Source: Solibacillus sp. FSL H8-0523
Lineage (GTDB): Bacteria > Bacillota > Bacilli > Bacillales_A > Planococcaceae
Assembly: GCF_038051985.1 (NCBI RefSeq)
Contig: NZ_CP150291.1
Span: 1,550,001 to 1,614,000 of the forward strand
Reading direction: 5' to 3'
DNA length: 64,000 bases
Shown here: piece by piece, positions 1-64,000 of the stretch
Layout of the letters: every line of letters starts with the position of its first letter
Numbering within the stretch: position 1 is the stretch's first letter
Made by a program: the position numbers and the translations under genes
The notes under the pieces: model-generated
What the model was told of the DNA's origin: nothing
Seen by the model: the letters and a program-made list of their open reading frames with translations, nothing else
Databases searched by the model: none

Positions 1-650
1 ACCTGAATCTCGTCAACGTGTACGATCATTTCTTCCGTTCCCCGGCGAATAAGCGCTTCTTTTGGCGCAATATCCATTAAGGATTCGATGGATTGACGAG
101 CTTTGTCCATTGAATAGCGCTCTAATGCTTCACTGATTGCAAATAGAATGACAACCATTGCTCCTTCGCCCCATTCACCAATCAAAGCAGCGCCGATAAT
201 CGCAATCGTCATGAGCGTATTCATGTCGAACGTGAATCGGCTTAGGTTTTTAAGTCCCTTCATGAAGAGGGAAACGCCGCCAATGACAATCGCTAATGCA
301 AAACCAATTGTCGGGAGAATATGTCCTTCACCGTATTGCAGACTTAGTAACCAACTAATGACAAGCAAGAGGGCGGAAAGATAAACTTTTCGATTTTGTC
401 TTTGTTTCCAAAATGGTTCACGTTCAATCTTTTGTGCTTTTTCATCGCGGATTATTAAGTTTTCAAAGGCGCCAGCTTTTTCGAGTGCTTCAATTGTCGT
501 CGTTCCTTGAACCATTACTTTTGAAGCGCCGAAATTTACTTTCGCATCATGCACGCCTGGTAATTGTTTGACGTTTTCTTCAAAGATGGCCGCGCAGTTA
601 ATGCAGGTGAATCCTTGAACGCGGTAGACTTTCATTTCTTCTTCAGACAT
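1..650 (-). CDS. cadA: Cadmium/zinc-translocating P-type ATPase, N-terminal part (runs off the left edge)
   Basis: The reading frame, translated from the minus strand, starts with MSEEEMKVYRVQGFTC and stays open to position 1. It is the first ~216 residues of a P1B-type metal efflux ATPase. An HMA metal-binding domain occupies about residues 6-70, with the motif TCINCAA (C16 and C19). Hydrophobic helices follow from about residue 100, including a MTIAIIGAALIGEWGEGA stretch typical of Cd/Zn/Pb pumps. The phosphorylation domain lies outside the window. The start ATG (650) lies inside the last codons of the upstream cadC gene, an 8-base overlap, so the two are co-transcribed and probably translationally coupled. 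The role is export of Cd(II), Zn(II) or Pb(II) across the membrane. The family assignment is secure; the exact metal is inferred from the CadC partner. Confidence 0.92.
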   Translation of the reverse strand, partial: MSEEEMKVYRVQGFTCINCAAIFEENVKQLPGVHDAKVNFGASKVMVQGTTTIEALEKAGAFENLIIRDEKAQKIEREPFWKQRQNRKVYLSALLLVISWLLSLQYGEGHILPTIGFALAIVIGGVSLFMKGLKNLSRFTFDMNTLMTIAIIGAALIGEWGEGAMVVILFAISEALERYSMDKARQSIESLMDIAPKEALIRRGTEEMIVHVDEIQ

Positions 651-1008
651 TTGCTTCCACTCCTAATGCCATAACAATCAACGGCTTAATGTGAGGGGCA
701 TCTAGCGAATAAAATGCTAATTTGCCTTCTTTTCGATACTTGACAATCCCTTGCTTATGCAGCGTTCGTAAGTGGTGCGATGCTGTTGCTACAGTGGAAC
801 CAATGATATTGGCAATATCACATACGCACAGCTCATCATCCTGGCACAGGGCAAAGGCAATTTTTGCTCTATTTTCATCTGCAAGTACTTTAAATAATTG
901 GGCAACACGGGAGAGATTTTCTTTTTGTAATGCGCCTTGTATCCGATTGACTTTTTCTTCGTCGTAACAATAAATTTCGCAAGTACTGTTATCGTTCATT
1001 GCATTCAC
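643..1008 (-). CDS. cadC: CadC-type ArsR/SmtB metal-sensing repressor
   Basis: This 121-residue winged-helix repressor closely follows the staphylococcal CadC pattern. It has an N-terminal arm with STCEIYCYDEEKVNRIQG and a helix with DDELCVCDIANI. The expected metal site 1 ligands are all present (C10, C14, C61, C63). The recognition helix region reads TVATASHHLRTLHKQG, followed by a wing RKEGKLAFYSL. CadC binds its operator without metal and releases it on binding Cd, Pb or Bi, which derepresses cadA. The gene overlaps cadA by 8 bases. It is preceded by a good ribosome binding site (AAGGAGATG) and by a promoter lying between two inverted repeats, consistent with autoregulation. Confidence 0.95.
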   Translation of the reverse strand: MNAMNDNSTCEIYCYDEEKVNRIQGALQKENLSRVAQLFKVLADENRAKIAFALCQDDELCVCDIANIIGSTVATASHHLRTLHKQGIVKYRKEGKLAFYSLDAPHIKPLIVMALGVEANV

Positions 1009-1015
1009 ATCTCCT

Positions 1016-1037
1016 TATTCAAATGTTTGTTTGAATA
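1016..1037. promoter_or_regulatory. CadC operator, promoter-proximal copy
   Basis: A perfect inverted repeat TATTCAAA-6 bases-TTTGAATA lies immediately downstream of the -10 box. It matches the known CadC operator style (TCAAATA..TATTTGA). A repressor bound here would block transcription initiation or clearance. Confidence 0.75.
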
Positions 1038-1038
1038 T

Positions 1039-1067
1039 ATTATAAAGTGTATTCTTATTTTATTCAA
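1039..1067 (-). promoter_or_regulatory. Promoter of cadCA
   Basis: On the minus strand the -35 box is TTGAAT (1062-1067) and the -10 box is TATAAT (1039-1044), separated by exactly 17 bases. It lies 31 bases upstream of the cadC start and is flanked by the two operator-like inverted repeats. Confidence 0.8.
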
Positions 1068-1082
1068 GTGTGTGTTTGAATG
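1061..1082. promoter_or_regulatory. Second CadC operator-like repeat overlapping the -35 box
   Basis: ATTCAA (1062-1067), 8 bases, TTGAAT (1076-1081). It is a less perfect copy of the downstream operator, with centres about 45 bases apart, and its left arm is also the -35 box. Confidence 0.55.
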
Positions 1083-1104
1083 ATATTAGGGAAATAAAAT
1101 TCAA

Positions 1105-1144
1105 AAAGTAAAAGCTGCCCTCTGAATTTTTCAGAAGGCAGCCT
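1105..1144 (-). terminator. Terminator after the stalk-domain gene
   Basis: A hairpin with arms GCTGCCCTCTGAA and TTCAGAAGGCAGC (one internal mismatch) is followed on the minus strand by a T-rich run. It sits directly after the stop codon of the gene at 1146-3050. Confidence 0.75.
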
Positions 1145-1145
1145 T

Positions 1146-3050
1146 TTATTTCGTTCTTACAAAAATCGCCAGTGGCAAGTTACTGCCTCCGGAATGCATG
1201 ATTTCAATGGTAATGTTTTCTTGAAGTTGTGTTACGGTATAGGGCAACTCAATATATTCCTGTCCTGATTTTAATGTAGGAATTAAGTGCACTTGGCCGT
1301 TTACTTTGAGTGCACCACTATAAAGACCACCGCGACCTGCAAACTTTAAGGTAAGTTCTTTTTCCTGACCTGTTGGGTTTGTAACTGGAATCTGGACCGT
1401 GTACTGAATACCAAAATGCCCGGGATTGCCGACGCTGCCGTTTACCTGTTCGAGCGAATTGTCCTTCGTTAACAGGTGGTCTGTTTTGCCGTTTGAAATA
1501 CTAAAGCCAATTTCCGCACTATCAACCATATAGGTAGGAAACTGGGCTACGATTTCGGAGCTTGGCCAAACACCACGTGGATGCGCGGCTGCTTTATTAG
1601 TGACAACTGGACTCGTATGAATCAATGTCACGTCTTCGTTATTTTTTGCTAGTACAGTCCGAATTGTATAGCTACTGTCTGTGCCATTTTGCACGGCAAT
1701 ATCAAAATCATGCAGCAAGCCAATAATGTAGTGGTTTAGCAATTCATATGACTGAATGATCTTCGTTTCGCCAGGGGCAATGGTTATTCCTTCACTTTCT
1801 GTTTTTTGTAGTTTGTTGTTTAAAACCTGGTCCACAATCGGAAGACCGACATCGTAGTTAATCCAGCTGTGGCTACTCTTTTTTGCTGTGCCTTTTGAAT
1901 TGTTTACGACAAGTGTTGTTGAAGCAGATGTATTTTCTATGGTGATGGCAAGGGTGCTATTTGTTCCCAAAGTATTATAGTGCCATGCAAATACGCGGTG
2001 CTCATTGACTGCTTGCGATGATCGCACCGTTTGAGCAGCTAATGTTGCTGTATTGTCTGGCACATCTAATGGGGTGAGCATTTCTGGGTTATCGCTCATC
2101 AGTAAGGTACGAGCACCTTTTAGTTGTGCTGTTTGTATGGGCTGCGGTTCAACTGTCGCGCCAAAAGACTTTTCTAAAAAGTTACTTGTAAACATCGATT
2201 GATACAAATAAATATGCAATTCACGCTGTTGGCTCATATAGCGTAAGGTACCGTCTTCATCGACCGCATTAACAATGAATTTAACGGGCACATACATCTG
2301 GTCCTGCTGAATAAATGGGAGCTCGGAAGTTGTTACAAAGTCATTGTTAATTTGAATGATATTGTTATTGTTAGTAAAAATAAAATTTAATCCTGAAATT
2401 TGTAATTCAAACTGCTCGCCAGATAGCCATTTGCCAGTAGCATTGTCTAGGTTTTCATATAAATATTTCGCTGCAATGTACGTGCGACCCTGTTTTGAAA
2501 GGATCGGGTCTGTCATGACAATTCGCTTATTATTAATTTGTAAATAATAAGGCTCGTTCGATTCAGGTGGTGACGGTTCTTGTGATTCCTCTAATTGAAT
2601 ATCCACCTCACGTTTTGGGGTATTCCAAAGAACGCTGCCTCCTAAATTTTCGCTTAAAAAACGAATGGGCACATAGGTTTTGTCCTGATAAAGGAATGGC
2701 GGAACGTTGACGATTACTGGCTTCCCGTTGACATTAGCTGTTGTGGAATTTAGTGTAACGGCTACTTGATTGCCAATACGCTCTGCACTAGCAGTTTTTG
2801 ATTTGGACTCCCAGTGAACGGTTGCTCCAATCATTTCATAGAGATTACGCATCGGTAAAAACAGATGCCCGTTTTTATTTAAGATGGGTTCTTTAAAGGT
2901 TGCTTTTTCGCCATTTACAATAACCGTCGCCTTATTTTCAAGCGTCATTCCTTTATTACTAGTAGCGGCGGTTACGGAAAGATTGTCCATCAAGAAAAGT
3001 GAAACTACAACAATTATTAAAATCCAAGAATAACTATTTATTTTTAACAT
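1146..3050 (-). CDS. Secreted protein with copper-amine-oxidase-type stalk domains
   Basis: This 634-residue protein has a signal peptide (about residues 1-29, hydrophobic IIVVVSLFLM then TAATS). Stalk-domain units follow: VIVNGEKATFKEPILNKNG with LFLPMRNLYEMIGATVHW, then KTYVPIRFLSENLGGSVLW. A second, more diverged pair runs to about residue 282 (MYVPVKFIVNAVDEDG). These 'copper amine oxidase N-terminal-like' modules are structural surface modules in Bacillota and do not imply oxidase activity. The C-terminal ~340 residues look like beta-sandwich, with no motif I recognise. The protein is exported and probably wall-associated. It is a single-gene unit with its own terminator. Function unknown. 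Confidence 0.85.
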   Translation of the reverse strand: MLKINSYSWILIIVVVSLFLMDNLSVTAATSNKGMTLENKATVIVNGEKATFKEPILNKNGHLFLPMRNLYEMIGATVHWESKSKTASAERIGNQVAVTLNSTTANVNGKPVIVNVPPFLYQDKTYVPIRFLSENLGGSVLWNTPKREVDIQLEESQEPSPPESNEPYYLQINNKRIVMTDPILSKQGRTYIAAKYLYENLDNATGKWLSGEQFELQISGLNFIFTNNNNIIQINNDFVTTSELPFIQQDQMYVPVKFIVNAVDEDGTLRYMSQQRELHIYLYQSMFTSNFLEKSFGATVEPQPIQTAQLKGARTLLMSDNPEMLTPLDVPDNTATLAAQTVRSSQAVNEHRVFAWHYNTLGTNSTLAITIENTSASTTLVVNNSKGTAKKSSHSWINYDVGLPIVDQVLNNKLQKTESEGITIAPGETKIIQSYELLNHYIIGLLHDFDIAVQNGTDSSYTIRTVLAKNNEDVTLIHTSPVVTNKAAAHPRGVWPSSEIVAQFPTYMVDSAEIGFSISNGKTDHLLTKDNSLEQVNGSVGNPGHFGIQYTVQIPVTNPTGQEKELTLKFAGRGGLYSGALKVNGQVHLIPTLKSGQEYIELPYTVTQLQENITIEIMHSGGSNLPLAIFVRTK

Positions 3051-3187
3051 GCTCGATTATTTTCTCCTTTTCTTAGTGAATGTGGGATGCGAACGTTACC
3101 TTTTGGGTAAGACATTACTAAAAATCGTTCTTCTTATATCATTTACCATCATTGTGGTGAATAAATGATGATTATGGCTATTTGTCC

Positions 3188-3215
3188 TTTTGAGCGAACA
3201 ATGATTTGCTATAAT
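3188..3215 (+). promoter_or_regulatory. Possible promoter of the second stalk-domain gene
   Basis: TATAAT at 3210-3215 with a weak -35 (TTTTGA, 3188-3193, 16-base spacing). Its position supports a translation start downstream of about 3222 for the gene that follows. Confidence 0.4.
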
Positions 3216-3260
3216 ATGGATAGCTCTAATGCGTCATTACATTATAAGGATGTGGAAGCG

Positions 3261-4118
3261 TTGAAACCATTTTTTTCAGGAATTCTTCTTTTACTATTAT
3301 TTGTACTATTGCCTGCAATTCATACACAGGCCGCAAAGCCAATTCAATTAACAATCGATGGTGTTCCGATTATTTCGGATGTAGCACCGGAAATTAAAAA
3401 GGGCCGTACGATGGTACCACTACGTGTCATTAGTGAGAGTCTAGTAGCTAATGTTGCATGGTCAAACAAAGAAGTAACACTTGCCAAACAAGATTTGAAC
3501 GTGAAATTAACACTAAATAGTAAAGCTGTTATGCAAAATAAGGTACAACAGCAGCTTGAAGCAGCACCGTATCTAAAGAATAATCGTACAATGGTGCCAC
3601 TGCGTTTTATTGCAGAAACATTTGGATGCCAAGTCACTTATGAGAAAAGAACCGTGGCAGTCAATTGTAACCCGTTACGCATAAATGGTATGGAAACCAA
3701 AGCCTTTCAAGCGGAATCCCTGATGACAATGGGAACGGTCATAAGAGAATTTCATGGCAATGAACTACTAAAAGCCCTTTATGAAGTCATTGAGCAAAAT
3801 AAAGGAAAACATGTTCAGGCGCCAGCTGAAAGAGATGGTCAAAGGGTAACCATTCGACCTGATATTTTTTCGATTTTGCTGCAATATGATTTTATGGATG
3901 TAGAGGGGAAAAGCGTGAAGCATTATGAAATCTATGTGAAAGCGTCGGGTTCGCCAAACCAAGATGGTTCAAATGCGTATAGCGACATTCTACTGTACGA
4001 TGCGAACAATGATGTATGGTACGAATTTAATGAGGATGCTATCGATAAGATTTGGGCGCTTCAAAATAATGTTTCTGAACTTGGTTTATCACAGCTAATT
4101 CATTATGGGTCAGCTTAA
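3261..4118 (+). CDS. Secreted stalk-domain (copper amine oxidase N-terminal-like) protein
   Basis: The frame is open from 3165, but the natural N-terminus looks like the TTG at 3261, preceded by AAGGATGTGG. This gives a compact signal peptide (KPFFSGILLLLLFVLLPAI, cleavage near HTQAA). The ATG at 3165 would precede the TATAAT box and add about 32 residues before the signal peptide. One complete stalk module follows: LTIDGVPIISDVAPEIKKG, MVPLRVISESLVANVAW, MVPLRFIAETFGCQVTY. The C-terminal ~150 residues are of unknown fold. It is the same family as the protein encoded at 1146-3050 on the other strand. The product is probably exported to the wall; no enzymatic role is indicated. GTG at 3252 is an alternative start. 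Confidence 0.75.
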   Translation: MKPFFSGILLLLLFVLLPAIHTQAAKPIQLTIDGVPIISDVAPEIKKGRTMVPLRVISESLVANVAWSNKEVTLAKQDLNVKLTLNSKAVMQNKVQQQLEAAPYLKNNRTMVPLRFIAETFGCQVTYEKRTVAVNCNPLRINGMETKAFQAESLMTMGTVIREFHGNELLKALYEVIEQNKGKHVQAPAERDGQRVTIRPDIFSILLQYDFMDVEGKSVKHYEIYVKASGSPNQDGSNAYSDILLYDANNDVWYEFNEDAIDKIWALQNNVSELGLSQLIHYGSA

Positions 4119-4244
4119 TATTGCAGTCGTATAATTTAAACGCTGAACGAACGACTCTCATCAAAAATCCATCACCAAAATGCAGAGCGACGAATAGTAA
4201 TTTCCGCCAATCTGTAATAAAATAAACAATAATAAGATTTTTTT

Positions 4245-4270
4245 TGAAACTTTTTGTCGACACGTACGTA
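4245..4270 (+). promoter_or_regulatory. Sigma-W-type ECF promoter of the ter operon
   Basis: TGAAAC (4245-4250), a 16-base spacer and CGTA (4267-4270) match the sigma-W consensus known from Bacillus subtilis exactly. The start codon of the yceG-like gene lies 36 bases downstream. The related B. subtilis yce operon is known to be under ECF sigma control. Confidence 0.75.
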
Positions 4271-4306
4271 TGGTTAAGTAAGGGACAAAAATAGAGGTGT
4301 AAAAAC

Positions 4307-5941
4307 ATGCGATTAATCCCACATAACGATGAAAATCCTATGAAAAAATGGGAGGAGGTTGTCAGTGACAAGCTATTTATGCGCCCTGTTTATTTAACAG
4401 GGGAAGGCGAGGTCCAATATTCGCGCGTGGCGAAGCAATTTTTAGGGGTACATAATAACGCATACGACATGCAGGAATACTTGTATACGCTGACAAACTC
4501 AGGTGTGACCTGGACACTGCTGTTTAATGATTTGCCTAAGGAAATTGATGCTGCGAAGCGTACGGAAATTGTGAACATTTTGCAAATGCATCGTGAAAAT
4601 CCGATTACCTTAAACCGTTTTATGGCATTCTTTGCGGGTAAGCAGCTTTTGCCACTCATGAACACGAAGTATCGGGATCATTTTATTACGACACTTCGCA
4701 CGTGGCTTGAGTTTTTAGAAACACGTTATCCGAATTTAAAAAGCAATCAACTGCAGCGCATCTTTTTAGACTTTGTAAAGTGGTCGAATTATCATTTCCC
4801 GAAATGGCTTGAACAAAATGAATTTGACAATTCCCCGCCGCGCATCATGTGGTATGGTCCAGCGAAGGAAAGTGAAGCGCTCTTTATGTACTTCCTCTAC
4901 TTATTTGGCTGTGACATCGTCATTTTTGAACCGGATGGCACGGATATTTTAGCACCATATGGTATCACAGACTTTCCAACAGAAGTGCTTTCGGAAAAGT
5001 CGGAATTGTTTGAGTTCCCATTTGATAAGCCGGTGCGTGTGCAAACGGTTACTTCACAAGCAGCCGAACAAGTACAGCAGCATCTGTATGACAATTCAGC
5101 GATCAATTATCCGTGGAAATACGCGGAGTATGAAACGCGTGCGCGGATTTTAAATACGACGTACGATGAGCTGTTTATTTTATCGGACGCGCAGCTCTAT
5201 TTGCGCGAGGGCTTTACCGATGAAGTAGACGTCGTGTATTTACCGGTGCTGTTCGCGAAAATTGAGGGTGTTTCGAACAATATCCAAGACTACGCCGGAA
5301 AGCTTCGTCGCTTACAACAGCGTGAGCTAACGCATGTAGCAACGAAGTTCCCGCTACTACCGATGCAAAAAAGCAATATGCAGTTCCATATGCGTGATGC
5401 GAGTACAAACGGCGCGCTCGATGTCGAGAAAATGATGCGTCTATCCATTTGGCCGTTTAAAAATATGCCAATAGGGGCACAACGTAATATTGCTCAAACA
5501 ATGATACGTGTCATTGAGAGCGATTACATTTTAGCGCAGCCTGGTCAAACAAGACAGGCACACGAGCAGTACTTATTTGGACAAATGCTACTTGTGCCAA
5601 CAGATATTATGCGCATGTACCAACAGTTTGACTATAGCTTCATGAACCCAACGATTGTTATTTTTAAAGAAGAGCAAAGTGGTGACATGCAGCGTCAAGA
5701 TGCGGTGCTACTAGTATTTTTAAGTATGCTTGGCTTTGATGTATTGATCTTTAGTCCGGGTGCCTCATTAAGCATTGAGCATCATATTACCGGGCAGTTA
5801 CTTAATACGTACCGCCTTGAAAAAATTAGCTTTGACGAAACGCTCGCAAATTTATCATCCGTCCGTGTTACAAGCGGTATGGAGGATCGTAAACTTGATT
5901 TACGCTCGATGATGAAACGGATTTCGAGAAAGTTGAAGTAA
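4307..5941 (+). CDS. yceG: YceG family protein of the Ter stress operon
   Basis: This 544-residue cytosolic protein matches the YceG family, found almost only beside terD and telA genes. Two internally similar halves can be seen: each has a region on retrieving a signal or flux (IMWYGPAKESEALFMYFLYLFGCDIVIFEPDG in part; later LLVFLSMLGFDVLIFSPGA). No catalytic motif is evident. The start ATG is preceded by AGAGGTG at good spacing and follows a sigma-W-like promoter. It is the first gene of a run that continues with three terD genes. In B. subtilis yceG follows terC (yceF); here it leads the operon. The molecular function is not established in the literature I know. Confidence 0.85.
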   Translation: MRLIPHNDENPMKKWEEVVSDKLFMRPVYLTGEGEVQYSRVAKQFLGVHNNAYDMQEYLYTLTNSGVTWTLLFNDLPKEIDAAKRTEIVNILQMHRENPITLNRFMAFFAGKQLLPLMNTKYRDHFITTLRTWLEFLETRYPNLKSNQLQRIFLDFVKWSNYHFPKWLEQNEFDNSPPRIMWYGPAKESEALFMYFLYLFGCDIVIFEPDGTDILAPYGITDFPTEVLSEKSELFEFPFDKPVRVQTVTSQAAEQVQQHLYDNSAINYPWKYAEYETRARILNTTYDELFILSDAQLYLREGFTDEVDVVYLPVLFAKIEGVSNNIQDYAGKLRRLQQRELTHVATKFPLLPMQKSNMQFHMRDASTNGALDVEKMMRLSIWPFKNMPIGAQRNIAQTMIRVIESDYILAQPGQTRQAHEQYLFGQMLLVPTDIMRMYQQFDYSFMNPTIVIFKEEQSGDMQRQDAVLLVFLSMLGFDVLIFSPGASLSIEHHITGQLLNTYRLEKISFDETLANLSSVRVTSGMEDRKLDLRSMMKRISRKLK

Positions 5942-6014
5942 GTATTTGATTTATTTGTAACGAAATGTAATATTTATAAAAGAAACTAGCGCTTTTAGTA
6001 TAGGAGGCAACAAA

Positions 6015-6641
6015 ATGTCAATTAATTTACAAAAAGGTCAACGTGTCGATTTAACAAAAGGTAACGCAGGATTAAACAAAATTTATGTAGGGCTTGGCTG
6101 GGATCCAGTGAAACAAGCAGCAAGTGGTGGAGGCGGTGGCTTCCTTAAAGGTCTATTTGGCGGTGGCGGTGGTTCAGCTGCTCGTGAAGTCGATTGTGAC
6201 GCTTCAGTACTAATGCTTAAAAATGATAAAATCACAGCGAATACCGATGTCATTTACTTCGGTAACTTAAAAAGTGCAAACGGAGCTGTTGCGCACTCTG
6301 GTGACAACTTAACTGGCGCGGGTGACGGTGATGATGAGCAAGTAGTGATCGAGTTAAACTCAATTCCAGCTGAATATAACCGTCTTGTATTCGTTGTAAA
6401 TATTTACGATGCAAAAGGACGTAACCAGCACTTTGGTATGATTCAAAATGCATTTATTCGTATTGTAAATGGCTCGAATAATCAAGAGCTTTTAAAGTAT
6501 AATTTAACAGACAATTATGCAAACCAAACAACGTTAATTACCGGCGAAATTTATCGTCATGAAAACGAATGGAAGTTTGCGGCAACTGGTACTGGTACGC
6601 AAGCCGGATCGTTAAAAGAAGTTATCGCAAGTTATCAATAA
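6015..6641 (+). CDS. TerD family protein with a glycine-rich insert
   Basis: This 208-residue TerD-domain protein has the usual opening (LQKGQRVDLTKGNAGLNKIYVGLGWD) split at the first Ca-binding loop by an insert at about residues 36-56 rich in glycine (SGGGGGFLKGLFGGGGGS). The acidic loop is EVDCDAS instead of the DFDLDAS of its neighbours. The second loop GDNLTGAGDGDDE is intact. TerD domains bind calcium and act in stress and tellurite resistance. It is the first of three tandem terD paralogues; its ribosome binding site is TAGGAGGC. It probably corresponds to the longer YceC/TerZ-like subgroup, and the insert could be a flexible linker or membrane-touching loop (inference). Confidence 0.9.
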   Translation: MSINLQKGQRVDLTKGNAGLNKIYVGLGWDPVKQAASGGGGGFLKGLFGGGGGSAAREVDCDASVLMLKNDKITANTDVIYFGNLKSANGAVAHSGDNLTGAGDGDDEQVVIELNSIPAEYNRLVFVVNIYDAKGRNQHFGMIQNAFIRIVNGSNNQELLKYNLTDNYANQTTLITGEIYRHENEWKFAATGTGTQAGSLKEVIASYQ

Positions 6642-6666
6642 TATTATTTGAAGGAGTGTTTTATTC

Positions 6667-7242
6667 ATGGTAGTTTCATTAGCAAAAGGTCAAAAGGTAG
6701 ATTTAACAAAATCAAATCCAGGTTTATCAAAGGTAAGTGTAGGTTTAGGCTGGGATACTAATAAATACGACGGCGGCAACGACTTCGATTTAGATTCATC
6801 AGTATTCTTATTAGAAGCATCAGGTAAAGTAGCAGGTCCAGAAGGCTTCGTATTCTACAACAACACTACAGGCGCAAACGGTTCGGTTGTACACACTGGT
6901 GACAACTTAACAGGTGATGGCGCAGGTGACGATGAAGTAACAAACATCGATTTAACGAATGTACCAGCAAACATCGAAAAAATTACCTTCACTGTAACAA
7001 TTCACGATGCAGAAGCACGTGGCCAAAACTTCGGTATGGTATCAAATGCCTTCATCCGTGTATTCAATGAAGCAGGAGAATTAATTCGCTATGACTTAGG
7101 CGAAGACTTCTCAATTGAAACAGCTTTAGTTGTTGGGGAATTATACCGTCACGGTGGCGAGTGGAAATTCGCAGCAATCGGTTCAGGCTACCAAGGCGGC
7201 TTAGCTGCATTATGTAGCGATTTTGGCTTACAAGTAGGCTGA
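6667..7242 (+). CDS. TerD family calcium-binding stress protein (second copy)
   Basis: A 191-residue canonical TerD domain: [65 protein letters not shown], and a closing [18 protein letters not shown]. Both calcium-binding acidic loops are intact. It follows the first terD after 25 bases with a ribosome binding site GAAGGAGTG. It most resembles B. subtilis YceD/YceE (general stress proteins GSP16U/GSP13-type in older naming). It acts in the cytoplasm, probably in a complex with TerC/TelA-type partners. Confidence 0.93.
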
Positions 7243-7319
7243 TTGTAGCTTTTTAAGGAACTCGAACAAATCTGGACTCGAATTAGACGAGACGAATTTT
7301 ACATTAGGGGGCATTTTGG

Positions 7320-7895
7320 ATGGCAATTCAATTAAGCAAAGGTCAGCGTATTGATTTAACGAAAGGTAACCCGGCATTAAAAAATATCGTAGTCGGCTTA
7401 GGTTGGGATGTAAAAACATTTGATGGCGGTACAGATTTTGACTTAGACGCTTCAGCATTTTTATTAAATGCACAAGGAAAAGCGCGTCAAGATACGGACT
7501 TCATTTTTTACAATAACTTGAAAAGTCCAGAAGGCTCAGTTGAACACACAGGCGATAACCGAACAGGTGACGGCGATGGGGACGACGAGCAAATTAAAGT
7601 GCATTTAGACAAAGTGCCGACAGATGTTGAGCGAATCGCGATTACCGTGACGATTCATGATGCCGAAAGCAGACGCCAAAACTTTGGCCAAGTAACGAAT
7701 GCATTTGTTCGTTTGGTGGATGAAGATTCAGGGACAGAAATTTTACGCTATGATTTAGGCGAGGATTTCTCGATCGAAACAGCGGTTGTGTTCTGTGAAC
7801 TATATAAAAGCGGCGGAGAATGGAAGTTCAACGCAGTTGGTTCGGGCTACCAAGGCGGCTTAGCGGCACTTGTAAATGCATACGGCTTAAGCTAA
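7320..7895 (+). CDS. TerD family calcium-binding stress protein (third copy)
   Basis: A 191-residue TerD domain very like its upstream neighbour: [71 protein letters not shown]. Both acidic Ca loops are intact. The start ATG follows TTAGGGGGC. An intergenic gap of 77 bases separates it from the second copy, and a terminator-like hairpin follows it. The three paralogues differ mainly in the first metal loop and central charge, suggesting distinct partners within one complex rather than simple dosage. Confidence 0.93.
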
Positions 7896-7927
7896 TAAAG
7901 TAAATTAATTAATAGTAGAGTAAATTT

Positions 7928-7962
7928 AAAAGGGGGGACATTTACTGTCGCCCCTTTTTGAA
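7928..7962 (+). terminator. Hairpin with U-run inside the ter operon (attenuator or terminator)
   Basis: Arms AAAAGGGG(G)GACA and TGTCGCCCCTTTTT enclose a TTTAC loop, followed by T residues. It lies between the third terD gene and the aldolase gene and would reduce expression of the biosynthetic part relative to YceG/TerD. Confidence 0.7.
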
Positions 7963-7985
7963 TACTCGAAATGGGAGGAACGGCA

Positions 7986-9083
7986 ATGCGCTTTTTTGAA
8001 CAACTTGTTCATGATGGAAAAAGCGAATGTTTTTATCAAGTACCTATGGAATTCAATAAAACTACAGATAAAAGTATTCTACGCTATTGTATTGGTGCAG
8101 CGCTATATATGCCGGCAACAAGAAAGATGATTTCCCAGGAAATCATCGCGCATAAATACCCAGCATGTACAACCATTGTTTTAGATTTAGAAGACGCACT
8201 CGGCGATTTACAGGTCGTGGAGGGAGAAGAAAATTTACTGCATATGTTAAGTGATTTAGCGTCAGCGCGGGCAAGTGAGCAATTACATATTGACGCGATG
8301 CCACTACTATTTGTACGTGTTCGCAGTCCACAGCAGCTCGAAAAAATGATAGAACAACTTGGCCCGTATCAGCAGATGTTAACGGGGTATGTGTTACCGA
8401 AGTTTAGCACAAAAGATGGCGCGCATTATTTAGAGCAAATCAAAAAGCAAAACGAACTTGGCTACACACTTTATGCGATGCCCATTTTGGAGTCGCAGGC
8501 GATTTTAAATAAGGAAAGTCGGTTAGCTGAGTTATTAGCCATTCGCACATTGCTCGAGCAATTTGAAGCGATTGTGTTAAATGTGCGCATCGGCTCGACA
8601 GATTTTTGTGGGGCACTTGGTATACGTCGTTCGATTCAACATACGGTTTATGATTTAGCGACGGTACAGGATTGTTTAGCGGATATTATGAACGTCTTTT
8701 TACGTGACGAATCACCATTTGTATTATCGGGTTCGGTGTGGGAGTTTTTTGGCACGGATGATGCCGTGGCAGGACTTTTACGTGAAATCACGTTTGATAC
8801 ATTAAACGGCCTCATTGGAAAAACGGTTATTCACCCTTCACATATCGAAGTTGTACAGGCAAAGTATGTCGTGTCACATGAGGAATATAGTGATGCAGCA
8901 CATATTATCGAGCAGTCTCACGGAGAAATTGGCGTTGAAAAAAGCAGCTACGGTAATAAAATGAATGAAATGAAACCGCATTTTGTCTGGGCGAAACGGA
9001 TGTTGCTACGTGCGCAGGCGTATGGTGTACTTAAACCAGGCGTTAGCTACGAACAGTTGTTTACAAAGCAGGTGGGCGTATGA
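7986..9083 (+). CDS. HpcH/HpaI aldolase / citrate lyase-like protein of the Ter module
   Basis: 365 residues from ATG 7986, chosen over 7971 because GGGAGGAA sits just upstream of it. The TIM-barrel aldolase pattern is visible: GAALYMPATRKM near the N-terminus, TTIVLDLEDALGD (metal-binding Asp/Glu), LLFVRVRSP, GYVLPKF, ILESQAILN, VRIGSTDFCGALG and KTVIHPSHIEVVQ. The family cleaves or forms C-C bonds, typically with a CoA thioester or oxaloacetate-like substrate. Within Ter loci it has been proposed as part of a module that makes an unknown metabolite. It overlaps the next gene by four bases (ATGA), so the module is translationally coupled. The substrate is unknown. Confidence 0.88.
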   Translation: MRFFEQLVHDGKSECFYQVPMEFNKTTDKSILRYCIGAALYMPATRKMISQEIIAHKYPACTTIVLDLEDALGDLQVVEGEENLLHMLSDLASARASEQLHIDAMPLLFVRVRSPQQLEKMIEQLGPYQQMLTGYVLPKFSTKDGAHYLEQIKKQNELGYTLYAMPILESQAILNKESRLAELLAIRTLLEQFEAIVLNVRIGSTDFCGALGIRRSIQHTVYDLATVQDCLADIMNVFLRDESPFVLSGSVWEFFGTDDAVAGLLREITFDTLNGLIGKTVIHPSHIEVVQAKYVVSHEEYSDAAHIIEQSHGEIGVEKSSYGNKMNEMKPHFVWAKRMLLRAQAYGVLKPGVSYEQLFTKQVGV

Positions 9084-10429
9084 ACTATAGCGTCTTACAT
9101 ACATATGAAGCGAACGTAACAACTGTTGAAAACCCGTACAACTTCGAGCAACAGCAGCTCTTTGATATGGCACTCCGTATTAATAAAAAACGTCGATTTT
9201 TATTTGTAAGTAAAATACTTGGCAAGCATTTAGCGGTAGACCCAGCGATTCCGCTCTTAACAAGTCATCTGCTTAGCTATCGTTTTATGGCACAACGTTT
9301 TACACAGGATGATGCATTTGCCGAGCAAGTGAGTACAGCGATTCAAACCAAGCAGAAGCTTCAGGAAGTAATGTCGGCATCACGTGCACAAAAGCTAATT
9401 CCACCAACCCCATTAACAATTATTGGCTTTGCCGAAACAGCGACAGCACTAGGGCATGGCTTTTTTGAAAAGTTTGCGGGGGATGTGCAGTTTGTGCATA
9501 CAACGCGCGAGCATTTAGTGGAGGTTGCACCGGTTATTTGCTTTGAAGAGGAGCACTCGCATGCTTCAAGTCATCGGGTCTATGCAGATGAAAGCATCTT
9601 CCTGCGTCAAGCAGAGGTCGTGCTTGTCGATGATGAAATGACAACGGGTAAGACGAATGGCAATATTATTCGTCAAATGCATGAAACGTACCCGCATTTA
9701 ACGAGCTTTACACTCGTGACGATTTTAGATTTTCGAACGGATGCTGCCCGTGAAGCGATGCAGAAAATGGCGGATGAACTTGGCATTACGATCAAGTGTG
9801 TGTCGCTCTTTACGGGTGCATTTCAAATAGAAGAAACCGGGGAGCTTTTTACAGAAACTGTGCCAAGTGATACGGAAACAACGTTCGCCATGAAGGATTA
9901 CGGCTTTGAAGCGTTGTTACAAGATGCGTTGATAAAAGAGCCGAGCTATAGTGAAGGACATCACATTACGTACGCGAATTATTACCGTGACAGCGGTCGT
10001 TTTGCACTGAACGTTGATCGACAGCAGCAACTTGACGGCAATGTCGTACAAATGGCGGAAGCGTTACAAAAGAAGCGCTCGAATGGACCTTGTTTAGTAC
10101 TTGGAACGGGGGAGTTTATGTATGTGCCAATGTCAATCGCCGCGCATATGGGAGATGAGGTATACTCTCATGCGACGACACGTAGCCCGATTTATGCACA
10201 TGAACAGTCCCTTATTTACAATAAATTGACGTTTCCAAGTGCAGAATTTCCTGGTGTGACGAACTTTTTATACAACATTCCAGCAAGTACCTATGCGGAT
10301 ATTTTTATCATTTTTGAACGAATACTGGACCGCGAAGCAGCCGAACAATTAGCTGCAAAGCTTCAAGGCTTTGCGCAAACGATTCATGTTGTCACTTTAG
10401 GAGGTGTTGCGGATGCAATTTCAACCTGA
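9080..10429 (+). CDS. Phosphoribosyltransferase with TRSP C-terminal domain
   Basis: This 449-residue protein has a PRTase domain (about residues 20-260). Its PRPP-binding loop is VVLVDDEMTTGKTNGN near residue 183, and the pocket segment is TIIGFAETATALGHGFFE. The C-terminal TRSP domain carries the diagnostic ATTRSPIYAHEQ near residue 366. This architecture is known almost only from Ter/tellurium-resistance neighbourhoods. It presumably transfers or removes a ribose-5-phosphate on a nucleotide-like substrate. It starts with ATGA overlapping the aldolase stop codon and overlaps the following gene by 17 bases. The family call is firm; the substrate is unknown. Confidence 0.88.
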   Translation: MNYSVLHTYEANVTTVENPYNFEQQQLFDMALRINKKRRFLFVSKILGKHLAVDPAIPLLTSHLLSYRFMAQRFTQDDAFAEQVSTAIQTKQKLQEVMSASRAQKLIPPTPLTIIGFAETATALGHGFFEKFAGDVQFVHTTREHLVEVAPVICFEEEHSHASSHRVYADESIFLRQAEVVLVDDEMTTGKTNGNIIRQMHETYPHLTSFTLVTILDFRTDAAREAMQKMADELGITIKCVSLFTGAFQIEETGELFTETVPSDTETTFAMKDYGFEALLQDALIKEPSYSEGHHITYANYYRDSGRFALNVDRQQQLDGNVVQMAEALQKKRSNGPCLVLGTGEFMYVPMSIAAHMGDEVYSHATTRSPIYAHEQSLIYNKLTFPSAEFPGVTNFLYNIPASTYADIFIIFERILDREAAEQLAAKLQGFAQTIHVVTLGGVADAIST

Positions 10430-11522
10430 TGCGTTAGGAAGTTATGCGCCAGATGATGTCACATTTTTATTACGTGATTTAAGCCATGTTAACCTTGAGC
10501 TAGCCACAGAGGAACGAGAAGTGAGCATTCAGTCTGGGAAACGGCATTACTCGGAAATGCTGCCAATTGAGTTTCAGCCAGATGAGGACTATATGGCGTT
10601 GTACAATCAAATTTTAGCGCAGCATGCCAAAAAAGTGGCCTCCTGTGTAGCGATTGTCGCAGAGAAAATGGCGGCTTACCGCGGTGTCAATGATCTTGTA
10701 CTTGTTAGTTTAGCGCGCGCGGGGACGCCAGTTGGAGTATTACTGAAGCGTTACTTCCATACCTTTTACGGTGTGAATGTGCCACACTATTCTGTGTCGA
10801 TCATTCGCGGCCGTGGGATCGATGAAACGGCGCTTCGCTACATTTTACAGCATCATCCCCATGCGAAGGTGCAATTCGTCGATGGCTGGACGGGCAAAGG
10901 TGCGATTACGAAGGAGCTAGATCAATCGATTACCACTTGGAATCAGAACGAGGATATTAAGCTCGATGCGTATTTAGCGGTACTTGCTGATCCTGGGCAT
11001 TGTGCACATTTTTACGGCACACAGGAGGATTTTTTAATTCCATCGGCGTGCTTAAATTCAACGGTATCGGGTTTGGTGAGCCGTACGGTGTTGAATGACG
11101 CATTTCTTGAAACGGGTGATTTTCACGGAGCAAAATATTACCGTGAATTAGAACCGTTTGACGTATCAACTTCTTATATTGAGGCCATTGTCGCGCATTA
11201 TTCAGACGACCTTATTCAAGAAGCTAAGCTGGCAATGAAAACGACGCCAGTTTTAGTCATTCCGAGCTGGCAGGGCTTAGACACGATTAAGGAAATACAA
11301 CAGCAATTTGATATACAAACTATTAACCACATTAAGCCAGGAGTTGGCGAAACGACGCGTGTATTACTGCGCCGTGTCCCGTGGAAGATATTGGTGAATC
11401 CACATGCAACACAAAATTTGGCGCATATTCTATTACTAGCAAAAAAGCGCGGCGTAGCGGTAGAAAGCTATGAACAGATGCCTTATGCGTGCTGTGGGTT
11501 AATTAAGGATTTGACGCGATGA
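10413..11522 (+). CDS. StiP family protein: PRTase-like domain with pelota-type RNA-binding domain
   Basis: 369 residues from ATG 10413, which has TTAGGAGGTG eight bases upstream. The N-terminal two thirds match the StiP/PRTase family: LVSLARAGTPVGVLLKRYF, SIIRGRGIDETALRYIL and the loop VQFVDGWTGKGAIT. The C-terminal ~90 residues (TTPVLVIPSWQGLDTIKE, GVGETTRVLLRRVPWKILV, LAHILLLAKKRGV) resemble pelota/L7Ae RNA-binding domains. Databases call the family 'cysteine protease StiP', but I see no clear catalytic Cys-His pair, so a PRTase-like role with RNA or nucleotide binding is more likely. It overlaps both neighbours. Confidence 0.85.
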   Translation: MQFQPDALGSYAPDDVTFLLRDLSHVNLELATEEREVSIQSGKRHYSEMLPIEFQPDEDYMALYNQILAQHAKKVASCVAIVAEKMAAYRGVNDLVLVSLARAGTPVGVLLKRYFHTFYGVNVPHYSVSIIRGRGIDETALRYILQHHPHAKVQFVDGWTGKGAITKELDQSITTWNQNEDIKLDAYLAVLADPGHCAHFYGTQEDFLIPSACLNSTVSGLVSRTVLNDAFLETGDFHGAKYYRELEPFDVSTSYIEAIVAHYSDDLIQEAKLAMKTTPVLVIPSWQGLDTIKEIQQQFDIQTINHIKPGVGETTRVLLRRVPWKILVNPHATQNLAHILLLAKKRGVAVESYEQMPYACCGLIKDLTR

Positions 11523-12349
11523 AGGTATTATTTACATCAGATTTAGATCGGACGCTTATTTTTTCTACGCGTACGAAGCTGCAAGATGTCGCGTATGAGG
11601 GCATCGAACAGCTCAGTGGCCGCACGATTTCCTATATGAGTAAGGTGACGTATACGCAGCTGTCGGAGCTACATAACATGCTTGATTTTGTACCAGTTAC
11701 AACGCGTTCCCTCAAGCAATATAAACGGTTGACCTTGTTTCAAGGCGCGCTTCAACCAAAGCTTGCCATTGTTGCAAATGGTGGTATTATTTTACGAGAA
11801 GGTATCGTGGATGAGGTATGGCAGGAGCGTATGATGCGTCAAATGGCTGCGTTGCCACTGCTATATGAGCAGTTGCCAGGGCAGTTTAAAGGCGATTTTA
11901 CTGCGCCATTTGTGCTTGAAGTACTTGAAATGGATAACTTATTTTATGTGTTGAAAGTGGATGGAGAAAAGCTGGAACATCAGGAGCTTACGAGGTTTCA
12001 GTCTCAGTTACAACGCTACGGCTGGACGTGTAATTTACAGGGCAAAAAGCTGTATGTGTTGCCGCAATTTTTAACAAAGGGCCTCGCTGTCGACTATATT
12101 AAACAGCAATCTATGTATAATTGGCATGTTGCAGCAGGTGATGCAGCACTCGATTTACCGATGCTAGCTCTAGCTGATACGAGATTTATTCCCCAGCACG
12201 GTGAGCTTGCAAAGGATTCGTTATTGCACGGTTTTCCGATTACACCAAAAGAAAGCTCGAATTTTTCGGAATATATATTGCGTAAAATTATAACGACGAT
12301 AAAAAATAAAAATGAAAAAGGTGAAGATCATGACAAATCCATTATTTGA
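11519..12349 (+). CDS. HAD superfamily phosphatase of the Ter module
   Basis: A 276-residue HAD hydrolase with motif I TSDLDRTLI (nucleophile D8, acid D10), motif II VTTRS (VPVTTRSLKQY) and motif IV AAGDAALDLPML. The cap of about 100 residues is of Cof/sucrose-phosphatase type (C2). It overlaps StiP by ATGA and telA by 20 bases. Its probable role is to dephosphorylate the product of the aldolase/PRTase pathway. The substrate cannot be read from sequence. Confidence 0.9.
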   Translation: MKVLFTSDLDRTLIFSTRTKLQDVAYEGIEQLSGRTISYMSKVTYTQLSELHNMLDFVPVTTRSLKQYKRLTLFQGALQPKLAIVANGGIILREGIVDEVWQERMMRQMAALPLLYEQLPGQFKGDFTAPFVLEVLEMDNLFYVLKVDGEKLEHQELTRFQSQLQRYGWTCNLQGKKLYVLPQFLTKGLAVDYIKQQSMYNWHVAAGDAALDLPMLALADTRFIPQHGELAKDSLLHGFPITPKESSNFSEYILRKIITTIKNKNEKGEDHDKSII

Positions 12350-13502
12350 TGATTTAGATAAAAAAGTAGAACCACAACCACAAGTTCAACCGCAACCAGA
12401 GCCACAGCAACAAATGGTCCCAGTTGAACAAGTGCAACCGCTCGTTTCACAACAGGAGCTGTCACAAATTCGTAAGCGCCAAGACGCGTTAAAGCAGGAG
12501 CCACAAGTGCAGACGCTTGCGCAGCGCATTGACCCGAAAAATCAAATTGCAATTTTAGAATTCGGGAAGGAAACGGCAAAGGGCATCTCGACGTTTTCAG
12601 ACCGTATGCTGGCAACGATTAAGCAAAGTGATCTCGAAAAATCAACGAAGCTGATCATGAATTTAAACAAAGTCATGAATCGTTTTGACCCGAAAGACTT
12701 TGCCGAAGAGCAGCCAAAAGGTGGCTTTTTAAAGCGTTTATTTACAAAGGGTAAAGTACAGCTCGAAACGATTTTATCGAAGTATGACACGATGAATAAA
12801 GAAGTTGACCAAATTTATACAGAAATTCAAAAGTACGAAATCGAAATGAAACGCAACACCGTGCAGCTTGAGCAAATGTATGATGAAAATTTAGATTACT
12901 TTAAGCAGCTAAGTGAGCATGTCGCTGCGATTGACATTAAAGTAGAAGAACTAAACGCGAAAGTCCCAACATTAAGCGTACAGGCCGAGCAAGGCAACCA
13001 AATGGCGATTATGGAGCTTGAATCAACAAAGCGTGCGATTGAATTACTACAGCAGCGCGGCTATGATTTAGAAATGGCGCAGCAAGTATCATTCCAATCT
13101 GCACCACAAATCCGCCTTATGCAACAAGGGAACAACCATCTGATTGGTAAAATTAACTCGGCATTCGTAACAACGATTCCGATTTTCAAGCAAGGTTTAA
13201 TCCATGCAGTAACCATTCAACGTCAAAAGTTGGTATCGGATTCGATGGCAGAGCTTGATAAACGTACGAATGAAATGCTTGTGCGTAATGCAGAAAATGT
13301 CCGCCAAAATTCGGTCGATATTGCGCGTCAAGCCGGCAATCCAAGCATCAAAATCGAAACAATCGAGCAGACATGGCAGACAATTATGGCAGGGATTGAG
13401 GAAACGAAGCAAATTCAAGCGCAAACAGTTCGTGACCGTGAAGAGGGCCGTGGACGTATCGAGCAGTTACAGCTTCAGTATGAAAAATTGAAGTCGATGT
13501 AA
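12330..13502 (+). CDS. telA: TelA family toxic-anion resistance protein
   Basis: 390 residues from ATG 12330, preceded by AAGGTGA; the ATG at 12312 lacks such a site. The N-terminus is rich in proline and glutamine (about residues 9-45, repeated PQPQ/EPQ) and probably disordered. The rest is mostly alpha-helical, with coiled-coil stretches around MNKEVDQIYTEIQKYEIEMK and the conserved GNNHLIGKINSAFVTTIPIF. TelA homologues (B. subtilis YceH and YaaN) are linked to tellurite and cell-envelope stress resistance. It is the last gene of the operon and is followed by a strong terminator. It co-occurs with YceG and TerD in one transcription unit. Confidence 0.93.
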   Translation: MTNPLFDDLDKKVEPQPQVQPQPEPQQQMVPVEQVQPLVSQQELSQIRKRQDALKQEPQVQTLAQRIDPKNQIAILEFGKETAKGISTFSDRMLATIKQSDLEKSTKLIMNLNKVMNRFDPKDFAEEQPKGGFLKRLFTKGKVQLETILSKYDTMNKEVDQIYTEIQKYEIEMKRNTVQLEQMYDENLDYFKQLSEHVAAIDIKVEELNAKVPTLSVQAEQGNQMAIMELESTKRAIELLQQRGYDLEMAQQVSFQSAPQIRLMQQGNNHLIGKINSAFVTTIPIFKQGLIHAVTIQRQKLVSDSMAELDKRTNEMLVRNAENVRQNSVDIARQAGNPSIKIETIEQTWQTIMAGIEETKQIQAQTVRDREEGRGRIEQLQLQYEKLKSM

Positions 13503-13548
13503 TTTTATACGTAAGAAGCCAATAATCATTGTGCAAAAAAATGGACTT

Positions 13549-13586
13549 GGAGAGACGCTAAATGGTGTCTCTCCTTTTTTAGTGTA
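13549..13586 (+). terminator. Terminator of the ter operon
   Basis: Arms GGAGAGACGC and GGTGTCTCTCC with a TAAAT loop, followed by six T residues, 47 bases after the telA stop. Confidence 0.9.
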
Positions 13587-13631
13587 GTAATCAACCGCTT
13601 AAGTCAGAATAAATTCTTACCATTTCGGAGT

Positions 13632-13664
13632 AAGGATTTGTCCCAGAAATACTTCTAGGACAAA
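13632..13664 (-). terminator. Possible terminator of the EamA gene
   Basis: A hairpin with arms AATTTGTCC / GGACAAATCC overlaps the end of the gene on the minus strand. The following tract is only moderately T-rich, so this is tentative. Confidence 0.4.
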
Positions 13665-14566
13665 TTCTGCTTTTTCTCAGCCTTGAGCGCAATATAAATC
13701 ATCATGATTAAAATGAGCGACGTCCCGAACCACTGGAATGTGCCGAATGGTTCTTGTAGCCACAAAACGGTTGCGAGTACAGCGGTTAACGGCTCGATAT
13801 TACCAAGTAAGCTCGTTTCTTTTGCCGTTAAGGTTTGCAAACTTTCGATGTAAAACCAAAAGGCAAGCATTGTCCCAAAAATAATGACGATGACTAAATA
13901 GATGTAAGTCGTTGCCGTGAATGTTGATAAATCAACGTCCCACGGTGCTTTCACAAAGCTCATCGCAACGCCCGCGATGACCATGGCCCAGCCAACAACG
14001 ACAAGTGAGTCAAAGCGCATTAATAGTGGAATCGCATACAGCGTGTAAAATGCGAGCGTTACCCCAGATAAAAGCCCCCAAATAATTGCTGGTAGTGGAA
14101 CCGCAAGTGCGGAAAGGGAGCCATTCGTTAATAATAAGAAACTCCCGCCAAGTGCCAGTACAATGGTGACGGCATCTTTTTTTGTGAACTTGGCTTGTCC
14201 GCGCAGTACTACCCACATAATAATCATGACCGGTGCTAAATATTGCAACAAGGTTGCCACAGCGGCGTTTCCTTCTTTAATCGACGCCATATATGTATAT
14301 TGCACCGCCAGCATGCCAACAAGTGCGAAAATCACAAGGCGCGTTGCACTGTATTTTTCACGCCAAATAGCAAGGATTTGTGTGCGGTCCTTAAATACGG
14401 CTTGAGTTAGTAGTAGTAATGTCCCCGCGATGAGTAGACGTGTTGATACAAGCCAGCTTACTTCGATGCCCTGTGCGAATAGCTGCTGGGCGACGGTTCC
14501 GCCGATGCCCCAAAAGAAACAGCCCGACACAACGAGCATAAAGCCAATCATTCGTTTATTTTTCAT
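13655..14566 (-). CDS. EamA/DMT family transporter
   Basis: 303 residues from ATG 14566, supported by GAGGG five bases upstream; longer in-frame starts would add a non-hydrophobic 52-residue leader. About ten membrane helices in two EamA repeats are visible: MIGFMLVVSGCFFWGIGGTV at the start of repeat one, and AIIWGLLSGVTLAFYTLYAI opening repeat two. The end of repeat two reads LGNIEPLTAVLATVLWLQEP, a very typical EamA helix-9 motif. Members export amino acids, metabolites or drugs. It stands alone between the ter operon and the amidase gene, transcribed in the opposite direction. The substrate is unknown. Confidence 0.9.
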   Translation of the reverse strand: MKNKRMIGFMLVVSGCFFWGIGGTVAQQLFAQGIEVSWLVSTRLLIAGTLLLLTQAVFKDRTQILAIWREKYSATRLVIFALVGMLAVQYTYMASIKEGNAAVATLLQYLAPVMIIMWVVLRGQAKFTKKDAVTIVLALGGSFLLLTNGSLSALAVPLPAIIWGLLSGVTLAFYTLYAIPLLMRFDSLVVVGWAMVIAGVAMSFVKAPWDVDLSTFTATTYIYLVIVIIFGTMLAFWFYIESLQTLTAKETSLLGNIEPLTAVLATVLWLQEPFGTFQWFGTSLILIMMIYIALKAEKKQNLS

Positions 14567-14684
14567 AGGATCCCTCAATTTATGTATAGTAATATCATTG
14601 TAACGAATCTTTATACGAAAAGCCACGTCCCTTTTTTGATGGGAATTGGTTATATAGTAAGTAAATACGTGTAGGAGGGATGGT

Positions 14685-15410
14685 ATGTTAACGATTAGTG
14701 CAGGGCATTTTGGGAAGGGCACGGGTGCAGTAGGTTTTATGGATGAAGGAAGTGAGATAGTCGCTGTTGTAAGCGCCTTGCAAGCTCGCTTTCGAACAAG
14801 CCCGGTGAAGGCTCAATTCATTATCGATGGGAGCTCGAAAAATCAGGCGCAAAATTTACGCTATTTGGTCACTGCGCATAATAAAACCCAGCGCGAGCTC
14901 GATGTGAGTATTCATTTTAACGCAAGTGGGGACACGCGTGAGGCGGGCATTGGGACTGAGGTATTGTATGTAAACTCGAAGATGGAAGGCTTTGCGGCGA
15001 ACATGAGTGCAGCAATTGCAACAGCAGGAGGCTTTAAAGACCGAGGCGCTAAACATCGTACGAATTTAGCGCTGTTAAATGGTACGGTAAAGCCGGCGAT
15101 CATAATCGAAGTTTGTTTTGTTAATTCGAAAACGGATGTGGCAAACTATGCAAAAAATAAAGAGGAAATTATTGAAACCATTGCAATGACATTGGAAAGT
15201 TATTTTGGAAAACCAGCTGCGATTTCAAGTCCCGCATTAAATGAAAAAGTACAAGCCATTTTTAACGATAAAGCTAGTGTACGAGCCCAGCTGGAGCAAG
15301 GTATTAAGGACGGTGCATTTCAGCAAGTATGGCTTGGGAAATTTGAACGTGGGGAACTGACTTTTATCGATTATTTAGCGCTCACGACATTACAATTTCA
15401 AAAAATTTAA
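14685..15410 (+). CDS. N-acetylmuramoyl-L-alanine amidase (Amidase_3), no signal peptide
   Basis: A 241-residue zinc amidase. The expected residues are H8 (SAGHFGKGTGAVG), E24, H77 (DVSIHFNAS) and the catalytic E142 (IIIEVCFVNS). No signal peptide or wall-binding domain is present, so the product resembles sporulation (CwlC-type) or phage-type amidases. About 60 residues follow the catalytic domain (from GKPAAISSPA) and may bind substrate. The start ATG has a GGAGGGATG site. It cleaves the bond between MurNAc and L-Ala of peptidoglycan. Mother-cell lysis is a possible role (inference from architecture). Confidence 0.9.
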   Translation: MLTISAGHFGKGTGAVGFMDEGSEIVAVVSALQARFRTSPVKAQFIIDGSSKNQAQNLRYLVTAHNKTQRELDVSIHFNASGDTREAGIGTEVLYVNSKMEGFAANMSAAIATAGGFKDRGAKHRTNLALLNGTVKPAIIIEVCFVNSKTDVANYAKNKEEIIETIAMTLESYFGKPAAISSPALNEKVQAIFNDKASVRAQLEQGIKDGAFQQVWLGKFERGELTFIDYLALTTLQFQKI

Positions 15411-15476
15411 ATAAGCTGTAACCTTTTTATTTGTCATGCGACTAATGCTATGAACAACTGGAAAGGGATGAATTTT

Positions 15477-16379
15477 ATGTCAATGAAAAAAATCGCACCA
15501 ATCGCGCTATCCGCATTACTACTAGGGTCTGTGGCAGCGTATGCAGAACAGCCAGCAACTGAAGGAGTGCAAGAAACGATGAAACAATCCGCTTTTGTAC
15601 AGCAAACAGGAAAAGTAACAGCAGTTGAAAACTTCGGAGAGGGCAAGTTATTTGTTGTCGATCACGAAGACAATCTGTTCCATTTTTATGTAGATGAAAA
15701 AACGTTGGTATTTGATAATACAGGTAAAGAGGTAGACATCAAAGTGGGCGATACAATTTCGCTTTCTGTTTATGCCAATCAGCCGATGATTATGATTTAC
15801 CCACCGCGCTACACACCACCTGTAGTCATTGTACAAACGGAAGAAGCAGGCTTTGTGAAGGTAGATCAATTTGATGCAGATCATTTAAGCGTTGACGGCG
15901 AATTAAAGCTGAATGTAAGCGATAAGACCGTGATTGTAAATGCTAAAGGTGAAAAGGTGGCAGCAAGTGAACTGAAAAACCATAGCGCTATCGTATTTTA
16001 CGGCCCAACAACGAGAAGCTTACCACCACAAACAGCACCAACAAAAATCGTAGTGTTCCCGACATTAGAAGACTTCTATGCGGAACCAGCACCAGACATG
16101 GACTCAGAAATCGCGAAAATTATCGGGGATGACTTTAAAGAACTAGATGGTCAAAAAATGGTTCCACTACGTAAAGTTGCGGAAGGATTAGGCTTCAATG
16201 TCGCAGCAACTAAAAATGGCGCGATTATCTCAAAAGGTGCATTATCGTATACGATTACGCGCGGAGAGACAAAGTACGGCCATAACAGAGCCTTACGTCA
16301 ATTCGAAGTGGCGCCACAATTACTGGAGCAATATAAAACGTATGTTGAGTATAGCTTCGCGTTAGAGCTTTTAAAATAA
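15477..16379 (+). CDS. Secreted protein with C-terminal stalk domain
   Basis: 300 residues from ATG 15477 (site GAAAGGGATG). The signal peptide is MSMKKIAPIALSALLLGSVA with cleavage near AYAEQP. Residues ~40-190 contain two similar beta-rich units (QTGKVTAVENFGEGKLFVVD, then GFVKVDQFDADHLSVDGELK). A short copper-amine-oxidase-type stalk module follows (QKMVPLRKVAEGLGFNVAAT). It belongs to the same loose surface-protein family as the genes at 1146 and 3261. It may be one of several stalk-domain proteins decorating the S-layer or wall. Function unknown. Confidence 0.85.
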   Translation: MSMKKIAPIALSALLLGSVAAYAEQPATEGVQETMKQSAFVQQTGKVTAVENFGEGKLFVVDHEDNLFHFYVDEKTLVFDNTGKEVDIKVGDTISLSVYANQPMIMIYPPRYTPPVVIVQTEEAGFVKVDQFDADHLSVDGELKLNVSDKTVIVNAKGEKVAASELKNHSAIVFYGPTTRSLPPQTAPTKIVVFPTLEDFYAEPAPDMDSEIAKIIGDDFKELDGQKMVPLRKVAEGLGFNVAATKNGAIISKGALSYTITRGETKYGHNRALRQFEVAPQLLEQYKTYVEYSFALELLK

Positions 16380-16400
16380 TTGTTCTAGCATAACGAACCG

Positions 16401-16433
16401 AATCCACTACGAATTGACGTAGTGGATTTTTTT
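16401..16433 (+). terminator. Terminator after the stalk-domain gene
   Basis: Perfect arms AATCCACTACG / CGTAGTGGATT around AATTGA, followed by seven T residues. Confidence 0.9.
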
Positions 16434-16612
16434 AGCCAACTAAATTATTTTCCACGTAAAAGTATTTTAAAACCTAAAATCCGTCGAATGTAATCGTTTT
16501 GTAACGTAGATGTAACAAAAATTTGATGTTTCGACCCCTTTTTCCTATATAAATTTCATGATTAGTTCTATACAATTAATAACAGACAGCTTAAGAAAGG
16601 AACTAGAAAACA

Positions 16613-18496
16613 ATGAATCAAAAATTGATTACATTGGTTGTTGCAGTATTTCTCGTTTGTACACTAGCTGTTTCACAAGCGTCAGCTAGAGTTGTGTTTG
16701 TAGATGTTGCGACAACCGATGACACGTATGATGAAATTCAATATTTAATTGACCTTGGAGCGATTCGAGGCTATGAGGAAAAGGGCAAGACCTATTATAA
16801 GCCAAAAACTCATGTGACGCGTGGACATGCTGCCAAAATGGCGGTTATCGCTGCCGGCAAAGGTCCTCTGAAGGTTAGTAAATCGTCTTACTCAGACGTA
16901 GCAGTCGGTACAGAAATCTCTACCTATGTAGAGCGCGCGAAAGAGCTTGGGTTGTTTACTACAACATCAAACAAGTTCTTACCAAACGAACCACTTACGC
17001 GTGAGGAAATGAGTCACGTTTTAGCAAAGGCGTTTAATTTAGATGCAAGTAAGTATAAGGGTTTAGACATGATGTTCCCGGACGTCAGTGCAACGAGTAC
17101 ATATGCTTCTTTTATTAAGGCAATCTATTATAATGGTATAACTAATGGTAGTGATGGCAAGTATTTGCCGAAAAATGCGGTAACACGTGCGCAGTTCGCT
17201 TCATTTATCGCTCGTGCGAAAAGTGATGACTTCCGCTTACCATTACCGAACGTTCCAGAAAAGGTCGATACAGCACAGGTAATGGGGTTAGTATCAGTCA
17301 CAACGGATGGTTTAAACGTTCGTACAGCACCATCTACATCAAGTGCGGTTCTTGGCTCGGTAAATACAGGTGGTAAATTATCGGTTTACGAAATTGAAGG
17401 TAGCTGGTTAAAGGTTTCGTACAAAGGCCAGTATGCCTATATTAGTAAAGCGTATGCGAAATTTTTAGTTCAGGATGGAAGTTCTTTAGGTGCTGTGAAA
17501 AAAACGGTAACGGCGAACGACATCATTAATTTATATTACAAACCAACATCTTCATCGAAAAAAATTACACAAGTTTCTAATGGCACAGTGCTTTCTGTTT
17601 ATAAAGAAGAAAGCGGCTATTATTTAACAACAGTAAATGGGATCCCAGGCTACATTGTGAAATCCGCGACAACGGATGTGGCAGTTGAAAAGCCGGAGCC
17701 ACAACCAGAACCAGATCACGGGGATGATGTGATCGTAACGAATACGGTCGGAAAAGTGACGATTGGCGGCTTAAATATGCGTGAATCGGCATCATCTAGC
17801 TCAAAATCGTTAAAGACGTTAGCAAAAGGCAAAGTGATTTCGGTGCACTCGATTACAGGCTACTGGGCGAAAGTAACGGCTGATGGGGTGACGGGCTATG
17901 TACATAAATCGTACATTAAGCTTATGAACACATCAGGTAGTGCTGTAAAAGGACGTATTATCGTGCTTGATCCAGGCCACGGTGGGAAAGATCCAGGTGC
18001 TGTGAATACAGGTCATTCGGAAAAAGCTATCGTTTTAAAGGTGTCTAACCTAGTGAAGCAAAAGCTTGAAAAGGCTGGTGCAAAAGTGGTAATGACGCGT
18101 ACGGGTGATACGTACCCTACGTTACCAGAGCGTGTTAAATTTACAAATGACAATTACGGTGAAATGTACGTAAGTGTCCATGTAAATGCGGCGACAGCTA
18201 CAAGTGCAAAAGGTACTGAGACATTCTACAGTGTGTCAACGGGTGATCAGCACGAGGAAGATAAGAAACTAGCGACATACATTAACAACGAGATTGTTAA
18301 CAATGCGGATATGAAAAACCGCGGTGTGAAGCAAGCAGATTATTATGTTATCAAAAACATGATGATTCCATCGGTGTTAGTCGAGCTAGGCTTCCTATCA
18401 AATTCTGATGACCGCGCAAAATTAATTAACGACAAATACGTAGAGATTTTTGCCGATTCGATTTATCAAGGCATTATCGATTACTACGGAAATTAA
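16613..18496 (+). CDS. S-layer-anchored cell-wall amidase: SLH x3, SH3b x3, Amidase_3
   Basis: A 627-residue exported autolysin. After a signal peptide (residues 1-25, ending SQASA) come three SLH domains (about 28-205; VTRGHAAKMAV, LTREEMSHVLAKAF and VTRAQFASFIARA mark their ends). Bacterial SH3 domains follow at about 222-285 (GLNVRTAPSTSSAVLG), 295-350 (diverged) and 375-440 (LNMRESASSSSKSL). The catalytic domain from ~447 has VLDPGHGGKDPGAV, YVSVHVNAA and VLVELGFLSN, carrying the zinc ligands and catalytic Glu. SLH domains bind pyruvylated wall polymer. The product trims peptidoglycan during growth or separation. The ribosome binding site is AAAGGAAC, and the gene has its own terminator. 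Confidence 0.95.
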   Translation: MNQKLITLVVAVFLVCTLAVSQASARVVFVDVATTDDTYDEIQYLIDLGAIRGYEEKGKTYYKPKTHVTRGHAAKMAVIAAGKGPLKVSKSSYSDVAVGTEISTYVERAKELGLFTTTSNKFLPNEPLTREEMSHVLAKAFNLDASKYKGLDMMFPDVSATSTYASFIKAIYYNGITNGSDGKYLPKNAVTRAQFASFIARAKSDDFRLPLPNVPEKVDTAQVMGLVSVTTDGLNVRTAPSTSSAVLGSVNTGGKLSVYEIEGSWLKVSYKGQYAYISKAYAKFLVQDGSSLGAVKKTVTANDIINLYYKPTSSSKKITQVSNGTVLSVYKEESGYYLTTVNGIPGYIVKSATTDVAVEKPEPQPEPDHGDDVIVTNTVGKVTIGGLNMRESASSSSKSLKTLAKGKVISVHSITGYWAKVTADGVTGYVHKSYIKLMNTSGSAVKGRIIVLDPGHGGKDPGAVNTGHSEKAIVLKVSNLVKQKLEKAGAKVVMTRTGDTYPTLPERVKFTNDNYGEMYVSVHVNAATATSAKGTETFYSVSTGDQHEEDKKLATYINNEIVNNADMKNRGVKQADYYVIKNMMIPSVLVELGFLSNSDDRAKLINDKYVEIFADSIYQGIIDYYGN

Positions 18497-18500
18497 ACGA

Positions 18501-18536
18501 ACGAGTACTTGCTTAGCAGCGGGTGCTCGTTTTTTT
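18501..18536 (+). terminator. Terminator of the SLH amidase gene
   Basis: Arms ACGAGTAC / GTGCTCGT followed by seven T residues. Confidence 0.85.
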
Positions 18537-18592
18537 GTTAGGATTTTGGTTTATCATCATGAGTTGTAGATGCTTTTCTAATAAAATTTTAC

Positions 18593-18770
18593 TTAATTGA
18601 TGGTGGGCTACGGCAAGACAGCGCTAAAGCCACGTGATACGTGTCTTTATCACTGCCTTTATTGCCGTTTGCGATGCCCACCCATCCACTATTTTACTCT
18701 CGTAAATAAAGTGAAGAGCGCAAAATGCTGCCGCTTGCGCATTCGCGAGGCGCCGGGTATCCATCAATTA
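18593..18770. repeat. Non-coding element with 10-bp terminal inverted repeats and internal hairpins
   Basis: TAATTGATGG (18594-18603) and CCATCAATTA (18761-18770) are perfect inverted repeats bounding about 178 bases. Inside is a long imperfect hairpin whose base is GGTGGGC / GCCCACC (about 18601-18678) and whose tip is CACGT-GAT-ACGTG; a second hairpin GCGCAA / TTGCGC lies at about 18718-18740. The segment is visibly more GC-rich than its flanks. A 60-codon frame runs through it but has no ribosome binding site, and its composition follows the palindrome. It may be a MITE-like or other dispersed repeat, or a structured RNA. Confidence 0.5.
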
Positions 18771-18945
18771 TTTGCATGAAATAAGGGTTACTTTAAATCA
18801 TTCGAGTGCTCTTTGTAGGAAATATGTTTATTTTGATCCTTTACGAGGATAACTTTGATTAAACGTTGCTCAAATTCTAGAAGAATCACTTTTTGATTCA
18901 TTCAAATCAGCTATTTTGAAATAAAGACACATTTTAGGCCAAAGT
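18771..18945. other. Gene-free stretch
   Basis: AT-rich sequence between two structured segments. I see no ribosome binding site with a usable frame, no RNA gene and no clear promoter. Confidence 0.5.
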
Positions 18946-19085
18946 AGCGTGCCGCGAAGCGAAGGGGGCGACTTCTAGAGGATAAAGCTTGCGCGGAAAA
19001 TCCACTCGCATGTGCCGCCGTAAGAGGCACTTGTGAGTTAGTTGAAGCCACGTCCTCAGAAAAGCGTCCCTCGTAGCGTAGCAGA
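18946..19085. repeat. GC-rich imperfect inverted repeat, probable intergenic repeat unit
   Basis: An inner hairpin (CTCgCAtGTGCC / GGCACtTGtGAG, 19005-19037) is enclosed by partly complementary outer arms around 18955-18975 (CGAAGGGGGCGACTT) and 19058-19074 (AGCGTCCCTCG). Composition differs from the surrounding AT-rich DNA. This style is like dispersed intergenic repeats of Bacillaceae, but one copy alone cannot prove it. Confidence 0.4.
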
Positions 19086-19221
19086 ACGGATGATATTGAA
19101 GGGACTCCATTTATTGATTGTTAAATTGTCATCCCCTACTTTTGGTTAGAAACCAAATTTATACTTAATAATGAAACATTTTCTATTCCTGGTGCGTAGA
19201 AAGAACATTGGAGGGAATGCG

Positions 19222-19674
19222 ATGAAGAAAATATTACAGATTGTCTTAACTTTTGGTACGGCATGGCTCATCTATTACGGTGTGGAGCAATATCGATTAA
19301 AAGAAATGAGCGAGATTTTACAAGAGATTGAAGTTGTCTCACCTGAGCGCTTCAATAAATTGTCGATCATACAGTACCCCGAACAACAGAACTACGTAAG
19401 CTTTGACTACGACGAGGTGCAGGCAACTTTTCGCGCGTTAAAAAAGCTCGAGGTGAAGGAAGCAAAGCGTCTAAAAGAGAGTGAAAACTATACAAAAATA
19501 AGATTACTCGAAGACGGCTCGCATCAATTTGTGGAATATTATTTTTATGACAACGACTCGATTCAATTTGTCGAAGAGGGGCTCGTTGCCTTTCGTAGTG
19601 TGACGTATCAGGTGGATGAAGCGGAATTACATACGGTGCTTGATTCGTTGTTAGCGGGGAAAACATTTGATTAG
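19222..19674 (+). CDS. Membrane-anchored protein of unknown function
   Basis: 150 residues from ATG 19222, which has GGAGGGAATG upstream; the ATG at 19171 lacks a site. It has one N-terminal hydrophobic segment (ILQIVLTFGTAWLIYYGV, residues 4-21) and then a charged extracytoplasmic domain rich in Glu and Lys with no motif I recognise. It is followed within 21 bases by an 18-codon frame and then another single-pass protein, suggesting a small envelope-protein operon. The function is not predictable. Confidence 0.7.
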   Translation: MKKILQIVLTFGTAWLIYYGVEQYRLKEMSEILQEIEVVSPERFNKLSIIQYPEQQNYVSFDYDEVQATFRALKKLEVKEAKRLKESENYTKIRLLEDGSHQFVEYYFYDNDSIQFVEEGLVAFRSVTYQVDEAELHTVLDSLLAGKTFD

Positions 19675-19695
19675 CAGAATAGTTGGAGGAACCTC

Positions 19696-19752
19696 ATGAA
19701 GAAATGGGCGATCATTGGCCTTGTGCTATTGCTGGGCTTTGAAACGAAATGA
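19696..19752 (+). pseudogene. 18-codon frame with ribosome binding site: remnant of a membrane or lipoprotein gene, or a mini-protein
   Basis: GTTGGAGGAACCTC precedes ATGAAGAAATGGGCG, encoding MKKWAIIGLVLLLGFETK and then a stop. The hydrophobic start looks like a signal peptide that ends abruptly. The following 38 bases lead straight to the next ribosome binding site. Either the rest of a gene was deleted or this is a genuine single-helix peptide. Confidence 0.45.
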
Positions 19753-19790
19753 AGTAAAATGACATAAAATAAAGCATTGGAGGACTGTAA

Positions 19791-20135
19791 ATGAAAAATA
19801 ATGTAATCGCGGTTTCAATTGTCCTATTAGGTATATGTATCGCTTTAAGTGGCTGGTTCATCGCAGGTGGCTTGAAGGAACAGGCGTTAGCCGAGGAGCA
19901 GGTGCAAAAGGAATTGCAATTGCAGGCTGTTGAAAAGCAGCTATTATCAGAAGCGGAAGTCGCTGCCTATTTGGGCTTGAGTGTGCAAGAGGTGAAGCGG
20001 CTAACGAAAATTGAAACAGAGCCGGGCGTCTTCACACATATGCTGCCGTTTATCGAAATTGATACGATAACGTACTATCCGAAAAGAGCAGTAGATGCAT
20101 GGTTAACAACGATTCAAATTGAACTGGTCTATTAA
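19791..20135 (+). CDS. Single-pass membrane protein with an excisionase/HTH_17-like domain
   Basis: 114 residues, starting at ATG after TTGGAGGACTG. Residues 4-26 form a membrane helix (VIAVSIVLLGICIALSGWF). An alpha-helical linker rich in Glu and Gln follows. The end (LLSEAEVAAYLGLSVQEVKR, then IEIDTITYYPKRAVDAWL) has the layout of excisionase-type HTH_17 DNA-binding domains. A DNA-binding fold attached to a membrane anchor is unusual. By the positive-inside rule the C-terminus might even lie outside, which would exclude DNA binding. Weak similarity is possible. Its terminator follows directly. Confidence 0.7.
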   Translation: MKNNVIAVSIVLLGICIALSGWFIAGGLKEQALAEEQVQKELQLQAVEKQLLSEAEVAAYLGLSVQEVKRLTKIETEPGVFTHMLPFIEIDTITYYPKRAVDAWLTTIQIELVY

Positions 20136-20140
20136 ATGCT

Positions 20141-20180
20141 AAAAGGTGTATTTGAGTTTTATTCAAATACATCTTTTATT
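20141..20180 (+). terminator. Terminator after the HTH_17-like gene
   Basis: Arms AAAAGGTGTATTTGA and TTCAAATACATCTTTT around GTTTTA, followed by T-rich sequence. Confidence 0.85.
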
Positions 20181-20254
20181 TTATCTAAAAAATGGCACAT
20201 CTAGTATAATAGGAATACGTTAATTTCCTTTTTTAGGGTACTTGGAATAAAAAG

Positions 20255-20282
20255 TTGACCGAAAAGTGATGAACATCATAAT
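20255..20282 (+). promoter_or_regulatory. Promoter of the heterodimeric ABC exporter
   Basis: TTGACC (20255-20260), a 16-base spacer and CATAAT (20277-20282), about 80 bases before the first ABC gene. The 5' leader has no obvious riboswitch fold that I can see. Confidence 0.6.
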
Positions 20283-20364
20283 CGTGGGGTATCTTTAGGT
20301 AACAACGCTTTTTTGAGAAAACAAGTTTGGTAGAAACGTAGGTTGGACAGGAGAGATAGAATAC

Positions 20365-22113
20365 ATGCTAAAAATCTTTTCGTATTTACAGAAAAAAGAA
20401 TGGGGATTAGTTGCAATTAGTATCGTATTCATCGTCGTGCAAGTGTGGCTCGATTTAAAGCTACCGGACTATATGGCGGAAATTACGATGCTTATTCAAA
20501 CGGAGGGTACGGCGGTGTCTGACCTAATCGCACCGGGGAGCTATATGTTACTGTGTGCGATTGGTAGCATGATCGCGGCGATTATTGTCGGCTATTTTGC
20601 CGCACAGGTAGCAGCGGGCCTCGCACGAAGGTTGCGCGGGCAAGTATTTGAAAAAACGCTGTCATTTTCAATGGCGGAGATGAATCATTTTTCAACGCCG
20701 AGCTTAATTACGCGCTCGACAAATGATATTACACAGGTGCAAATGCTGATTGCGATGGGCTTACAGGTCGTGATTAAAGCACCGATTTTAGCGATTTGGG
20801 CGATTACGAAAATTGCCAATAAAAACTTAGAGTGGACGGCCGCAACAGGGGTAGCGGTATTGGTGCTCATTTTACTGATTACAGTTGTTATTATTTTTGC
20901 GATTCCGAAATTCCGTATTATTCAAACGCTAACGGATAATTTAAACCGCGTGACGCGTGAAAACTTAACCGGGATTCGTGTGGTGCGTGCGTATAATGCA
21001 GAAGGCTACCAGCAGGGGAAGTTTGACGATGCTAACAAAGAGTTAATGGATACAAACCTGTATGCGATGCGCTTAATGGCCCTCATTTTCCCGACAATGG
21101 GGCTCATTATGTCCGGTCTCTCTTTATCGATTTACTGGATTGGCGCGTTTTTAATTCATGAGGCGAATGCGATGGATAGATTGCCATTGTTTTCAAACAT
21201 GGTCGTATTTACGTCGTATGCGATGCAGGTTGTGATGGCGTTTATGATGGTTAGTATGATTTTTGTAATGCTGCCACGTGCGGCTGTTTCAGCAAAGCGT
21301 ATTTTAGAAGTGCTGAACATGAAAAATACGATTTTAGATGGCCGCGTAAAGGCGGGGAACGGTGCGGGGACGGTGGAATTCCGCAATGTTGGCTTTAAAT
21401 ACCCAGGTGCGGAGGAAGCGGTTTTAGACGGAGTTACGTTTAGCGCGAAAAAGGGCGAGACGATTGCCTTTATCGGTTCGACGGGTAGCGGGAAAACGAC
21501 GATATTAAATTTAATTCCGCGCTTATATGATGTGTCGTCAGGTGAGGTGCTTTTAGACGGAGTGAATGTCAAAGATTACAAGCAAGCAGCACTGCGTGAA
21601 AAAATCGGCTATGTGTCACAGTCTGCGGTGCTCTTTAGTGGTTCGGTCGCGTCCAATGTGTCGTATAGCGACGAAACACCGGTAACAGAGCGCGTGAAAC
21701 AGGCGGTTGCCATTGCACAAGGGCAAGAGTTTGTGGAAAAGCTAGATGGAAGTTACGAAGGTGCAATTGCACAAGGCGGCAAAAACGTGTCAGGTGGACA
21801 AAAGCAGCGGTTATCGATTGCTCGTGCGATTTATCATCAGCCAGACATTTATTTATTCGACGATTCGTTCTCGGCGCTTGATTATAAAACCGACCGCGAG
21901 TTACGCCATGCGTTAAAGGATGAAACGAGAGATGCGATTACGTTCATCGTCGCACAGCGCATCGGCACGATTAAAGAAGCAGATCAAATCGTTGTACTTG
22001 AGCACGGGCGCATTGTCGGGAAGGGCACACATGAAGAACTGATGAAGACATGTGACACATACCAAGAAATCGCGTATTCACAGCTTTCGAAGGAGGAATT
22101 AGGCGATGAATAG
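20365..22113 (+). CDS. ABC exporter half-transporter with degenerate ATP site (subunit A)
   Basis: A 582-residue type IV ABC exporter: six membrane helices (residues ~15-310) then an ATPase domain. Walker A is FIGSTGSGKTT and the signature is NVSGGQKQRLS. Walker B ends in YLFDDSFSALD, where Asp replaces the usual catalytic Glu. That substitution marks the degenerate-site subunit of heterodimeric exporters such as TM287/288 and BmrCD. The partner gene starts within its last codons (8-base overlap). The pair probably exports lipophilic compounds or drugs. YfiB/YfiC of B. subtilis is the closest named pair I recall, and that naming is tentative. Confidence 0.92.
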   Translation: MLKIFSYLQKKEWGLVAISIVFIVVQVWLDLKLPDYMAEITMLIQTEGTAVSDLIAPGSYMLLCAIGSMIAAIIVGYFAAQVAAGLARRLRGQVFEKTLSFSMAEMNHFSTPSLITRSTNDITQVQMLIAMGLQVVIKAPILAIWAITKIANKNLEWTAATGVAVLVLILLITVVIIFAIPKFRIIQTLTDNLNRVTRENLTGIRVVRAYNAEGYQQGKFDDANKELMDTNLYAMRLMALIFPTMGLIMSGLSLSIYWIGAFLIHEANAMDRLPLFSNMVVFTSYAMQVVMAFMMVSMIFVMLPRAAVSAKRILEVLNMKNTILDGRVKAGNGAGTVEFRNVGFKYPGAEEAVLDGVTFSAKKGETIAFIGSTGSGKTTILNLIPRLYDVSSGEVLLDGVNVKDYKQAALREKIGYVSQSAVLFSGSVASNVSYSDETPVTERVKQAVAIAQGQEFVEKLDGSYEGAIAQGGKNVSGGQKQRLSIARAIYHQPDIYLFDDSFSALDYKTDRELRHALKDETRDAITFIVAQRIGTIKEADQIVVLEHGRIVGKGTHEELMKTCDTYQEIAYSQLSKEELGDE

Positions 22114-23902
22114 AAAACATCCAGGTCCTCGTCCCGGTGTGCGCGGCGAGAAGCCGAACCACTTTAAAAAGACGATGAAAAAGCTGATTGCCTACTGTCG
22201 TGCTTACTTGTCGGTCATTATTTTTGCGTTAGTGCTCGCATTTATAAGTACGGCATTTACAGTATATAGCCCGGATTTACTGCGTGAAATGACCGATGAA
22301 ATTAGTAAGGGCCTTAGCGGTGTGATGGATTTAGATGTCATTCAAAAAATCGGCTTTATTTTAGTGGTGCTGTACGGCCTGAGCTTTGTATTTAGCTATG
22401 TGCAGGGCTTTACGATGGCAACCGTGACGCAGCGGATTACGAAAAAAATGCGCGGTGATTTATCGACGAAAATTAATCGTCTGCCGCTGAATTACTTCGA
22501 TAAAAACACGGTCGGCGATACGCTAAGCCGTGTGACAAACGATGTCGATACAATCGGGCAAACGTTAAACAACAGCTTAGGGCAGCTTGTGTCAGCGGGT
22601 GCAACCTTTGTTGGCGTGTTAATCATGATGTTTTACACGAACTGGATCATGGCGATTACGGCGATTTTATCGACGTTTTTAGGCTTTGGCCTCATGACGT
22701 TCATTATGAAGTACTCGCAAAAGTATTTCGATAACCAGCAGGCACAGCTTGCAGAAATTAATGGGCATATCGAGGAAATGTATAGTGGGCATCAAATTGT
22801 GAAGGTATACAACGGCGAAGCGCGTGCGATTGAAACGTTCCACAAAACGAACGATAAACTGTACGATAACGCATGGCGCGCGCAGTTTATGAGTGGAATG
22901 ATGATGCCGTTGATGAACTTTATCGGCAACTTTGGTTATGTCGCGGTCTGTATCGTCGGCGCGTTTTTAGTCATTAATGACGCCATTACCATTGGAGTTA
23001 TCGTGGCGTTTATGGTGTATATTCGCCTGTTCACACAGCCACTTGCGCAAATCGCTCAGGCTGCTACGAACCTACAATCTACCGCAGCTGCAGCCGAGCG
23101 AGTGTTTACGTTTTTAGCAGAGCCTGAATTACAAAATGAAGCCACGAAAACGCGCGTGCTTATGAATGTAAAAGGTGACGTGTCTTTCGAGCATGTGAGC
23201 TTCGGTTATGTGGAAAATCAGGAAATTATTAAAGACTTCACGCTCGATGTGAAAGCCGGACAAAAGGTCGCGATTGTCGGGCCAACAGGAGCTGGGAAAA
23301 CGACGATTGTCAACTTACTCATGCGCTTTTATGAAATGAATGAGGGCGATATTAAAATCGACGGGGTGTCGATTAAGGATGTATCGCGCGAGCAGGTACA
23401 TGAGCAGTTTTGTATGGTGCTACAGGATACGTGGTTATTTGAAGGTACAATTCGCGATAATATCGTGTATTCAACAGAACACGTGACCGACGAACAAGTC
23501 GTTGCGGCGGCAAAAGCAGTCGGTATGCATCAAACGATTACGGCATTACCAGACGGCTACAATACGATGCTCAACGATAAAGTCAGTCTTTCTATCGGGC
23601 AAAAGCAACTGTTAACCATTGCGCGGGCGATGATTGAAAACGCGCCACTACTTATTTTAGATGAGGCGACGAGCTCTGTAGATACGCGTACCGAGGTGCA
23701 AATTCAAGCAGCGATGGACCAGCTGTCGGTTGGCAAAACATCATTTGTAATCGCACACCGTTTATCGACAATTCGTAATGCAGATGTGATCATTGTGATG
23801 AAGGATGGTTCGATTATCGAGACAGGGAATCATGAGGTGCTGCTTCAAAAAGGTGGCTTTTATGCGGACCTTTATAATAGTCAATTTGAAGGGGTCTCTT
23901 AG
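22106..23902 (+). CDS. ABC exporter half-transporter with catalytic Walker B (subunit B)
   Basis: A 598-residue partner of the preceding gene. Its cytosolic N-terminus is basic (KHPGPRPGVRGEKPNHFKK). Six helices follow, then the ATPase domain with Walker A IVGPTGAGKTT, the signature VSLSIGQKQLL (Ile instead of Gly) and the complete Walker B LLILDEATSSVD with the catalytic Glu. The altered signature would face the degenerate Walker site of subunit A, and the intact Walker B would pair with A's intact signature. This is exactly the asymmetric arrangement of heterodimeric exporters. The start ATG has GAAGGAGGAATT upstream, within subunit A. Confidence 0.93.
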   Translation: MNRKHPGPRPGVRGEKPNHFKKTMKKLIAYCRAYLSVIIFALVLAFISTAFTVYSPDLLREMTDEISKGLSGVMDLDVIQKIGFILVVLYGLSFVFSYVQGFTMATVTQRITKKMRGDLSTKINRLPLNYFDKNTVGDTLSRVTNDVDTIGQTLNNSLGQLVSAGATFVGVLIMMFYTNWIMAITAILSTFLGFGLMTFIMKYSQKYFDNQQAQLAEINGHIEEMYSGHQIVKVYNGEARAIETFHKTNDKLYDNAWRAQFMSGMMMPLMNFIGNFGYVAVCIVGAFLVINDAITIGVIVAFMVYIRLFTQPLAQIAQAATNLQSTAAAAERVFTFLAEPELQNEATKTRVLMNVKGDVSFEHVSFGYVENQEIIKDFTLDVKAGQKVAIVGPTGAGKTTIVNLLMRFYEMNEGDIKIDGVSIKDVSREQVHEQFCMVLQDTWLFEGTIRDNIVYSTEHVTDEQVVAAAKAVGMHQTITALPDGYNTMLNDKVSLSIGQKQLLTIARAMIENAPLLILDEATSSVDTRTEVQIQAAMDQLSVGKTSFVIAHRLSTIRNADVIIVMKDGSIIETGNHEVLLQKGGFYADLYNSQFEGVS

Positions 23903-23968
23903 GAAGTCGATGAAAGTGTCATCGTGCTTGTTTAAGCGATGCAGTAGCACGCTAATAGTACAGGTTTC

Positions 23969-24004
23969 AGGCGATTCAGCGCAGTATGCTGAATCGCCTT
24001 TTTG
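23969..24004 (+). terminator. Terminator of the ABC exporter operon
   Basis: A perfect 12-bp stem (AGGCGATTCAGC / GCTGAATCGCCT) with a seven-base loop, followed by TTTTT. Confidence 0.92.
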
Positions 24005-24201
24005 GTGTTTCGCTAATATTTCACTGTATCGTTGTTAAATATGCAATGTTTTTGGTAATTAATTGATTATTTTTACTTGATTTATACGGATAGACAGTTA
24101 TTTGAATGAGACCCTCTATAATGGAGGGAGTAAATTTATGTAACGCGTGCAATCGTTTTATGACGAGGTATGTCCGTTAGAGGAGAGTAGGTGAATGCTG
24201 G

Positions 24202-24807
24202 ATGTTCATGATTGTTTTTGGAACATTCGTTATGTTATTTTCGACAAAAAATGAAGACGGCTCACGCTCGTATTTGAAATTTTTAGGCTTTGTGAGCATG
24301 GGTATGTTTATTGTAACGGCGCTGATGGGGCTTAAGCCAACGTATGAATTAGAAGGACCGATTTATATTTTTGAACCATATTTTTTAGAAGTATATTTAT
24401 TTTTAGGGGCCTTTTATGCCATCTATGGTTTTTGGGTGTCTTATATTGATCGGTGTTACTCGCTTCCGAGAATTTTAATTTCACCTACGTTTTGGGCGGG
24501 GACGCTTTTACTGTCTGTATTTTGGCTAGATTCCGCAAATCAGTATTATGGCTTTTTTGATATCGGCTATACGATTGGCTTTATTTGCTTATTTATTAGT
24601 TTGACAAGATTTCTTGTTATCCATGCAGGCTGGTACGGTGCTATTTTCATGGCGCTTTTAGTCGTAACATTGCTGTTAAAAATGGCAGAGGGCAATTTCC
24701 CGTGGTACGAAGATATTTTCGGGCAAATGTTCTCGGTTAGCTTAATTGTTTTTGCAGTGTATACGTTCTTTGCGCTCATGGTGGCGCTAAAACAGCTGTT
24801 CTTTTAA
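24202..24807 (+). CDS. Multi-pass membrane protein of unknown function
   Basis: 201 residues with six or so hydrophobic segments (first MIVFGTFVMLFS; later LISPTFWAGTLLLSVFWL, GAIFMALLVVTLLLKMA, LIVFAVYTFFALMVALKQ). No family motif is recognised. AGGAGAG lies 15 bases before the ATG, longer than usual, so the start could be one of the nearby Met codons (24202 or 24208). The lipoprotein gene follows 14 bases after the stop, so the two are probably one operon and may act together at the membrane. Confidence 0.7.
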   Translation: MFMIVFGTFVMLFSTKNEDGSRSYLKFLGFVSMGMFIVTALMGLKPTYELEGPIYIFEPYFLEVYLFLGAFYAIYGFWVSYIDRCYSLPRILISPTFWAGTLLLSVFWLDSANQYYGFFDIGYTIGFICLFISLTRFLVIHAGWYGAIFMALLVVTLLLKMAEGNFPWYEDIFGQMFSVSLIVFAVYTFFALMVALKQLFF

Positions 24808-24821
24808 GGAGGTTGATGAAT

Positions 24822-25454
24822 ATGAAATTAGTGAAAGGGTTGCCGCTTATACTAGTTGTGCTGCTACTAGCAGGCTGTGGATCGACGGTCAATTATTTTA
24901 GTGTTGGGGAATATACGAAAAATGTGATTATTGCGATGTTTGGCGAGGAGCCAGATCCAGAGGAAGTAAAACTGTATTTTAACGACGATTTTAGTGAGCT
25001 CATCGATTATCCTGCGATTCAAGATTGGTCGGCCATTCAAACGGTGCAGGATTACACTTTTGAAGGCACCGACCAAACAGTTGAAGAGCTACTGACTGAA
25101 GTGAGTAATGAAATTTTTTGGTTTGCGATTGCGGCTAAAAATGCACCAAAGGCAATGGACCACTTTGAAGTCCTACCGAAGCTAAAGGATACGGATGTTG
25201 TCGTACTTGTTCGCAATGATTTTCGCATTACGATCGATTATCCAGAGGGTTCGTATGATCCAAAAAGCCATATCCCACTGGAATTTTATTTTCATTTCAT
25301 CGTATCAGAGGATGGAACGGTGAAACTATTTGAGCCAGACAACCCGTACTATGGGAAAGAGCGCTATATGACGTTGTATGATTCAGTCAAGAATCCAGAG
25401 CCACTTGATAGCGGATACTTGACGCACTATTTGCATGAGCTGTTCCATTTTTAA
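24822..25454 (+). CDS. Lipoprotein of unknown function
   Basis: 210 residues from ATG 24822, nine bases after a perfect AAGGAGG. The signal peptide ends in a lipobox LLLAGCGST, so the mature N-terminal Cys would be lipidated on the outer face of the membrane. The mature domain (acidic, ~190 residues) has no motif I recognise. It is co-transcribed with the membrane protein upstream and ends at a strong hairpin terminator. Earlier in-frame codons (TTG 24813, ATG 24816) are too close to the ribosome binding site. Confidence 0.8.
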   Translation: MKLVKGLPLILVVLLLAGCGSTVNYFSVGEYTKNVIIAMFGEEPDPEEVKLYFNDDFSELIDYPAIQDWSAIQTVQDYTFEGTDQTVEELLTEVSNEIFWFAIAAKNAPKAMDHFEVLPKLKDTDVVVLVRNDFRITIDYPEGSYDPKSHIPLEFYFHFIVSEDGTVKLFEPDNPYYGKERYMTLYDSVKNPEPLDSGYLTHYLHELFHF

Positions 25455-25458
25455 ACGT

Positions 25459-25501
25459 AAAACCGTACAAAGCCTAAGATTACAGGCTTTGCACGGTTTT
25501 T
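25459..25501 (+). terminator. Terminator after the lipoprotein gene
   Basis: Arms AAACCGTaCAAAGCCT / AGGCTTTGcACGGTTT with an eight-base loop and trailing T residues. Confidence 0.9.
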
Positions 25502-25563
25502 ATTCGCTTCACAAAGCTAGAGAAAAGCGGTACATTGAAGGGGACAAATCGAGGAGGCTGCAA

Positions 25564-25806
25564 ATGAATACAAAGCAAACGCTAACTAAAAAATGGCTCG
25601 TTGTAATCGTCATAGTGCTCATGCTCGCACTGACACTAAAGGATGTGGATGCCAATCAACTTGAATCCTTTACAATAAAGGACATGCTGCCACTATTTGT
25701 GATAACAGCGGTGATTTTTATATTAAAAACAAGTGTCCTGTCCATGTTGCTGCTCGCCATACGAAAGCTTTGGCATAAATTATCGAAGAATCGAATTAGC
25801 AAATAA
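25564..25806 (+). CDS. Small two-helix membrane protein
   Basis: 80 residues from ATG 25564, directly after CGAGGAGGCTGCAA. Two hydrophobic helices (WLVVIVIVLMLALTL and LPLFVITAVIFILK) are joined by a short acidic loop; the C-terminus is basic (RKLWHKLSKNRISK). The upstream in-frame extension to 25435 runs through the terminator hairpin and is not coding. No family recognised. Confidence 0.65.
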   Translation: MNTKQTLTKKWLVVIVIVLMLALTLKDVDANQLESFTIKDMLPLFVITAVIFILKTSVLSMLLLAIRKLWHKLSKNRISK

Positions 25807-25924
25807 TTTACTACGGGTTCTCTTCAAGGACACTTAGGGAACTTTAAAAGGGTTATCAATACTAGGTAGAAAATAAACATAGAAGAGATTATTTGTAAGT
25901 CACATAAATTTTGGGAGTGATTAT

Positions 25925-26359
25925 ATGAAATACAGTGCAAAATCACAACGTCAGCTAATTTTATTTTACGCTTTTTTATGTCTTATAAGTGGGTTTTTCA
26001 GTTGGCTTGTTTCAGTTACTATTTGGATATCTGCAATCGCCTTTATCTTTTGTTTCTTTATGGCATTTGTTAAATATAGCTTGATAGTAAATAAGCATAT
26101 AATTTCTTACACAATTCTTCTTTTTGGTTTAAGGATTTATAGTAAAGAAGTCGCTCCAGCTGGTATAGAAGAAATTCTCTTTAAACGAATAAGTTGGAAA
26201 ACAAAAATGGCTATAATTAAAACACGCAAAGGTATTCCAATTCGAGTAGCTTTATTTAAGCCTGAAAATGTATATGATAATTTAATTGTATTTTGCGAAG
26301 AAAATGAAGTTCCGTATAAGAAAACAAAAGATTATAAGATAATTGAAAACATGGGATAA
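25925..26359 (+). CDS. Membrane protein with two helices and a PH-like tail
   Basis: 144 residues. Two adjacent membrane helices (residues ~11-50) are followed by a soluble beta-rich domain (VNKHIISYTILLFGLRIYSK, GIEEILFKRISWK, AIIKTRKGIPIRVALFKPEN). This layout recalls small PH-domain (bPH_2/EbsA-like) membrane proteins, but the match is weak. AT-rich codon use differs from the neighbouring host genes and may mark a later acquisition. The ribosome binding site is GGGAGTGAT. A hairpin terminator follows. Confidence 0.7.
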   Translation: MKYSAKSQRQLILFYAFLCLISGFFSWLVSVTIWISAIAFIFCFFMAFVKYSLIVNKHIISYTILLFGLRIYSKEVAPAGIEEILFKRISWKTKMAIIKTRKGIPIRVALFKPENVYDNLIVFCEENEVPYKKTKDYKIIENMG

Positions 26360-26401
26360 TACAAAATAACGTTCCCAAATCAAGTTTGGGCGCATCTGAA
26401 A

Positions 26402-26442
26402 GAGGTAGGAATGTTGTTAAATCAACGTTTCTGCCTTTTTAT
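26402..26442 (+). terminator. Terminator before the PadR cassette
   Basis: AGGTAGGAATGTTG and CAACGTTTCTGCCT pair over 14 positions with three G-U wobbles, followed by TTTTTA. Confidence 0.65.
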
Positions 26443-26464
26443 GATGTAAACATACAAAAAATGG

Positions 26465-26493
26465 TTGACGACTATATCGCCTGCCGATATACT
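26465..26493 (+). promoter_or_regulatory. Promoter of the padR-DUF2812-ABC operon
   Basis: TTGACG (26465-26470), a 17-base spacer and TATACT (26488-26493), covered by palindromic operator sequences. Confidence 0.8.
26473..26491. promoter_or_regulatory. PadR operator 1 (spacer and -10 box)
   Basis: A perfect inverted repeat TATATCG-CCTGC-CGATATA lies between the -35 and -10 boxes and overlaps the -10. PadR-type repressors bind such AT-rich dyads, so this implies autorepression. Confidence 0.7.
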
Positions 26494-26496
26494 AAC

Positions 26497-26515
26497 TATA
26501 TCAGCACACGATATA
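26497..26515. promoter_or_regulatory. PadR operator 2 (around the transcription start)
   Basis: TATATC, seven bases, GATATA. It is a second, slightly diverged copy of operator 1 about 24 bases downstream, i.e. roughly two helical turns and thus on the same face of the DNA. Confidence 0.6.
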
Positions 26516-26545
26516 TCATCGGACGATAGTGAAGGAGAGGATGAC

Positions 26546-26854
26546 TTGCAGCAACCTTTAACAGAGGGCGTTTATTATATTTTGCTAGCGCTATATGAGC
26601 CACGTCACGGCTATGGCATTATGCAAATCGTTGAGGAGTGGAGCGGTGGTCGTGTGATTTTAGGTGCAGGTACAACATACGGCGCACTTAAAAATTTGCA
26701 AAATAAAAAATATATTGAAACTTTAGCGGGGGAAGGACGTAAAAAAGAATATGTCATCACCCCGCTTGGCAAAGAAATTGTCGAACAGGAAGTAGCAAGA
26801 CTGAAAGAATTATACGACAGCGGCCGTCAGTTGATTGAAGCGAAGGGGGAATAA
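26546..26854 (+). CDS. PadR family transcriptional repressor
   Basis: 102 residues from TTG 26546, which sits five bases after GAAGGAGAGG; the longer frame begins inside the promoter. The winged-helix PadR pattern is clear: LTEGVYYILLALYEPRHGYG, GGRVILGAGTTYGALKNLQN and a wing EGRKKEYVITPLGKE. It is the short (subfamily 2-like) form ending soon after the wing, with a single dimerisation helix. It represses its own operon through the two palindromes upstream and is relieved by an unknown ligand, probably an envelope-active compound exported by the downstream ABC system. Confidence 0.92.
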   Translation: MQQPLTEGVYYILLALYEPRHGYGIMQIVEEWSGGRVILGAGTTYGALKNLQNKKYIETLAGEGRKKEYVITPLGKEIVEQEVARLKELYDSGRQLIEAKGE

Positions 26855-27393
26855 TGATGCGTGTGGCAAAAATTTTTATGGACGACTTGAAGGAAGAACA
26901 ATGGCTGAATGACATGGCAAACAAAGGATGGTATTTCAAAAAATTGCGCTTCCCCTATTACACCTTTGAGCAAGGGGAACCAGGGCAATATACATACCGC
27001 TTAGAAATGCTCTCAGGACTTGGTTCAAAGACCGATTTAGACGACTACTTAGAATTTGTGGAAAGCACAGGCATTGAAGTCGTGCAAAAGCGATTTAACT
27101 GGGCGTATTTCCGGCAGCATACAAGTAAAGGACCGTTTGAACTGTATAGCGACGCACAGTCAAAGCTGAGCTATGTACAGCGTATGTATGGGCTGTTTTT
27201 AGTGCTCATTCTCATTAATGTTATGTCGGCTGTTGCAAATGCTGCGGAATCTGGCACAGGTGCATTTGCCCATGTGAATGATTTTATGAGTGGGCTTAGT
27301 ACAGGTGTTGTTGCCGCGCTCATCATTCCGTTTATCAAAATTGCAAAACGTAAACGCAACATAAAAAAAGAACTCGAGCTTTTCGAGCGATAG
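26854..27393 (+). CDS. DUF2812 membrane protein paired with PadR
   Basis: 179 residues. The N-terminal domain fits DUF2812: FMDDLKEEQWLNDMANKGWY and FPYYTFEQGEPGQYTYRLEM. Two membrane helices lie in the C-terminal half (GLFLVLILINVMSAVANA and GLSTGVVAALIIPFI), with a basic tail. Its ATG overlaps the padR stop (TAATG), so the two are translationally coupled. PadR-DUF2812 pairs recur in Bacillota, and DUF2812 is thought to act as a membrane sensor or anti-regulator of the PadR partner. That mechanism is inferred. Confidence 0.85.
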   Translation: MMRVAKIFMDDLKEEQWLNDMANKGWYFKKLRFPYYTFEQGEPGQYTYRLEMLSGLGSKTDLDDYLEFVESTGIEVVQKRFNWAYFRQHTSKGPFELYSDAQSKLSYVQRMYGLFLVLILINVMSAVANAAESGTGAFAHVNDFMSGLSTGVVAALIIPFIKIAKRKRNIKKELELFER

Positions 27394-27405
27394 GAGGAAA
27401 AAAGA

Positions 27406-28308
27406 ATGGTACTACAGCTTTCAGGCGTCACAAAACGCTACAAGGATTTTTCCGCAGTAAACCAGCTCAATTTTACGATTCAAAAAGGCGAAATCTTCGG
27501 TCTTATTGGGCAAAATGGTGCGGGGAAAACAACAACATTCCGTATGATCCTAGATTTACAGGATACGACAGAGGGCACGATTACGTGGGATGGCCAGCCG
27601 ATTAAATCGATTAGCCGTGATTTTTTAGGCTATTTACCAGAGGAGCGCGGGATTTTCCCACAAATGAAAGTCGAAGAGCAGCTATTGTTTTTCGGAGAGC
27701 TGCACGGTATGGATAAAGCTGGATTAAAAAAAGACATCGACTTTTGGATTGAACGCTTCGACTTAGAAGAAAAGCGCCATGTAAAGGCCGAAACCTTATC
27801 AAAAGGGAACAAGCAAAAGGTACAGCTCATTGCGAGCTTCATTCATAAGCCACAGTTTTTAATTTTAGATGAGCCGTTTAGTGGGTTAGACCCGGTGAAC
27901 ATGGAGCTATTAAAGGATGCAATTTTACTGCTGCGTGATCAAGGGATGACGATTTTATTCTCGAGTCACCAAATGGATAATGTCGAGGAATTATGTGACC
28001 GCCTGTGTTTACTAAAGCGCGGCGAATCGTTATTTTCAGGTTCACTACTCGACTTGAAAAAGCAGTATGGTAAAACGAAGCTGACGGTGCGCACCGATAA
28101 ATCGTATGAAGTGTTAAGCGAATACCCAGGTGTGGTCAACGTGAAAATGGAACGCGACCAGCAAGCCGTGCTCACACTTTCTGACGAATCCTTCGCACCG
28201 CAAATTTTTGAATTATTATCGAACGGTGCGTATATTGAAAAATTTAGCCTAGATTATTTATCATTGCATGAGATTTTCAAAGAGAAAGTAGGTGCGGGCC
28301 TTGTCTAA
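27406..28308 (+). CDS. ABC transporter ATP-binding protein (NatA/YhaQ-like)
   Basis: A 300-residue ATPase. It has Walker A GLIGQNGAGKTTTFRM, Q-loop region LGYLPEERGIFPQMK, signature LSKGNKQKVQ, Walker B FLILDEPFSGLDPVN and H-loop FSSHQMDNVE. The last ~80 residues form the DUF4162 domain typical of NatA/YhaQ-type efflux ATPases. Thirteen bases separate it from the DUF2812 gene (site TAGGAGGAAA), and it overlaps the permease gene. It powers efflux by the following permease, controlled by PadR. Confidence 0.93.
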   Translation: MVLQLSGVTKRYKDFSAVNQLNFTIQKGEIFGLIGQNGAGKTTTFRMILDLQDTTEGTITWDGQPIKSISRDFLGYLPEERGIFPQMKVEEQLLFFGELHGMDKAGLKKDIDFWIERFDLEEKRHVKAETLSKGNKQKVQLIASFIHKPQFLILDEPFSGLDPVNMELLKDAILLLRDQGMTILFSSHQMDNVEELCDRLCLLKRGESLFSGSLLDLKKQYGKTKLTVRTDKSYEVLSEYPGVVNVKMERDQQAVLTLSDESFAPQIFELLSNGAYIEKFSLDYLSLHEIFKEKVGAGLV

Positions 28309-29533
28309 ATTTATGGTGTTAGTTAAAAAGCTTTATAAACAAAAAGTCACGTCAAAATCCTTTATTTTAATGACGTTACTGTACTTAGCTGCGTTATCAG
28401 CGGTACTATTTTGGTCGGATATTAAGGAACTGCTGTTTTCAGGTGAAGCCGAAGTCATTGCCGTTGTAAATGAGACGGACTTTGATGTCACGCAAGTATT
28501 CCAAAATAATGATGACTATGAATATAAATACGTGAGTGCTAATGAAGTCGCTGAAAAATTAAAAGAAGGTGATTATTACGCAGCCTTCACGTTAAGTGAT
28601 GCAGATGGTAAACTCGCAGCGAAAATTGATTCTTATGATCCGCTACCACTCAATGACCAAACGACGTACCAATCGATGCTGAGTCAGGTGGGGCAACTGT
28701 ATGCGATGAGCCAGCTGGATTTAAGTGCTGAACAACAGCAACTCTTACTTTCTTCAGAGCCAGTCATTACCTTAAATTCAATTAATGAAGCAGCAGAGGA
28801 TGGCAAATCAGCTGATGAAAAGATGGCAGGTGTGTGGATTTCGTACGCAATCGGCATTATCATTTACGCCTTTGTCGCGACATACCTTTCAATGATTACA
28901 ACGGATGTGGCCTCTGAAAAAGGGTCACGTGCACTTGAAATGTTACTAGTTAGTGTGCGACCAGAAATCCACTTCCGTTCGAAAATCTTTGGCGTATTTG
29001 CCGTCGCATTAACACAGTTTGTTGTGCTGTTTGGCGGGTTATTGCTCCTATTAAGATTCTCAGATGGCGGCAATAAGTGGTCATTTGTAACGGATTTATT
29101 TGATTCGTTATCAGTCAGCTACTTTATGTATGTAGTAGGCTTCTTATTCTTAACGATTTTAATGTACTTAATCATCGGTGCGCTATTTGGTTCACTTGTA
29201 TCCAAAGTGGAAGAGGCAGGGCAAGTGATGATGCCTGCGATGATGTTAACGCTAGTAGGCTTCTACGTGATGTTAACAGGGATGGGCAATCCAGATACAT
29301 TATTAATTAAAATCTTCTCGTACATCCCGTTCACTTCTGGCATGGTGATGCCGATGCGAATTGGGGCAACGGATATGAATGCCATCGAGCCAATCATAAG
29401 TTTTGCGCTACTCGTTGTTACGGTATTAGCGTTGTATTTCGTCAGCCTATCGTTCTACAAGCGTAGCGTATTAACGTACTCTTCAGGTGGCATCATCGAA
29501 AAAATGAAAACCGTTTTCAAAGTGACAACATAA
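28301..29533 (+). CDS. ABC-2 type permease (NatB/YhaP-like)
   Basis: 410 residues, starting most likely at TTG 28301, nine bases after AAAGTAGG; GTG 28292 is the alternative. It has one N-terminal helix (KSFILMTLLYLAALSAVLF), a large extracytoplasmic domain (about residues 45-170) and a C-terminal block of five or six helices. This topology is that of the NatB/YhaP family, which exports sodium, antimicrobials or lipids with a NatA-type ATPase. It overlaps the ATPase gene by eight bases and closes the PadR-controlled operon. Confidence 0.9.
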   Translation: MSKFMVLVKKLYKQKVTSKSFILMTLLYLAALSAVLFWSDIKELLFSGEAEVIAVVNETDFDVTQVFQNNDDYEYKYVSANEVAEKLKEGDYYAAFTLSDADGKLAAKIDSYDPLPLNDQTTYQSMLSQVGQLYAMSQLDLSAEQQQLLLSSEPVITLNSINEAAEDGKSADEKMAGVWISYAIGIIIYAFVATYLSMITTDVASEKGSRALEMLLVSVRPEIHFRSKIFGVFAVALTQFVVLFGGLLLLLRFSDGGNKWSFVTDLFDSLSVSYFMYVVGFLFLTILMYLIIGALFGSLVSKVEEAGQVMMPAMMLTLVGFYVMLTGMGNPDTLLIKIFSYIPFTSGMVMPMRIGATDMNAIEPIISFALLVVTVLALYFVSLSFYKRSVLTYSSGGIIEKMKTVFKVTT

Positions 29534-29582
29534 GGTGCGAGTAGCTATTCATGCCATTTCGTAGTACACTAGAAGCATACGA

Positions 29583-29610
29583 GAGACTTGTCTAGCGGCA
29601 AGTCTCTTTT
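29583..29610 (+). terminator. Terminator of the PadR-ABC operon
   Basis: Arms GAGACTTG / CAAGTCTC around an eight-base loop, followed by TTTT. Confidence 0.75.
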
Positions 29611-29637
29611 CAATTGACCGAAAAAAAGGGTGACTTA

Positions 29638-30834
29638 ATGAGAAATTTAGTAGAATTACAAGTAGATGCAAAAGCGATTAAGGATTTAACAAACGGCTAT
29701 CCGTTAATTTTAAAAGACGCAATCGTGACAAGTGAAGTCAATGTTGAAGAAGGCACGCTGATTCATTTAGTTGATAAAAACGGTGGCTATATTGCGACAG
29801 GCTATTACGGTGCTCAAAATAAAGGTATCGGCTGGGTGTTATCACGCAAGGAAAAAGAAGCAATTGACGCGAAGTTTTTTGCAGCAAAAATTCGTAATGC
29901 GGCAGAAAAACGCGCGGAATTCTTCGCATCAGAAGATACATCGGCCTTCCGTGTATTTAACGGCGAGGGTGACGGTATCGGCGGATTAACGATCGATTTC
30001 TTCAACGGCTTCTACATGGTCAGCTGGTACAGTGAAGGAATTTACTCGTTCCGTGAAGATATTTACGCTGCCTTAAAACAAGCGGTAAATACGCGCGGAA
30101 TCTATGAAAAACTACGCTTCAACACAAACGGCCAGTACATCGAAAAAGACGATTACGTGTCAGGTGAAAAGGGCGAGTTTCCATTAATCGTACAAGAAAA
30201 CGGCATGAACTACGCGGTTGATTTAAATGATGGTGCGATGACAGGTATTTTCCTTGACCAACGTGATGTGCGTAAAGCACTGCGTGACCGTTATTCAAGC
30301 GACAGAACCGTATTAAATACATTCTCATACACAGGTGCGTTTTCAGTTGCAGCTGCATTAGGCGGCGCGGCAGGTACAACAAGTGTTGACCTTGCAAAAC
30401 GTAGCTTAGCTAAAACAATTGAGCAGTTCTCAGTAAACGGCATTGATTTTGAATCACAAGACATTAAAGTGATGAATGTTTTTGAATACTTCAGCTATGC
30501 AGCGCGTAAAGGTCTAGCATTTGATGTGGTTGTTCTAGATCCACCAAGCTTTGCCCGCACAAAAAAAATGTCATTTAGTACAGCGAAGGATTACCCGAAG
30601 CTAATTAAGGATACACTAGCCATTACAAATGACGGCGGGATTATTGTCGCGTCGACAAACAATTCGAGCTTTAACATGAAAAAGTTCAAAACGTTTATCG
30701 ACAAAGGATTTGCGGATTACGGTGCGAGCTATACGATTTTAGAAGAGCACCAATTACCAGAAGATTTTGCGGTTCCACACAACTTCCCAGAGTTTAACTA
30801 CTTAAAAGTTGTGTTCATTAAAGTAACGAAATAG
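29638..30834 (+). CDS. rlmI: Class I SAM-dependent rRNA methyltransferase, RlmI-type
   Basis: 398 residues from ATG 29638 (site AAAGGGTGA; the TTG at 29614 is less likely). The N-terminal PUA domain (residues ~5-75) contains LILKDAIVTSEVNVEEG. A linker with FRVFNGEGDGIGGLTIDFF follows, then a Rossmann SAM domain with VLNTFSYTGAFSVAAALGGA (motif I) and VVVLDPPSFARTKK (catalytic DPPxF). This is the architecture of 23S rRNA m5C1962 methyltransferase and its Gram-positive relatives. The exact target base is inferred from the family. Confidence 0.9.
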   Translation: MRNLVELQVDAKAIKDLTNGYPLILKDAIVTSEVNVEEGTLIHLVDKNGGYIATGYYGAQNKGIGWVLSRKEKEAIDAKFFAAKIRNAAEKRAEFFASEDTSAFRVFNGEGDGIGGLTIDFFNGFYMVSWYSEGIYSFREDIYAALKQAVNTRGIYEKLRFNTNGQYIEKDDYVSGEKGEFPLIVQENGMNYAVDLNDGAMTGIFLDQRDVRKALRDRYSSDRTVLNTFSYTGAFSVAAALGGAAGTTSVDLAKRSLAKTIEQFSVNGIDFESQDIKVMNVFEYFSYAARKGLAFDVVVLDPPSFARTKKMSFSTAKDYPKLIKDTLAITNDGGIIVASTNNSSFNMKKFKTFIDKGFADYGASYTILEEHQLPEDFAVPHNFPEFNYLKVVFIKVTK

Positions 30835-30843
30835 AGGGATTTT

Positions 30844-31032
30844 ATGCGCTATAATAAAACAATTATGTTGAAATTAATCAACGAACACCGTGAACTTCAC
30901 GATGATTTAAAGAGACTTAAAACAGAAATGGGCTTAGAGAAAAACTTTGCCGTAAAAGCGATGTATCATTCATGGGTTGCCGATAGTGGCCCGTACATGA
31001 AGGATTATCAAGATTTAGACCGCTTAAAATAG
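30844..31032 (+). CDS. Small protein of unknown function downstream of the methyltransferase
   Basis: 62 residues, starting at ATG six bases after AGAGGG. It is highly charged and helical (MLKLINEHRELHDDLKRLKT), with no signal peptide. Nine bases separate it from the methyltransferase stop, and a perfect terminator follows, so it is the last gene of that unit. Length and codon use fit a real gene. No family recognised. Confidence 0.7.
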   Translation: MRYNKTIMLKLINEHRELHDDLKRLKTEMGLEKNFAVKAMYHSWVADSGPYMKDYQDLDRLK

Positions 31033-31037
31033 ACACA

Positions 31038-31077
31038 AATACCGTAGCCGAGTACATTAGGCTACGGTATTTTTTTA
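31038..31077 (+). terminator. Terminator of the methyltransferase unit
   Basis: Perfect 12-bp arms AATACCGTAGCC / GGCTACGGTATT followed by six T residues. Confidence 0.92.
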
Positions 31078-31262
31078 CGATATTTATAATAGGAAATATA
31101 AAGAATTTGAGCTACCTACTCATGAAAGTTACTAGTAACTAACACAAAGTAGTATATATCGACAAAAAGGTTGGATACTATTTAGTGTTTTCTGTTTTTA
31201 TGGTTATTTCTGTATATTTTGTCGCCCCCCTTCTATAAAATTAAAAGAAAGGGGTTTTCATA

Positions 31263-32948
31263 ATGAATATTAAAGGTAAGTTATTAATAGGTTTTACCAT
31301 TTCGATTGTCGTGACAGTGTTAGCGTGCTTGAGTATTTATAATCAGCTAAAAATTGTAGAAACACGCTTTGAACAAACCCTTGAAACGAGCTTGCCGCAA
31401 ACATACGCCACCGCGGAGCTTAATCGACTTGCCATGGAGCAAGCGACACTAGTACAAAGTTATATTATGGGAAATGATACACAACAGGCCATTCAATCAC
31501 ACCAAGATGAAGTGGTTCGTTATATTACAGAGCTAGAACAAACCGTTAGTAAGGACAACGCGGAGGCGCAGTCACTGTTAGTGAGCATAAAGGACAAATT
31601 AGTCGTAATGAATGCAGGCTTTGATGAAGCGATTGCTATGAAAAATACGCAAGGGCAAGAAGCCGCATCAAAGTATTATATTGATGTGGCAGGTATGAAT
31701 GTTGTTAGCTTTATGGAGGATGCAACGGGATTATCCGCTCAAGTTGCCCAAACCTTTGACGAAGCACGAAACGATGCAAGTGGGAAGGCAGATCAGGCTC
31801 TTATTGCAACGATTGTGTCGATAGTTGTAGCAATTGCAGCAGGTGTCGCAACGGCGCTGTCTTTAACAAAACGTATTGCGAATCCATTGCGTAAGCTTGA
31901 AGGCTATGTACAAGAAATTTCTAAAGGAAACTTAGCTGTGACACCGGTTCAAATTAATTCAAAGGACGAGCTGGGATCCTTATCACATGAGATGAATGAA
32001 ATGCGTGATAATATTCGCATGCTCCTACAAAATTTAACAGATAACGCAAATGATTTAAATCAATCATCCGAGCAGTTATTACGGTCGTCTAACGAGGTAA
32101 ATGAGTCCGCAACGATGATGCTTAGCGGCGCAAAAGGCGGGGCAGAAAGTGCTTCTGCCATGGCCATTTCTGCAAATGAAAGTGCCATCGCAATTAACGA
32201 AACGGCTGTAGCGGTACAAAAAATTGCCGAATCAACACAGGAAGTACACATATTTGCGAGTCAAACCGAGCATACCGCCATTGCAGGGAAGTCAAATGTA
32301 GCGAAAGCAAGTACGCAAATGAATGCGATTTACGATTCGACAAAAATAACAACAGAGCTTATTCATACATTAAGCCAGCAATCACGGGAAATTGAAAGTA
32401 TTACACAGGTCATTACAGCCATTGCCGATCAAACGAATTTACTAGCACTTAATGCCTCGATTGAAGCGGCGCGTGCGGGTGAGCACGGTAAAGGGTTTGC
32501 AGTTGTCGCAGCAGAAGTACGTAAGCTGGCTGAGGAATCGAACCAATCGGCAAGTAAGATTGTGACATTAACAAACGCCATACAGCACGGCACGAAAAAT
32601 GTGGAAACGGCCATCCAATCCAGCCTAACGAATGTCGAACATGGCGTCGAGATTATCGATTTTGCGGGCCGTTCATTTGAAGAAATTGTTTCAGCAATCG
32701 GTCATATAAAAGAACAAATTGAGGATGTGTCCGCTGCGACAGAGGAAATTTCTGCAACAGCTGAGGAAGTGGCGGCATCGGTCACTCAAATTTCGAAGGC
32801 ATCTGATCTGACGTACGGCAGCGCAAAACAAGCATATGAAGCATCAGAGGCTCAACTTGAAACCTTGCAGGGCGTTGCAGGAATTGCCAACACGCTAGGT
32901 GACCGCGCGCAGCAGTTACAGCAAGTGGTAGCCGCGTACAAACTTTAA
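31263..32948 (+). CDS. Methyl-accepting chemotaxis protein
   Basis: A 561-residue transducer. TM1 is at about 7-25; an extracytoplasmic four-helix-bundle domain (26-178) reads [21 protein letters not shown]2 is at about 181-203, a HAMP domain follows ([20 protein letters not shown]), then a long signalling coiled coil. The hairpin tip is [20 protein letters not shown] and [20 protein letters not shown], the invariant CheA/CheW-binding motif. It senses an unknown small ligand outside the cell and controls CheA. The start ATG has AAAGGGG upstream. It is monocistronic with its own terminator. Confidence 0.95.
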
Positions 32949-32952
32949 ATCT

Positions 32953-32990
32953 AAAGCACTCTTTTTCCTAAATCGAAAAAGGGTGCTTTT
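32953..32990 (+). terminator. Terminator of the chemotaxis receptor gene
   Basis: Arms AAAGCACTCTTTTTC and GAAAAAGGGTGCTTTT around CTAAATC. Confidence 0.88.
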
Positions 32991-33100
32991 TACTGTGTCA
33001 ATTGTTGGACATATTTCAAACAGTTTTAAAAAAATAATTGCTCGAGCGTTCCCTTTTTCGAACATTTTTTGCCATTTACCTTATAAAGGGGGAATGGCAA

Positions 33101-33856
33101 ATGCTTCATCACTTAAAACCATATGTTCAATTTGACACCGTAAAGGAGATGGACAAGCACGTTCGTCGGCACATTCAAACACACACGTTAACAAAAGCCC
33201 AACTAGCCATCCTATACTGCATCGCCCATCATGCACTTGCAACTCCGGGTGTGGCACATTTAAAAGCGGAAACGATTGCAAAAAAATGCGTGATTTCAAC
33301 AAAAACGGTGTATCGTACGATGAAGCTGTTTGAGCAGCTCGGGATCCTCAAAAGAATTGCTTCTACGAAATTAAACGGCATTAAAGCGGCCAATATTTAT
33401 GCGATTTGCCCGCATGTCCCATCGGAAATGTCCGAACGACCTCCGTCAAAAGAACGATGCCAAGACAGCGCTGACGTGGCAAAATACGAGAGGGAATCAA
33501 TTTCTTTTGAATCTAAAAAGAGTAGTACTAATAATATACTGCGCACAGCTTGGCATGAAAAACTGGAACAACATTTTCAGTTCTTCCCGGTGCCAACGAA
33601 TTTACAAGCACCGTTAATGAAGGCCATTACGCAGCTTGAACTAACAAGTCACGAACAGTTTGAACGAGCAAAACATGTCGTGACGCAAAGTATTTATTTA
33701 CTCGCTACAAAAGAAGTGACGCTGTATGCAACGTTTGAACAGTTTATTATCGGTGCCTTTAAAAAATGGCGGATTATTCAGCAAAAGCCTACAGAAAAGA
33801 CGTATGTTTCCACAAGACCCGTACCGTTTTACAACTGGCTAGATGAGCGTGCATGA
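33101..33856 (+). CDS. Helix-turn-helix protein of unknown role
   Basis: 251 residues from ATG 33101 (site AAAGGGGGAATG). The winged-helix N-terminal part (about residues 25-90) reads TKAQLAILYCIAHHAL, LKAETIAKKCVISTKTVYRT and MKLFEQLGILKRI. This is the GntR/replication-initiator-like HTH arrangement also seen in plasmid and phage replication proteins. The C-terminal half is helical with no motif. It lacks a SAM, ATP or ligand signature. It stands alone between the MCP and the truncated ABC gene. It could be a regulator or a remnant of a mobile replication protein. Confidence 0.75.
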   Translation: MLHHLKPYVQFDTVKEMDKHVRRHIQTHTLTKAQLAILYCIAHHALATPGVAHLKAETIAKKCVISTKTVYRTMKLFEQLGILKRIASTKLNGIKAANIYAICPHVPSEMSERPPSKERCQDSADVAKYERESISFESKKSSTNNILRTAWHEKLEQHFQFFPVPTNLQAPLMKAITQLELTSHEQFERAKHVVTQSIYLLATKEVTLYATFEQFIIGAFKKWRIIQQKPTEKTYVSTRPVPFYNWLDERA

Positions 33857-33955
33857 AATTAATTCGGTTTCCGAAAAACTTTCTGTTCAGATATATCATA
33901 ATATTAAAAGTTTTGCTAAAATGGTGAGACTTAACAAAAGAGGGTGAACAACGAA

Positions 33956-35341
33956 ATGAAGGTGTTTTTAAAGCTAGGCTGGTTTTTTAAAATGCGCAAA
34001 TGGCAGTATTTAACGGGCTTATTGATGCTCGTACTTGTCGCGATTTTACAGCTCATTCCACCAAAAATTATCGGCTTAACGATCGATGAAATTGGTGCGG
34101 ATACATTAACAAAATCAAAGCTCTATTGGTTTATTGGGATTATTGCCGTTGTCGCAATTTGCATGTATGTGCTGCGATATATGTGGCGCCAAATGATTTT
34201 TGGTTCGTCCAACTATCTCGCGCGTTTACTACGTGAAAAGCTGCACCGTCATTTTACGAAAATGTCGCCGTCGTTTTATCAAAAGCATCGTGTCGGCGAT
34301 TTAATGGCCCATGCGACGAATGATATTAACGCTGTGCACCAAACTGCGGGTGGTGGGGTATTAACGCTATTTGACTCGCTTACTACAGGGGGCTTTGTCA
34401 TTTTAGCAATGGCGATTACAATCGATTGGCGTTTAACCTTGATTGCGCTGATTCCAATGCCACTAATGGCGCTATCGACGACGTATTACGGTAAGCAATT
34501 ACATAAACGCTTCCATCATGCCCAAGCGGCGTTTTCAGATTTAAACGACAAAACGCAGGAAAGTATTTCGGGCATAAAAGTGTTGAAAACGTTCGGGCAA
34601 CAGCGTCAGGACGTTGAGGATTTCACACGTTTATCGGATGAAGTCGTGGACAAAAACTTAAAGGTTGCAAAGATCGACTCGCTATTTGATCCAACAATTA
34701 GCTTCGTGGTCGGGATCAGCTTCTTACTGAGTCTTGGCTTTGGTACGAAGTTTATTTTAGACGGCGCTATGTCCGTTGGGGATTTAGTGGCGTTTACGAC
34801 GTATTTAAATATCCTTGTGTGGCCGATGCTCGCAATTGGGATGCTGTTTAATATCGTTGAGCGCGGTAGTGTATCGTACAACCGTATCGAGCGCTTACTG
34901 AACGAACCCATCGAAATTGACGATAAGCCGGGTGCAATCGCTGAGATGCCATCTGGAGACCTAGCGTTTCATGTGGATGCATTCACATTCCCAGGGGATC
35001 AGGAGCCTTCGTTACGAAATGTGCACTTTGATTTAAAGCAAGGGGAAACGCTTGGCATTGTCGGTAAAACAGGCGCGGGGAAAACGGCAATTTTAAAGCT
35101 GTTACTGCGTGAATTTGAAGGCTACGAAGGTGAAATTCGCTACGGGGCTCATGCGATTACCGATTACAAAAAGCAAAACTTGCGTGAAGCGATTGGCTAT
35201 GTGCCTCAAGATCACTTCCTGTTTTCAGCAAGTATCTTCTCGAATGTCGCATTTGCTAATGCTGACGTGTACAAAATGCACTTTTTTTCTTATGTGCAGA
35301 GAATGTATAATTATACTATTAAAGTAGCGCTAATGCTTTAA
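33956..35341 (+). CDS. yheI: YheI-type ABC exporter, 3' end cut off by the prophage
   Basis: From ATG 33956 the frame encodes 461 residues: six membrane helices (~15-300), then an ATPase domain with Walker A GIVGKTGAGKTAILKLL and Q-loop YVPQDHFLFSASIFSN. Family resemblance ends at about FANAD (near 35270); the last ~22 residues (VYKMHFFSYVQRMYNYTIK) are unrelated. The signature, Walker B, D-loop and H-loop are missing, so this product cannot hydrolyse ATP. B. subtilis YheI is about 585 residues and works with YheH. The missing 3' part should lie beyond the right edge at the other end of the prophage, and excision would restore the gene. Confidence 0.85.
   Translation: MKVFLKLGWFFKMRKWQYLTGLLMLVLVAILQLIPPKIIGLTIDEIGADTLTKSKLYWFIGIIAVVAICMYVLRYMWRQMIFGSSNYLARLLREKLHRHFTKMSPSFYQKHRVGDLMAHATNDINAVHQTAGGGVLTLFDSLTTGGFVILAMAITIDWRLTLIALIPMPLMALSTTYYGKQLHKRFHHAQAAFSDLNDKTQESISGIKVLKTFGQQRQDVEDFTRLSDEVVDKNLKVAKIDSLFDPTISFVVGISFLLSLGFGTKFILDGAMSVGDLVAFTTYLNILVWPMLAIGMLFNIVERGSVSYNRIERLLNEPIEIDDKPGAIAEMPSGDLAFHVDAFTFPGDQEPSLRNVHFDLKQGETLGIVGKTGAGKTAILKLLLREFEGYEGEIRYGAHAITDYKKQNLREAIGYVPQDHFLFSASIFSNVAFANADVYKMHFFSYVQRMYNYTIKVALML
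35262..35316. other. Prophage-chromosome junction (att region)
   Basis: The host ABC reading frame leaves its family pattern at about 35,265-35,280. Just inside the prophage are TGCAC-12 bases-GTGCA (35277-35298) and the perfect palindrome GTATAATTATAC (35305-35316), possible recombinase-binding elements. The core repeat cannot be defined, because the other junction is outside the window. Confidence 0.6.
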
Positions 35342-35428
35342 TAGCAGCAATTAGAGTATGCATGGTAGTAAAATTTCTTTTACTCAAGTAGAATTCATCC
35401 TAATAAAATAATACTTAATACTACTTAC

Positions 35429-35452
35429 CCTTCCACTACGGAAGGATTTTTT
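35429..35452 (+). terminator. Terminator at the prophage end
   Basis: CCTTCC-ACTAC-GGAAGG followed by ATTTTTT. It would isolate the prophage genes from transcription entering through the broken ABC gene. Confidence 0.75.
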
Positions 35453-35456
35453 CATT

Positions 35457-35523
35457 TTGACATTAAATTTAAATTAGTGTCATAACATGTATGTTTTGAG
35501 TATATGTAGACCATGCTTATAAA
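35457..35523 (+). promoter_or_regulatory. One or two promoters of the recombinase-like gene
   Basis: TTGACA (35457-35462) with CATAAC at 18-base spacing, and TTGAGT (35496-35501) with TATAAA (35518-35523) at 16-base spacing. Either could drive the gene at 35556. Confidence 0.5.
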
Positions 35524-35555
35524 GTAACAACATTATATGCAAGGAGGAAACTAAT

Positions 35556-36125
35556 ATGACGAAATACGGTTATTGTCGTGTAGCAAACAACAGTGAAGGT
35601 AGTTTAGAAATACAGAAGGCAATGATGCAAAACGAAATGTGTGATGAAATATTAGCAGAAGTGCGTTCGGGAATTAAAGAGCCGAGCGATGCGTTTGAGG
35701 ACTTAATGAGTCGTTTGAAAAAAGGAGATACATTGGTACTATTTAGCTTAGACCGTCTTTCGCGTGATCCTATTTATTTACAATTCCATGTTATGAAGTT
35801 GTTTGAAAAGGGCGTTACAATTCACTCATTAGATATTGGAATATTAGATGATGAATATACAAAGAGCATCTTCATTAATACACTAGACATTGCGTTAGGA
35901 ATGGAGCGTAATCACCGCGTAGAACGCTTAAAAGAAGGTAAGAGGATCGCAAAGCAGCGTGAAGGGTATGTAGAGGGCCGACCAAAAACGTACACTCCAG
36001 AACAGCTTGAACATGCAATGAAGCTACTGGAAACGAAAACATATAATGAAGTAGCTGCCGAAACTAAAATTAGTCGCTCAACGTTAATCCGCGAAAAAAG
36101 CAAAAGAAAAAACCTCTCCCAATAA
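35556..36125 (+). CDS. Serine-recombinase-like protein lacking the catalytic serine
   Basis: A 189-residue resolvase/invertase-like protein: N-terminal domain (1-~100), long helix E (ALGMERNHRVERLKEG) and C-terminal HTH (LLETKTYNEVAAETKISRST). Aligned by eye to gamma-delta resolvase, the motif YARVS reads YCRVA (codon GCA), so Ser10 is Ala10. The active-site Arg45 position (SDREG) is also replaced (Ser). The third motif LDRLSRD is intact. The fold and DNA-binding domain are therefore kept but strand cleavage should be impossible. It may be a DNA-binding regulator or accessory factor, or a decayed tail-fibre invertase. The ribosome binding site is AAGGAGGAAAC. Confidence 0.88.
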   Translation: MTKYGYCRVANNSEGSLEIQKAMMQNEMCDEILAEVRSGIKEPSDAFEDLMSRLKKGDTLVLFSLDRLSRDPIYLQFHVMKLFEKGVTIHSLDIGILDDEYTKSIFINTLDIALGMERNHRVERLKEGKRIAKQREGYVEGRPKTYTPEQLEHAMKLLETKTYNEVAAETKISRSTLIREKSKRKNLSQ

Positions 36126-36136
36126 AATAGGAGAGG
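36104..36136 (-). terminator. Minus-strand terminator overlapping the recombinase-like stop codon
   Basis: Read on the minus strand, CCTCTCC-10 bases-GGGAGAGG is followed by TTTTTTCTTTT. It could stop late transcription that reads through from the right. Confidence 0.5.
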
Positions 36137-36213
36137 CAGGAATTGAAACAACACCCAATTTTTCAATTGACATTGAATTATTTTAGGATAACATTGTTTT
36201 AATATTTGGTCTA

Positions 36214-36240
36214 CCCTTCCCGTAGCGGAGGGGTTTTTTT
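36214..36240 (+). terminator. Terminator after the recombinase-like gene
   Basis: CCCTTCC-CGTAGC-GGAGGGG followed by seven T residues. It is similar in sequence to the terminators at 35429 and 38294. Confidence 0.8.
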
Positions 36241-36341
36241 ATATATTCATCTCACCAAACCACTTCAATTAATGTATAATTAACTGCAAATGAATGATAT
36301 AAAAAATCAACACAAAATTCATCCATAAAAAGGAGAAGAAT

Positions 36342-36713
36342 ATGACTAACAACAATTCCCAAAAAGATCTCGACAGTAACGTTGCCAGAAGACTTGATGA
36401 AATATGGCAATTTGCAGCCGTTGAGCGTCAGGACATCTTTAAGAATATTAAGAATAAATCTGAAATTCCATTTGGCTTTAAACTTGTTGGTAAAATTGCA
36501 GAGCCTATGAAAAAGAAATCCAAAAAAATCAATGCAGATAGATTAAATTCTCATTGGGAAATTTGGAGAAATGATTTTACAACCATATTAATTTTCAGAG
36601 TAGATAATGATGATTATGAATTGTTGGCATTGAGAGATATGGGACTCACACATATGTTTGAATCAACAGAAATCTTAAAAGCAACAATGAAATTATTCCG
36701 TATGTTTAATTAA
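36342..36713 (+). CDS. Prophage protein of unknown function, paralogous to the end of the gene at 37559
   Basis: 123 residues, basic N-terminal half, no signal peptide; site AAAAGGAGAAG. Residues ~38-123 (IKNKSEIPFGFKLVGKIAEP, HWEIWRNDFTTILIFRVDND, LGTHMFESTEILKAT region) share spacing and key residues with residues ~143-237 of the 240-residue protein two genes on (INKPSEIPNDCVYIGKVADK, ISIWQNNDGVIILTED). The domain is not one I recognise. It lies in the plus-strand accessory group at the prophage edge, a usual place for genes expressed in lysogens. Confidence 0.7.
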   Translation: MTNNNSQKDLDSNVARRLDEIWQFAAVERQDIFKNIKNKSEIPFGFKLVGKIAEPMKKKSKKINADRLNSHWEIWRNDFTTILIFRVDNDDYELLALRDMGLTHMFESTEILKATMKLFRMFN

Positions 36714-36741
36714 CCATAAGTCGATAGGAGAGTGTAAGCTA

Positions 36742-37065
36742 ATGAATCAAATTTTTATCTGGAGCATCACTGAAATACCTGGCTGGCATTACGCAGAAAA
36801 ATGGATGTATTATCAAAAGACAAATGGCCGCGTTGTATGCTACATTAGCCAACGATTATTTGACGGTTACATCTTGCAGCTATACAAACGCGGTGAAATG
36901 TTCATATGCGACATAGAGTACCGCTCACACGATCTACATGAGCTTCTAACGCTTGCAGATGAATGGTTGGAAACATACAAAGATGGCAACTTGGAAGCGA
37001 TTCACAGCCATTATTATTCGCCTCACAATCCACAAGGTTATTGGGAAATTGAATATAAGAAGTAA
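36742..37065 (+). CDS. Prophage protein of unknown function
   Basis: A 107-residue soluble protein rich in aromatic residues (PGWHYAEKWMYYQKTNGRVV, EYRSHDLHELLTLADEWLET, GYWEIEYKK). Good site AGGAGAG. It follows the gene at 36342 by 28 bases and is probably co-transcribed. No domain recognised. Confidence 0.65.
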   Translation: MNQIFIWSITEIPGWHYAEKWMYYQKTNGRVVCYISQRLFDGYILQLYKRGEMFICDIEYRSHDLHELLTLADEWLETYKDGNLEAIHSHYYSPHNPQGYWEIEYKK

Positions 37066-37104
37066 CATTAAAATAGATTACTGAAGCAAGGGAGATTTAC
37101 TGAA

Positions 37105-37236
37105 ATGGGCGAAATAACTTTATTAATATTAGAGGGCATACTATGTCAAGAATGTGGTGCATTCGTTGATGAACAATATATAGGGAGTCCACGTTCATGT
37201 GAAGACTGCAATGACAGCGAAAGCGATTTAGTTTAA
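37105..37236 (+). CDS. Tiny zinc-ribbon-like prophage protein
   Basis: 43 codons encoding MGEITLLILEGILCQECGAF, then ...SPRSCEDCNDSESDLV. Two Cys pairs (CQEC and CEDC), 22 residues apart, form a probable zinc knuckle. GGGAG lies 12 bases upstream of the ATG. Small zinc-ribbon proteins of this kind are common in prophage early and accessory regions. Confidence 0.65.
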   Translation: MGEITLLILEGILCQECGAFVDEQYIGSPRSCEDCNDSESDLV

Positions 37237-37261
37237 ATAAAAAGTAAGTGAGTGATTAACG

Positions 37262-37441
37262 ATTACAGTTTTAAAACGAGATAAAGAAGTTCGCAAAAAA
37301 CTAGAGGAAGCGTTTGAAGATTACTTTGCAAAATTAACAGAAAAAGAGTTGCTTGAACTGCAAGCTAAAATTAACGAGTATATAGAGCAACTAAAAAATA
37401 AGAAACAGAAAACAGCACCGCAGTCGCCTCATATCTTGTAA
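37262..37441 (+). CDS. Small charged helical protein, probable non-ATG start
   Basis: The open frame ends at 37441 and begins after a TGA at 37253. It has no ATG, GTG or TTG at its beginning, so an ATT (37262) start is assumed. The product reads ITVLKRDKEVRKKLEEAFED and continues with KLTEKELLELQAKINEYIEQ, strongly protein-like and amphipathic. Length about 59 residues. A start inside the run, or decay of the start codon, cannot be excluded. Confidence 0.45.
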   Translation: MTVLKRDKEVRKKLEEAFEDYFAKLTEKELLELQAKINEYIEQLKNKKQKTAPQSPHIL

Positions 37442-37558
37442 TTGGATATGGGGTTTTATATTTGTAAATTTTTAATAAACAGGGAATTCTCTATTAATGA
37501 GAATAAAATTTAGCATTACCACATATATAAATTATTATAATATAAGAGGGGGTAAGCA

Positions 37559-38281
37559 ATGAGCGAAAAAAATTTTACAGAACTAACACGCGGGGAATTA
37601 GTCGAACTAATAGCAGAAATGGTTGAGTCAAATCTTTGTAAGCACAAAAAACTAATGGGGATTATCGATGGAGATAAAGAAGATGTAGAAAACATGTTCG
37701 TAATTAAAAATCGTAAGGATAAATATTTTGTAGCAAAATTTGAGTGGACTTACTACAATGACGATGACTCTACTCAATTAGACTGGAAGCAAATTACGAA
37801 AGAAGAGTTTCGTCAGTACATTTTAGACTCTTTAGCTACTCGTTCATTAAATGAGCTACGTCTGGATTATCAAGTAACAAAAAAGGATCAGAATTTTATT
37901 CAGATAAATGAAAAAGTGGAGAAATGTCTTAATGAGTCGATGCAGATAATAGAAACATTGGACATTGAAATGATAAAACGAATCAACAAACCATCTGAAA
38001 TCCCAAATGATTGTGTCTATATTGGGAAGGTAGCAGATAAATTTGACGCTACATTTGAAGAGGCACACAACATTGATTCAAACATTTCAATTTGGCAAAA
38101 TAATGATGGCGTAATTATATTAACTGAGGACGTGAATAAGGAATTAGATTTAATTAAAACAATTGCTGTTAAGCATTTAAACGGAAAAATGTATGTATTT
38201 AAAGACCATGAATCAGAAAAGGAATTAAACGCAGCTCTCATTAAGCTAAGTGAAATGCCATTTGAAAAACCTACTAACTAA
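37559..38281 (+). CDS. Prophage protein of unknown function with a C-terminal domain shared with the gene at 36342
   Basis: A 240-residue acidic protein with site AGAGGGGGTAAGC. The N-terminal ~120 residues (LTRGELVELIAEMVESNLCK, FEWTYYNDDDSTQLDWKQIT) show no known fold. The C-terminal ~95 residues repeat the domain of the 123-residue protein upstream. Located just before a bidirectional terminator, it closes the plus-strand accessory group. A role in lysogen fitness or superinfection control is possible by position only. Confidence 0.7.
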   Translation: MSEKNFTELTRGELVELIAEMVESNLCKHKKLMGIIDGDKEDVENMFVIKNRKDKYFVAKFEWTYYNDDDSTQLDWKQITKEEFRQYILDSLATRSLNELRLDYQVTKKDQNFIQINEKVEKCLNESMQIIETLDIEMIKRINKPSEIPNDCVYIGKVADKFDATFEEAHNIDSNISIWQNNDGVIILTEDVNKELDLIKTIAVKHLNGKMYVFKDHESEKELNAALIKLSEMPFEKPTN

Positions 38282-38293
38282 ACAAAAAAATGC

Positions 38294-38318
38294 CCCCCTC
38301 CATTGCGGAAGGGGTTTT
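38294..38318. terminator. Bidirectional terminator between the accessory group and the late operon
   Basis: CCCCCTCC-ATTGC-GGAAGGGG with TTTTAT on the plus side and a run of seven T on the minus side. It ends both converging transcription units. Confidence 0.85.
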
Positions 38319-38349
38319 ATTTTAAAAATTTACTTAGGTAATATTGAAA

Positions 38350-38502
38350 TTAATGTGCGTTCACTAAAGCCATTAATTCATTGTACTGGATTTCATTCAA
38401 CTGGTCATTCAGCAAAAAGATGTTTAACTTAAATGAAATATCCTCTTTTGATTTATACGATTTTCTTTGGATTAATAATAAGCAAGCACCATACGTATTC
38501 AT
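38350..38502 (-). CDS. Small late prophage protein (last gene of the late operon)
   Basis: 50 residues, MNTYGACLLLIQRKSYKSKE continuing through ISFKLNIFLLNDQLNEIQYN to NELMALVNAH. GGAG lies seven bases before the ATG (38502). Size and position, as the last gene after the fibres, match the small XkdX-like or late hypothetical genes of Bacillus phages, but I see no diagnostic motif. Confidence 0.6.
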   Translation of the reverse strand: MNTYGACLLLIQRKSYKSKEDISFKLNIFLLNDQLNEIQYNELMALVNAH

Positions 38503-38540
38503 TTTCATTCTCCATTCAATTAGTTTTAATTCTAACGGTC

Positions 38541-38834
38541 TTAAACCATGCCCATTTCAATCATTGCTAAACGCAGATCTAAATCAACGGAATAGCCTAA
38601 TGAATCCATAATTTCACTTTTGTTTTCGTTTACTTTATGGGCAATCAATTCTTGAAATTCTTTCAACTCATATTGTGCTTCATCGTATTGCCAAACCTCA
38701 AGTGTCTGGTTATTGCGTCCATTTGTCAATTCGACACGTCTGATATTACTACGAACATAGACCGTATCCACGTTGACTTCAATTTCACTTGGAGTAGTAG
38801 CTTGTACGCTTATAACATCGATAGAGACTTTCAT
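38541..38834 (-). CDS. Late prophage protein of unknown function
   Basis: 97 residues with an excellent site (GAAGGAGG). The beta-rich N-terminal half (VQATTPSEIEVNVDTVYVRS) is followed by an amphipathic acidic helix (YDEAQYELKEFQELIAHKVN). It lies immediately downstream of the fibre array and is probably a structural or assembly accessory of the fibres. No family recognised. Confidence 0.7.
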   Translation of the reverse strand: MKVSIDVISVQATTPSEIEVNVDTVYVRSNIRRVELTNGRNNQTLEVWQYDEAQYELKEFQELIAHKVNENKSEIMDSLGYSVDLDLRLAMIEMGMV

Positions 38835-38874
38835 TGAAATCCTCCTTCGTTTCTAAAAATTAATTTATCAATTA

Positions 38875-40584
38875 TTAAAGATAGGCAAGACGACTTGAAA
38901 TATGTCCGCCAGCTTCCACAACATTAGCAAATGCAGAAAAAATCCCACCAGAATATTGGGGTTCGAAGCCACCATCTAATACTACTGGCGCATATCCTTC
39001 CACTGAATCATTTAATATTTCAACCACATCTGTAAAATAAGTTGTACCAGTACCGCCTGTTTCTGATGGTAAGAAACCTAACTCATTTGTTCCTTGTACA
39101 CTTTTAAGACTACCGTATTCAAATCGTGGAATAGCTCCAACGTTCGTATAATTTTGGCGAATATTAAAATCATCATAAGCATTAAAAATATTGAAATTAA
39201 CATCTATTTGAATTCCACCTAAAACCGTATAGCCAGCACCCCATAAATGCTCAATCCCAAATAACTTAACACGCATATCAATATTATTGATAAATGTCAT
39301 TCCTAAATTATTTAATGTTCCAGCTAATATATCAAGTTCCTGAGCGCCTAAAGCAATTGTATCTTGAGAATCTAAATTTTTATATTTGATTAAGTACAAT
39401 ATTTGAATCATTACATGTTGATAGAAACTATATAATTGATAGCCCGCACCATTTGCTTCTGTTCTTTCTACTAGATCTGGATAGCCCATTGCACCAGCAA
39501 GATTAGTATTACTTAAACTGCGTAGTCTATTTTCAAAAATGGAATTATTATAAGCTCCAATATAACAATAATCCTTTTCAGTACCACCTTGCTTCGTATG
39601 AGCATAACATTTGTAATTAGTATTCACTCTTGAAGTAGATAATGAAATATAAACATTACTACCAACCTTTCGAATATACGTGTAAAATTTAGGGAATTGA
39701 ATCATCACATCTCCGTCATTTCCGCTAGTTATATCGGCAGATGACTCATCTAACTTTTGGGCAAAATTGTTGGGATTAAGATAGTAGTTGACTTCTCCAT
39801 TCAAGAGCATAACAGGCTTAATCTCACTGAAAGGAAAAACATTATCCCACGCACTTGAGCCTGCTGCCATTCCAACTGCATCATCAGCATACGTAACTGA
39901 GGTTTCGGGATTACTATTTGTAGTATCAATAATGACCGTGTAAATTGGGTGTGCAACTGACGTTACACTAGTCTGCTGCGCGTCACTACTATTGAATGTA
40001 TTGGAGCTAGAATAGGTAAAAGCACGATAATAATACGCTTCACCCGCCATTACATCTGTATCTGTGTAAGTAGTAGCGATGCCATTAAAAACAGTCGCAC
40101 CATCTGAAAATGACGTAGGGTAGCCACCTATTTTACGTTGAATACGTATTCCAGAAAGAGAAGCATCTACTGGATTTGTCCACGATAAAATGATTTTGTT
40201 AATTTCAGAAGTAGCTCTAAAATTAGTAATAGGTAAGGGAGGAGTAGGGGGAGTAGTGCCAGGGTTAACGGATGAGATTATACCATTGCTATCAATAACA
40301 ATCGTTGTTCCGTCTGGTATTACATGTCCTAATGAAGAAGTAGTGGCAATTGAAGTTGAATGAGTAGTTAGAGCAGTAATATCAGCTTTTGTGCCAACTA
40401 TTTCATTGATAGCCGCAACTAGCGTTCCTTTTTGAGTAGTTGATAAATTACTAAGTGTTCCGATTAATGAGTTTAACCATGCAGAGTTATTATAATCATA
40501 GACTTGTCCAGAGTTTGTCTCGGGATGGAAAGTATCGGTACTATTCCCATTCACAACCTCAATTTTATGATCAAATGTCGCCAT
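38875..40584 (-). CDS. Tail fibre / receptor-binding protein: adaptor, FN3 domain, C-terminal lectin-like region
   Basis: 569 residues. The N-terminal adaptor (1-65) reads MATFDHKIEVVNGNSTDTFH ... TTQKGTLVAAINEIVGTKA. A block THSTSIATTSSLGHVIPDGT / IVIDSNGIISSV follows, shared with the BppU gene at 50645. An FN3 domain lies at about 115-205 (ILSWTNPVDASLSGIRIQRK). The C-terminal ~350 residues contain HVMIQILYLIKYKNLDSQDT, a pattern I associate with C-type-lectin-like phage fibre tips (tentative). It is the most distal of the adaptor-bearing fibre genes. It presumably attaches to the baseplate through the adaptor and binds the host surface with its tip. Confidence 0.8.
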   Translation of the reverse strand: MATFDHKIEVVNGNSTDTFHPETNSGQVYDYNNSAWLNSLIGTLSNLSTTQKGTLVAAINEIVGTKADITALTTHSTSIATTSSLGHVIPDGTTIVIDSNGIISSVNPGTTPPTPPLPITNFRATSEINKIILSWTNPVDASLSGIRIQRKIGGYPTSFSDGATVFNGIATTYTDTDVMAGEAYYYRAFTYSSSNTFNSSDAQQTSVTSVAHPIYTVIIDTTNSNPETSVTYADDAVGMAAGSSAWDNVFPFSEIKPVMLLNGEVNYYLNPNNFAQKLDESSADITSGNDGDVMIQFPKFYTYIRKVGSNVYISLSTSRVNTNYKCYAHTKQGGTEKDYCYIGAYNNSIFENRLRSLSNTNLAGAMGYPDLVERTEANGAGYQLYSFYQHVMIQILYLIKYKNLDSQDTIALGAQELDILAGTLNNLGMTFINNIDMRVKLFGIEHLWGAGYTVLGGIQIDVNFNIFNAYDDFNIRQNYTNVGAIPRFEYGSLKSVQGTNELGFLPSETGGTGTTYFTDVVEILNDSVEGYAPVVLDGGFEPQYSGGIFSAFANVVEAGGHISSRLAYL

Positions 40585-40629
40585 CTAAACACGTCCTTTC
40601 TTATTGATTATTCGATTTTATTAATGTTA

Positions 40630-41928
40630 TTAAGGTTTAAATGCATTAGGGAAACCAGCTTTTCTAACGTATTCATCAAGGAAAATGGTAGGTGTCAAAT
40701 CCCAAGTTGCAGTAGTGTGAATAAGATTATTTGCAATGCCCGCCAATACTCTTCCATCTTTGTTCGGCCCTCTTAATCCAAAGTAGCATGTATTGGCATT
40801 CCATGTAATGTCTGGGTTAGTTAGTATCTTATGGAAAGTGACTCTATCGGGAGAGTACCAAATGTACCTAGAATCATCACTACCACCATAGAAGCTTTGG
40901 GTTACTATAAGCTCTCCTTTATCACTCATTAATATGTCTAGGCAGTCATTAGGAGTTTGAAATAATTGTTCATATTTAGTTATGTCACCAATCTCATCAT
41001 ATTTACAGCGAATAACTCCTCCATCTGTAGTGTCCCAATTCCAATAAGCGTATTCCCCATAAAACACCATTTGCCCTGCCTTATGTGGCAAACTACTACC
41101 AATCGTTTCGAACGTCCATGAATCATTTACCGTGTCATAAAAACACTGCATAAAGTGGGATTGAGGTCTAGGCTCTGGAGGGAAGTAGTCTCCTGTTAAT
41201 ATCCAAAAGGAGCTATCAGCAGAGTTAAATATAAGATTGTGTACGTGTGTCGCTGCATTACTCCCTGCTACATTAAATTCATACGCTATCTTTATTGTCC
41301 GTCCCTTATCAACTGTATACCAAACTCTTATTGGAACATAAGCAATATTTGTATAATTACCCCACACAAGCATTTCAATACCGTCAACGATCTGTGTCTT
41401 TCGATCATGATTAAAAACATTCAAGTTGTCTACGCCTGTCAATACAATAGGTGAACCGTCTATATCTAAAATAGTTGATTCCGTGTACGATATAAAGTCG
41501 GTAGAATAATACCCCTTAGAATTACTACAAAATAGTAATGTGCCATCACTAAAGATATGGAGATATTTTACTGTTCCGACTTCTGCACCAATAGGCATGG
41601 ATTTGGTAAACGTTAAACCGCCATCCTCACTTAAATGTAAAGAATTATTATGGTTAGACACCATCTTATTATCTTTCATATAAACAACTGTTCTAATATC
41701 AAGTGCTGGTAAACTGTATGCTAATTCTGTATCAATTCCTTTAATACCATCGTCCGTCATTACACGCAACGAATTAGATAGGGAAGGGGGGACTAAATTA
41801 ATACAGCCAATACCATCACTCGTCATTATTCGTAATGGTGAATTTGGAAAGTCGGAAATTGAATACACAGGAATATCATCAAAGCCATCGTCCGAAGAGA
41901 ATTTCAAATAAGATATAGGATTAGCCAT
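40630..41928 (-). CDS. Asp-box beta-propeller fibre protein (copy 1)
   Basis: A 432-residue protein with BNR/Asp-box signatures (LHLSEDGGLTFTKSM; TVDKGRTIKIAY) and repeated strands such as GTLLFCSNSKGYYSTDF, i.e. a sialidase-type beta-propeller. The N-terminus has two copies of a short motif (SPLRIMTSDGIGCINL and NSLRVMTDDGIKGID) common in phage fibres. No catalytic Arg triad of sialidases was recognised, so binding rather than cleavage is likely. Its ATG overlaps the adaptor gene's stop (TAATG), so one adaptor is made per propeller by coupled translation. It is about 75-80% similar to the copy at 42400. Confidence 0.85.
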   Translation of the reverse strand: MANPISYLKFSSDDGFDDIPVYSISDFPNSPLRIMTSDGIGCINLVPPSLSNSLRVMTDDGIKGIDTELAYSLPALDIRTVVYMKDNKMVSNHNNSLHLSEDGGLTFTKSMPIGAEVGTVKYLHIFSDGTLLFCSNSKGYYSTDFISYTESTILDIDGSPIVLTGVDNLNVFNHDRKTQIVDGIEMLVWGNYTNIAYVPIRVWYTVDKGRTIKIAYEFNVAGSNAATHVHNLIFNSADSSFWILTGDYFPPEPRPQSHFMQCFYDTVNDSWTFETIGSSLPHKAGQMVFYGEYAYWNWDTTDGGVIRCKYDEIGDITKYEQLFQTPNDCLDILMSDKGELIVTQSFYGGSDDSRYIWYSPDRVTFHKILTNPDITWNANTCYFGLRGPNKDGRVLAGIANNLIHTTATWDLTPTIFLDEYVRKAGFPNAFKP

Positions 41929-42356
41929 TATAAATCCCTCCTAAACCAAATTCTCCCTACCTCTGGTAAAATAGGGTCACTTGTTCTCGATTCAATTACA
42001 AACTCATTAATTCTTTCCCGTAATTCCACCAATTGATCACTCAATTCTTGGTAGGTAGGCTTATTGGGGGTATTTGCGCCACCATTTTTTTTCTCAAAAA
42101 ACACACTTTTACCTTCTAAATTAGCTGGAATTTCATCAACAACTTCAATAGAGTTCTTACTAGTACTAGCTATTTCATTGATAGCTCCAACAAGCGATCC
42201 TTTTTGAGTAGTAGATAAGCTATTAAGTGTTCCGATTAAAGAATTTAACCAAGCAGAGTTATTATAATCATAGATTTGCCCAGAGTTTGTCTCGGGATGG
42301 AAAGTATCAATGCCGTTTCCATTTACAATCGTAATTTTATGATTAAATGTAGCCAT
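41928..42356 (-). CDS. Stand-alone fibre adaptor (copy 1)
   Basis: A 142-residue protein. The N-terminal ~63 residues (MATFNHKITIVNGNGIDTFH, DYNNSAWLNSLIGTL, TTQKGSLVGAINEIA) are nearly the same as the N-termini of the fibres at 38875, 43704 and 44156. The joint IEVVDEIPANLEGKSVFFEK follows, and the end PILPEVGRIWFRRDL is a typical fibre terminus. It has no receptor-binding tip of its own. The propeller gene begins on its stop codon. It may bind the baseplate and hold the propeller. Confidence 0.85.
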   Translation of the reverse strand: MATFNHKITIVNGNGIDTFHPETNSGQIYDYNNSAWLNSLIGTLNSLSTTQKGSLVGAINEIASTSKNSIEVVDEIPANLEGKSVFFEKKNGGANTPNKPTYQELSDQLVELRERINEFVIESRTSDPILPEVGRIWFRRDL

Positions 42357-42399
42357 TTAAACACGTCCTTTCTTATTGATTATTCGATTTTAGTAAAAT

Positions 42400-43704
42400 T
42401 TATAAAGGTTTAAAGGCATTAGGGAAACCAGCTTTTCTAACGAATTCATCAAGGAACACGCTAGGTTTTAAATCCCAAGTTGCAATAGTACCACTATCGG
42501 AATTTGCAACACCCGCCAATACTCTTCCATCGCTATTCGGCCCTCTTATTCCGTAGTAACATGTTTGTGTACTCCATGTCGCATCTGGATTAGTTAGTAT
42601 CTTATGGAAAGTGACTCTATCGGGAGAGTACCAAATGTTTCTAGCATCTTCAGTCCCACCGTGGAAACTTTGAGTCACTATAAACTCACCTCTATCACTC
42701 ATTATTAAATCCAGACAGTCATTAGGAGTTTGAAATAGTTGCTCATGTTTGGTTATGTCGCCAATCTCATCATATTTACAACGAATGACTCCTCCGTTTG
42801 TAGTGTCCCAAGTCCAGTAAGCATAATCTCCATAAAACACCATATTTGTAGATTTAAACCGTATGCTACTACCAATCGTTTCAAACGTCCATGAGTCGTT
42901 CACAGTGTTATAAAAACACTTTATAAAATGGGACATAGGAGTGACTTCGGGAGGAAAATAGTCTCCTGTTTGTATCCAAAATGAGCTATCAGCAGGATTA
43001 AATAAGACATTGTGTACGTGATGCGCTCCGTTACCTCCACCCGCATTAAATTCATATGCTATCTTTAATGTTCGTCCTTTATCAACTGTGTACCATACTA
43101 GTATTCGGACATTAGAATGCGTATAATTACCCCACACAAGCATCTCAACTCCGTCAACTACTTGTACGCTCCGATCATGATTAAATGCATTGAAGCTATC
43201 TACGCCTGTCATTACAACAGGTGAGCCATTTTTATCTAAAAGAGTCGATTCCCTGTACGTTAAAAAATCAGTAGAGTAGTAAGCTTTTGTATTACTACAG
43301 AATAGTAATGTACCATCGTTAAAGATATGGAATTGTTTTAATGTTCCGACTTCTGCACCTATAGGCATAGTTTTGGTAAATGTTCTTCCACCATCTTCAC
43401 TTAAATGTAAAGAACCATCATGGTTAGACACCATCCACTTATCTTTCATATAAACAACTGTTCTAATGGCAAGTGGTGGCAAGTTAAATTCGACTTCTTC
43501 TTCTGTAATAATCCCTTTTATACCATCGGCAGTCACTACACGTAACGGCGAAGAGAGGGGAGATTCCACTAGATTAAAACAACCAATACCACTACTTGTC
43601 ATTATTCGTAATGGCGAATTCGGAAAGTCAGAAATCGAATATACAGGAAAATTTTCAAAACCATCTCGCTTAGAAATTTTCAAATAAGATATAGGATCAG
43701 CCAC
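42400..43704 (-). CDS. Asp-box beta-propeller fibre protein (copy 2)
   Basis: 434 residues, starting at the GTG that overlaps the adaptor stop (TAGTG, 43704); the in-frame extension to 43725 lies inside the adaptor. The same motif order as copy 1 is seen (SPLRIMTSSGIGCFNL, LHLSEDGGRTFTKTM, TVDKGRTLKIAYEFN, YWTWDTTNGGVIRC). Differences cluster in loops (NAGGGNGAHHVHN against NVAGSNAATHVHN), which may alter ligand preference. It is probably a receptor-binding propeller with an affinity distinct from copy 1. Confidence 0.85.
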   Translation of the reverse strand: MADPISYLKISKRDGFENFPVYSISDFPNSPLRIMTSSGIGCFNLVESPLSSPLRVVTADGIKGIITEEEVEFNLPPLAIRTVVYMKDKWMVSNHDGSLHLSEDGGRTFTKTMPIGAEVGTLKQFHIFNDGTLLFCSNTKAYYSTDFLTYRESTLLDKNGSPVVMTGVDSFNAFNHDRSVQVVDGVEMLVWGNYTHSNVRILVWYTVDKGRTLKIAYEFNAGGGNGAHHVHNVLFNPADSSFWIQTGDYFPPEVTPMSHFIKCFYNTVNDSWTFETIGSSIRFKSTNMVFYGDYAYWTWDTTNGGVIRCKYDEIGDITKHEQLFQTPNDCLDLIMSDRGEFIVTQSFHGGTEDARNIWYSPDRVTFHKILTNPDATWSTQTCYYGIRGPNSDGRVLAGVANSDSGTIATWDLKPSVFLDEFVRKAGFPNAFKPL

Positions 43705-44078
43705 TATAAATCCTCCCTCAACCAAATTCTCCCTATTGCTGGAGAGATAGGGTCATTCGTTCTTGTTTCAACTACAATAGTTGAAGGTTTATCGGGAGCA
43801 TCAGAAAGCTCACCTTGCTTTTCAAAAAGGACACTTTTACCTTCTAAATTAGTTGGGATCTCATCAACAACTTCAATAGTTTTTTTACTAGCTATTTCAT
43901 TTAAAGCTTCAACAAGCGATCCTTTTTGAGTAGTAGTTAATGTACTTAATACTCCAATGATTGAATTTAACCATTTTTCGTTAGTAAAATCATATACTTG
44001 TGTACTATTAGTCTCTGGATGATAAATATCAGTACTATTCCCATTCACAACCTCAATTTTATGGTTGAATGTTGCCAT
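43704..44078 (-). CDS. Stand-alone fibre adaptor (copy 2)
   Basis: 124 residues: the conserved adaptor (MATFNHKIEVVNGNSTDIYH, WLNSIIGVLSTLTTTQKGSL), the joint IEVVDEIPTNLEGKSVLFEK and the end PISPAIGRIWLREDL. It is followed by propeller copy 2 on its stop codon. Its adaptor is closer to that of the beta-helix gene at 44156 (WLNSIIGVLSTL) than to that of copy 1 (WLNSLIGTLNSL), indicating exchange of N-termini among genes. Confidence 0.85.
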   Translation of the reverse strand: MATFNHKIEVVNGNSTDIYHPETNSTQVYDFTNEKWLNSIIGVLSTLTTTQKGSLVEALNEIASKKTIEVVDEIPTNLEGKSVLFEKQGELSDAPDKPSTIVVETRTNDPISPAIGRIWLREDL

Positions 44079-44155
44079 CTAAAACACTTCCTTTATATTA
44101 ATCGAATATAATGTATGGATTGTATACATTAAGAAAAGTTTTACGTTTAAGTAAA

Positions 44156-46000
44156 CTATTCGAATCTGTAATGCGGGTTGTATACATGTAAAAATGTTCC
44201 TGGATCATCTGCTCGGAAGTAGAATTTAAGTTCTAAGTAGATGTCGTCATTCCCCTCAAAGGAATTGAATCCTCCCGTTACCGATTCTACAAACCTTGCC
44301 CCTGGTGTTGGCAACAAATAAAACGTGTGCATTGCAGTATAAGCGGCGTTACTTGCTGACGGTCTGCCGTGAAAAATGAAATCAACACGCAAATTTTCAC
44401 GGTCTGTATCAATCATTAATCCCACCATATTTATAGCTCTGTAATTCTCCATGTCAACGGGATAGAATATAGATGTGTTGTTTTCTGTTATATTTTCGCT
44501 TCGGCCTGTTGTAATGTCATTAAACTCAACTGCTCCTCTTGCTAACAAAAAGCTATTCAGTACCTTTAGCTTATTTGTTACACTAAATTTAGCAGCTCCT
44601 AAATTTAAGTAATACGGCGTTCCCTCGGTTAGTGAGTTTGAAATAATTGTGCTTGCACTGTCTAGCACATCCCCACCATCAAAAATTGGTATTGGATAGT
44701 TTGAATACAAAGAATTTTTTTCGTAGTTAAATGACTTTATAGCTCTCGCAAAAACGCCCCAACCGTCTAACCCAGCGCCCGCCTCTATCTTAACTAAACT
44801 AGTAACCGAACTATCCAGTAAATTTTCATGCCCAAAATTATCATAAAAATTTACAGTGCTAATGTACTTTAGTGTTCGTGGCTCATCGATTTTATCGACT
44901 TTAACATGCAATAACCCCAAAAAGTTTTGCTCAGAGTAATTGCCTTTGATGTTGATGGAATCGCACGATATAGGGCCACTCCCACGAACAAGATCCGAAT
45001 TAATATCGTACCCGTATTTTCTATTTCCTTGTACGGTATTACCTTCAATATTTATACTGTTGCCCCATAATTCAAAACCACTTCCCCCGTTATTTGCAAT
45101 GTTACAACCACGCACATTAACGCCGTTTATTTGATGCGAACCTGCTGTTGCTACAAAATGTACGGCGCATCCCTTGTTGAATTCAATTTCACTATTAACA
45201 ATATTGATGTTGTTAACGTGTCCGTTATCGCCTCCGTGAAAACCATCGCCACCGTGCCCGCGTACCGTTACGTTTTCGAAATTCCATGATATAGAATTAT
45301 TCAAAAATACAATGCCATGCCCGCTCGTTGCGTTTGTGCCAAAAATGCTCGTACCATTTCCTAATATAGCAAGATCTTTAAAAAGACCACGTTCCGCATT
45401 TTCTTCAATAGTTATCGCATCGTTCAACGAAATATTTCGTAAACCCGAACCGAATCGACCGCTACCACGAAAATTTATATATTTGGCGGGTACTCTAAAC
45501 CCTGTATGATCGTACACACCTTGCGGGATTTCCACCGTGCCTCCCTCGGGAACGTCTGTTATGGCTTGTTTAATTGCATTTGTCCAATCATCATCAACGA
45601 CCAAATGTTGATAGTCTATAATATTTACTATGCCTTTCGAACGTTTATCAATTTTTTCAAATTGTGAAGCTTGTGAGTCAAGTACATCGAATACTTCTTC
45701 AATCGTGGGCTTATTAGGAGCATTAGACGAGCCACTTTGCTTCGAAAAGAAAACATTTTTGCCTTCTAAATTAGTCGGGATTTCATCAACAACTTCAATA
45801 GAATTCTTACTAGCTATTTCATTGATAGCTGCAACGAGTGAAGATTTTTGAGTAGTAGATAATGTACTTAATACTCCAATGATTGAATTTAACCAATTCT
45901 CATTAGTAAAATCATATACTTGCTCACTATTAGTCTCTGGATGAAAAGTATCAACATTATTCCCATTTACAACTTCAATTTTATGATTGAATGTCGCCAT
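44156..46000 (-). CDS. Fibre protein with adaptor and pectin-lyase-like beta-helix
   Basis: 614 residues from ATG 46000, eight bases after a perfect AAGGAGG (GTG 46009 is less likely). Adaptor 1-65, joint IEVVDEIPTNLEGKNVFFSK, then from ~125 a right-handed beta-helix. It opens with DWTNAIKQAITDVPEGGTVE, IPQGVYDHTGFRVPAKYI and repeated Asn-ladder coils (NNINIVNSEIEFNKG, GCNIANNGGSGFELWG, NIEGNTVQGNRKYG). Such helices form trimeric tailspikes that bind or cut surface polysaccharide. The C-terminal ~130 residues form a beta-domain, probably the trimer cap. Enzymatic activity is possible but no catalytic set is identified. Confidence 0.85.
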   Translation of the reverse strand: MATFNHKIEVVNGNNVDTFHPETNSEQVYDFTNENWLNSIIGVLSTLSTTQKSSLVAAINEIASKNSIEVVDEIPTNLEGKNVFFSKQSGSSNAPNKPTIEEVFDVLDSQASQFEKIDKRSKGIVNIIDYQHLVVDDDWTNAIKQAITDVPEGGTVEIPQGVYDHTGFRVPAKYINFRGSGRFGSGLRNISLNDAITIEENAERGLFKDLAILGNGTSIFGTNATSGHGIVFLNNSISWNFENVTVRGHGGDGFHGGDNGHVNNINIVNSEIEFNKGCAVHFVATAGSHQINGVNVRGCNIANNGGSGFELWGNSINIEGNTVQGNRKYGYDINSDLVRGSGPISCDSINIKGNYSEQNFLGLLHVKVDKIDEPRTLKYISTVNFYDNFGHENLLDSSVTSLVKIEAGAGLDGWGVFARAIKSFNYEKNSLYSNYPIPIFDGGDVLDSASTIISNSLTEGTPYYLNLGAAKFSVTNKLKVLNSFLLARGAVEFNDITTGRSENITENNTSIFYPVDMENYRAINMVGLMIDTDRENLRVDFIFHGRPSASNAAYTAMHTFYLLPTPGARFVESVTGGFNSFEGNDDIYLELKFYFRADDPGTFLHVYNPHYRFE

Positions 46001-46030
46001 TTTAACCACCTCCTTAAAATGATTTTCTAC

Positions 46031-47881
46031 TTATACTGTATTTCCAATTGCATCAATCCAAGCAGAATTAGTAGCATTTCTCCAAATTGGTTTATTAAGA
46101 GTAGTATCAAAAAATTCTTGAAATGCCACAGGATTTGAAGGTCGATTTGCGGTAATCCCATTCTCCCATACCTTGTTATTAATAACGTTTTTGTTCATGT
46201 TTATGCTGCCATAAATTTCTCCACCACGAGAATTCACATAATAATTTCCCATATGATTATTTGAATACATGTAAATAGTTCCAATACCAATTACACTATT
46301 AGGATTTAGCGCTGCGTTATAAATGCCCTCTGACAAAGTTATTTTCATCTTCGCAACATTCGCTCCAATCATGGAAATCAATGATCTAACGCAACTATTT
46401 CTATTATCTATTGTGTCTATTACTGTCGTATAGCTTCCATTCAATGAACTAGAATATTCAATTTTCACATTTTTAGGAATTAAACCATCGTTAAATGTAA
46501 TTCCCATTTCTGGAACTCCGTAATATATAGTAGGCAAAATAATCTCAATTACCATAGGATTACTTGCAGTTACAGGAGAAATTGTTACTTTGTTCATTGT
46601 AAAGAAATCATCTAAGTTTCCGTACCATAATACGCCACTACCCAAGTTAGTATTTACAGTAGCAAATTTATTAGCGTTCCATAGGACATTTGAATATAAT
46701 CCTTTGAAATTTGTCCACCTAGATATAATCCAGTTGTTATCTGAGTCGTAGCTATAATTATCGGCTATTTGTGGACTGTAAGCATAATCATTTTCAGCAG
46801 TAACGATATTGTTACTTCTTCCATAATCTGCAATATGAGTCAAAATATAAGTCACACTGAATCCCATTCCAGAAACAACGTTATATCCCGATTGACTAGT
46901 GAATAGTATTGTTATGAAATAATCATTCTTTGGAGCATCCCATATCATTCCAGTAAAGTTATTATGACTTCCTCCACAAATTATAGCCTTGTCATCCTGT
47001 GCGACTTCAGGCATACGAAATTGAAAAGTGAAAGTGAACCTGTTTCCATCGCCCGTATTACGGATGCCATACCTACAACCCAACAAATAAATATCCTCAC
47101 AAAAAATTCCATTAGACCAGCCAGTGCCAATATTAAAAATTTCAATACCCGTTAAGCAATTCATAATATATACATTGTGTATTGTAATTCCAGTGGCATT
47201 AAAATCTGATTCAGATTTTATAGATATTCCTGTCGTTGCCATTGTTTGTGCATGAGCAAATATAAAAATATCTCTAATTGAGGAAATAAACCCATGATCC
47301 CAAAAAGGAGTCATAAAATCTTTATTGTGAATTATGATTGCGATTTTATCGTGACCACGAGGAACAGACAAACGCATGTTTTCTAATCTACACATAGGAT
47401 TGAAGTCTATAAATTCCTTATTAGTCACCGTTAATAGTAACTCAGTGCTATGAGTGCCCAACAAAGCATTCGAGTTTGTTAAAATAATTGTATCGTTGAA
47501 ATAGTATTCATTATCACCGAACACAATTGATTTTTCCGAATTAGCGCTCAGAAAATTATTAAGCATTGTCACGTTATGTTGCGCTCTACTAGAATTATTT
47601 GGAACAATACCAATTGATTCGGCCGTTATATTAACACTAGGTTTATTAGGCGCATTGCCATTGCCATTGCCATTTCTACTGAAAAATACTCCTTTACCCT
47701 CTAAATTAGTTGGAATTTCATCAACAATTTCAATATGTTTTTTAGTTGTATCTACAAAGTGCTCCACTATACTGTCGCCAGTTATCGGATTAATAACTTG
47801 CTCTATAGTTGTTTCTGGATGTAAAACATTAAATGTACCATCAGCATTTTTTTCATTCATTTTTATTTTTTTGTTTACCAT
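46031..47881 (-). CDS. Fibre protein with type-2 adaptor and beta-helix
   Basis: 616 residues. It carries the second adaptor type (MVNKKIKMNEKNADGTFNVL, HPETTIEQVINPITGDSIVE), the joint IEIVDEIPTNLEGKGVFFSR and an Asn/Gly linker (NGNGNGNAPNKPS). A pectin-lyase-like beta-helix follows (~110-470; MLNNFLSANSEKSIVFGDNE, GISIKSESDFNATGITIHNV). The end is NRPSNPVAFQEFFDTTLNKP-type, a common phage-fibre C-terminus. It is likely a trimeric receptor-binding or depolymerising spike. It shares only the joint with the type-1 genes downstream, showing module mixing. Confidence 0.83.
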   Translation of the reverse strand: MVNKKIKMNEKNADGTFNVLHPETTIEQVINPITGDSIVEHFVDTTKKHIEIVDEIPTNLEGKGVFFSRNGNGNGNAPNKPSVNITAESIGIVPNNSSRAQHNVTMLNNFLSANSEKSIVFGDNEYYFNDTIILTNSNALLGTHSTELLLTVTNKEFIDFNPMCRLENMRLSVPRGHDKIAIIIHNKDFMTPFWDHGFISSIRDIFIFAHAQTMATTGISIKSESDFNATGITIHNVYIMNCLTGIEIFNIGTGWSNGIFCEDIYLLGCRYGIRNTGDGNRFTFTFQFRMPEVAQDDKAIICGGSHNNFTGMIWDAPKNDYFITILFTSQSGYNVVSGMGFSVTYILTHIADYGRSNNIVTAENDYAYSPQIADNYSYDSDNNWIISRWTNFKGLYSNVLWNANKFATVNTNLGSGVLWYGNLDDFFTMNKVTISPVTASNPMVIEIILPTIYYGVPEMGITFNDGLIPKNVKIEYSSSLNGSYTTVIDTIDNRNSCVRSLISMIGANVAKMKITLSEGIYNAALNPNSVIGIGTIYMYSNNHMGNYYVNSRGGEIYGSINMNKNVINNKVWENGITANRPSNPVAFQEFFDTTLNKPIWRNATNSAWIDAIGNTV

Positions 47882-48011
47882 TTATCCTTAACCCTCCTAA
47901 TTACACCTCAAACCAAATACCACCCACTCCTAAAGGAGGGTGGCACAGTATATATTTATTTTAATAGGTGATTTTTCAAAAAAATGACTACCAAACTTCA
48001 GAAAAGCGTGG

Positions 48012-48278
48012 TTACTTAGGGGGTAACAACTGTGCCACTACCATATTTAAAGTTTGTGATAATCTAGCGTTCTCTTGTCGTAATTCCTCTAATTGTTCTT
48101 CTATAGACAATGTGGGTAAGTCGTATTCTTGTCCTTCCTCTAAACGAATCATTTCAAAATTACTTATGCCTAGTAAACTAAAGACTTCTTTACCTTCTGT
48201 ATAGCCGATAATACTGTCAGTATCTTTGACTATTTTCTCTGCTTCGTGACGATGATTTCCAAAATATAAAACTTTCAT
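48012..48278 (-). CDS. Small prophage protein between fibre genes
   Basis: 88 residues, MKVLYFGNHRHEAEKIVKDT start, an acidic middle (EMIRLEEGQEYDLP) and a C-terminal coiled-coil helix (LEELRQENARLSQTLNMVVA). It lies 15 bases after the 776-residue fibre gene with site AGGAGGC. Such small proteins often follow fibre genes as assembly helpers, though no family is recognised here. Confidence 0.7.
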   Translation of the reverse strand: MKVLYFGNHRHEAEKIVKDTDSIIGYTEGKEVFSLLGISNFEMIRLEEGQEYDLPTLSIEEQLEELRQENARLSQTLNMVVAQLLPPK

Positions 48279-48293
48279 TGTATAGCCTCCTAA

Positions 48294-50624
48294 TTAAAAG
48301 AATATTTGACCGCCAGTACCTTTACGTTGCGCCATCGGAGTTGTAACCGTACCTGGACGACCTGTAATAATGGACGCGTATGAATTATACGTAGATGCTG
48401 TAGATGCAGGATTCGAACCAGACAATTGATCGACATAAACATACGAGCTTTTATCAGCTTCTATAATTGAACCAGGCACGTTATTAAAAGTGATGTATTC
48501 AACAGAAACTTTAGAGAAACTTACATCAACCCCGATCACCACACCTTCCCACGTACCATAATAGATGTGAACGAGCGGACAATTTAAAATATATGCTCCA
48601 TACACATATACTTCTGTTATAGGTGCTATAACGCGTATATCTGTATGAATAATACGAATGAGCGCTGTTGAATCTTCTATCCTAAAACCTTTAACTGTTG
48701 CCCTAGCATTGTACGTACCGTTGAACGTCAATCTGTTTCCATGAATACCAGATAAGTCTACAACCTCATTGAAAACTTGATATTCTGCCAGCTTAATCTC
48801 ACGATCTTTAGCGTTGACTCTCTTCACCAGTTCCACGGCTTTAGCAATAGTCTTGACTGCTGTAGCAGCAGATTTTCCATCATTTGTGTCTGAGCCATTA
48901 TTGTTAACATAAATAATTACTGTACCATCTACATAATCAGAACCGCTTCCCATACCGCCTTGTAGAATAAAGGAGTTAGTAGTAGTGCTGTAGCGGAATG
49001 TATACACACCATTTATTCTCAAGTCTGATACGCTAGTTCCATCAGCATTACGAAGCGCTCTACCACCAAGTCCATTGACATTAACCGAAGGGCTCATAAT
49101 AGATGAGGCGTGAATGGACAATACTAATCCCATACCTTCTACGTATGCTGTCGGTGCGGGGGCTAGAGTAACATCATATACGCTACCCGTTCCTGACGTT
49201 CGAGCAATGCCTTCATGTTTAGTGTAGTCGTTTGCGTGAATATCGACTTTAGCTTGCGCACCTGTACTTGTTTCTCTTGTATTCCATTTAGCTATGTCAA
49301 TATCACTCACAAACCGATTATTTGCGTCTTGTGTAATAATAGATGCTGGATGATTAGTGGGGTGGGTGTAGTTGTTTGCACTTGCGGCAATTCCATTTAA
49401 TTTTGTTTTGTCGGCAGAACTCATAAGTCCGTTTACACTGGTTGTTGCTAAGGAACTAGAGGCATTCCATGTAGTTTTTTCGGCATCCGTGACAAACCGA
49501 TTATTTGTGTCTTGGATGATGATGGATGCTGGATGATTGGCAGGATGTGTATAGTTGTTTGCGCCCGTTGCAATTCCATTTAGTTTTGTTTTATCAGCAG
49601 AACTCATAAGTCCGCTAACACTAGTTGTTGCTGTGGAATTAGGAGCTTTTTCATTCCATGTGGCTTTTTCAGCATCCGTTACAAAACGATTATTAGTATC
49701 TTGTGTAATAATGGAAGCAGGATGGTTAGAAGGGTGTGTGTAATTGTTTGCATTTGTAGCAATTCCGTCTAATTTCGTTTTGTCTCCCGAACTCATGAGT
49801 CCGTTTGAATTAGCTGTTGCTGTGGAAGTAGGAGTTTTTTCATTCCATATACTTTTTTCGGCATCACTTACAAACCGATTATTTGCATCTTGGATGATGA
49901 TGGATGCTGGATGACTAGTGGGATGGGTATAGTTGTTTGCATTTGCAGCAATTCCATTTAGTTTTGTTTTGTCAGAAGAACTCATAAGTCCGTTTGAACT
50001 AGTTGTTGCTATAGAAGTAGGTGTTTTTTCATTCCATGTAGCTTTTTCCATATCAGTGACAAAACGATTGTCAGCATCCTGGATGATGATGGAAGCAGGG
50101 TGGTTAGCGGGGTGTGTATAATTGTTTGCATTTGTGGCGACTCCGTTTAATTTTGTTTTGTCAGCAGAACTCATAAGCCCATTTGAGCTAGTTGTTGCTA
50201 TGGAGGTAGGAGTTTTTTCATTCCATGCTGTGCGCTCCGCACTTGTTATATGTTGTACTGCATCGTTTGCGTGTTGATCCATAGTTGACTTCAAACTATT
50301 TATAGCAGCAACTAAAGAAGTTTTTTGAGAAGTCGTTAGTGAATCCATATTTCCTATAACAGTATATATCTCTTGAAATGTAATAGGTTTATCGGGAGTA
50401 TTTAAAGTTGCATCTTCCTTTTTAAAGAAAATACCTTTTCCTTCTAAATTGGTTGGGATTTCATCTACAATTTCAATGTGTTTTTTAGTCGTATCTAAAA
50501 AATGTTCTACAATATTTTGTCCAGTTGAAGGATTAATAACTTGTTCTATCGTTGTTTCTGGATGAAGGGTATTGTAAGTGCCGTTTGAATTTTTTTCATT
50601 CATTTTTATTTTTTTGTTTACCAT
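48294..50624 (-). CDS. Long tail fibre with type-2 adaptor, six shaft repeats and beta-helix tip
   Basis: 776 residues. It starts with the type-2 adaptor (MVNKKIKMNEKNSNGTYNTL) and the joint IEIVDEIPTNLEGKGIFFKK. A shaft of about six 59-64 residue repeats follows, each with GLMSSADKTKLNGIA, NNYTHPANHPASIIIQD and RFVTDAEKATWN. A central region (GTGSVYDVTLAPAPTAYVEG) leads to a beta-helix tip beginning VIIYVNNNGSDTNDGKSAAT. The shaft is the typical extended fibre repeat of tailed phages. Repeat identity is high, so length changes by slippage or recombination are likely. Probably the longest of the host-reaching fibres. Confidence 0.88.
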   Translation of the reverse strand: MVNKKIKMNEKNSNGTYNTLHPETTIEQVINPSTGQNIVEHFLDTTKKHIEIVDEIPTNLEGKGIFFKKEDATLNTPDKPITFQEIYTVIGNMDSLTTSQKTSLVAAINSLKSTMDQHANDAVQHITSAERTAWNEKTPTSIATTSSNGLMSSADKTKLNGVATNANNYTHPANHPASIIIQDADNRFVTDMEKATWNEKTPTSIATTSSNGLMSSSDKTKLNGIAANANNYTHPTSHPASIIIQDANNRFVSDAEKSIWNEKTPTSTATANSNGLMSSGDKTKLDGIATNANNYTHPSNHPASIITQDTNNRFVTDAEKATWNEKAPNSTATTSVSGLMSSADKTKLNGIATGANNYTHPANHPASIIIQDTNNRFVTDAEKTTWNASSSLATTSVNGLMSSADKTKLNGIAASANNYTHPTNHPASIITQDANNRFVSDIDIAKWNTRETSTGAQAKVDIHANDYTKHEGIARTSGTGSVYDVTLAPAPTAYVEGMGLVLSIHASSIMSPSVNVNGLGGRALRNADGTSVSDLRINGVYTFRYSTTTNSFILQGGMGSGSDYVDGTVIIYVNNNGSDTNDGKSAATAVKTIAKAVELVKRVNAKDREIKLAEYQVFNEVVDLSGIHGNRLTFNGTYNARATVKGFRIEDSTALIRIIHTDIRVIAPITEVYVYGAYILNCPLVHIYYGTWEGVVIGVDVSFSKVSVEYITFNNVPGSIIEADKSSYVYVDQLSGSNPASTASTYNSYASIITGRPGTVTTPMAQRKGTGGQIFF
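49330..50235 (-). repeat. Coding tandem repeats of about 177-192 bp in the long fibre
   Basis: About six units recur, each containing a TAATTTTGTTTTGTC-like block and the coding sequence for NNYTHPANHPASII. They are recognisable at DNA level at about 49393, 49570, 49762, 49957 and 50149, a spacing of 177-195 bases. Confidence 0.8.
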
Positions 50625-50644
50625 TTGTTCTTAATCCTCCTTCC

Positions 50645-51682
50645 TCACAATACTTGATACCAAATACCGCCAGTTGGTAATAAAGGTGGAGCAGTACCAC
50701 TTACAATAATGCCTTCTCCCGTACCAGTTGAACCACCGCCACCAACAGACGAGATGATACCGTTACTATCAATTATGATTGTAGTGCCATCGGGTCTTAC
50801 GTGGCCTGCCTGTGAAGTAGTTGCGACAATAGAAGTATGAGTAGTTAGATTATCATTTAATAGTTTTGCTTGTGCTGCGGTAACTGCTTGTGATGTAGAT
50901 GTGCTAGTCAATGTATTGTTAAGTTGGACAATACCTTTTTCAGTTGTGGAAGCATCTACGACTGTAACGCCAGTGCCGCCGCCAGTACCATCTGCACCTT
51001 TTTGCGCTAACAATCTCCACCAAGTATTTTGTATTGTCGGTAAAGTAGGTAGGGGATTGTTTTGTGTATTTGCAAGTGCGATCCATGAAGAACCATTTGA
51101 GGTTACAATATTATTCTTTAGATAAGCTGTAGAAAGATTAAACGCGCCAATAGAGCGAGTATTGTCTGCAATTGCTTGGGCATTATTTATTGCGATATTC
51201 GCTTGAGCAACTGCTTGATTCGCACTAGCTACCGCTTGTGTTGCTTGCCCCGAAACACCCGAAACACTAGTAATTAACTGTTGTAAAATACCGATTTCTG
51301 GTGAAGCTCCAATAGATTCCTCATAAGTATCGCCAACAATCTCTACTTTAAATGGTAGAATAGAAACCTTCTTATCAGCCGAATATACAGAAAGTGAAGT
51401 AGAAACAAAACCAGGTTGACTCATTTCATTTCCTTGATAAGTGTAACGAATAGTTTTTATGCCATCAGATAATGTTTCAAGTGCACCATAACCAATAACA
51501 ACCGTTCCGTCTGGAAGTTTATGTGAGACTTCTGCGCTAGTAAAGTCAGTTAAATCAAATGCTTTTCCATTATCATAAATTTTAAAAACTAGTGTAGCGC
51601 TATCATATTGTACGAAAATGGGGATAATAGTTGACATGCTTTTCTTTATGTCCACGGATAATATATATTCATTTTTAAACAT
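50645..51682 (-). CDS. Baseplate upper protein (BppU-like)
   Basis: 345 residues. The N-terminal BppU domain (~16-125) reads IIPIFVQYDSATLVFKIYDN, DFTSAEVSHKLPDGTVV and YTYQGNEMSQPGFVSTSLSV. A coiled linker (ATQAVASANQAVAQANIAIN) and a carbohydrate-binding-like stretch (GAFNLSTAYLKNNIVTSNGS) come next. The end shares GHVRPDGTTIIIDSNGIISS with the fibre at 38875. In lactococcal phages BppU links the baseplate hub to the receptor-binding proteins. Here it precedes the whole fibre array in the operon, fitting that role. Confidence 0.85.
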   Translation of the reverse strand: MFKNEYILSVDIKKSMSTIIPIFVQYDSATLVFKIYDNGKAFDLTDFTSAEVSHKLPDGTVVIGYGALETLSDGIKTIRYTYQGNEMSQPGFVSTSLSVYSADKKVSILPFKVEIVGDTYEESIGASPEIGILQQLITSVSGVSGQATQAVASANQAVAQANIAINNAQAIADNTRSIGAFNLSTAYLKNNIVTSNGSSWIALANTQNNPLPTLPTIQNTWWRLLAQKGADGTGGGTGVTVVDASTTEKGIVQLNNTLTSTSTSQAVTAAQAKLLNDNLTTHTSIVATTSQAGHVRPDGTTIIIDSNGIISSVGGGGSTGTGEGIIVSGTAPPLLPTGGIWYQVL

Positions 51683-51747
51683 TTCTTTTACACCTTCCTT
51701 TTCAAGTAAAAAAGGAGACGCATATATTTGCTCTCCTTATTATCTAT

Positions 51748-52155
51748 TTATTTCATATTTAATTTAATGAAAATGTAACTTGCAACACCAGCGATAATTG
51801 CGGAAAAGAACCATCCCATTGCTTTTTTGAAGGATTTTGGAATATTAATAGTATCCGCTGCTTCAATATTTTCAACTTTAATCGTTACTTTATCTACGTC
51901 ATTCATTACAACAGCAATATCATCTTTTAATCCTTGAACTTCATAAGCAATAACTTGATTACTTTCACTGATTTTCAGTAGAGCTTGATTAATAGAGTCC
52001 AATGATTTTTGATGTAATTCGGCAATTATAGCTAAACGGTTTAATGCTTCTGTATCCTTTTCTAATTTCTTAATACTACGTTCCTTACTAATATCTCGTT
52101 CTTCTAGTTTAACTATTCGAGAAATAAGCTCCGTTTTATTGCAGTCGTTTTCCAT
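51748..52155 (-). CDS. Coiled-coil protein with C-terminal membrane anchor (XhlA-like)
   Basis: 135 residues. A long heptad-rich coiled coil (ISRIVKLEERDISKERSIKK; ITKVENIEAADTIN) is followed by one C-terminal membrane helix (GWFFSAIIAGVASYIFIKLN). This is the layout of XhlA-type lysis-associated proteins, which lie on the inner face of the membrane and help the holin. It is next to the DUF1617-like gene and the amidase. Assignment by topology only. Confidence 0.75.
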   Translation of the reverse strand: MENDCNKTELISRIVKLEERDISKERSIKKLEKDTEALNRLAIIAELHQKSLDSINQALLKISESNQVIAYEVQGLKDDIAVVMNDVDKVTIKVENIEAADTINIPKSFKKAMGWFFSAIIAGVASYIFIKLNMK

Positions 52156-52181
52156 AGTTTCACACCCATTCTAAAGATTTA

Positions 52182-52625
52182 TTAATCCCCCTTATCTGCG
52201 TATCGTTCAATTGCGCTTTCAAATTCTTCACACCATTGATCGTAAACAATTGCATCATCTTTATTTAACTTAATATCACATTCTAAAAGTGCATTACCTG
52301 TTATTAAAATCATTTCTCGATTAGCTTCGGTTTCATCAAGAATAAAATCCTCATTCATAAGCTCATTCATTTCGGCATGAAATTTATCCTGTGTTTCTGG
52401 AATTAGAATTACTTCTGTTTGTGTTTCGTTAAGTAAAAATTCACCGAATTCATCTTTCATTGCGTATTCATCAAACATTGCTCTCCGATCATTTTGAATA
52501 ACGTTTGTCGAGTAATTTTCTAATAATCTAACAAATCGTGTTCTCATTCGCGAGCTTTTGCCACTTAAACTAATTTCATAAAGGAATTTGCATAATACAT
52601 CAATTTCAAAGTTTTTAAATTTCAT
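52182..52625 (-). CDS. DUF1617-like phage protein
   Basis: A 147-residue acidic cytosolic protein. The motif LYEISLSGKSSRMRTRFVRL near the N-terminus matches my recollection of the DUF1617 family found beside phage lysis and baseplate genes. The rest is acidic (MNELMNEDFILDETEANREM). Site GGAGAG. The molecular role is not known for this family. Confidence 0.7.
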   Translation of the reverse strand: MKFKNFEIDVLCKFLYEISLSGKSSRMRTRFVRLLENYSTNVIQNDRRAMFDEYAMKDEFGEFLLNETQTEVILIPETQDKFHAEMNELMNEDFILDETEANREMILITGNALLECDIKLNKDDAIVYDQWCEEFESAIERYADKGD

Positions 52626-52658
52626 AAATAAAACTCTCCTTGTTTTCAGTTATAATTT

Positions 52659-53444
52659 TTATTTAAATAATCCACGACTTAAAGCAACAAAAATTAATCC
52701 GACTACATCACTTTCAGTTAATTCACCATTCATTAATTTTAATCGCCATTTTTCACTAATGCCGTTTTTGGCAGTTTCCATTTGTTTTAGAATTTTAATT
52801 GTATCTTGTAACATCGCATCTGCTGAAGGCTTGTACATTTTAGTCGTCTCCTTTTTAGTGGGAATAGGGGTAGATACATTTTTATTTTCCGTAATGCATT
52901 CCATATATTCGTTCACAATATCTTGCAATAAGTTTTCATATGTTTTACCAATTACTTTTAGCGCGCTAACAGGGTCAACTTTACGTCCAGGATCTAGTTT
53001 ATGGTGTCCAATAAAACTTGTGTGTGGATTCATTTTGTATTCATAAGCTAACCATGCGTTAAACCATACATATTTTTTATAAGCTTCTAATGTACGATTT
53101 TTATCGTTAGGGAAGTAGCATAATTCAACGCCAACTGCAATATCATTCGCATCGTCTCCATAAATCTTATTATCCGTTGTAACATTATAAAGAACGTGCC
53201 AAGCTTTATTATTAAGAGGGATGCAAATAATAATTTCTTTATCATCAATAAAAACATGAGCAGATGCAGACATTGTATTTGCTGAATTCTTGTAGTAAGT
53301 AACATTCCCTTGAGCGGTTGAATTGGGGTTGCCTGTATCGTGGAGAACGACAAACTTAACACCTGACATTTTAGTGCCGCTGTATCGCTTAGTTCCTTTA
53401 GGAAGAATGTCTTGTCTCATAGGAAATTTCATTTTAAAAGTCAT
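52659..53444 (-). CDS. Phage endolysin: N-acetylmuramoyl-L-alanine amidase (Amidase_2)
   Basis: 261 residues. The catalytic domain (~20-165) reads FVVLHDTGNP (H35), AWHVLYNVTT (H83), GVELCYFPND, FIGHHKLDPGRKVDP (His147/148 and Asp157 region). Together these give the expected zinc ligands of the T7-lysozyme/PGRP fold. After a linker (TPIPTKKETTKMYKPSADAM), the C-terminal ~60 residues (KILKQMETAKNGISEKWRLK) form a small binding domain seen in Bacillus phage amidases. No signal peptide, so it needs the holin for release. It cuts MurNAc-L-Ala bonds at lysis. Confidence 0.93.
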   Translation of the reverse strand: MTFKMKFPMRQDILPKGTKRYSGTKMSGVKFVVLHDTGNPNSTAQGNVTYYKNSANTMSASAHVFIDDKEIIICIPLNNKAWHVLYNVTTDNKIYGDDANDIAVGVELCYFPNDKNRTLEAYKKYVWFNAWLAYEYKMNPHTSFIGHHKLDPGRKVDPVSALKVIGKTYENLLQDIVNEYMECITENKNVSTPIPTKKETTKMYKPSADAMLQDTIKILKQMETAKNGISEKWRLKLMNGELTESDVVGLIFVALSRGLFK

Positions 53445-53487
53445 GCATATTTCTCCTTTCTAAACTAGTTCGCAAAGGAAGAGGGGA

Positions 53488-53715
53488 TTATTCGTCATTT
53501 TTAAGGTCATCGCGGTTCTCACCGATTGAAGCTTTATCGACACTTGCTTCCGCAAAAATATATACGGCCACCGTACCAAAGGCTGTGATTACACCAATGA
53601 TTTGTGCGATCTCATTTTCACTAACATTAAATACAACCAATAAAGAACCAACAAAACCAGCAATTAAAGCCCAAAACTTTCTTGATGACAGCTTTCTTTT
53701 CCAGTCAATTTTCAT
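53488..53715 (-). CDS. Holin, phi LC3-like
   Basis: 75 residues. The start MKIDWKRKLSSRKFWALIAG and two membrane helices (FWALIAGFVGSLLVVFNV and IAQIIGVITAFGTVAVYIFA) with a charged, Asp-rich tail (GENRDDLKNDE) match the phi LC3-type holin pattern. It forms the membrane lesions that release the endolysin. It overlaps the upstream gene by one base and precedes the amidase by 43 bases. Confidence 0.85.
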   Translation of the reverse strand: MKIDWKRKLSSRKFWALIAGFVGSLLVVFNVSENEIAQIIGVITAFGTVAVYIFAEASVDKASIGENRDDLKNDE

Positions 53716-54002
53716 TAAATATCATCCTCCGAATTATTAGAATTTGTATTGTGTTTTTTTCGATTAGTAAATGACTCAACAGCTTGTACTCCCATGACAC
53801 CACCAACTACGGTCATAAGCACGGGAACAATCATATCCAGTAAAGATAAATACATTCCGTCTATTTGCGAACCAAATAAAACTAAAAGTAATCCAATTGT
53901 TACAAATAAAAAAAAGATGGAAGTAGAAAGAATTAATAAATAATCTTTCGCACTCAGTCCATCTTCATCATTTAAAAATGTTGTTTTCTTCTTATTAACC
54001 AT
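53715..54002 (-). CDS. Two-helix membrane protein, holin partner or second holin
   Basis: 95 residues from ATG 54002 (site AAGGATG; GTG 54011 is less likely). Two membrane helices (YLLILSTSIFFLFVTIGLLL and LLDMIVPVLMTVVGGVMGVQ) are followed by a polar Asn/Lys tail (NRKKHNTNSNNSEDD). Overlapping the holin gene start, it is probably part of the lysis cassette, perhaps an antiholin. Family not identified. Confidence 0.75.
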   Translation of the reverse strand: MVNKKKTTFLNDEDGLSAKDYLLILSTSIFFLFVTIGLLLVLFGSQIDGMYLSLLDMIVPVLMTVVGGVMGVQAVESFTNRKKHNTNSNNSEDDI

Positions 54003-54042
54003 TAAAGACACATCCTTAATGAAACTTTATTTATGTTGTGTA

Positions 54043-54222
54043 TTACTCTTCATTTGGAATTGTGTCAACCGTTTTAATTGCAGTTTTCATAACACCGACT
54101 CGCCCAAACTTAATCATTTTGTGTGTATCGGTGTTAACTTCACTAATAAACTGATCTAAATCAAAAGTTGAAATTTCCTCACTATATTTAATGCCATCAT
54201 GTAATAGTAAATTAACGATCAT
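54043..54222 (-). CDS. Small prophage protein before the lysis cassette
   Basis: 59 residues: MIVNLLLHDGIKYSEEISTF at the start, FGRVGVMKTAIKTVDTIPNE at the end. An AAGGGGA site lies seven bases upstream of the ATG. It lies between the FN3 gene and the holin pair. It resembles small beta-rich proteins that sit between structural and lysis genes of Bacillus phages, but no family can be named. Confidence 0.7.
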   Translation of the reverse strand: MIVNLLLHDGIKYSEEISTFDLDQFISEVNTDTHKMIKFGRVGVMKTAIKTVDTIPNEE

Positions 54223-54281
54223 TATAATTTCCCCTTTAATATAATATTTTATTTATGTTAAATTTTATAACGTTCCTCATT

Positions 54282-55676
54282 CTAACTAATCGAATTGAGT
54301 GACGTTCGTAGCTGATTAATCTCACTTGCGTAAATAGTGTCATTTTGATTTCTATACGGTGGAATGTTCGTATTCATTGAGTTAATTGCGTTTCTCGCCT
54401 GGTTATAATGATTGTAGGTAAAGGGCTGTCCTGTAATCGCAGTAGTGAATGTGTAGCTGCCAAGCCCTTTGTATTCTCGGAAGGCGTTTATTTTAACGCA
54501 CAAATTATTCCACTCGGTAGCTGTCAGATTGAAATTACCTCCACTATTTTTCGCATACGTCCAATTAAAATCAGTTGGTCTTGATTTTGGCGTTGTAACT
54601 GCACTAGCACCTGACCATGCTGACCACCCACCCGCAGCACTATATGCTCTTACGTATCCTGCATAATAGGTGTTGGGTGATAAATTTCCAATAGCGCGTG
54701 ATGTAGAAGTTGTTGTGTACGACACACTAATTGGAGTGTAAATTGCAACTTCGTAATTAGTAGCGCCACTCACACTATTCCAAGACGCTACAACTTCTGT
54801 ACTAGCACTAGCTCTTAGCGTGAATCCCGTAGGGGCTGCTGTAACAGGTGGTGAATTAGTTGTAGCGTAAACCATCGAACTCCAACTAGAATACAATCCC
54901 GAATTACTACTATATGCTCGAACCTGTGCTCCATATCTGGTAGAGTGCAATAAGTTTAACCATTGATAATACGTTTGATAAATATATCTTGTTTCGTATA
55001 ATGGCGCACCCATATATAAATCGTAGTAGGTAGCACCACTCGATCCACTCCAACTAAATGTTATGGCAGATTGTGAATTTACAGTAGGAGTATACATTTG
55101 TGGAGTAGGCGGTGGGGGAGGTGGTGAATTAGTATAGGCATAAGCCATCGAACTCCAATCAGAATACATTCCCTTAGAACTATCATACGCTCGAACTTGT
55201 GCTCCATATTGAGTGCCAGGTGAGAGGTTTAACCATTGGTAATAAGTTTGATAAATATATCTTGTTTCATAATATGGGTAGCCCATATATAATTCGTAGT
55301 ACGTAGCTCCACTTACGCCACTCCAACTAAATGTTATAGCAGTCTGGGAATTAGGAGTAGGAGTATACATGGAAGGGGTAGAGGGTGGATAAACAATCGG
55401 TGCGGAATCTGTATTTGCCCATTTTGGAGTAGCACTATACCAAGAATTCGTTTGTGCTTCGCCCTCGATATAATAAGCTGTTCCTGCTGATAATCCTGTG
55501 AATGTATAGTTGGGGCTATCGTATCCTGTATAGCCAGATTGAACGCTTACATACCTCCATGAACCACTACTAATCCTAAATCGGAATTGATTATAGGTAT
55601 TTTGACGACTGCCTAAATCAGAAATATCAACAGTGATACTTGATTGTGTCGTACTTATTGTACTTACGTATGCCAT
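54282..55676 (-). CDS. Tail-tip adhesin with repeated FN3 domains
   Basis: 464 residues. Domain 1 (~1-95) and two nearly identical FN3 units (residues 97-185 and 187-276; both contain YETRYIYQTYYQWLNL and YGAQVRAY) precede a third FN3 type (~278-370; GWSAWSGASAVTTPKSRPTD). A helical C-terminal domain ends LYASEINQLRTSLNSIS-like. The near-identity of the two central units indicates recent duplication. FN3 domains in phage tails attach weakly to surface glycans. It lies directly downstream of the Tal gene. Confidence 0.85.
   Translation of the reverse strand: MAYVSTISTTQSSITVDISDLGSRQNTYNQFRFRISSGSWRYVSVQSGYTGYDSPNYTFTGLSAGTAYYIEGEAQTNSWYSATPKWANTDSAPIVYPPSTPSMYTPTPNSQTAITFSWSGVSGATYYELYMGYPYYETRYIYQTYYQWLNLSPGTQYGAQVRAYDSSKGMYSDWSSMAYAYTNSPPPPPPTPQMYTPTVNSQSAITFSWSGSSGATYYDLYMGAPLYETRYIYQTYYQWLNLLHSTRYGAQVRAYSSNSGLYSSWSSMVYATTNSPPVTAAPTGFTLRASASTEVVASWNSVSGATNYEVAIYTPISVSYTTTSTSRAIGNLSPNTYYAGYVRAYSAAGGWSAWSGASAVTTPKSRPTDFNWTYAKNSGGNFNLTATEWNNLCVKINAFREYKGLGSYTFTTAITGQPFTYNHYNQARNAINSMNTNIPPYRNQNDTIYASEINQLRTSLNSIS
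54849..55388 (-). repeat. Two tandem near-identical FN3-coding units
   Basis: Units 55122-55388 and 54849-55118 encode the same domain (TYYELYMGYPYYETRYIYQT against TYYDLYMGAPLYETRYIYQT) with a proline-rich spacer (SPPPPPPTPQM) between. Confidence 0.8.
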
Positions 55677-55691
55677 TTATAAAATCACCCT

Positions 55692-58600
55692 TTATCCGAA
55701 TCTAGCGACAGGCGCAATAGTGCCCCATGAAATTGTAGAGACATCTGAAAAGTCGAGATGAGATGCTGAGAATTTTAAAGTTGACCAAGTGCCTACGATT
55801 CTTGCAGCATTACTAAAGACGATGCTTTTTGCGGAAGAGAAAGTTTGGTCGCCTAAATAAATGTTGTTACCAACATTAATATCAGTAGTTATGTTAATGC
55901 TTGTGTTCGATGATATTGAACCACCTGTAATAACAGCACCAATAATAGAATTACCCGACAAAGTTCCACTAAAAGTACCTGTAGCAGCACTAAGACTCCC
56001 GCTGAATGATCCAGTAGCAGCACTTAAACTTCCACTAAAAGTACCCGTAGCACTGCTTAATTGCCCTCTAAATGTTCCACCCGCAGCATTTAAATTCCCA
56101 CTAAAAGTACCCGTAGCACCACTTATGTCTCCATTAAATGAACCGCCTGCTGCGCTTAAACTTCCACTAAAAGTACCAGTAGCAGCACTTAGGCTTCCAC
56201 TAAATGAGCCAGTAGCACCACTTAATTGTCCAGAAAAATAAGCATTGCCGAAGGAATCAATTTCAAAAGTTCTTGTACCACTTGTGTTATAACCTCTAAG
56301 TCCAGTCCCATCAAATATTACGCCACGGTTTGATGCAGCACCAGTGCGTAAATCAATTGCCCCATTTTGAACATACAGCCCACGATGATCCATACGTGCA
56401 AGCTTTGAAGTGTCGGAAGTATTAAAGGCAGTAATGCCGTTCGAGTTTAATGTGATAGAAGTAGGTAGAGGGGAAGTTAAGCGCAAATCGCTACGAATTG
56501 AAGTATCTTTCTCATCAGTATGATTTTTTGCATCTTGTAGTGTTTTAGCGGCCATAATCACTTCAATATACTCGATAGCTTCTCGCAGTCTAGTAACTAA
56601 AGTAGATAATCGTGTTCGATATGTGCTAAACGCATTGCTTACAGATGTTTTTTCTGCATCTGTAATTAGGTTATCTGCGATAGCGACATTAATCGCTGAT
56701 ATTAAATTTGTATGAGCTATATCATAGCCCGTAGTACCATTTGTTTTAGCTGCTAATAAATTTGTTTTAGCTGTACTCGCTAAGTTTGGGTTTGCATAAA
56801 TCATTGTATATTGAGTATCAAAATTTGCTTTTTCATTATTTAATTGCTCAATATGTGCTGCAAGCGCGTGTTTCTCTGCAATATCAATTACGTTATCTTC
56901 AAATGCGCCATCTATAATACTACTCAAATCTGCCACTGTGTTGCTTAAAGTTCCAATAGTTGCATCTAAACTTGCTTTAATAGAATCTGCGTATGCTCTT
57001 GCATCACCGCCAGCTTGTGCAAGAATTGCTATTTCAATTGCTTTTAAGGCTTCTTCAATACGTTTCGAGAGATTAGCCAACTTTGCTCGGTAATCTGTAA
57101 AAGCAGCAGTAATTGCATTAAGGGCCGCTATTTTGTCCGCAGGGGAAACTGTTCCAAGTTGAATCGCAACAGTGATTGCAGTAAGTAAATTAACATGAGC
57201 TTGATCGTAACCACCGCCTGTACCACTAAATGATTTTGCCGTTGCTAAATTTGATTTAGGCGTTCCAGTTAAAAAAGAATTTGTATAAATTTCAGTGTAG
57301 CGAGCGTCCAATTCGCTTTTTTGAATGTTTATTTGTTCAATATGAACTTTTAAAGCTTCTTTCTCTGCAAGGTCAATTACATTATCTGAAAATGCACCGT
57401 ATATAAAATCATCTAAATTTGCTAAAGCTTCACTAACATCTTGAAATTCTTCTTGAATACCATTTAATAATCCGTCCGCGTATTCTTTTGCATTTTGTTC
57501 GGCACTATTCCATTCGTCTATTAAATTGTTATTAGAGTCACCAATAATTTCAATAGAGCCGCTGTCAATACGCATCCCATATTTACCTTGAGCATACTCA
57601 CCAATTGCTATACGAACATTGCCGTAATTATCAAACACTTCCTGTAGCGACCCCGAGAAACGAATGATTCCATTTTCATCTTCAATGAGTAAACGACTAC
57701 CCATGATTAAACGTCCGATAATGGTTTCACCAATGATACCCTGCGCAGTTATGGCATTTGCCCATCTGTTACCACCATCATTACTTAAAGCCAATAGTCC
57801 ATTTTGGATAACTAACATTCTCATCGGATCACTAGGCGATCTGACAATAATACCACGTTCTGTAATTTCAATGGATTGCAAATAGCCTGCGGTAATATTG
57901 TTTTTGATTGTATCAATTGCTCCAAAATAAAGTTGACTGACAAGGTTATTTGCCTCTTCAATCATATCCCATTTAAATTTATTTAAATTAACAGAAGTAG
58001 AAGTAGCGTTTGCAGTATAGATTAAATCAAGCAATTTTCTATAATCATCTTTTAGTTCTTTTTCGTTTGCAATTGTGAGGGAAATCGCATCAGACTCAAA
58101 ATTATAGTTGATTTCGATAATTTTTGCTTCTATGCCAATACGTAATCTATGAGATTCCAATTTTACAATGTCGCCTAAAGATAGTTTTTTCCAGTTATTT
58201 TGTGCTTCAAGAGACGAAAGAAAATTGACAAGATCAAGTGTCATATTAACTTTTGGTTCTCTAAATTCATTGAATGCTTTTAATCCATCAATTAATAGAT
58301 CATCTTCTTCTATAATCGTGTTATTAGTGTAATCTTTTTCAATAATGTATGAATCTAACTCAATTAAATTAGCAGCGGAAAGATGATTTTCCATCTTGAC
58401 TGTATCGCTTAAATCCTGTATTTCATTTTCTATCGTTGTTTTTTGGGTTTTAAAGTTTTCAATTCGAGCATTACTTGCTGCAATTTCAGTCTCTTTATTC
58501 ACTCGACTCTGAATGATTAAATCATGTGATTCAGTGTGTCCGTCTCCAGCAGCATTTGAAACGTCTAATTCATCTAAAATTTGAGATAACTCACCAGTTA

Positions 58601-59567
58601 ACAATGATAAAATCTGCTCTTCCTGTTGAATCTCATCTTGCTTCAGTTTTAATGCGTTTGCAAGCGCACCAAATTGACCACCAACAGCATCAAGAGTTAG
58701 CCCATAGTTTTCTAATGCAATGCACAAATCGTCTGACATATAATCGGAAGAGGAAATAATATTTCCATTTACATCGCGCTCAAATGGATACATATACCAA
58801 CCAAAATCTTGAATGAAATGTGAGCCAGTAGGGGTTAGACTGCGGAAGGTTAAACCGTCTTGTCCATATACATAGAGTCTAGTTACTGTTTCTTCTGAAT
58901 TTGAATTAATGTTAAAGGATTCAAGATATTTACCTTCCTTGAATTTTAAACCTTTATTTGTTCCAATGTTTACGGGTTGATAAAATTCAATAGACAAATT
59001 TACTGTGTCCCAAACTAAAACTGCATTAAATTTATCTGCTAATTCGTAAATTGCTTGCAGAATTGTTTGTGAGTCAATTTCATGATTACGAGTGCCCGCA
59101 GTACCAACGTTAAAAGCTGCATCAACGTGAGTAACTTTCCAACTTGTATGCTCTAAAATTGAACTTGCAATTTGAAGTAAACTTTGTGCCTCTGCTTTAA
59201 AGCTTCTAATTTGTTTATCTGCTAATAAGTAGCCTAAACCAAATAATTTATACGAAAGGTTTTCAGTGCCTTCATCATATTGCTTATTTTGGTCAAGAAA
59301 AACAAAATATTCAGTCTGATAGTTATATACCATTTTCACAAGAAATCGGTGCTTAATTTTATCTATTAATGGATTTTCAATCAAGTTATGATTGCGTTCA
59401 ATTTGAGAGGGGATTGTAAAATTTAATTCATTTACTTTGCCTAATTTAACCGATAATTCAACATTATAAATATCCTTTAGTGGAGCAATAATGGTCTTAT
59501 CGGGTTTACATAAACTAAATGTAGGTTGTAAAGGTTTTAAATCTAAATTAATTTCACCTAATCTCAT
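55692..59567 (-). CDS. Tail-associated lysin / baseplate hub (Tal, prophage endopeptidase tail family)
   Basis: 1291 residues. The N-terminal ~370 residues (LNFTIPSQIERNHNLIENPL, YFVFLDQNKQYDEG, YELADKFNAVLVWDTVNLSI) match the phage minor-structural/endopeptidase-tail family that forms the hub. Long coiled coils follow. A duplicated helical unit occurs at about 728-870 and 886-1010 (DNVIDLAEKEALKVHIEQIN and DNVIDIAEKHALAAHIEQLN). Nine 11-residue repeats of FSGSLSAATGT type are at ~1110-1210. The end is a beta-domain (FSASHLDFSDVSTISWGTIA). It is followed by the FN3 adhesin and preceded by Dit. It initiates contact with and penetration of the wall. Confidence 0.88.
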   Translation of the reverse strand: MRLGEINLDLKPLQPTFSLCKPDKTIIAPLKDIYNVELSVKLGKVNELNFTIPSQIERNHNLIENPLIDKIKHRFLVKMVYNYQTEYFVFLDQNKQYDEGTENLSYKLFGLGYLLADKQIRSFKAEAQSLLQIASSILEHTSWKVTHVDAAFNVGTAGTRNHEIDSQTILQAIYELADKFNAVLVWDTVNLSIEFYQPVNIGTNKGLKFKEGKYLESFNINSNSEETVTRLYVYGQDGLTFRSLTPTGSHFIQDFGWYMYPFERDVNGNIISSSDYMSDDLCIALENYGLTLDAVGGQFGALANALKLKQDEIQQEEQILSLLTGELSQILDELDVSNAAGDGHTESHDLIIQSRVNKETEIAASNARIENFKTQKTTIENEIQDLSDTVKMENHLSAANLIELDSYIIEKDYTNNTIIEEDDLLIDGLKAFNEFREPKVNMTLDLVNFLSSLEAQNNWKKLSLGDIVKLESHRLRIGIEAKIIEINYNFESDAISLTIANEKELKDDYRKLLDLIYTANATSTSVNLNKFKWDMIEEANNLVSQLYFGAIDTIKNNITAGYLQSIEITERGIIVRSPSDPMRMLVIQNGLLALSNDGGNRWANAITAQGIIGETIIGRLIMGSRLLIEDENGIIRFSGSLQEVFDNYGNVRIAIGEYAQGKYGMRIDSGSIEIIGDSNNNLIDEWNSAEQNAKEYADGLLNGIQEEFQDVSEALANLDDFIYGAFSDNVIDLAEKEALKVHIEQINIQKSELDARYTEIYTNSFLTGTPKSNLATAKSFSGTGGGYDQAHVNLLTAITVAIQLGTVSPADKIAALNAITAAFTDYRAKLANLSKRIEEALKAIEIAILAQAGGDARAYADSIKASLDATIGTLSNTVADLSSIIDGAFEDNVIDIAEKHALAAHIEQLNNEKANFDTQYTMIYANPNLASTAKTNLLAAKTNGTTGYDIAHTNLISAINVAIADNLITDAEKTSVSNAFSTYRTRLSTLVTRLREAIEYIEVIMAAKTLQDAKNHTDEKDTSIRSDLRLTSPLPTSITLNSNGITAFNTSDTSKLARMDHRGLYVQNGAIDLRTGAASNRGVIFDGTGLRGYNTSGTRTFEIDSFGNAYFSGQLSGATGSFSGSLSAATGTFSGSLSAAGGSFNGDISGATGTFSGNLNAAGGTFRGQLSSATGTFSGSLSAATGSFSGSLSAATGTFSGTLSGNSIIGAVITGGSISSNTSINITTDINVGNNIYLGDQTFSSAKSIVFSNAARIVGTWSTLKFSASHLDFSDVSTISWGTIAPVARFG
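55945..56240 (-). repeat. 33-bp coding repeats in the Tal gene
   Basis: Nine units of 33 bases encode FSGxLSxATGx. They are likely to form a trimeric collagen-like or beta-solenoid fibre. Copy number may vary by slippage. Confidence 0.85.
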
Positions 59568-59582
59568 AAAATCTCTCCTTAC

Positions 59583-60356
59583 TTATTCAGCTAGGTATAC
59601 AAACTCATATTCAAAATAGATGTCAAAGTCTCCTATGAATCTAAGGGAATTACTATCTAATTGAAATTCAAGCCATACGTTATTATGGTTTGCGTACCTG
59701 TATACATTTACATTTTCAAGTGATGAAATAATTTCTTCATTTTCAAAATCAATAAAAATTTCTTCATTAAATTGTAAGTTGGTTAAAGTAGTGGTTTGGT
59801 CAGTGGTATCATTGATAATCGAAATTGAGCCGTTTGCAATCTTTTTAGTGATCCATACTTTCGGCTTAATAACAAAATCGCCTTCATTGTAAATTGAGTA
59901 GTGATTAGTTGTAGAAGTTCTTGATTGAACAATATCAGTAGTTGTTGCGGGGCTGTACATGAAAGGGGAGTTGCAGCGTATGTTTATATCAAAATAACCA
60001 TCTTTCGCGCCATTGTGAGTTAATGTAGAATCGCCTTCGACCATAGCATATAAAATAAACCCAGGCTTTGTATCAAACGTAAGAGGCTTGTAATAAGGTT
60101 GGAATAGCCACCTAGCAATTTGTCTCAAGTTATTTCTTTCGCGCCATTCACTTATAAAAACTCTCAAAGTAAAAGCGAGTGGTTCAATGTCCACTCGCGT
60201 ATGATAAGGTTTATTTTGATTAGCTACTCTTTGTTCAACGATACTTCTTCGAGGTAAGAAGGATTCTTGAAATAAGCCCTCGCCAAGTGAAATGATGTGA
60301 ACACCCATGTCTTCTGAAGAAATATTATCAAATGTAAAATGAACTGCTTCACGCAT
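59583..60356 (-). CDS. Distal tail protein (Dit, siphovirus tail component)
   Basis: 257 residues. The opening VHFTFDNISSEDMGVHIISL and the pattern RVANQNKPYHTRVDIEPLAF, FQPYYKPLTFDTKPGFILYA are those of Dit-type proteins. The C-terminal half is a galectin-like beta-sandwich (EGDFVIKPKVWITKKIANGS). Dit forms the hexameric ring connecting the tail tube with the hub. Its ATG overlaps the tape measure stop (TAATG). The Tal gene follows after 15 bases. Confidence 0.88.
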   Translation of the reverse strand: MREAVHFTFDNISSEDMGVHIISLGEGLFQESFLPRRSIVEQRVANQNKPYHTRVDIEPLAFTLRVFISEWRERNNLRQIARWLFQPYYKPLTFDTKPGFILYAMVEGDSTLTHNGAKDGYFDINIRCNSPFMYSPATTTDIVQSRTSTTNHYSIYNEGDFVIKPKVWITKKIANGSISIINDTTDQTTTLTNLQFNEEIFIDFENEEIISSLENVNVYRYANHNNVWLEFQLDSNSLRFIGDFDIYFEYEFVYLAE

Positions 60357-63300
60357 TAGCGAATCCCTCTTTCTCTTTTAAGTGTATTTTGCACTTCTGA
60401 CAAAACTGTTTGTGCTAAACTTTTAGCTGTTGATTCATTTGCAATCATTTTATCAACATGAAACTCCAATGAAATTGATGGTGTCGCGGAGACACTATTT
60501 AATTCTGGCTGTCTGATTGGTGACATCTTTAATGGGCTAATTAAGCGTTGTAATGTTTCGAGAACTGAAGCGTATTTAAAGAAATCTTTTGTTTCTTTTT
60601 TATTTAAAATAACTTCTTCTTCATGCAGTATTCCAACTTTCCCACCAGAAAATGAGCCTGTATAGCCGCCTGTATTCAATGAAGCAAGTTTTGAACCATA
60701 ATCTCTAATAAGCTTCTGTAAAGCAGAGGAAGACACTTGCTTCACACCTGTTGATAATAAATAATTTCCAAACTCTTTTTTCTGCTTATCTGTTAATTCT
60801 GCTAGAGCGTCTTTAAGTGTAACGTCACTTGAAATAGCAGAGCCAGCTTTTCGCCCCGAAGCTGCTAGAGCGTCAGCTTTATCACGAATCTGTTTTTTAA
60901 GATATGGAGAATCTGCCTGAAGACTAACTTCTTCAAATAAAAATTTCCCTGTTAAAACTTGAGCATCCCCTGCACCGAGAGGAGGGGAGTTTGCTTTGGA
61001 AGAGTTTGACGAACTAGAATAGCTTGAATTACCAATTGAGCTTCCGTCTTGTATTTCTTTTAACTTGTCAATGGCTTCTTGAAGACTAGTGATAATATTT
61101 TGACGAATTGATAGGCCGACTGCCTTCATTGTTCCATCAAGTGTATTTTCAAGTTCTGGCATAGTTGCTTTCATTTCGTCCATATATTCTTTAAATTCTG
61201 CCGACAATTCATCGAAATTCCCAGCTACAATATCTGCTTTAATTTGTGCAAATTTAACTTCATCATTTAATTGATCTGTATAGAATTGATCCCAATATTC
61301 TTTTAAATCGTCAATTCTTTCTTTTTCTCTCTCATGGTAGTCACTTTCCATTTTTTCTTGCTTACTAATTTGCTCTCGTTTTTCTTCAAGCATTTCATTT
61401 AAGTTGCCTTTTCTGTCATCGGCTTCTTTTTTGCGGCGCTTGGTTGCGATAGTGTCATCAATTTTTTCCAATTCTTCATTTAAACCTTTTCGCTCTGCTT
61501 TTGCTTCAAGGGATTGATCTAGTGATAAAAGGTTGATTTTACGCAACACTTCAAGACGTTCTTTTTCTAATTCATTCATTTCTTTAGCATAGTCGTATTC
61601 CGATTCTTCACGATCAATACTATCTAATTTGTCTTGAATTATTTTTTGATAAGCATCCATCTCATCGCGGTAGTTATCCATGACTCGCTTATGTCGCTTA
61701 TCTTCTGCTTTCATATCATCATCTATAGAGCGTATATGCATGTCCCGTTTTTGCGAAATGTAGTCTTTATATGCACTGATTAATTTATCTGCTGTTTCTG
61801 ATGCCAATTTATCATTTGAATCTTTAAGACTGGCTTCTGTGTCTTTAATTACGCCTTCCAAGTTCCAGTACTCTAATGCCAAGTCTTCAAGTTGCTCTTT
61901 ATAACCTTTTACTATTTCGATGTTTAATTTTTCTGTTCGTATTAATTTTTTCAATTCATTAGTTTTATTCGTGATGGCTGTTTGATTTTGTTTTAGTAAA
62001 TTTAATTGGTACTCTATCTCATTATTGTAATCCGCAGAGCCTTCATCCATTAATCCCGAAATGGCTTTTGAGCGGTCTATTAAGAATTGAATATCGTCAA
62101 TTTCCTCGTCAAAAGCACCCATTCGAGCATCAATCTTATCAATAGGAGATTGCAAAATTGCATTGTTTAAAGCTTGCATTTCAATTTTTAATTTTTCTGC
62201 ACTGATTTTCATTGTATCTAGTGTTTCGGCAGATAGTGTTCCACTATTAATTAGTTTTTCAAGGAAAGCTAATTGTGCTCGATTCACATCTTGCATTTTC
62301 GCCATTTGATCTTTGTTACGGTCTAATGTTGCACCATATCGCGCACTCGAAGTATCAAGTGTTTTAATCTTTTCATTTTCAAAATCTAAAATCCGTTGGT
62401 AAGTTTCCTTTTTTTGATTGAATTCTTCTAAGTAAGAATTAATTACTCCTACTTCAAGTGAAGAAATGTTATTATCTATTTTTGGGATTTCGGCTTTGAT
62501 TCTTACTAAATCTGATTGAATTTGATCGATTGCTTGCTGTTCTGTAGTAATAGAAGAAGGGGTAGAGGAAGATGATACTTTACCGCTTTTTGCTGCGGAA
62601 ACATAACTTGCGGAATCAATAGCTTTGCCTGAAGCATTTCTCGTTTCGTAATGCAAATGTGAGCCTTTGGCACTTCCTGTTTCACCAATTGTTCCAATTT
62701 GCATACCAGCAACAATTGTTTCACCGAGTTTCGCAATCGCTTTGTCAAGATGGGCATAGATATGCTTAACTCCCTTATCATCTTGAACAACAACGATATT
62801 ACCATATGAACTAGCGTAGCCAGTTTGTTTTGAATTTCCACTAGCAATTACTTTTCCACTAATATTAGCATCAAGTCGTTGACCAGTAACACCATCAATG
62901 TCAGTACCTTCATGCATTTTTCTAACGCCAGAAATAGGGTGGTTACGCATACCAAAGCTAGAAGTAATCGTTCCGTCCCAGCCATTAAGATTTTTTGAGG
63001 TAGAAGAAGAGGTGATAGTGCCTGTCTGTTGAACCTTGCCAGATTTAATTTGTTTTTCTAATGCTGCGGCTTGCTCAATTAATAATTTCTTCTTATCTTG
63101 TTCCAGCTTAATTTCCTGCTGCAAAGATGCACGATATTCTTTACTATAAGTTGTCATACCATTGCGTAATAGTTGTTGTTTTTCAATTTCTGCATTAACC
63201 GCTTCAAGAGCTTGTTTATATTTATCTGTAATATAAATAGATTCTTTTGTACTTTTCTCAGTAGATTTAGCAGTTTTATCTTGAGCCTTTTCGACTCTAT

Positions 63301-64000
63301 CTAATGCTGTTAATACACCACTAGCCTGTGTATTTCTTAAACCCTCAAGAGATGCCAGCTCTGCTAATTTACTAGCGTAAGGTTCTGCTTTTTGAGTAAG
63401 ACGCATTAACGCTTTACCAAGATCGTCTACTCTTTGTTTATTTTGCTCAGTTACTCCTTCTGCCATTAATTCATCAAATTCAATTTGAGCTTTTTGTGAA
63501 AGTTTATAATAAGCCATAGTTAAATCATCAAGTGCGGCAATGTTTGCGTTAATAAGTCTTATACGAGCATTAGTTTCAGTAAATTGTTTAACAGTAGCTT
63601 CTTCTTCTGCGGTAAGCAAATTCTTTTTAGAAGCTTCCACAGCTTTCAATAGAATATCCTGAGCTTTACTTTCTGCTTTAAGGCTATCAATTCGCAATTC
63701 ACCTTCTTTTACAAGGTGAGGGTATAGAAGAGCCAGTTTTTGCTTAGTATCTATTAGCGCTAACTCTTGTTCTGCTGTTCTTACTGTTGCTGAGGTTAAA
63801 TTTTCATAACTAAAAATCAAATCTTCTGTATCAGAAATTAATTTTGCGGAAACACCAGCTACTTGCTCTGCTCCACTACTCAATTCTTTCAGTGAGGCTA
63901 CGTATTTTTGTAATTCTTCTGAAGCTTTTCCAGAACTTTCACCTGACTCATCAAGAGCAAAAGCTTGCGCTCTCGCTGACTCAATAGATACATTATTTGT
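60356..64000 (-). CDS. Tail tape measure protein with M23 peptidase domain (runs off the right edge)
   Basis: The frame is open to the window edge; at least 1214 residues are visible and the true start lies outside. It consists mostly of long helical coiled coils (EEINAELDDIQ-type; DRNKDQMAKMQDVNRAQLAF; REKERIDDLKEYWDQFY). Within them is a LytM/M23 metallopeptidase domain (HEGTDIDGVTGQRLD; GNIVVVQDDKGVKHIYAHLD; GSAKGSHLHYETRNASGK), with the HxxxD and HxH zinc motifs intact. The protein sets tail length. The peptidase may open the wall during DNA entry, as known for other phage tape measures. The C-terminus has a small conserved helical region (LEFHVDKMIANESTAKSLAQ). Confidence 0.93.
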   Translation of the reverse strand, partial: TNNVSIESARAQAFALDESGESSGKASEELQKYVASLKELSSGAEQVAGVSAKLISDTEDLIFSYENLTSATVRTAEQELALIDTKQKLALLYPHLVKEGELRIDSLKAESKAQDILLKAVEASKKNLLTAEEEATVKQFTETNARIRLINANIAALDDLTMAYYKLSQKAQIEFDELMAEGVTEQNKQRVDDLGKALMRLTQKAEPYASKLAELASLEGLRNTQASGVLTALDRVEKAQDKTAKSTEKSTKESIYITDKYKQALEAVNAEIEKQQLLRNGMTTYSKEYRASLQQEIKLEQDKKKLLIEQAAALEKQIKSGKVQQTGTITSSSTSKNLNGWDGTITSSFGMRNHPISGVRKMHEGTDIDGVTGQRLDANISGKVIASGNSKQTGYASSYGNIVVVQDDKGVKHIYAHLDKAIAKLGETIVAGMQIGTIGETGSAKGSHLHYETRNASGKAIDSASYVSAAKSGKVSSSSTPSSITTEQQAIDQIQSDLVRIKAEIPKIDNNISSLEVGVINSYLEEFNQKKETYQRILDFENEKIKTLDTSSARYGATLDRNKDQMAKMQDVNRAQLAFLEKLINSGTLSAETLDTMKISAEKLKIEMQALNNAILQSPIDKIDARMGAFDEEIDDIQFLIDRSKAISGLMDEGSADYNNEIEYQLNLLKQNQTAITNKTNELKKLIRTEKLNIEIVKGYKEQLEDLALEYWNLEGVIKDTEASLKDSNDKLASETADKLISAYKDYISQKRDMHIRSIDDDMKAEDKRHKRVMDNYRDEMDAYQKIIQDKLDSIDREESEYDYAKEMNELEKERLEVLRKINLLSLDQSLEAKAERKGLNEELEKIDDTIATKRRKKEADDRKGNLNEMLEEKREQISKQEKMESDYHEREKERIDDLKEYWDQFYTDQLNDEVKFAQIKADIVAGNFDELSAEFKEYMDEMKATMPELENTLDGTMKAVGLSIRQNIITSLQEAIDKLKEIQDGSSIGNSSYSSSSNSSKANSPPLGAGDAQVLTGKFLFEEVSLQADSPYLKKQIRDKADALAASGRKAGSAISSDVTLKDALAELTDKQKKEFGNYLLSTGVKQVSSSALQKLIRDYGSKLASLNTGGYTGSFSGGKVGILHEEEVILNKKETKDFFKYASVLETLQRLISPLKMSPIRQPELNSVSATPSISLEFHVDKMIANESTAKSLAQTVLSEVQNTLKRERGIR

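Follow-up and report, generated by a model that had tools for sequence, protein, structure and literature searches.

How does one prophage use a run of fibre genes that begin alike and end differently: as several tips on one baseplate, or as a reservoir from which tips are swapped? The array considered here, on the minus strand of the window (the whole 64,000-nt stretch that was analysed), closes the late operon of a prophage in a bacterial chromosome, an SPbeta-like siphophage, and serves host recognition in our reading. The tail operon encodes a YomG_N-type tail protein (PF24049, E 3e-23), as expected of SPbeta-like tails, relatives include SPbeta-like phages, and the hub protein belongs to the BppU family by its N-terminal domain. 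All fibre-array frames are open, all lie on the minus strand and all have Shine-Dalgarno-like sites when read by eye; an NCBIfam search of ten proteins returned no family for any of them. The features are as follows.

50645..51682, minus strand: BppU-like baseplate hub protein, 345 aa (PF10651 BppU_N, E 3.7e-8, 33.6 bits against a cut-off of 23.1)
48294..50624, minus strand: type-2 head, joint, about five 63-aa repeats and C-terminal domain, 776 aa (repeats D1/D3; fibre PHROGs)
48012..48278, minus strand: small protein between the two type-2 fibres, 88 aa (ORF with Shine-Dalgarno-like site; no Pfam family above cut-off, no NCBIfam family)
46031..47881, minus strand: type-2 head, joint and beta-helix tail spike, 616 aa (phrog_12123 tail spike, E 3.4e-16)
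44156..46000, minus strand: type-1 head, joint and probable beta-helix tip, 614 aa counted from ATG 46000, the ORF tool starting at GTG 46009 (head and joint by BLASTP)
43704..44078, minus strand: adaptor A, 124 aa, type-1 head, joint and C-terminal tag DPISPAIGRIWLREDL
43704..43733, minus strand: tag/coupling element A, GRIWLREDL codons with embedded GGGAGG Shine-Dalgarno, TAG stop overlapping GTG start
42400..43704, minus strand: tip gene A, 434 aa, N-terminal LRVMT-type partner domain (about 67 aa) and possible Asp-box propeller
41928..42356, minus strand: adaptor B, 142 aa, type-1 head, joint and C-terminal tag DPILPEVGRIWFRRDL
41928..41957, minus strand: tag/coupling element B, GRIWFRRDL codons with embedded AGGAGG Shine-Dalgarno, TAA stop overlapping ATG start
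40630..41928, minus strand: tip gene B, 432 aa, paralogue of tip A (74% identity)
38875..40584, minus strand: type-1 head, GHVIPDGTTI block and FN3-like region (by eye), 569 aa (phrog_5302 tail protein, E 2e-48)
38541..38834, minus strand: last operon gene, 97 aa (Shine-Dalgarno-like site; phrog_18126, E 0.001)
38294..38314, minus strand: terminator-like hairpin 3' of the last gene, 9 pairs, 6 G-C, then a T run (a judgement on this single site; a terminator scan gave 9 such sites in the region against 7.9 in shuffles)

The shared blocks of the original prediction lie far above chance on the minus strand, at the positions it gave. Four type-1 heads form a 251-nt DNA repeat (at 40391, 42163, 43885 and 45807; 67–85% to the reference copy), five joints a 109-nt repeat (42055, 43783, 45705, 47640 and 50383; 63–79%) and two type-2 heads a 217-nt repeat (47682 and 50425; 81%), while the GHVxPDGTTI block common to the FN3 fibre and BppU, where it reads GHVRPDGTTI, spans 106 nt (40267 and 50744; 71%). 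By BLASTP, the six type-1 head pairs share 58–79% identity (E 2e-26 to 9e-58), the 58% pair being adaptors A and B over their whole length; the type-2 heads share 77% over 81 aa (E 6e-36) and the GHV blocks 77% over 35 aa (E 5e-12). At least one block is common to 15 of 36 pairs among nine array genes. Type-1 and type-2 heads align at 43% over 100 aa (E 3e-10) and, because HPETxxxQV and the joint occur in both, they read as versions of one head. The inventory had to be revised: instead of seven fibre-class frames there are eight beside BppU, two of them head-only adaptors (142 and 124 aa).

Relatives of the type-1 head are scarce. None was found in the 260 other family genomes, the prophage's own genome being the sole carrier among 261; the one other match in that set, in G043, covers 33 positions of the helix stretch. 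Annotated phages gave weak matches alone (E 0.02–0.1), mostly to the helix stretch, and a peptide-pattern search of limited reach confirmed no kin in viral_contigs or genome_contigs. This isolation would suit functionless duplicates decaying in a prophage relic, an account that we consider highly improbable given that every frame is open and that dN/dS in heads and propellers is 0.10–0.38 at dS 0.3–1.5. The shared blocks have dN/dS of about 0.1–0.4, which indicates purifying selection. Because silent divergence is substantial and dN/dS low, the array genes are old and maintained, not a fresh swap cassette. With intact frames, Shine-Dalgarno-like sites and blocks under purifying selection, the sequences favour an arrangement in which one baseplate would carry several tips.

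The reservoir half of the original prediction found no support as an active mechanism. A switching cassette, with a single fibre in use and a serine recombinase or repeat recombination bringing in the others, could draw on the repeated heads, on the disagreeing histories of heads and tips, and on a small serine recombinase gene of the resolvase family (35556–36125) that lies 2.4 kb from the array, on the prophage side of the synteny break. We regard it as quite unlikely, as every gene has the same orientation and a Shine-Dalgarno-like site of its own, the repeats have diverged (head identity 75–87% in a 189-nt comparison), the only inverted-repeat pair in 35000–52000 is 24 nt at 83%, and hix-like dyads (the Gin/Hin-type site pattern) are at chance level, numbering 3 against 2.8 by chance with none inside the array. 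An inversion or phase-variation cassette was considered and rejected, as no inverted sites flank alternative fibre ends and the dyads do not exceed chance. Past reshuffling of heads against tips is nevertheless supported by these sequences, because the head grouping (the FN3 fibre with adaptor B, adaptor A with Bhel1; 21 sites against 4) disagrees with the sisterhood of the proteins downstream of the two adaptors.

How, then, would a head-only adaptor hold a tip? Neither short adaptor is a helper; both read as holders, with the tag GRIW(F/L)RxDL at the end. The tag codons contain the Shine-Dalgarno of the tip gene directly downstream, and the adaptor stop overlaps the tip start by 1 nt at 41928 (TAATG, B) and 43704 (TAGTG, A). 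The propeller-like proteins are separate genes, with tip A starting at a GTG (43704) inside the stop of adaptor A. This two-gene junction had been overlooked in the original prediction.

Beyond this locus, the junction is present in phage Mater, in one other phage contig and in two genomes of Paenisporosarcina. Scanning viral contigs for the tag returned 19 stretches with the overlap required and 42 without that requirement, whereas the exact tag DNA is rare (2/388 class genomes); short-tag searches in annotated phages gave matches at E 0.1 or worse, which pointed to Staley and Stills. A 1-nt ATG overlap is present in 13 of 35 tag genes against 27 of 322 control genes, and an ATG opening at least 60 codons lies within −4 to +20 in 31/35 against 154/322. 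The Arg codon AGG, which forms the Shine-Dalgarno, is used by 15/17 overlapping tags against 5/23 non-overlapping ones (p 7e-5), and accounts for 17/146 Arg codons in the remainder of those upstream ORFs. There are 48 tag places, 44 with a downstream ORF; a tail-labelled PHROG matches seven of ten scanned upstream proteins and three of ten downstream ones, five of which match none. The tag strings had no occurrence in the literature searched and, among the matches listed (on coupling, split fibres, SPbeta tails and Mater/Staley), no title or abstract opening describes the junction.

What follows the tag is often the LRVMT-type partner domain, found in 15 of 40 tag-downstream frames (six of these 15 belonged to the profile's training set) against 2 of 2599 other frames. 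The 25 of 44 downstream ORFs without it form 17 BLASTP groups, of which two do not count, one being a truncated copy and the other a probable chance tag. The eight comparable N-terminal carriers hold payloads of six groups that do not match one another by BLASTP, a count that omits L062, L064 and one window gene. In 398 phylum genomes the domain was found in our own genome only; in 398 class genomes there were five with a match at E 0.001, those of G341 and G370 being weak, and the profile had no match in the fetched stretches of Perkons, LC76P1, Sundance and two SPbeta-like phages. Because the domain is also C-terminal (five of the 15 downstream proteins), internal (one) and, in Paenisporosarcina, stand-alone at 68 aa, it may serve generically as a terminal or folding domain rather than as a plug.

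Its presence at either end of downstream proteins and on its own also fits an account in which the propeller-like proteins, made next to the adaptor, would assist folding or act as free enzymes instead of being virion tips, the partner domain being a chaperone-like module shed after assembly, as with T4 gp38, which the excerpted text of PMC12892980 describes as a released chaperone. We think this unlikely: the matching tip region is covalent in Staley and Stills, and some downstream proteins have domains that bind carbohydrate (CBM96 in L069 and L083) or are Ig-like (Big_2 in L060). Bacillus phage Staley encodes spike, tag and tip as a single protein, whereas phage Mater has a pair of genes divided at the tag; the Staley chain corresponds to Mater gp153, up to residue 818 of 819, continued by gp152 from its residue 42 onwards. 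Stills is alike, and BppU_N is N-terminal in both of these spikes. Staley and Stills fuse the tag to the second half only of the partner domain, a BLASTP link on which the profile is silent at E 1, whereas Mater has the same tag, split into two overlapping genes with the LRVMT-type domain, as here. All three differ from our locus in their pectin-lyase-type shafts (as annotated), non-propeller payload and other heads.

We return to the fibre reading, which we lean towards with some confidence: one BppU-type hub with six head-related fibres, two of them split at the tag, with the tip made by coupling and docked on the adaptor. Four are single chains, two type-2 (776 and 616 aa) and two type-1 (614 and 569 aa); the other two would each pair a head-only, tagged adaptor with a tip from the overlapping gene. 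From the Shine-Dalgarno in the tag codons and the stop/start overlap, a ribosome terminating on the adaptor would restart on the tip, so that both are made in step, and the tip would dock through its LRVMT-type domain onto the adaptor C-terminus. The heads would bind BppU or another baseplate site, and each virion would presumably carry several fibres. What the sequences themselves show are the blocks, the overlaps, conservation, the tag–partner linkage, and the fused and split versions elsewhere.

A precedent is found in phages T2 and S16, where, in the excerpted text of PMC12892980, a tip protein with its own gene is seated at the tip of the shaft trimer and contacts the shaft through its N-terminal part. 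By analogy, the propellers would be tips held non-covalently, in the manner of gp37–gp38, though we claim no membership: the tip likewise comes from a separate gene directly downstream, but here a short head-only adaptor lies upstream, the junction is a short tag with the tip's Shine-Dalgarno in its codons, and two split pairs stand beside four fused fibres. Pfam, PHROG and PDB-sequence matches of adaptor and propeller include no kinship with gp37 or gp38. More tentatively, and against our own expectation, tag and LRVMT-type partner might act together as a plug-and-socket junction used by phage fibres in general, at which unrelated tips are exchanged. One 30-nt stretch would then be socket peptide, ribosome site and stop/start of the next gene, and unrelated tips would be carried as separate genes and swapped at the junction.

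The tip folds proposed at the outset fared unevenly. The beta-helix stands in 46031–47881 through phrog_12123 (E 3e-16), and residues 573–614 of this 616-aa fibre match the solved tailspikes 5w6f and 6nw9 (E 5e-6); in the 614-aa fibre it is a weak phrog_17585 match (E 1e-6) and a by-eye reading. For the propellers, Vps10/sortilin matches fall below the Pfam cut-off (E 0.014 and 0.03), and Asp-box-like motifs, by a pattern chosen after viewing the sequence, number 3 and 5 against shuffled means of 0.33 and 0.40. The FN3 assignment is a by-eye one, with no Pfam match at E 0.1 and no useful alignment to the FN3-bearing 464-aa tail protein. Behind the lectin-like label is a single observation, homology to a retroelement-diversified protein: the C-terminal region of the 569-aa fibre belongs to a retroelement-target family and aligns with Perkons ORF176, a diversity-generating retroelement variable protein (25% over 339 aligned positions). 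Unlike ORF176, the fibre is a fixed relative. Active diversification was rejected, as its 3' end has no second copy (template repeat) in its own genome; the five RT_1 matches in the genome (four of the same score and frame length, one distant) lie outside the window. Propeller A, the 776-aa fibre and the 569-aa tip had no kin in viral_contigs, the 614-aa fibre none in annotated phages, and the 569-aa fibre, propeller B and the 614-aa fibre no match among PDB sequences.

The 776-aa repeats match Phage_head_fibr (E 1.7e-16) and the 616-aa fibre matches phrog_20787 ('head and packaging'), so some array proteins could be head or neck fibres rather than baseplate fibres. The chance of this seems slim: the same repeats match tail-fibre-labelled PHROGs, the genes adjoin BppU downstream of tail genes, and the array has tail-spike and tail-protein matches.

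The array was first called unusual, which is true in degree only. In a comparison of hand-picked genes from annotated relatives, Bacillus phage Mater (5/36 pairs) and Lysinibacillus phage LC76P1 (6/21) also share blocks, whereas Perkons (11 genes), Sundance (12), and one Staphylococcus and one Mammaliicoccus phage (2 each) do not. Baseplates of the TP901-1 kind are of BppU/BppL type; our hub has the BppU_N domain in common with them, but here the fibres are of several kinds rather than one, and the attachment of their heads to BppU is putative. For the branched tail-spike complex of Ackermannviridae, the excerpted text of PMC11414711 likewise describes phages that each carry several receptor-binding proteins whose N-terminal domains are conserved; ours, however, is a Gram-positive SPbeta-like siphophage with a BppU hub, and no Pfam or PHROG match is named as a branching domain, though shared heads and joints are present.

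Fibre tips set phage host range. If the fibre reading is true, a small conserved junction dividing a fibre into a holder gene and a coupled tip gene would account for phages in which the holder stays constant while the tips vary, the tag could serve as a short signature for unannotated receptor-binding proteins beside 'hypothetical' adaptors, and the number of fibre types per virion becomes a question that a single proteomics run could answer. On the hub itself, comparison with PDB sequences gave a weak match to the putative tail fibre 4mtm, and its C-terminus, GGIWYQVL, is by eye a possible degenerate tag.

The window covers positions 1,550,001-1,614,000 of a complete 4.14-Mb genome. Synteny with 15 other genomes of the genus ends at about 35265, close to the 3′ end of an ABC-transporter gene, a break that we take as the prophage edge. 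On the minus strand, the operon reads as follows in order of transcription:

1175-aa frame, minus strand, first of those listed, of tape-measure size
DUF6558-type tail protein, minus strand
YomG_N/endopeptidase-tail protein, minus strand
FN3 tail protein, minus strand
lysis-type genes, minus strand, recognized by eye
BppU (the baseplate hub protein), then the fibres, then a 97-aa last gene, minus strand
38314-38294, minus strand: hairpin-T site, 3′ of the 97-aa gene

Matches of the YomG_N protein include SPbeta-like phages of Psychrobacillus, Lysinibacillus, Brevibacillus, Bacillus and staphylococci. A small serine recombinase (Resolvase + HTH_7; 35556-36125), for which target sites were looked for and none found, is encoded between the edge of the prophage and the fibres. 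Three plus-strand genes (123, 107 and 240 aa; 36342-38281) separate it from the operon end; Pfam gave no family for the 123-aa frame at E 0.05 or for the 240-aa frame at E 0.01.

Repeat finding and all-against-all BLASTP recovered every shared block named in the original prediction: the type-1 head begins four genes, the type-2 head begins two and the joint (IEVVDEIPTNLEGKxVFF) is present in five. The two predicted adaptor types both exist but are not independent, as BLASTP links them over about 100 residues (E 3e-10) because HPETxxxQV and the joint occur in both. The LSTTQKGSLVAAINEI stretch has a wider distribution, with PHROG matches and weak Gordonia phage matches (E 0.02-0.1).

Two adaptors consist of a head only, AdA (124 aa) and AdB (142 aa), and each directly precedes a propeller gene; the propeller, FN3 and some beta-helix readings are based on weak profiles, motifs or by-eye reading. 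Both adaptors end in DPxxPxxGRIW(F/L)RxDL, the last part of which we call the tag, with final codons TTTAGGAGGGATTTATAATGG in the 142-aa and TTGAGGGAGGATTTATAGTGG in the 124-aa adaptor. A Shine-Dalgarno sequence lies within the adaptor coding sequence, followed by a stop codon that overlaps the downstream gene's start by one base. The window contains GATTTATARTGG two times, against 0.03 expected. The BppU C-terminus, PPLLPTGGIWYQVL (50645-50700), lies 20 nt ahead of the first type-2 fibre, is similar to the tag and may present a degenerate socket.

This junction recurs elsewhere. The first 64 propeller residues have relatives in two Paenisporosarcina genomes (G073 and G077) and phage Mater, and an alignment of these finds one further phage contig; in 4/4, the upstream gene ends with the tag and TAATG, and the downstream gene encodes either a bare 68-aa domain (two cases) or a protein of 214-216 aa. 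By BLASTP, the four upstream proteins fall into a single group with those of contigs L057, L066 and L074, two of which have matches to the tail-spike family phrog_12123. In Paenisporosarcina, L039:3069-4198 and L040 hold a tag-ended spike-like protein plus the bare 68-aa domain; in L039, sugar-metabolism-type genes come next (by eye), with no obvious tail operon, and the pair is possibly a stand-alone derived cassette.

A tag scan of 2.9 million viral contigs, yielding mostly metagenomic comparators, returned 19 stretches with an overlapping start and 42 with TAA/TAG and any next base. Combined, the scans give 44 places, and a stricter tag expression retains 35 of them; the L077 tag looks like a chance occurrence. 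In a sample not conditioned on overlap, a 1-nt ATG overlap was present in 13/35 unique, untruncated tag genes versus 27/322 controls, and an ATG that opens a frame of 60 codons or more lay within -4 to +20 in 31/35 versus 154/322, the controls being simple ORF calls from the same contigs and strand with redundancy kept. Across 40 non-redundant places, window and Paenisporosarcina included, the tag Arg is AGG in 15/17 overlapping versus 5/23 other places, and AGG makes up 17/146 Arg codons in the remainder of the upstream ORFs at the overlapping places, a bias that would be expected if tag codons were kept for ribosome binding. In 12 of the 23 non-overlapping places, AGGG, GGAG or AGGA stands instead at the stop or just past it. 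The DNA form of the tag is rare in chromosomes (2/388 class genomes, three places, overlap in each), and among the open-access papers listed by our literature searches, judged by titles and abstract openings, we found no description of the junction.

Tail-labelled PHROG matches were obtained for 7/10 scanned upstream proteins (no match in 2/10) and 3/10 downstream proteins (no match in 5/10). Among five downstream proteins from viral contigs, four had Pfam matches (L069, L083, L053 and L060) and L056 had none; the domains were CBM96 in two and Ig-like in several. A profile of the partner domain, the LRVMT-type domain at the propeller N-terminus, built from ten tip N-termini, matched 15/40 tag-downstream frames (9/34 without the six that were profile members, and with near-duplicates L068/L082 and L053/L065) versus 0/44 tag-ended frames and 2/2599 other frames of the same contigs, many of them spurious ORFs. 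The two non-tag matches (L050/L052) are apparently one gene in two copies. These counts support a functional link between domain and tag. Of the 15 proteins, nine carry the domain at the N-terminus, five at the C-terminus and one (L053) internally, which weakens the simplest model, that of an N-terminal plug; in genome G358, a fibre-like protein carries it as a C-terminal fusion.

Fused versions also occur. Bacillus phages Staley and Stills each encode their spike as a single 864-aa chain bearing BppU_N at its N-terminus (E 1.5e-25 and 8e-23). Within Staley residues 166-699, two stretches align with Mater gp153 (59% over 508 and 40% over 226), the Staley tag GQVWYRTD pairs with gp153 GQMWFRSD at residue 818 of 819, and residues 691-863 match Mater gp152 from residue 42 onward (38%, E 6e-35); by this alignment, one Staley gene corresponds to two overlapping Mater genes, split at the tag. 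In agreement, the matches of the two L074 genes cover positions 74-611 and 650-752 of a single family, phrog_12123. Together these cases are our best evidence that the upstream fibre carries the downstream product at its end.

We propose, as an explanation of the array, a BppU hub with six fibres, two of them split into adaptor and docked tip. The heads would bind one common site on a BppU-type baseplate; fused fibres would bear their own tips, whereas AdA and AdB would expose the tag, on which a tip made by coupled translation would dock. We consider the whole reasonably probable, with confidence lowered slightly because Staley has just half of the partner domain: its first part is missing, and a profile search of the Staley spike gave no match. 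In T2/S16, the gp38 tip is likewise encoded separately and seated on the gp37 trimer (PMC12892980). The adaptor/propeller pair is proposed to work alike, but kinship was not found, so that the pair is no member of that family.

Synonymous divergence across the array is substantial. By the Nei-Gojobori method (63-431 codons for propellers and heads), dS and dN/dS are 0.55 and 0.28 for the propeller pair, 0.32-0.84 and 0.20-0.35 for the six type-1 head pairs, and 1.5 and 0.10 for the type-2 heads. Joints (20 codons, ten pairs) give dN/dS of 0.07-0.44 in nine pairs, with one saturated, and the GHV block (GHVxPDGTTI; 30 codons), which the FN3 fibre has in common with BppU, is saturated. The type-1 heads pair as FN3 fibre with AdB and AdA with the 614-aa probable beta-helix fibre (informative sites 21 versus 4, bootstraps 1000/1000), the 60 bases upstream of the FN3 fibre and AdB are 82% alike, and the products of the genes that follow AdA and AdB are each other's sisters. 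These relationships are most simply explained by duplication of a holder-plus-propeller unit, with each copy's head also coming onto the adjoining fibre; this is reshuffling within one operon, but old.

The C-terminal region of the 569-aa FN3 fibre is homologous to ORF176 of Psychrobacillus phage Perkons, which adjoins a reverse transcriptase (PF00078, E 6e-16). Perkons carries two 137-nt copies differing at 32 sites, and the copy that lies beyond the gene has A at 32/32, a hallmark of diversity-generating retroelements. This locus (L021:6878-9400; MT325768.1, 90877-93399), annotated only as 'reverse transcriptase' and 'hypothetical protein', is an apparent example. The tip of the 569-aa fibre appears fixed in the window's genome, because that genome has no second copy of the fibre 3′ end. 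One RT_1 gene (G000:C1:1488657-1489262), which has a YADD motif and is retron-like by eye, differs from the genome's four other RT_1 genes, which have a common score and frame length.
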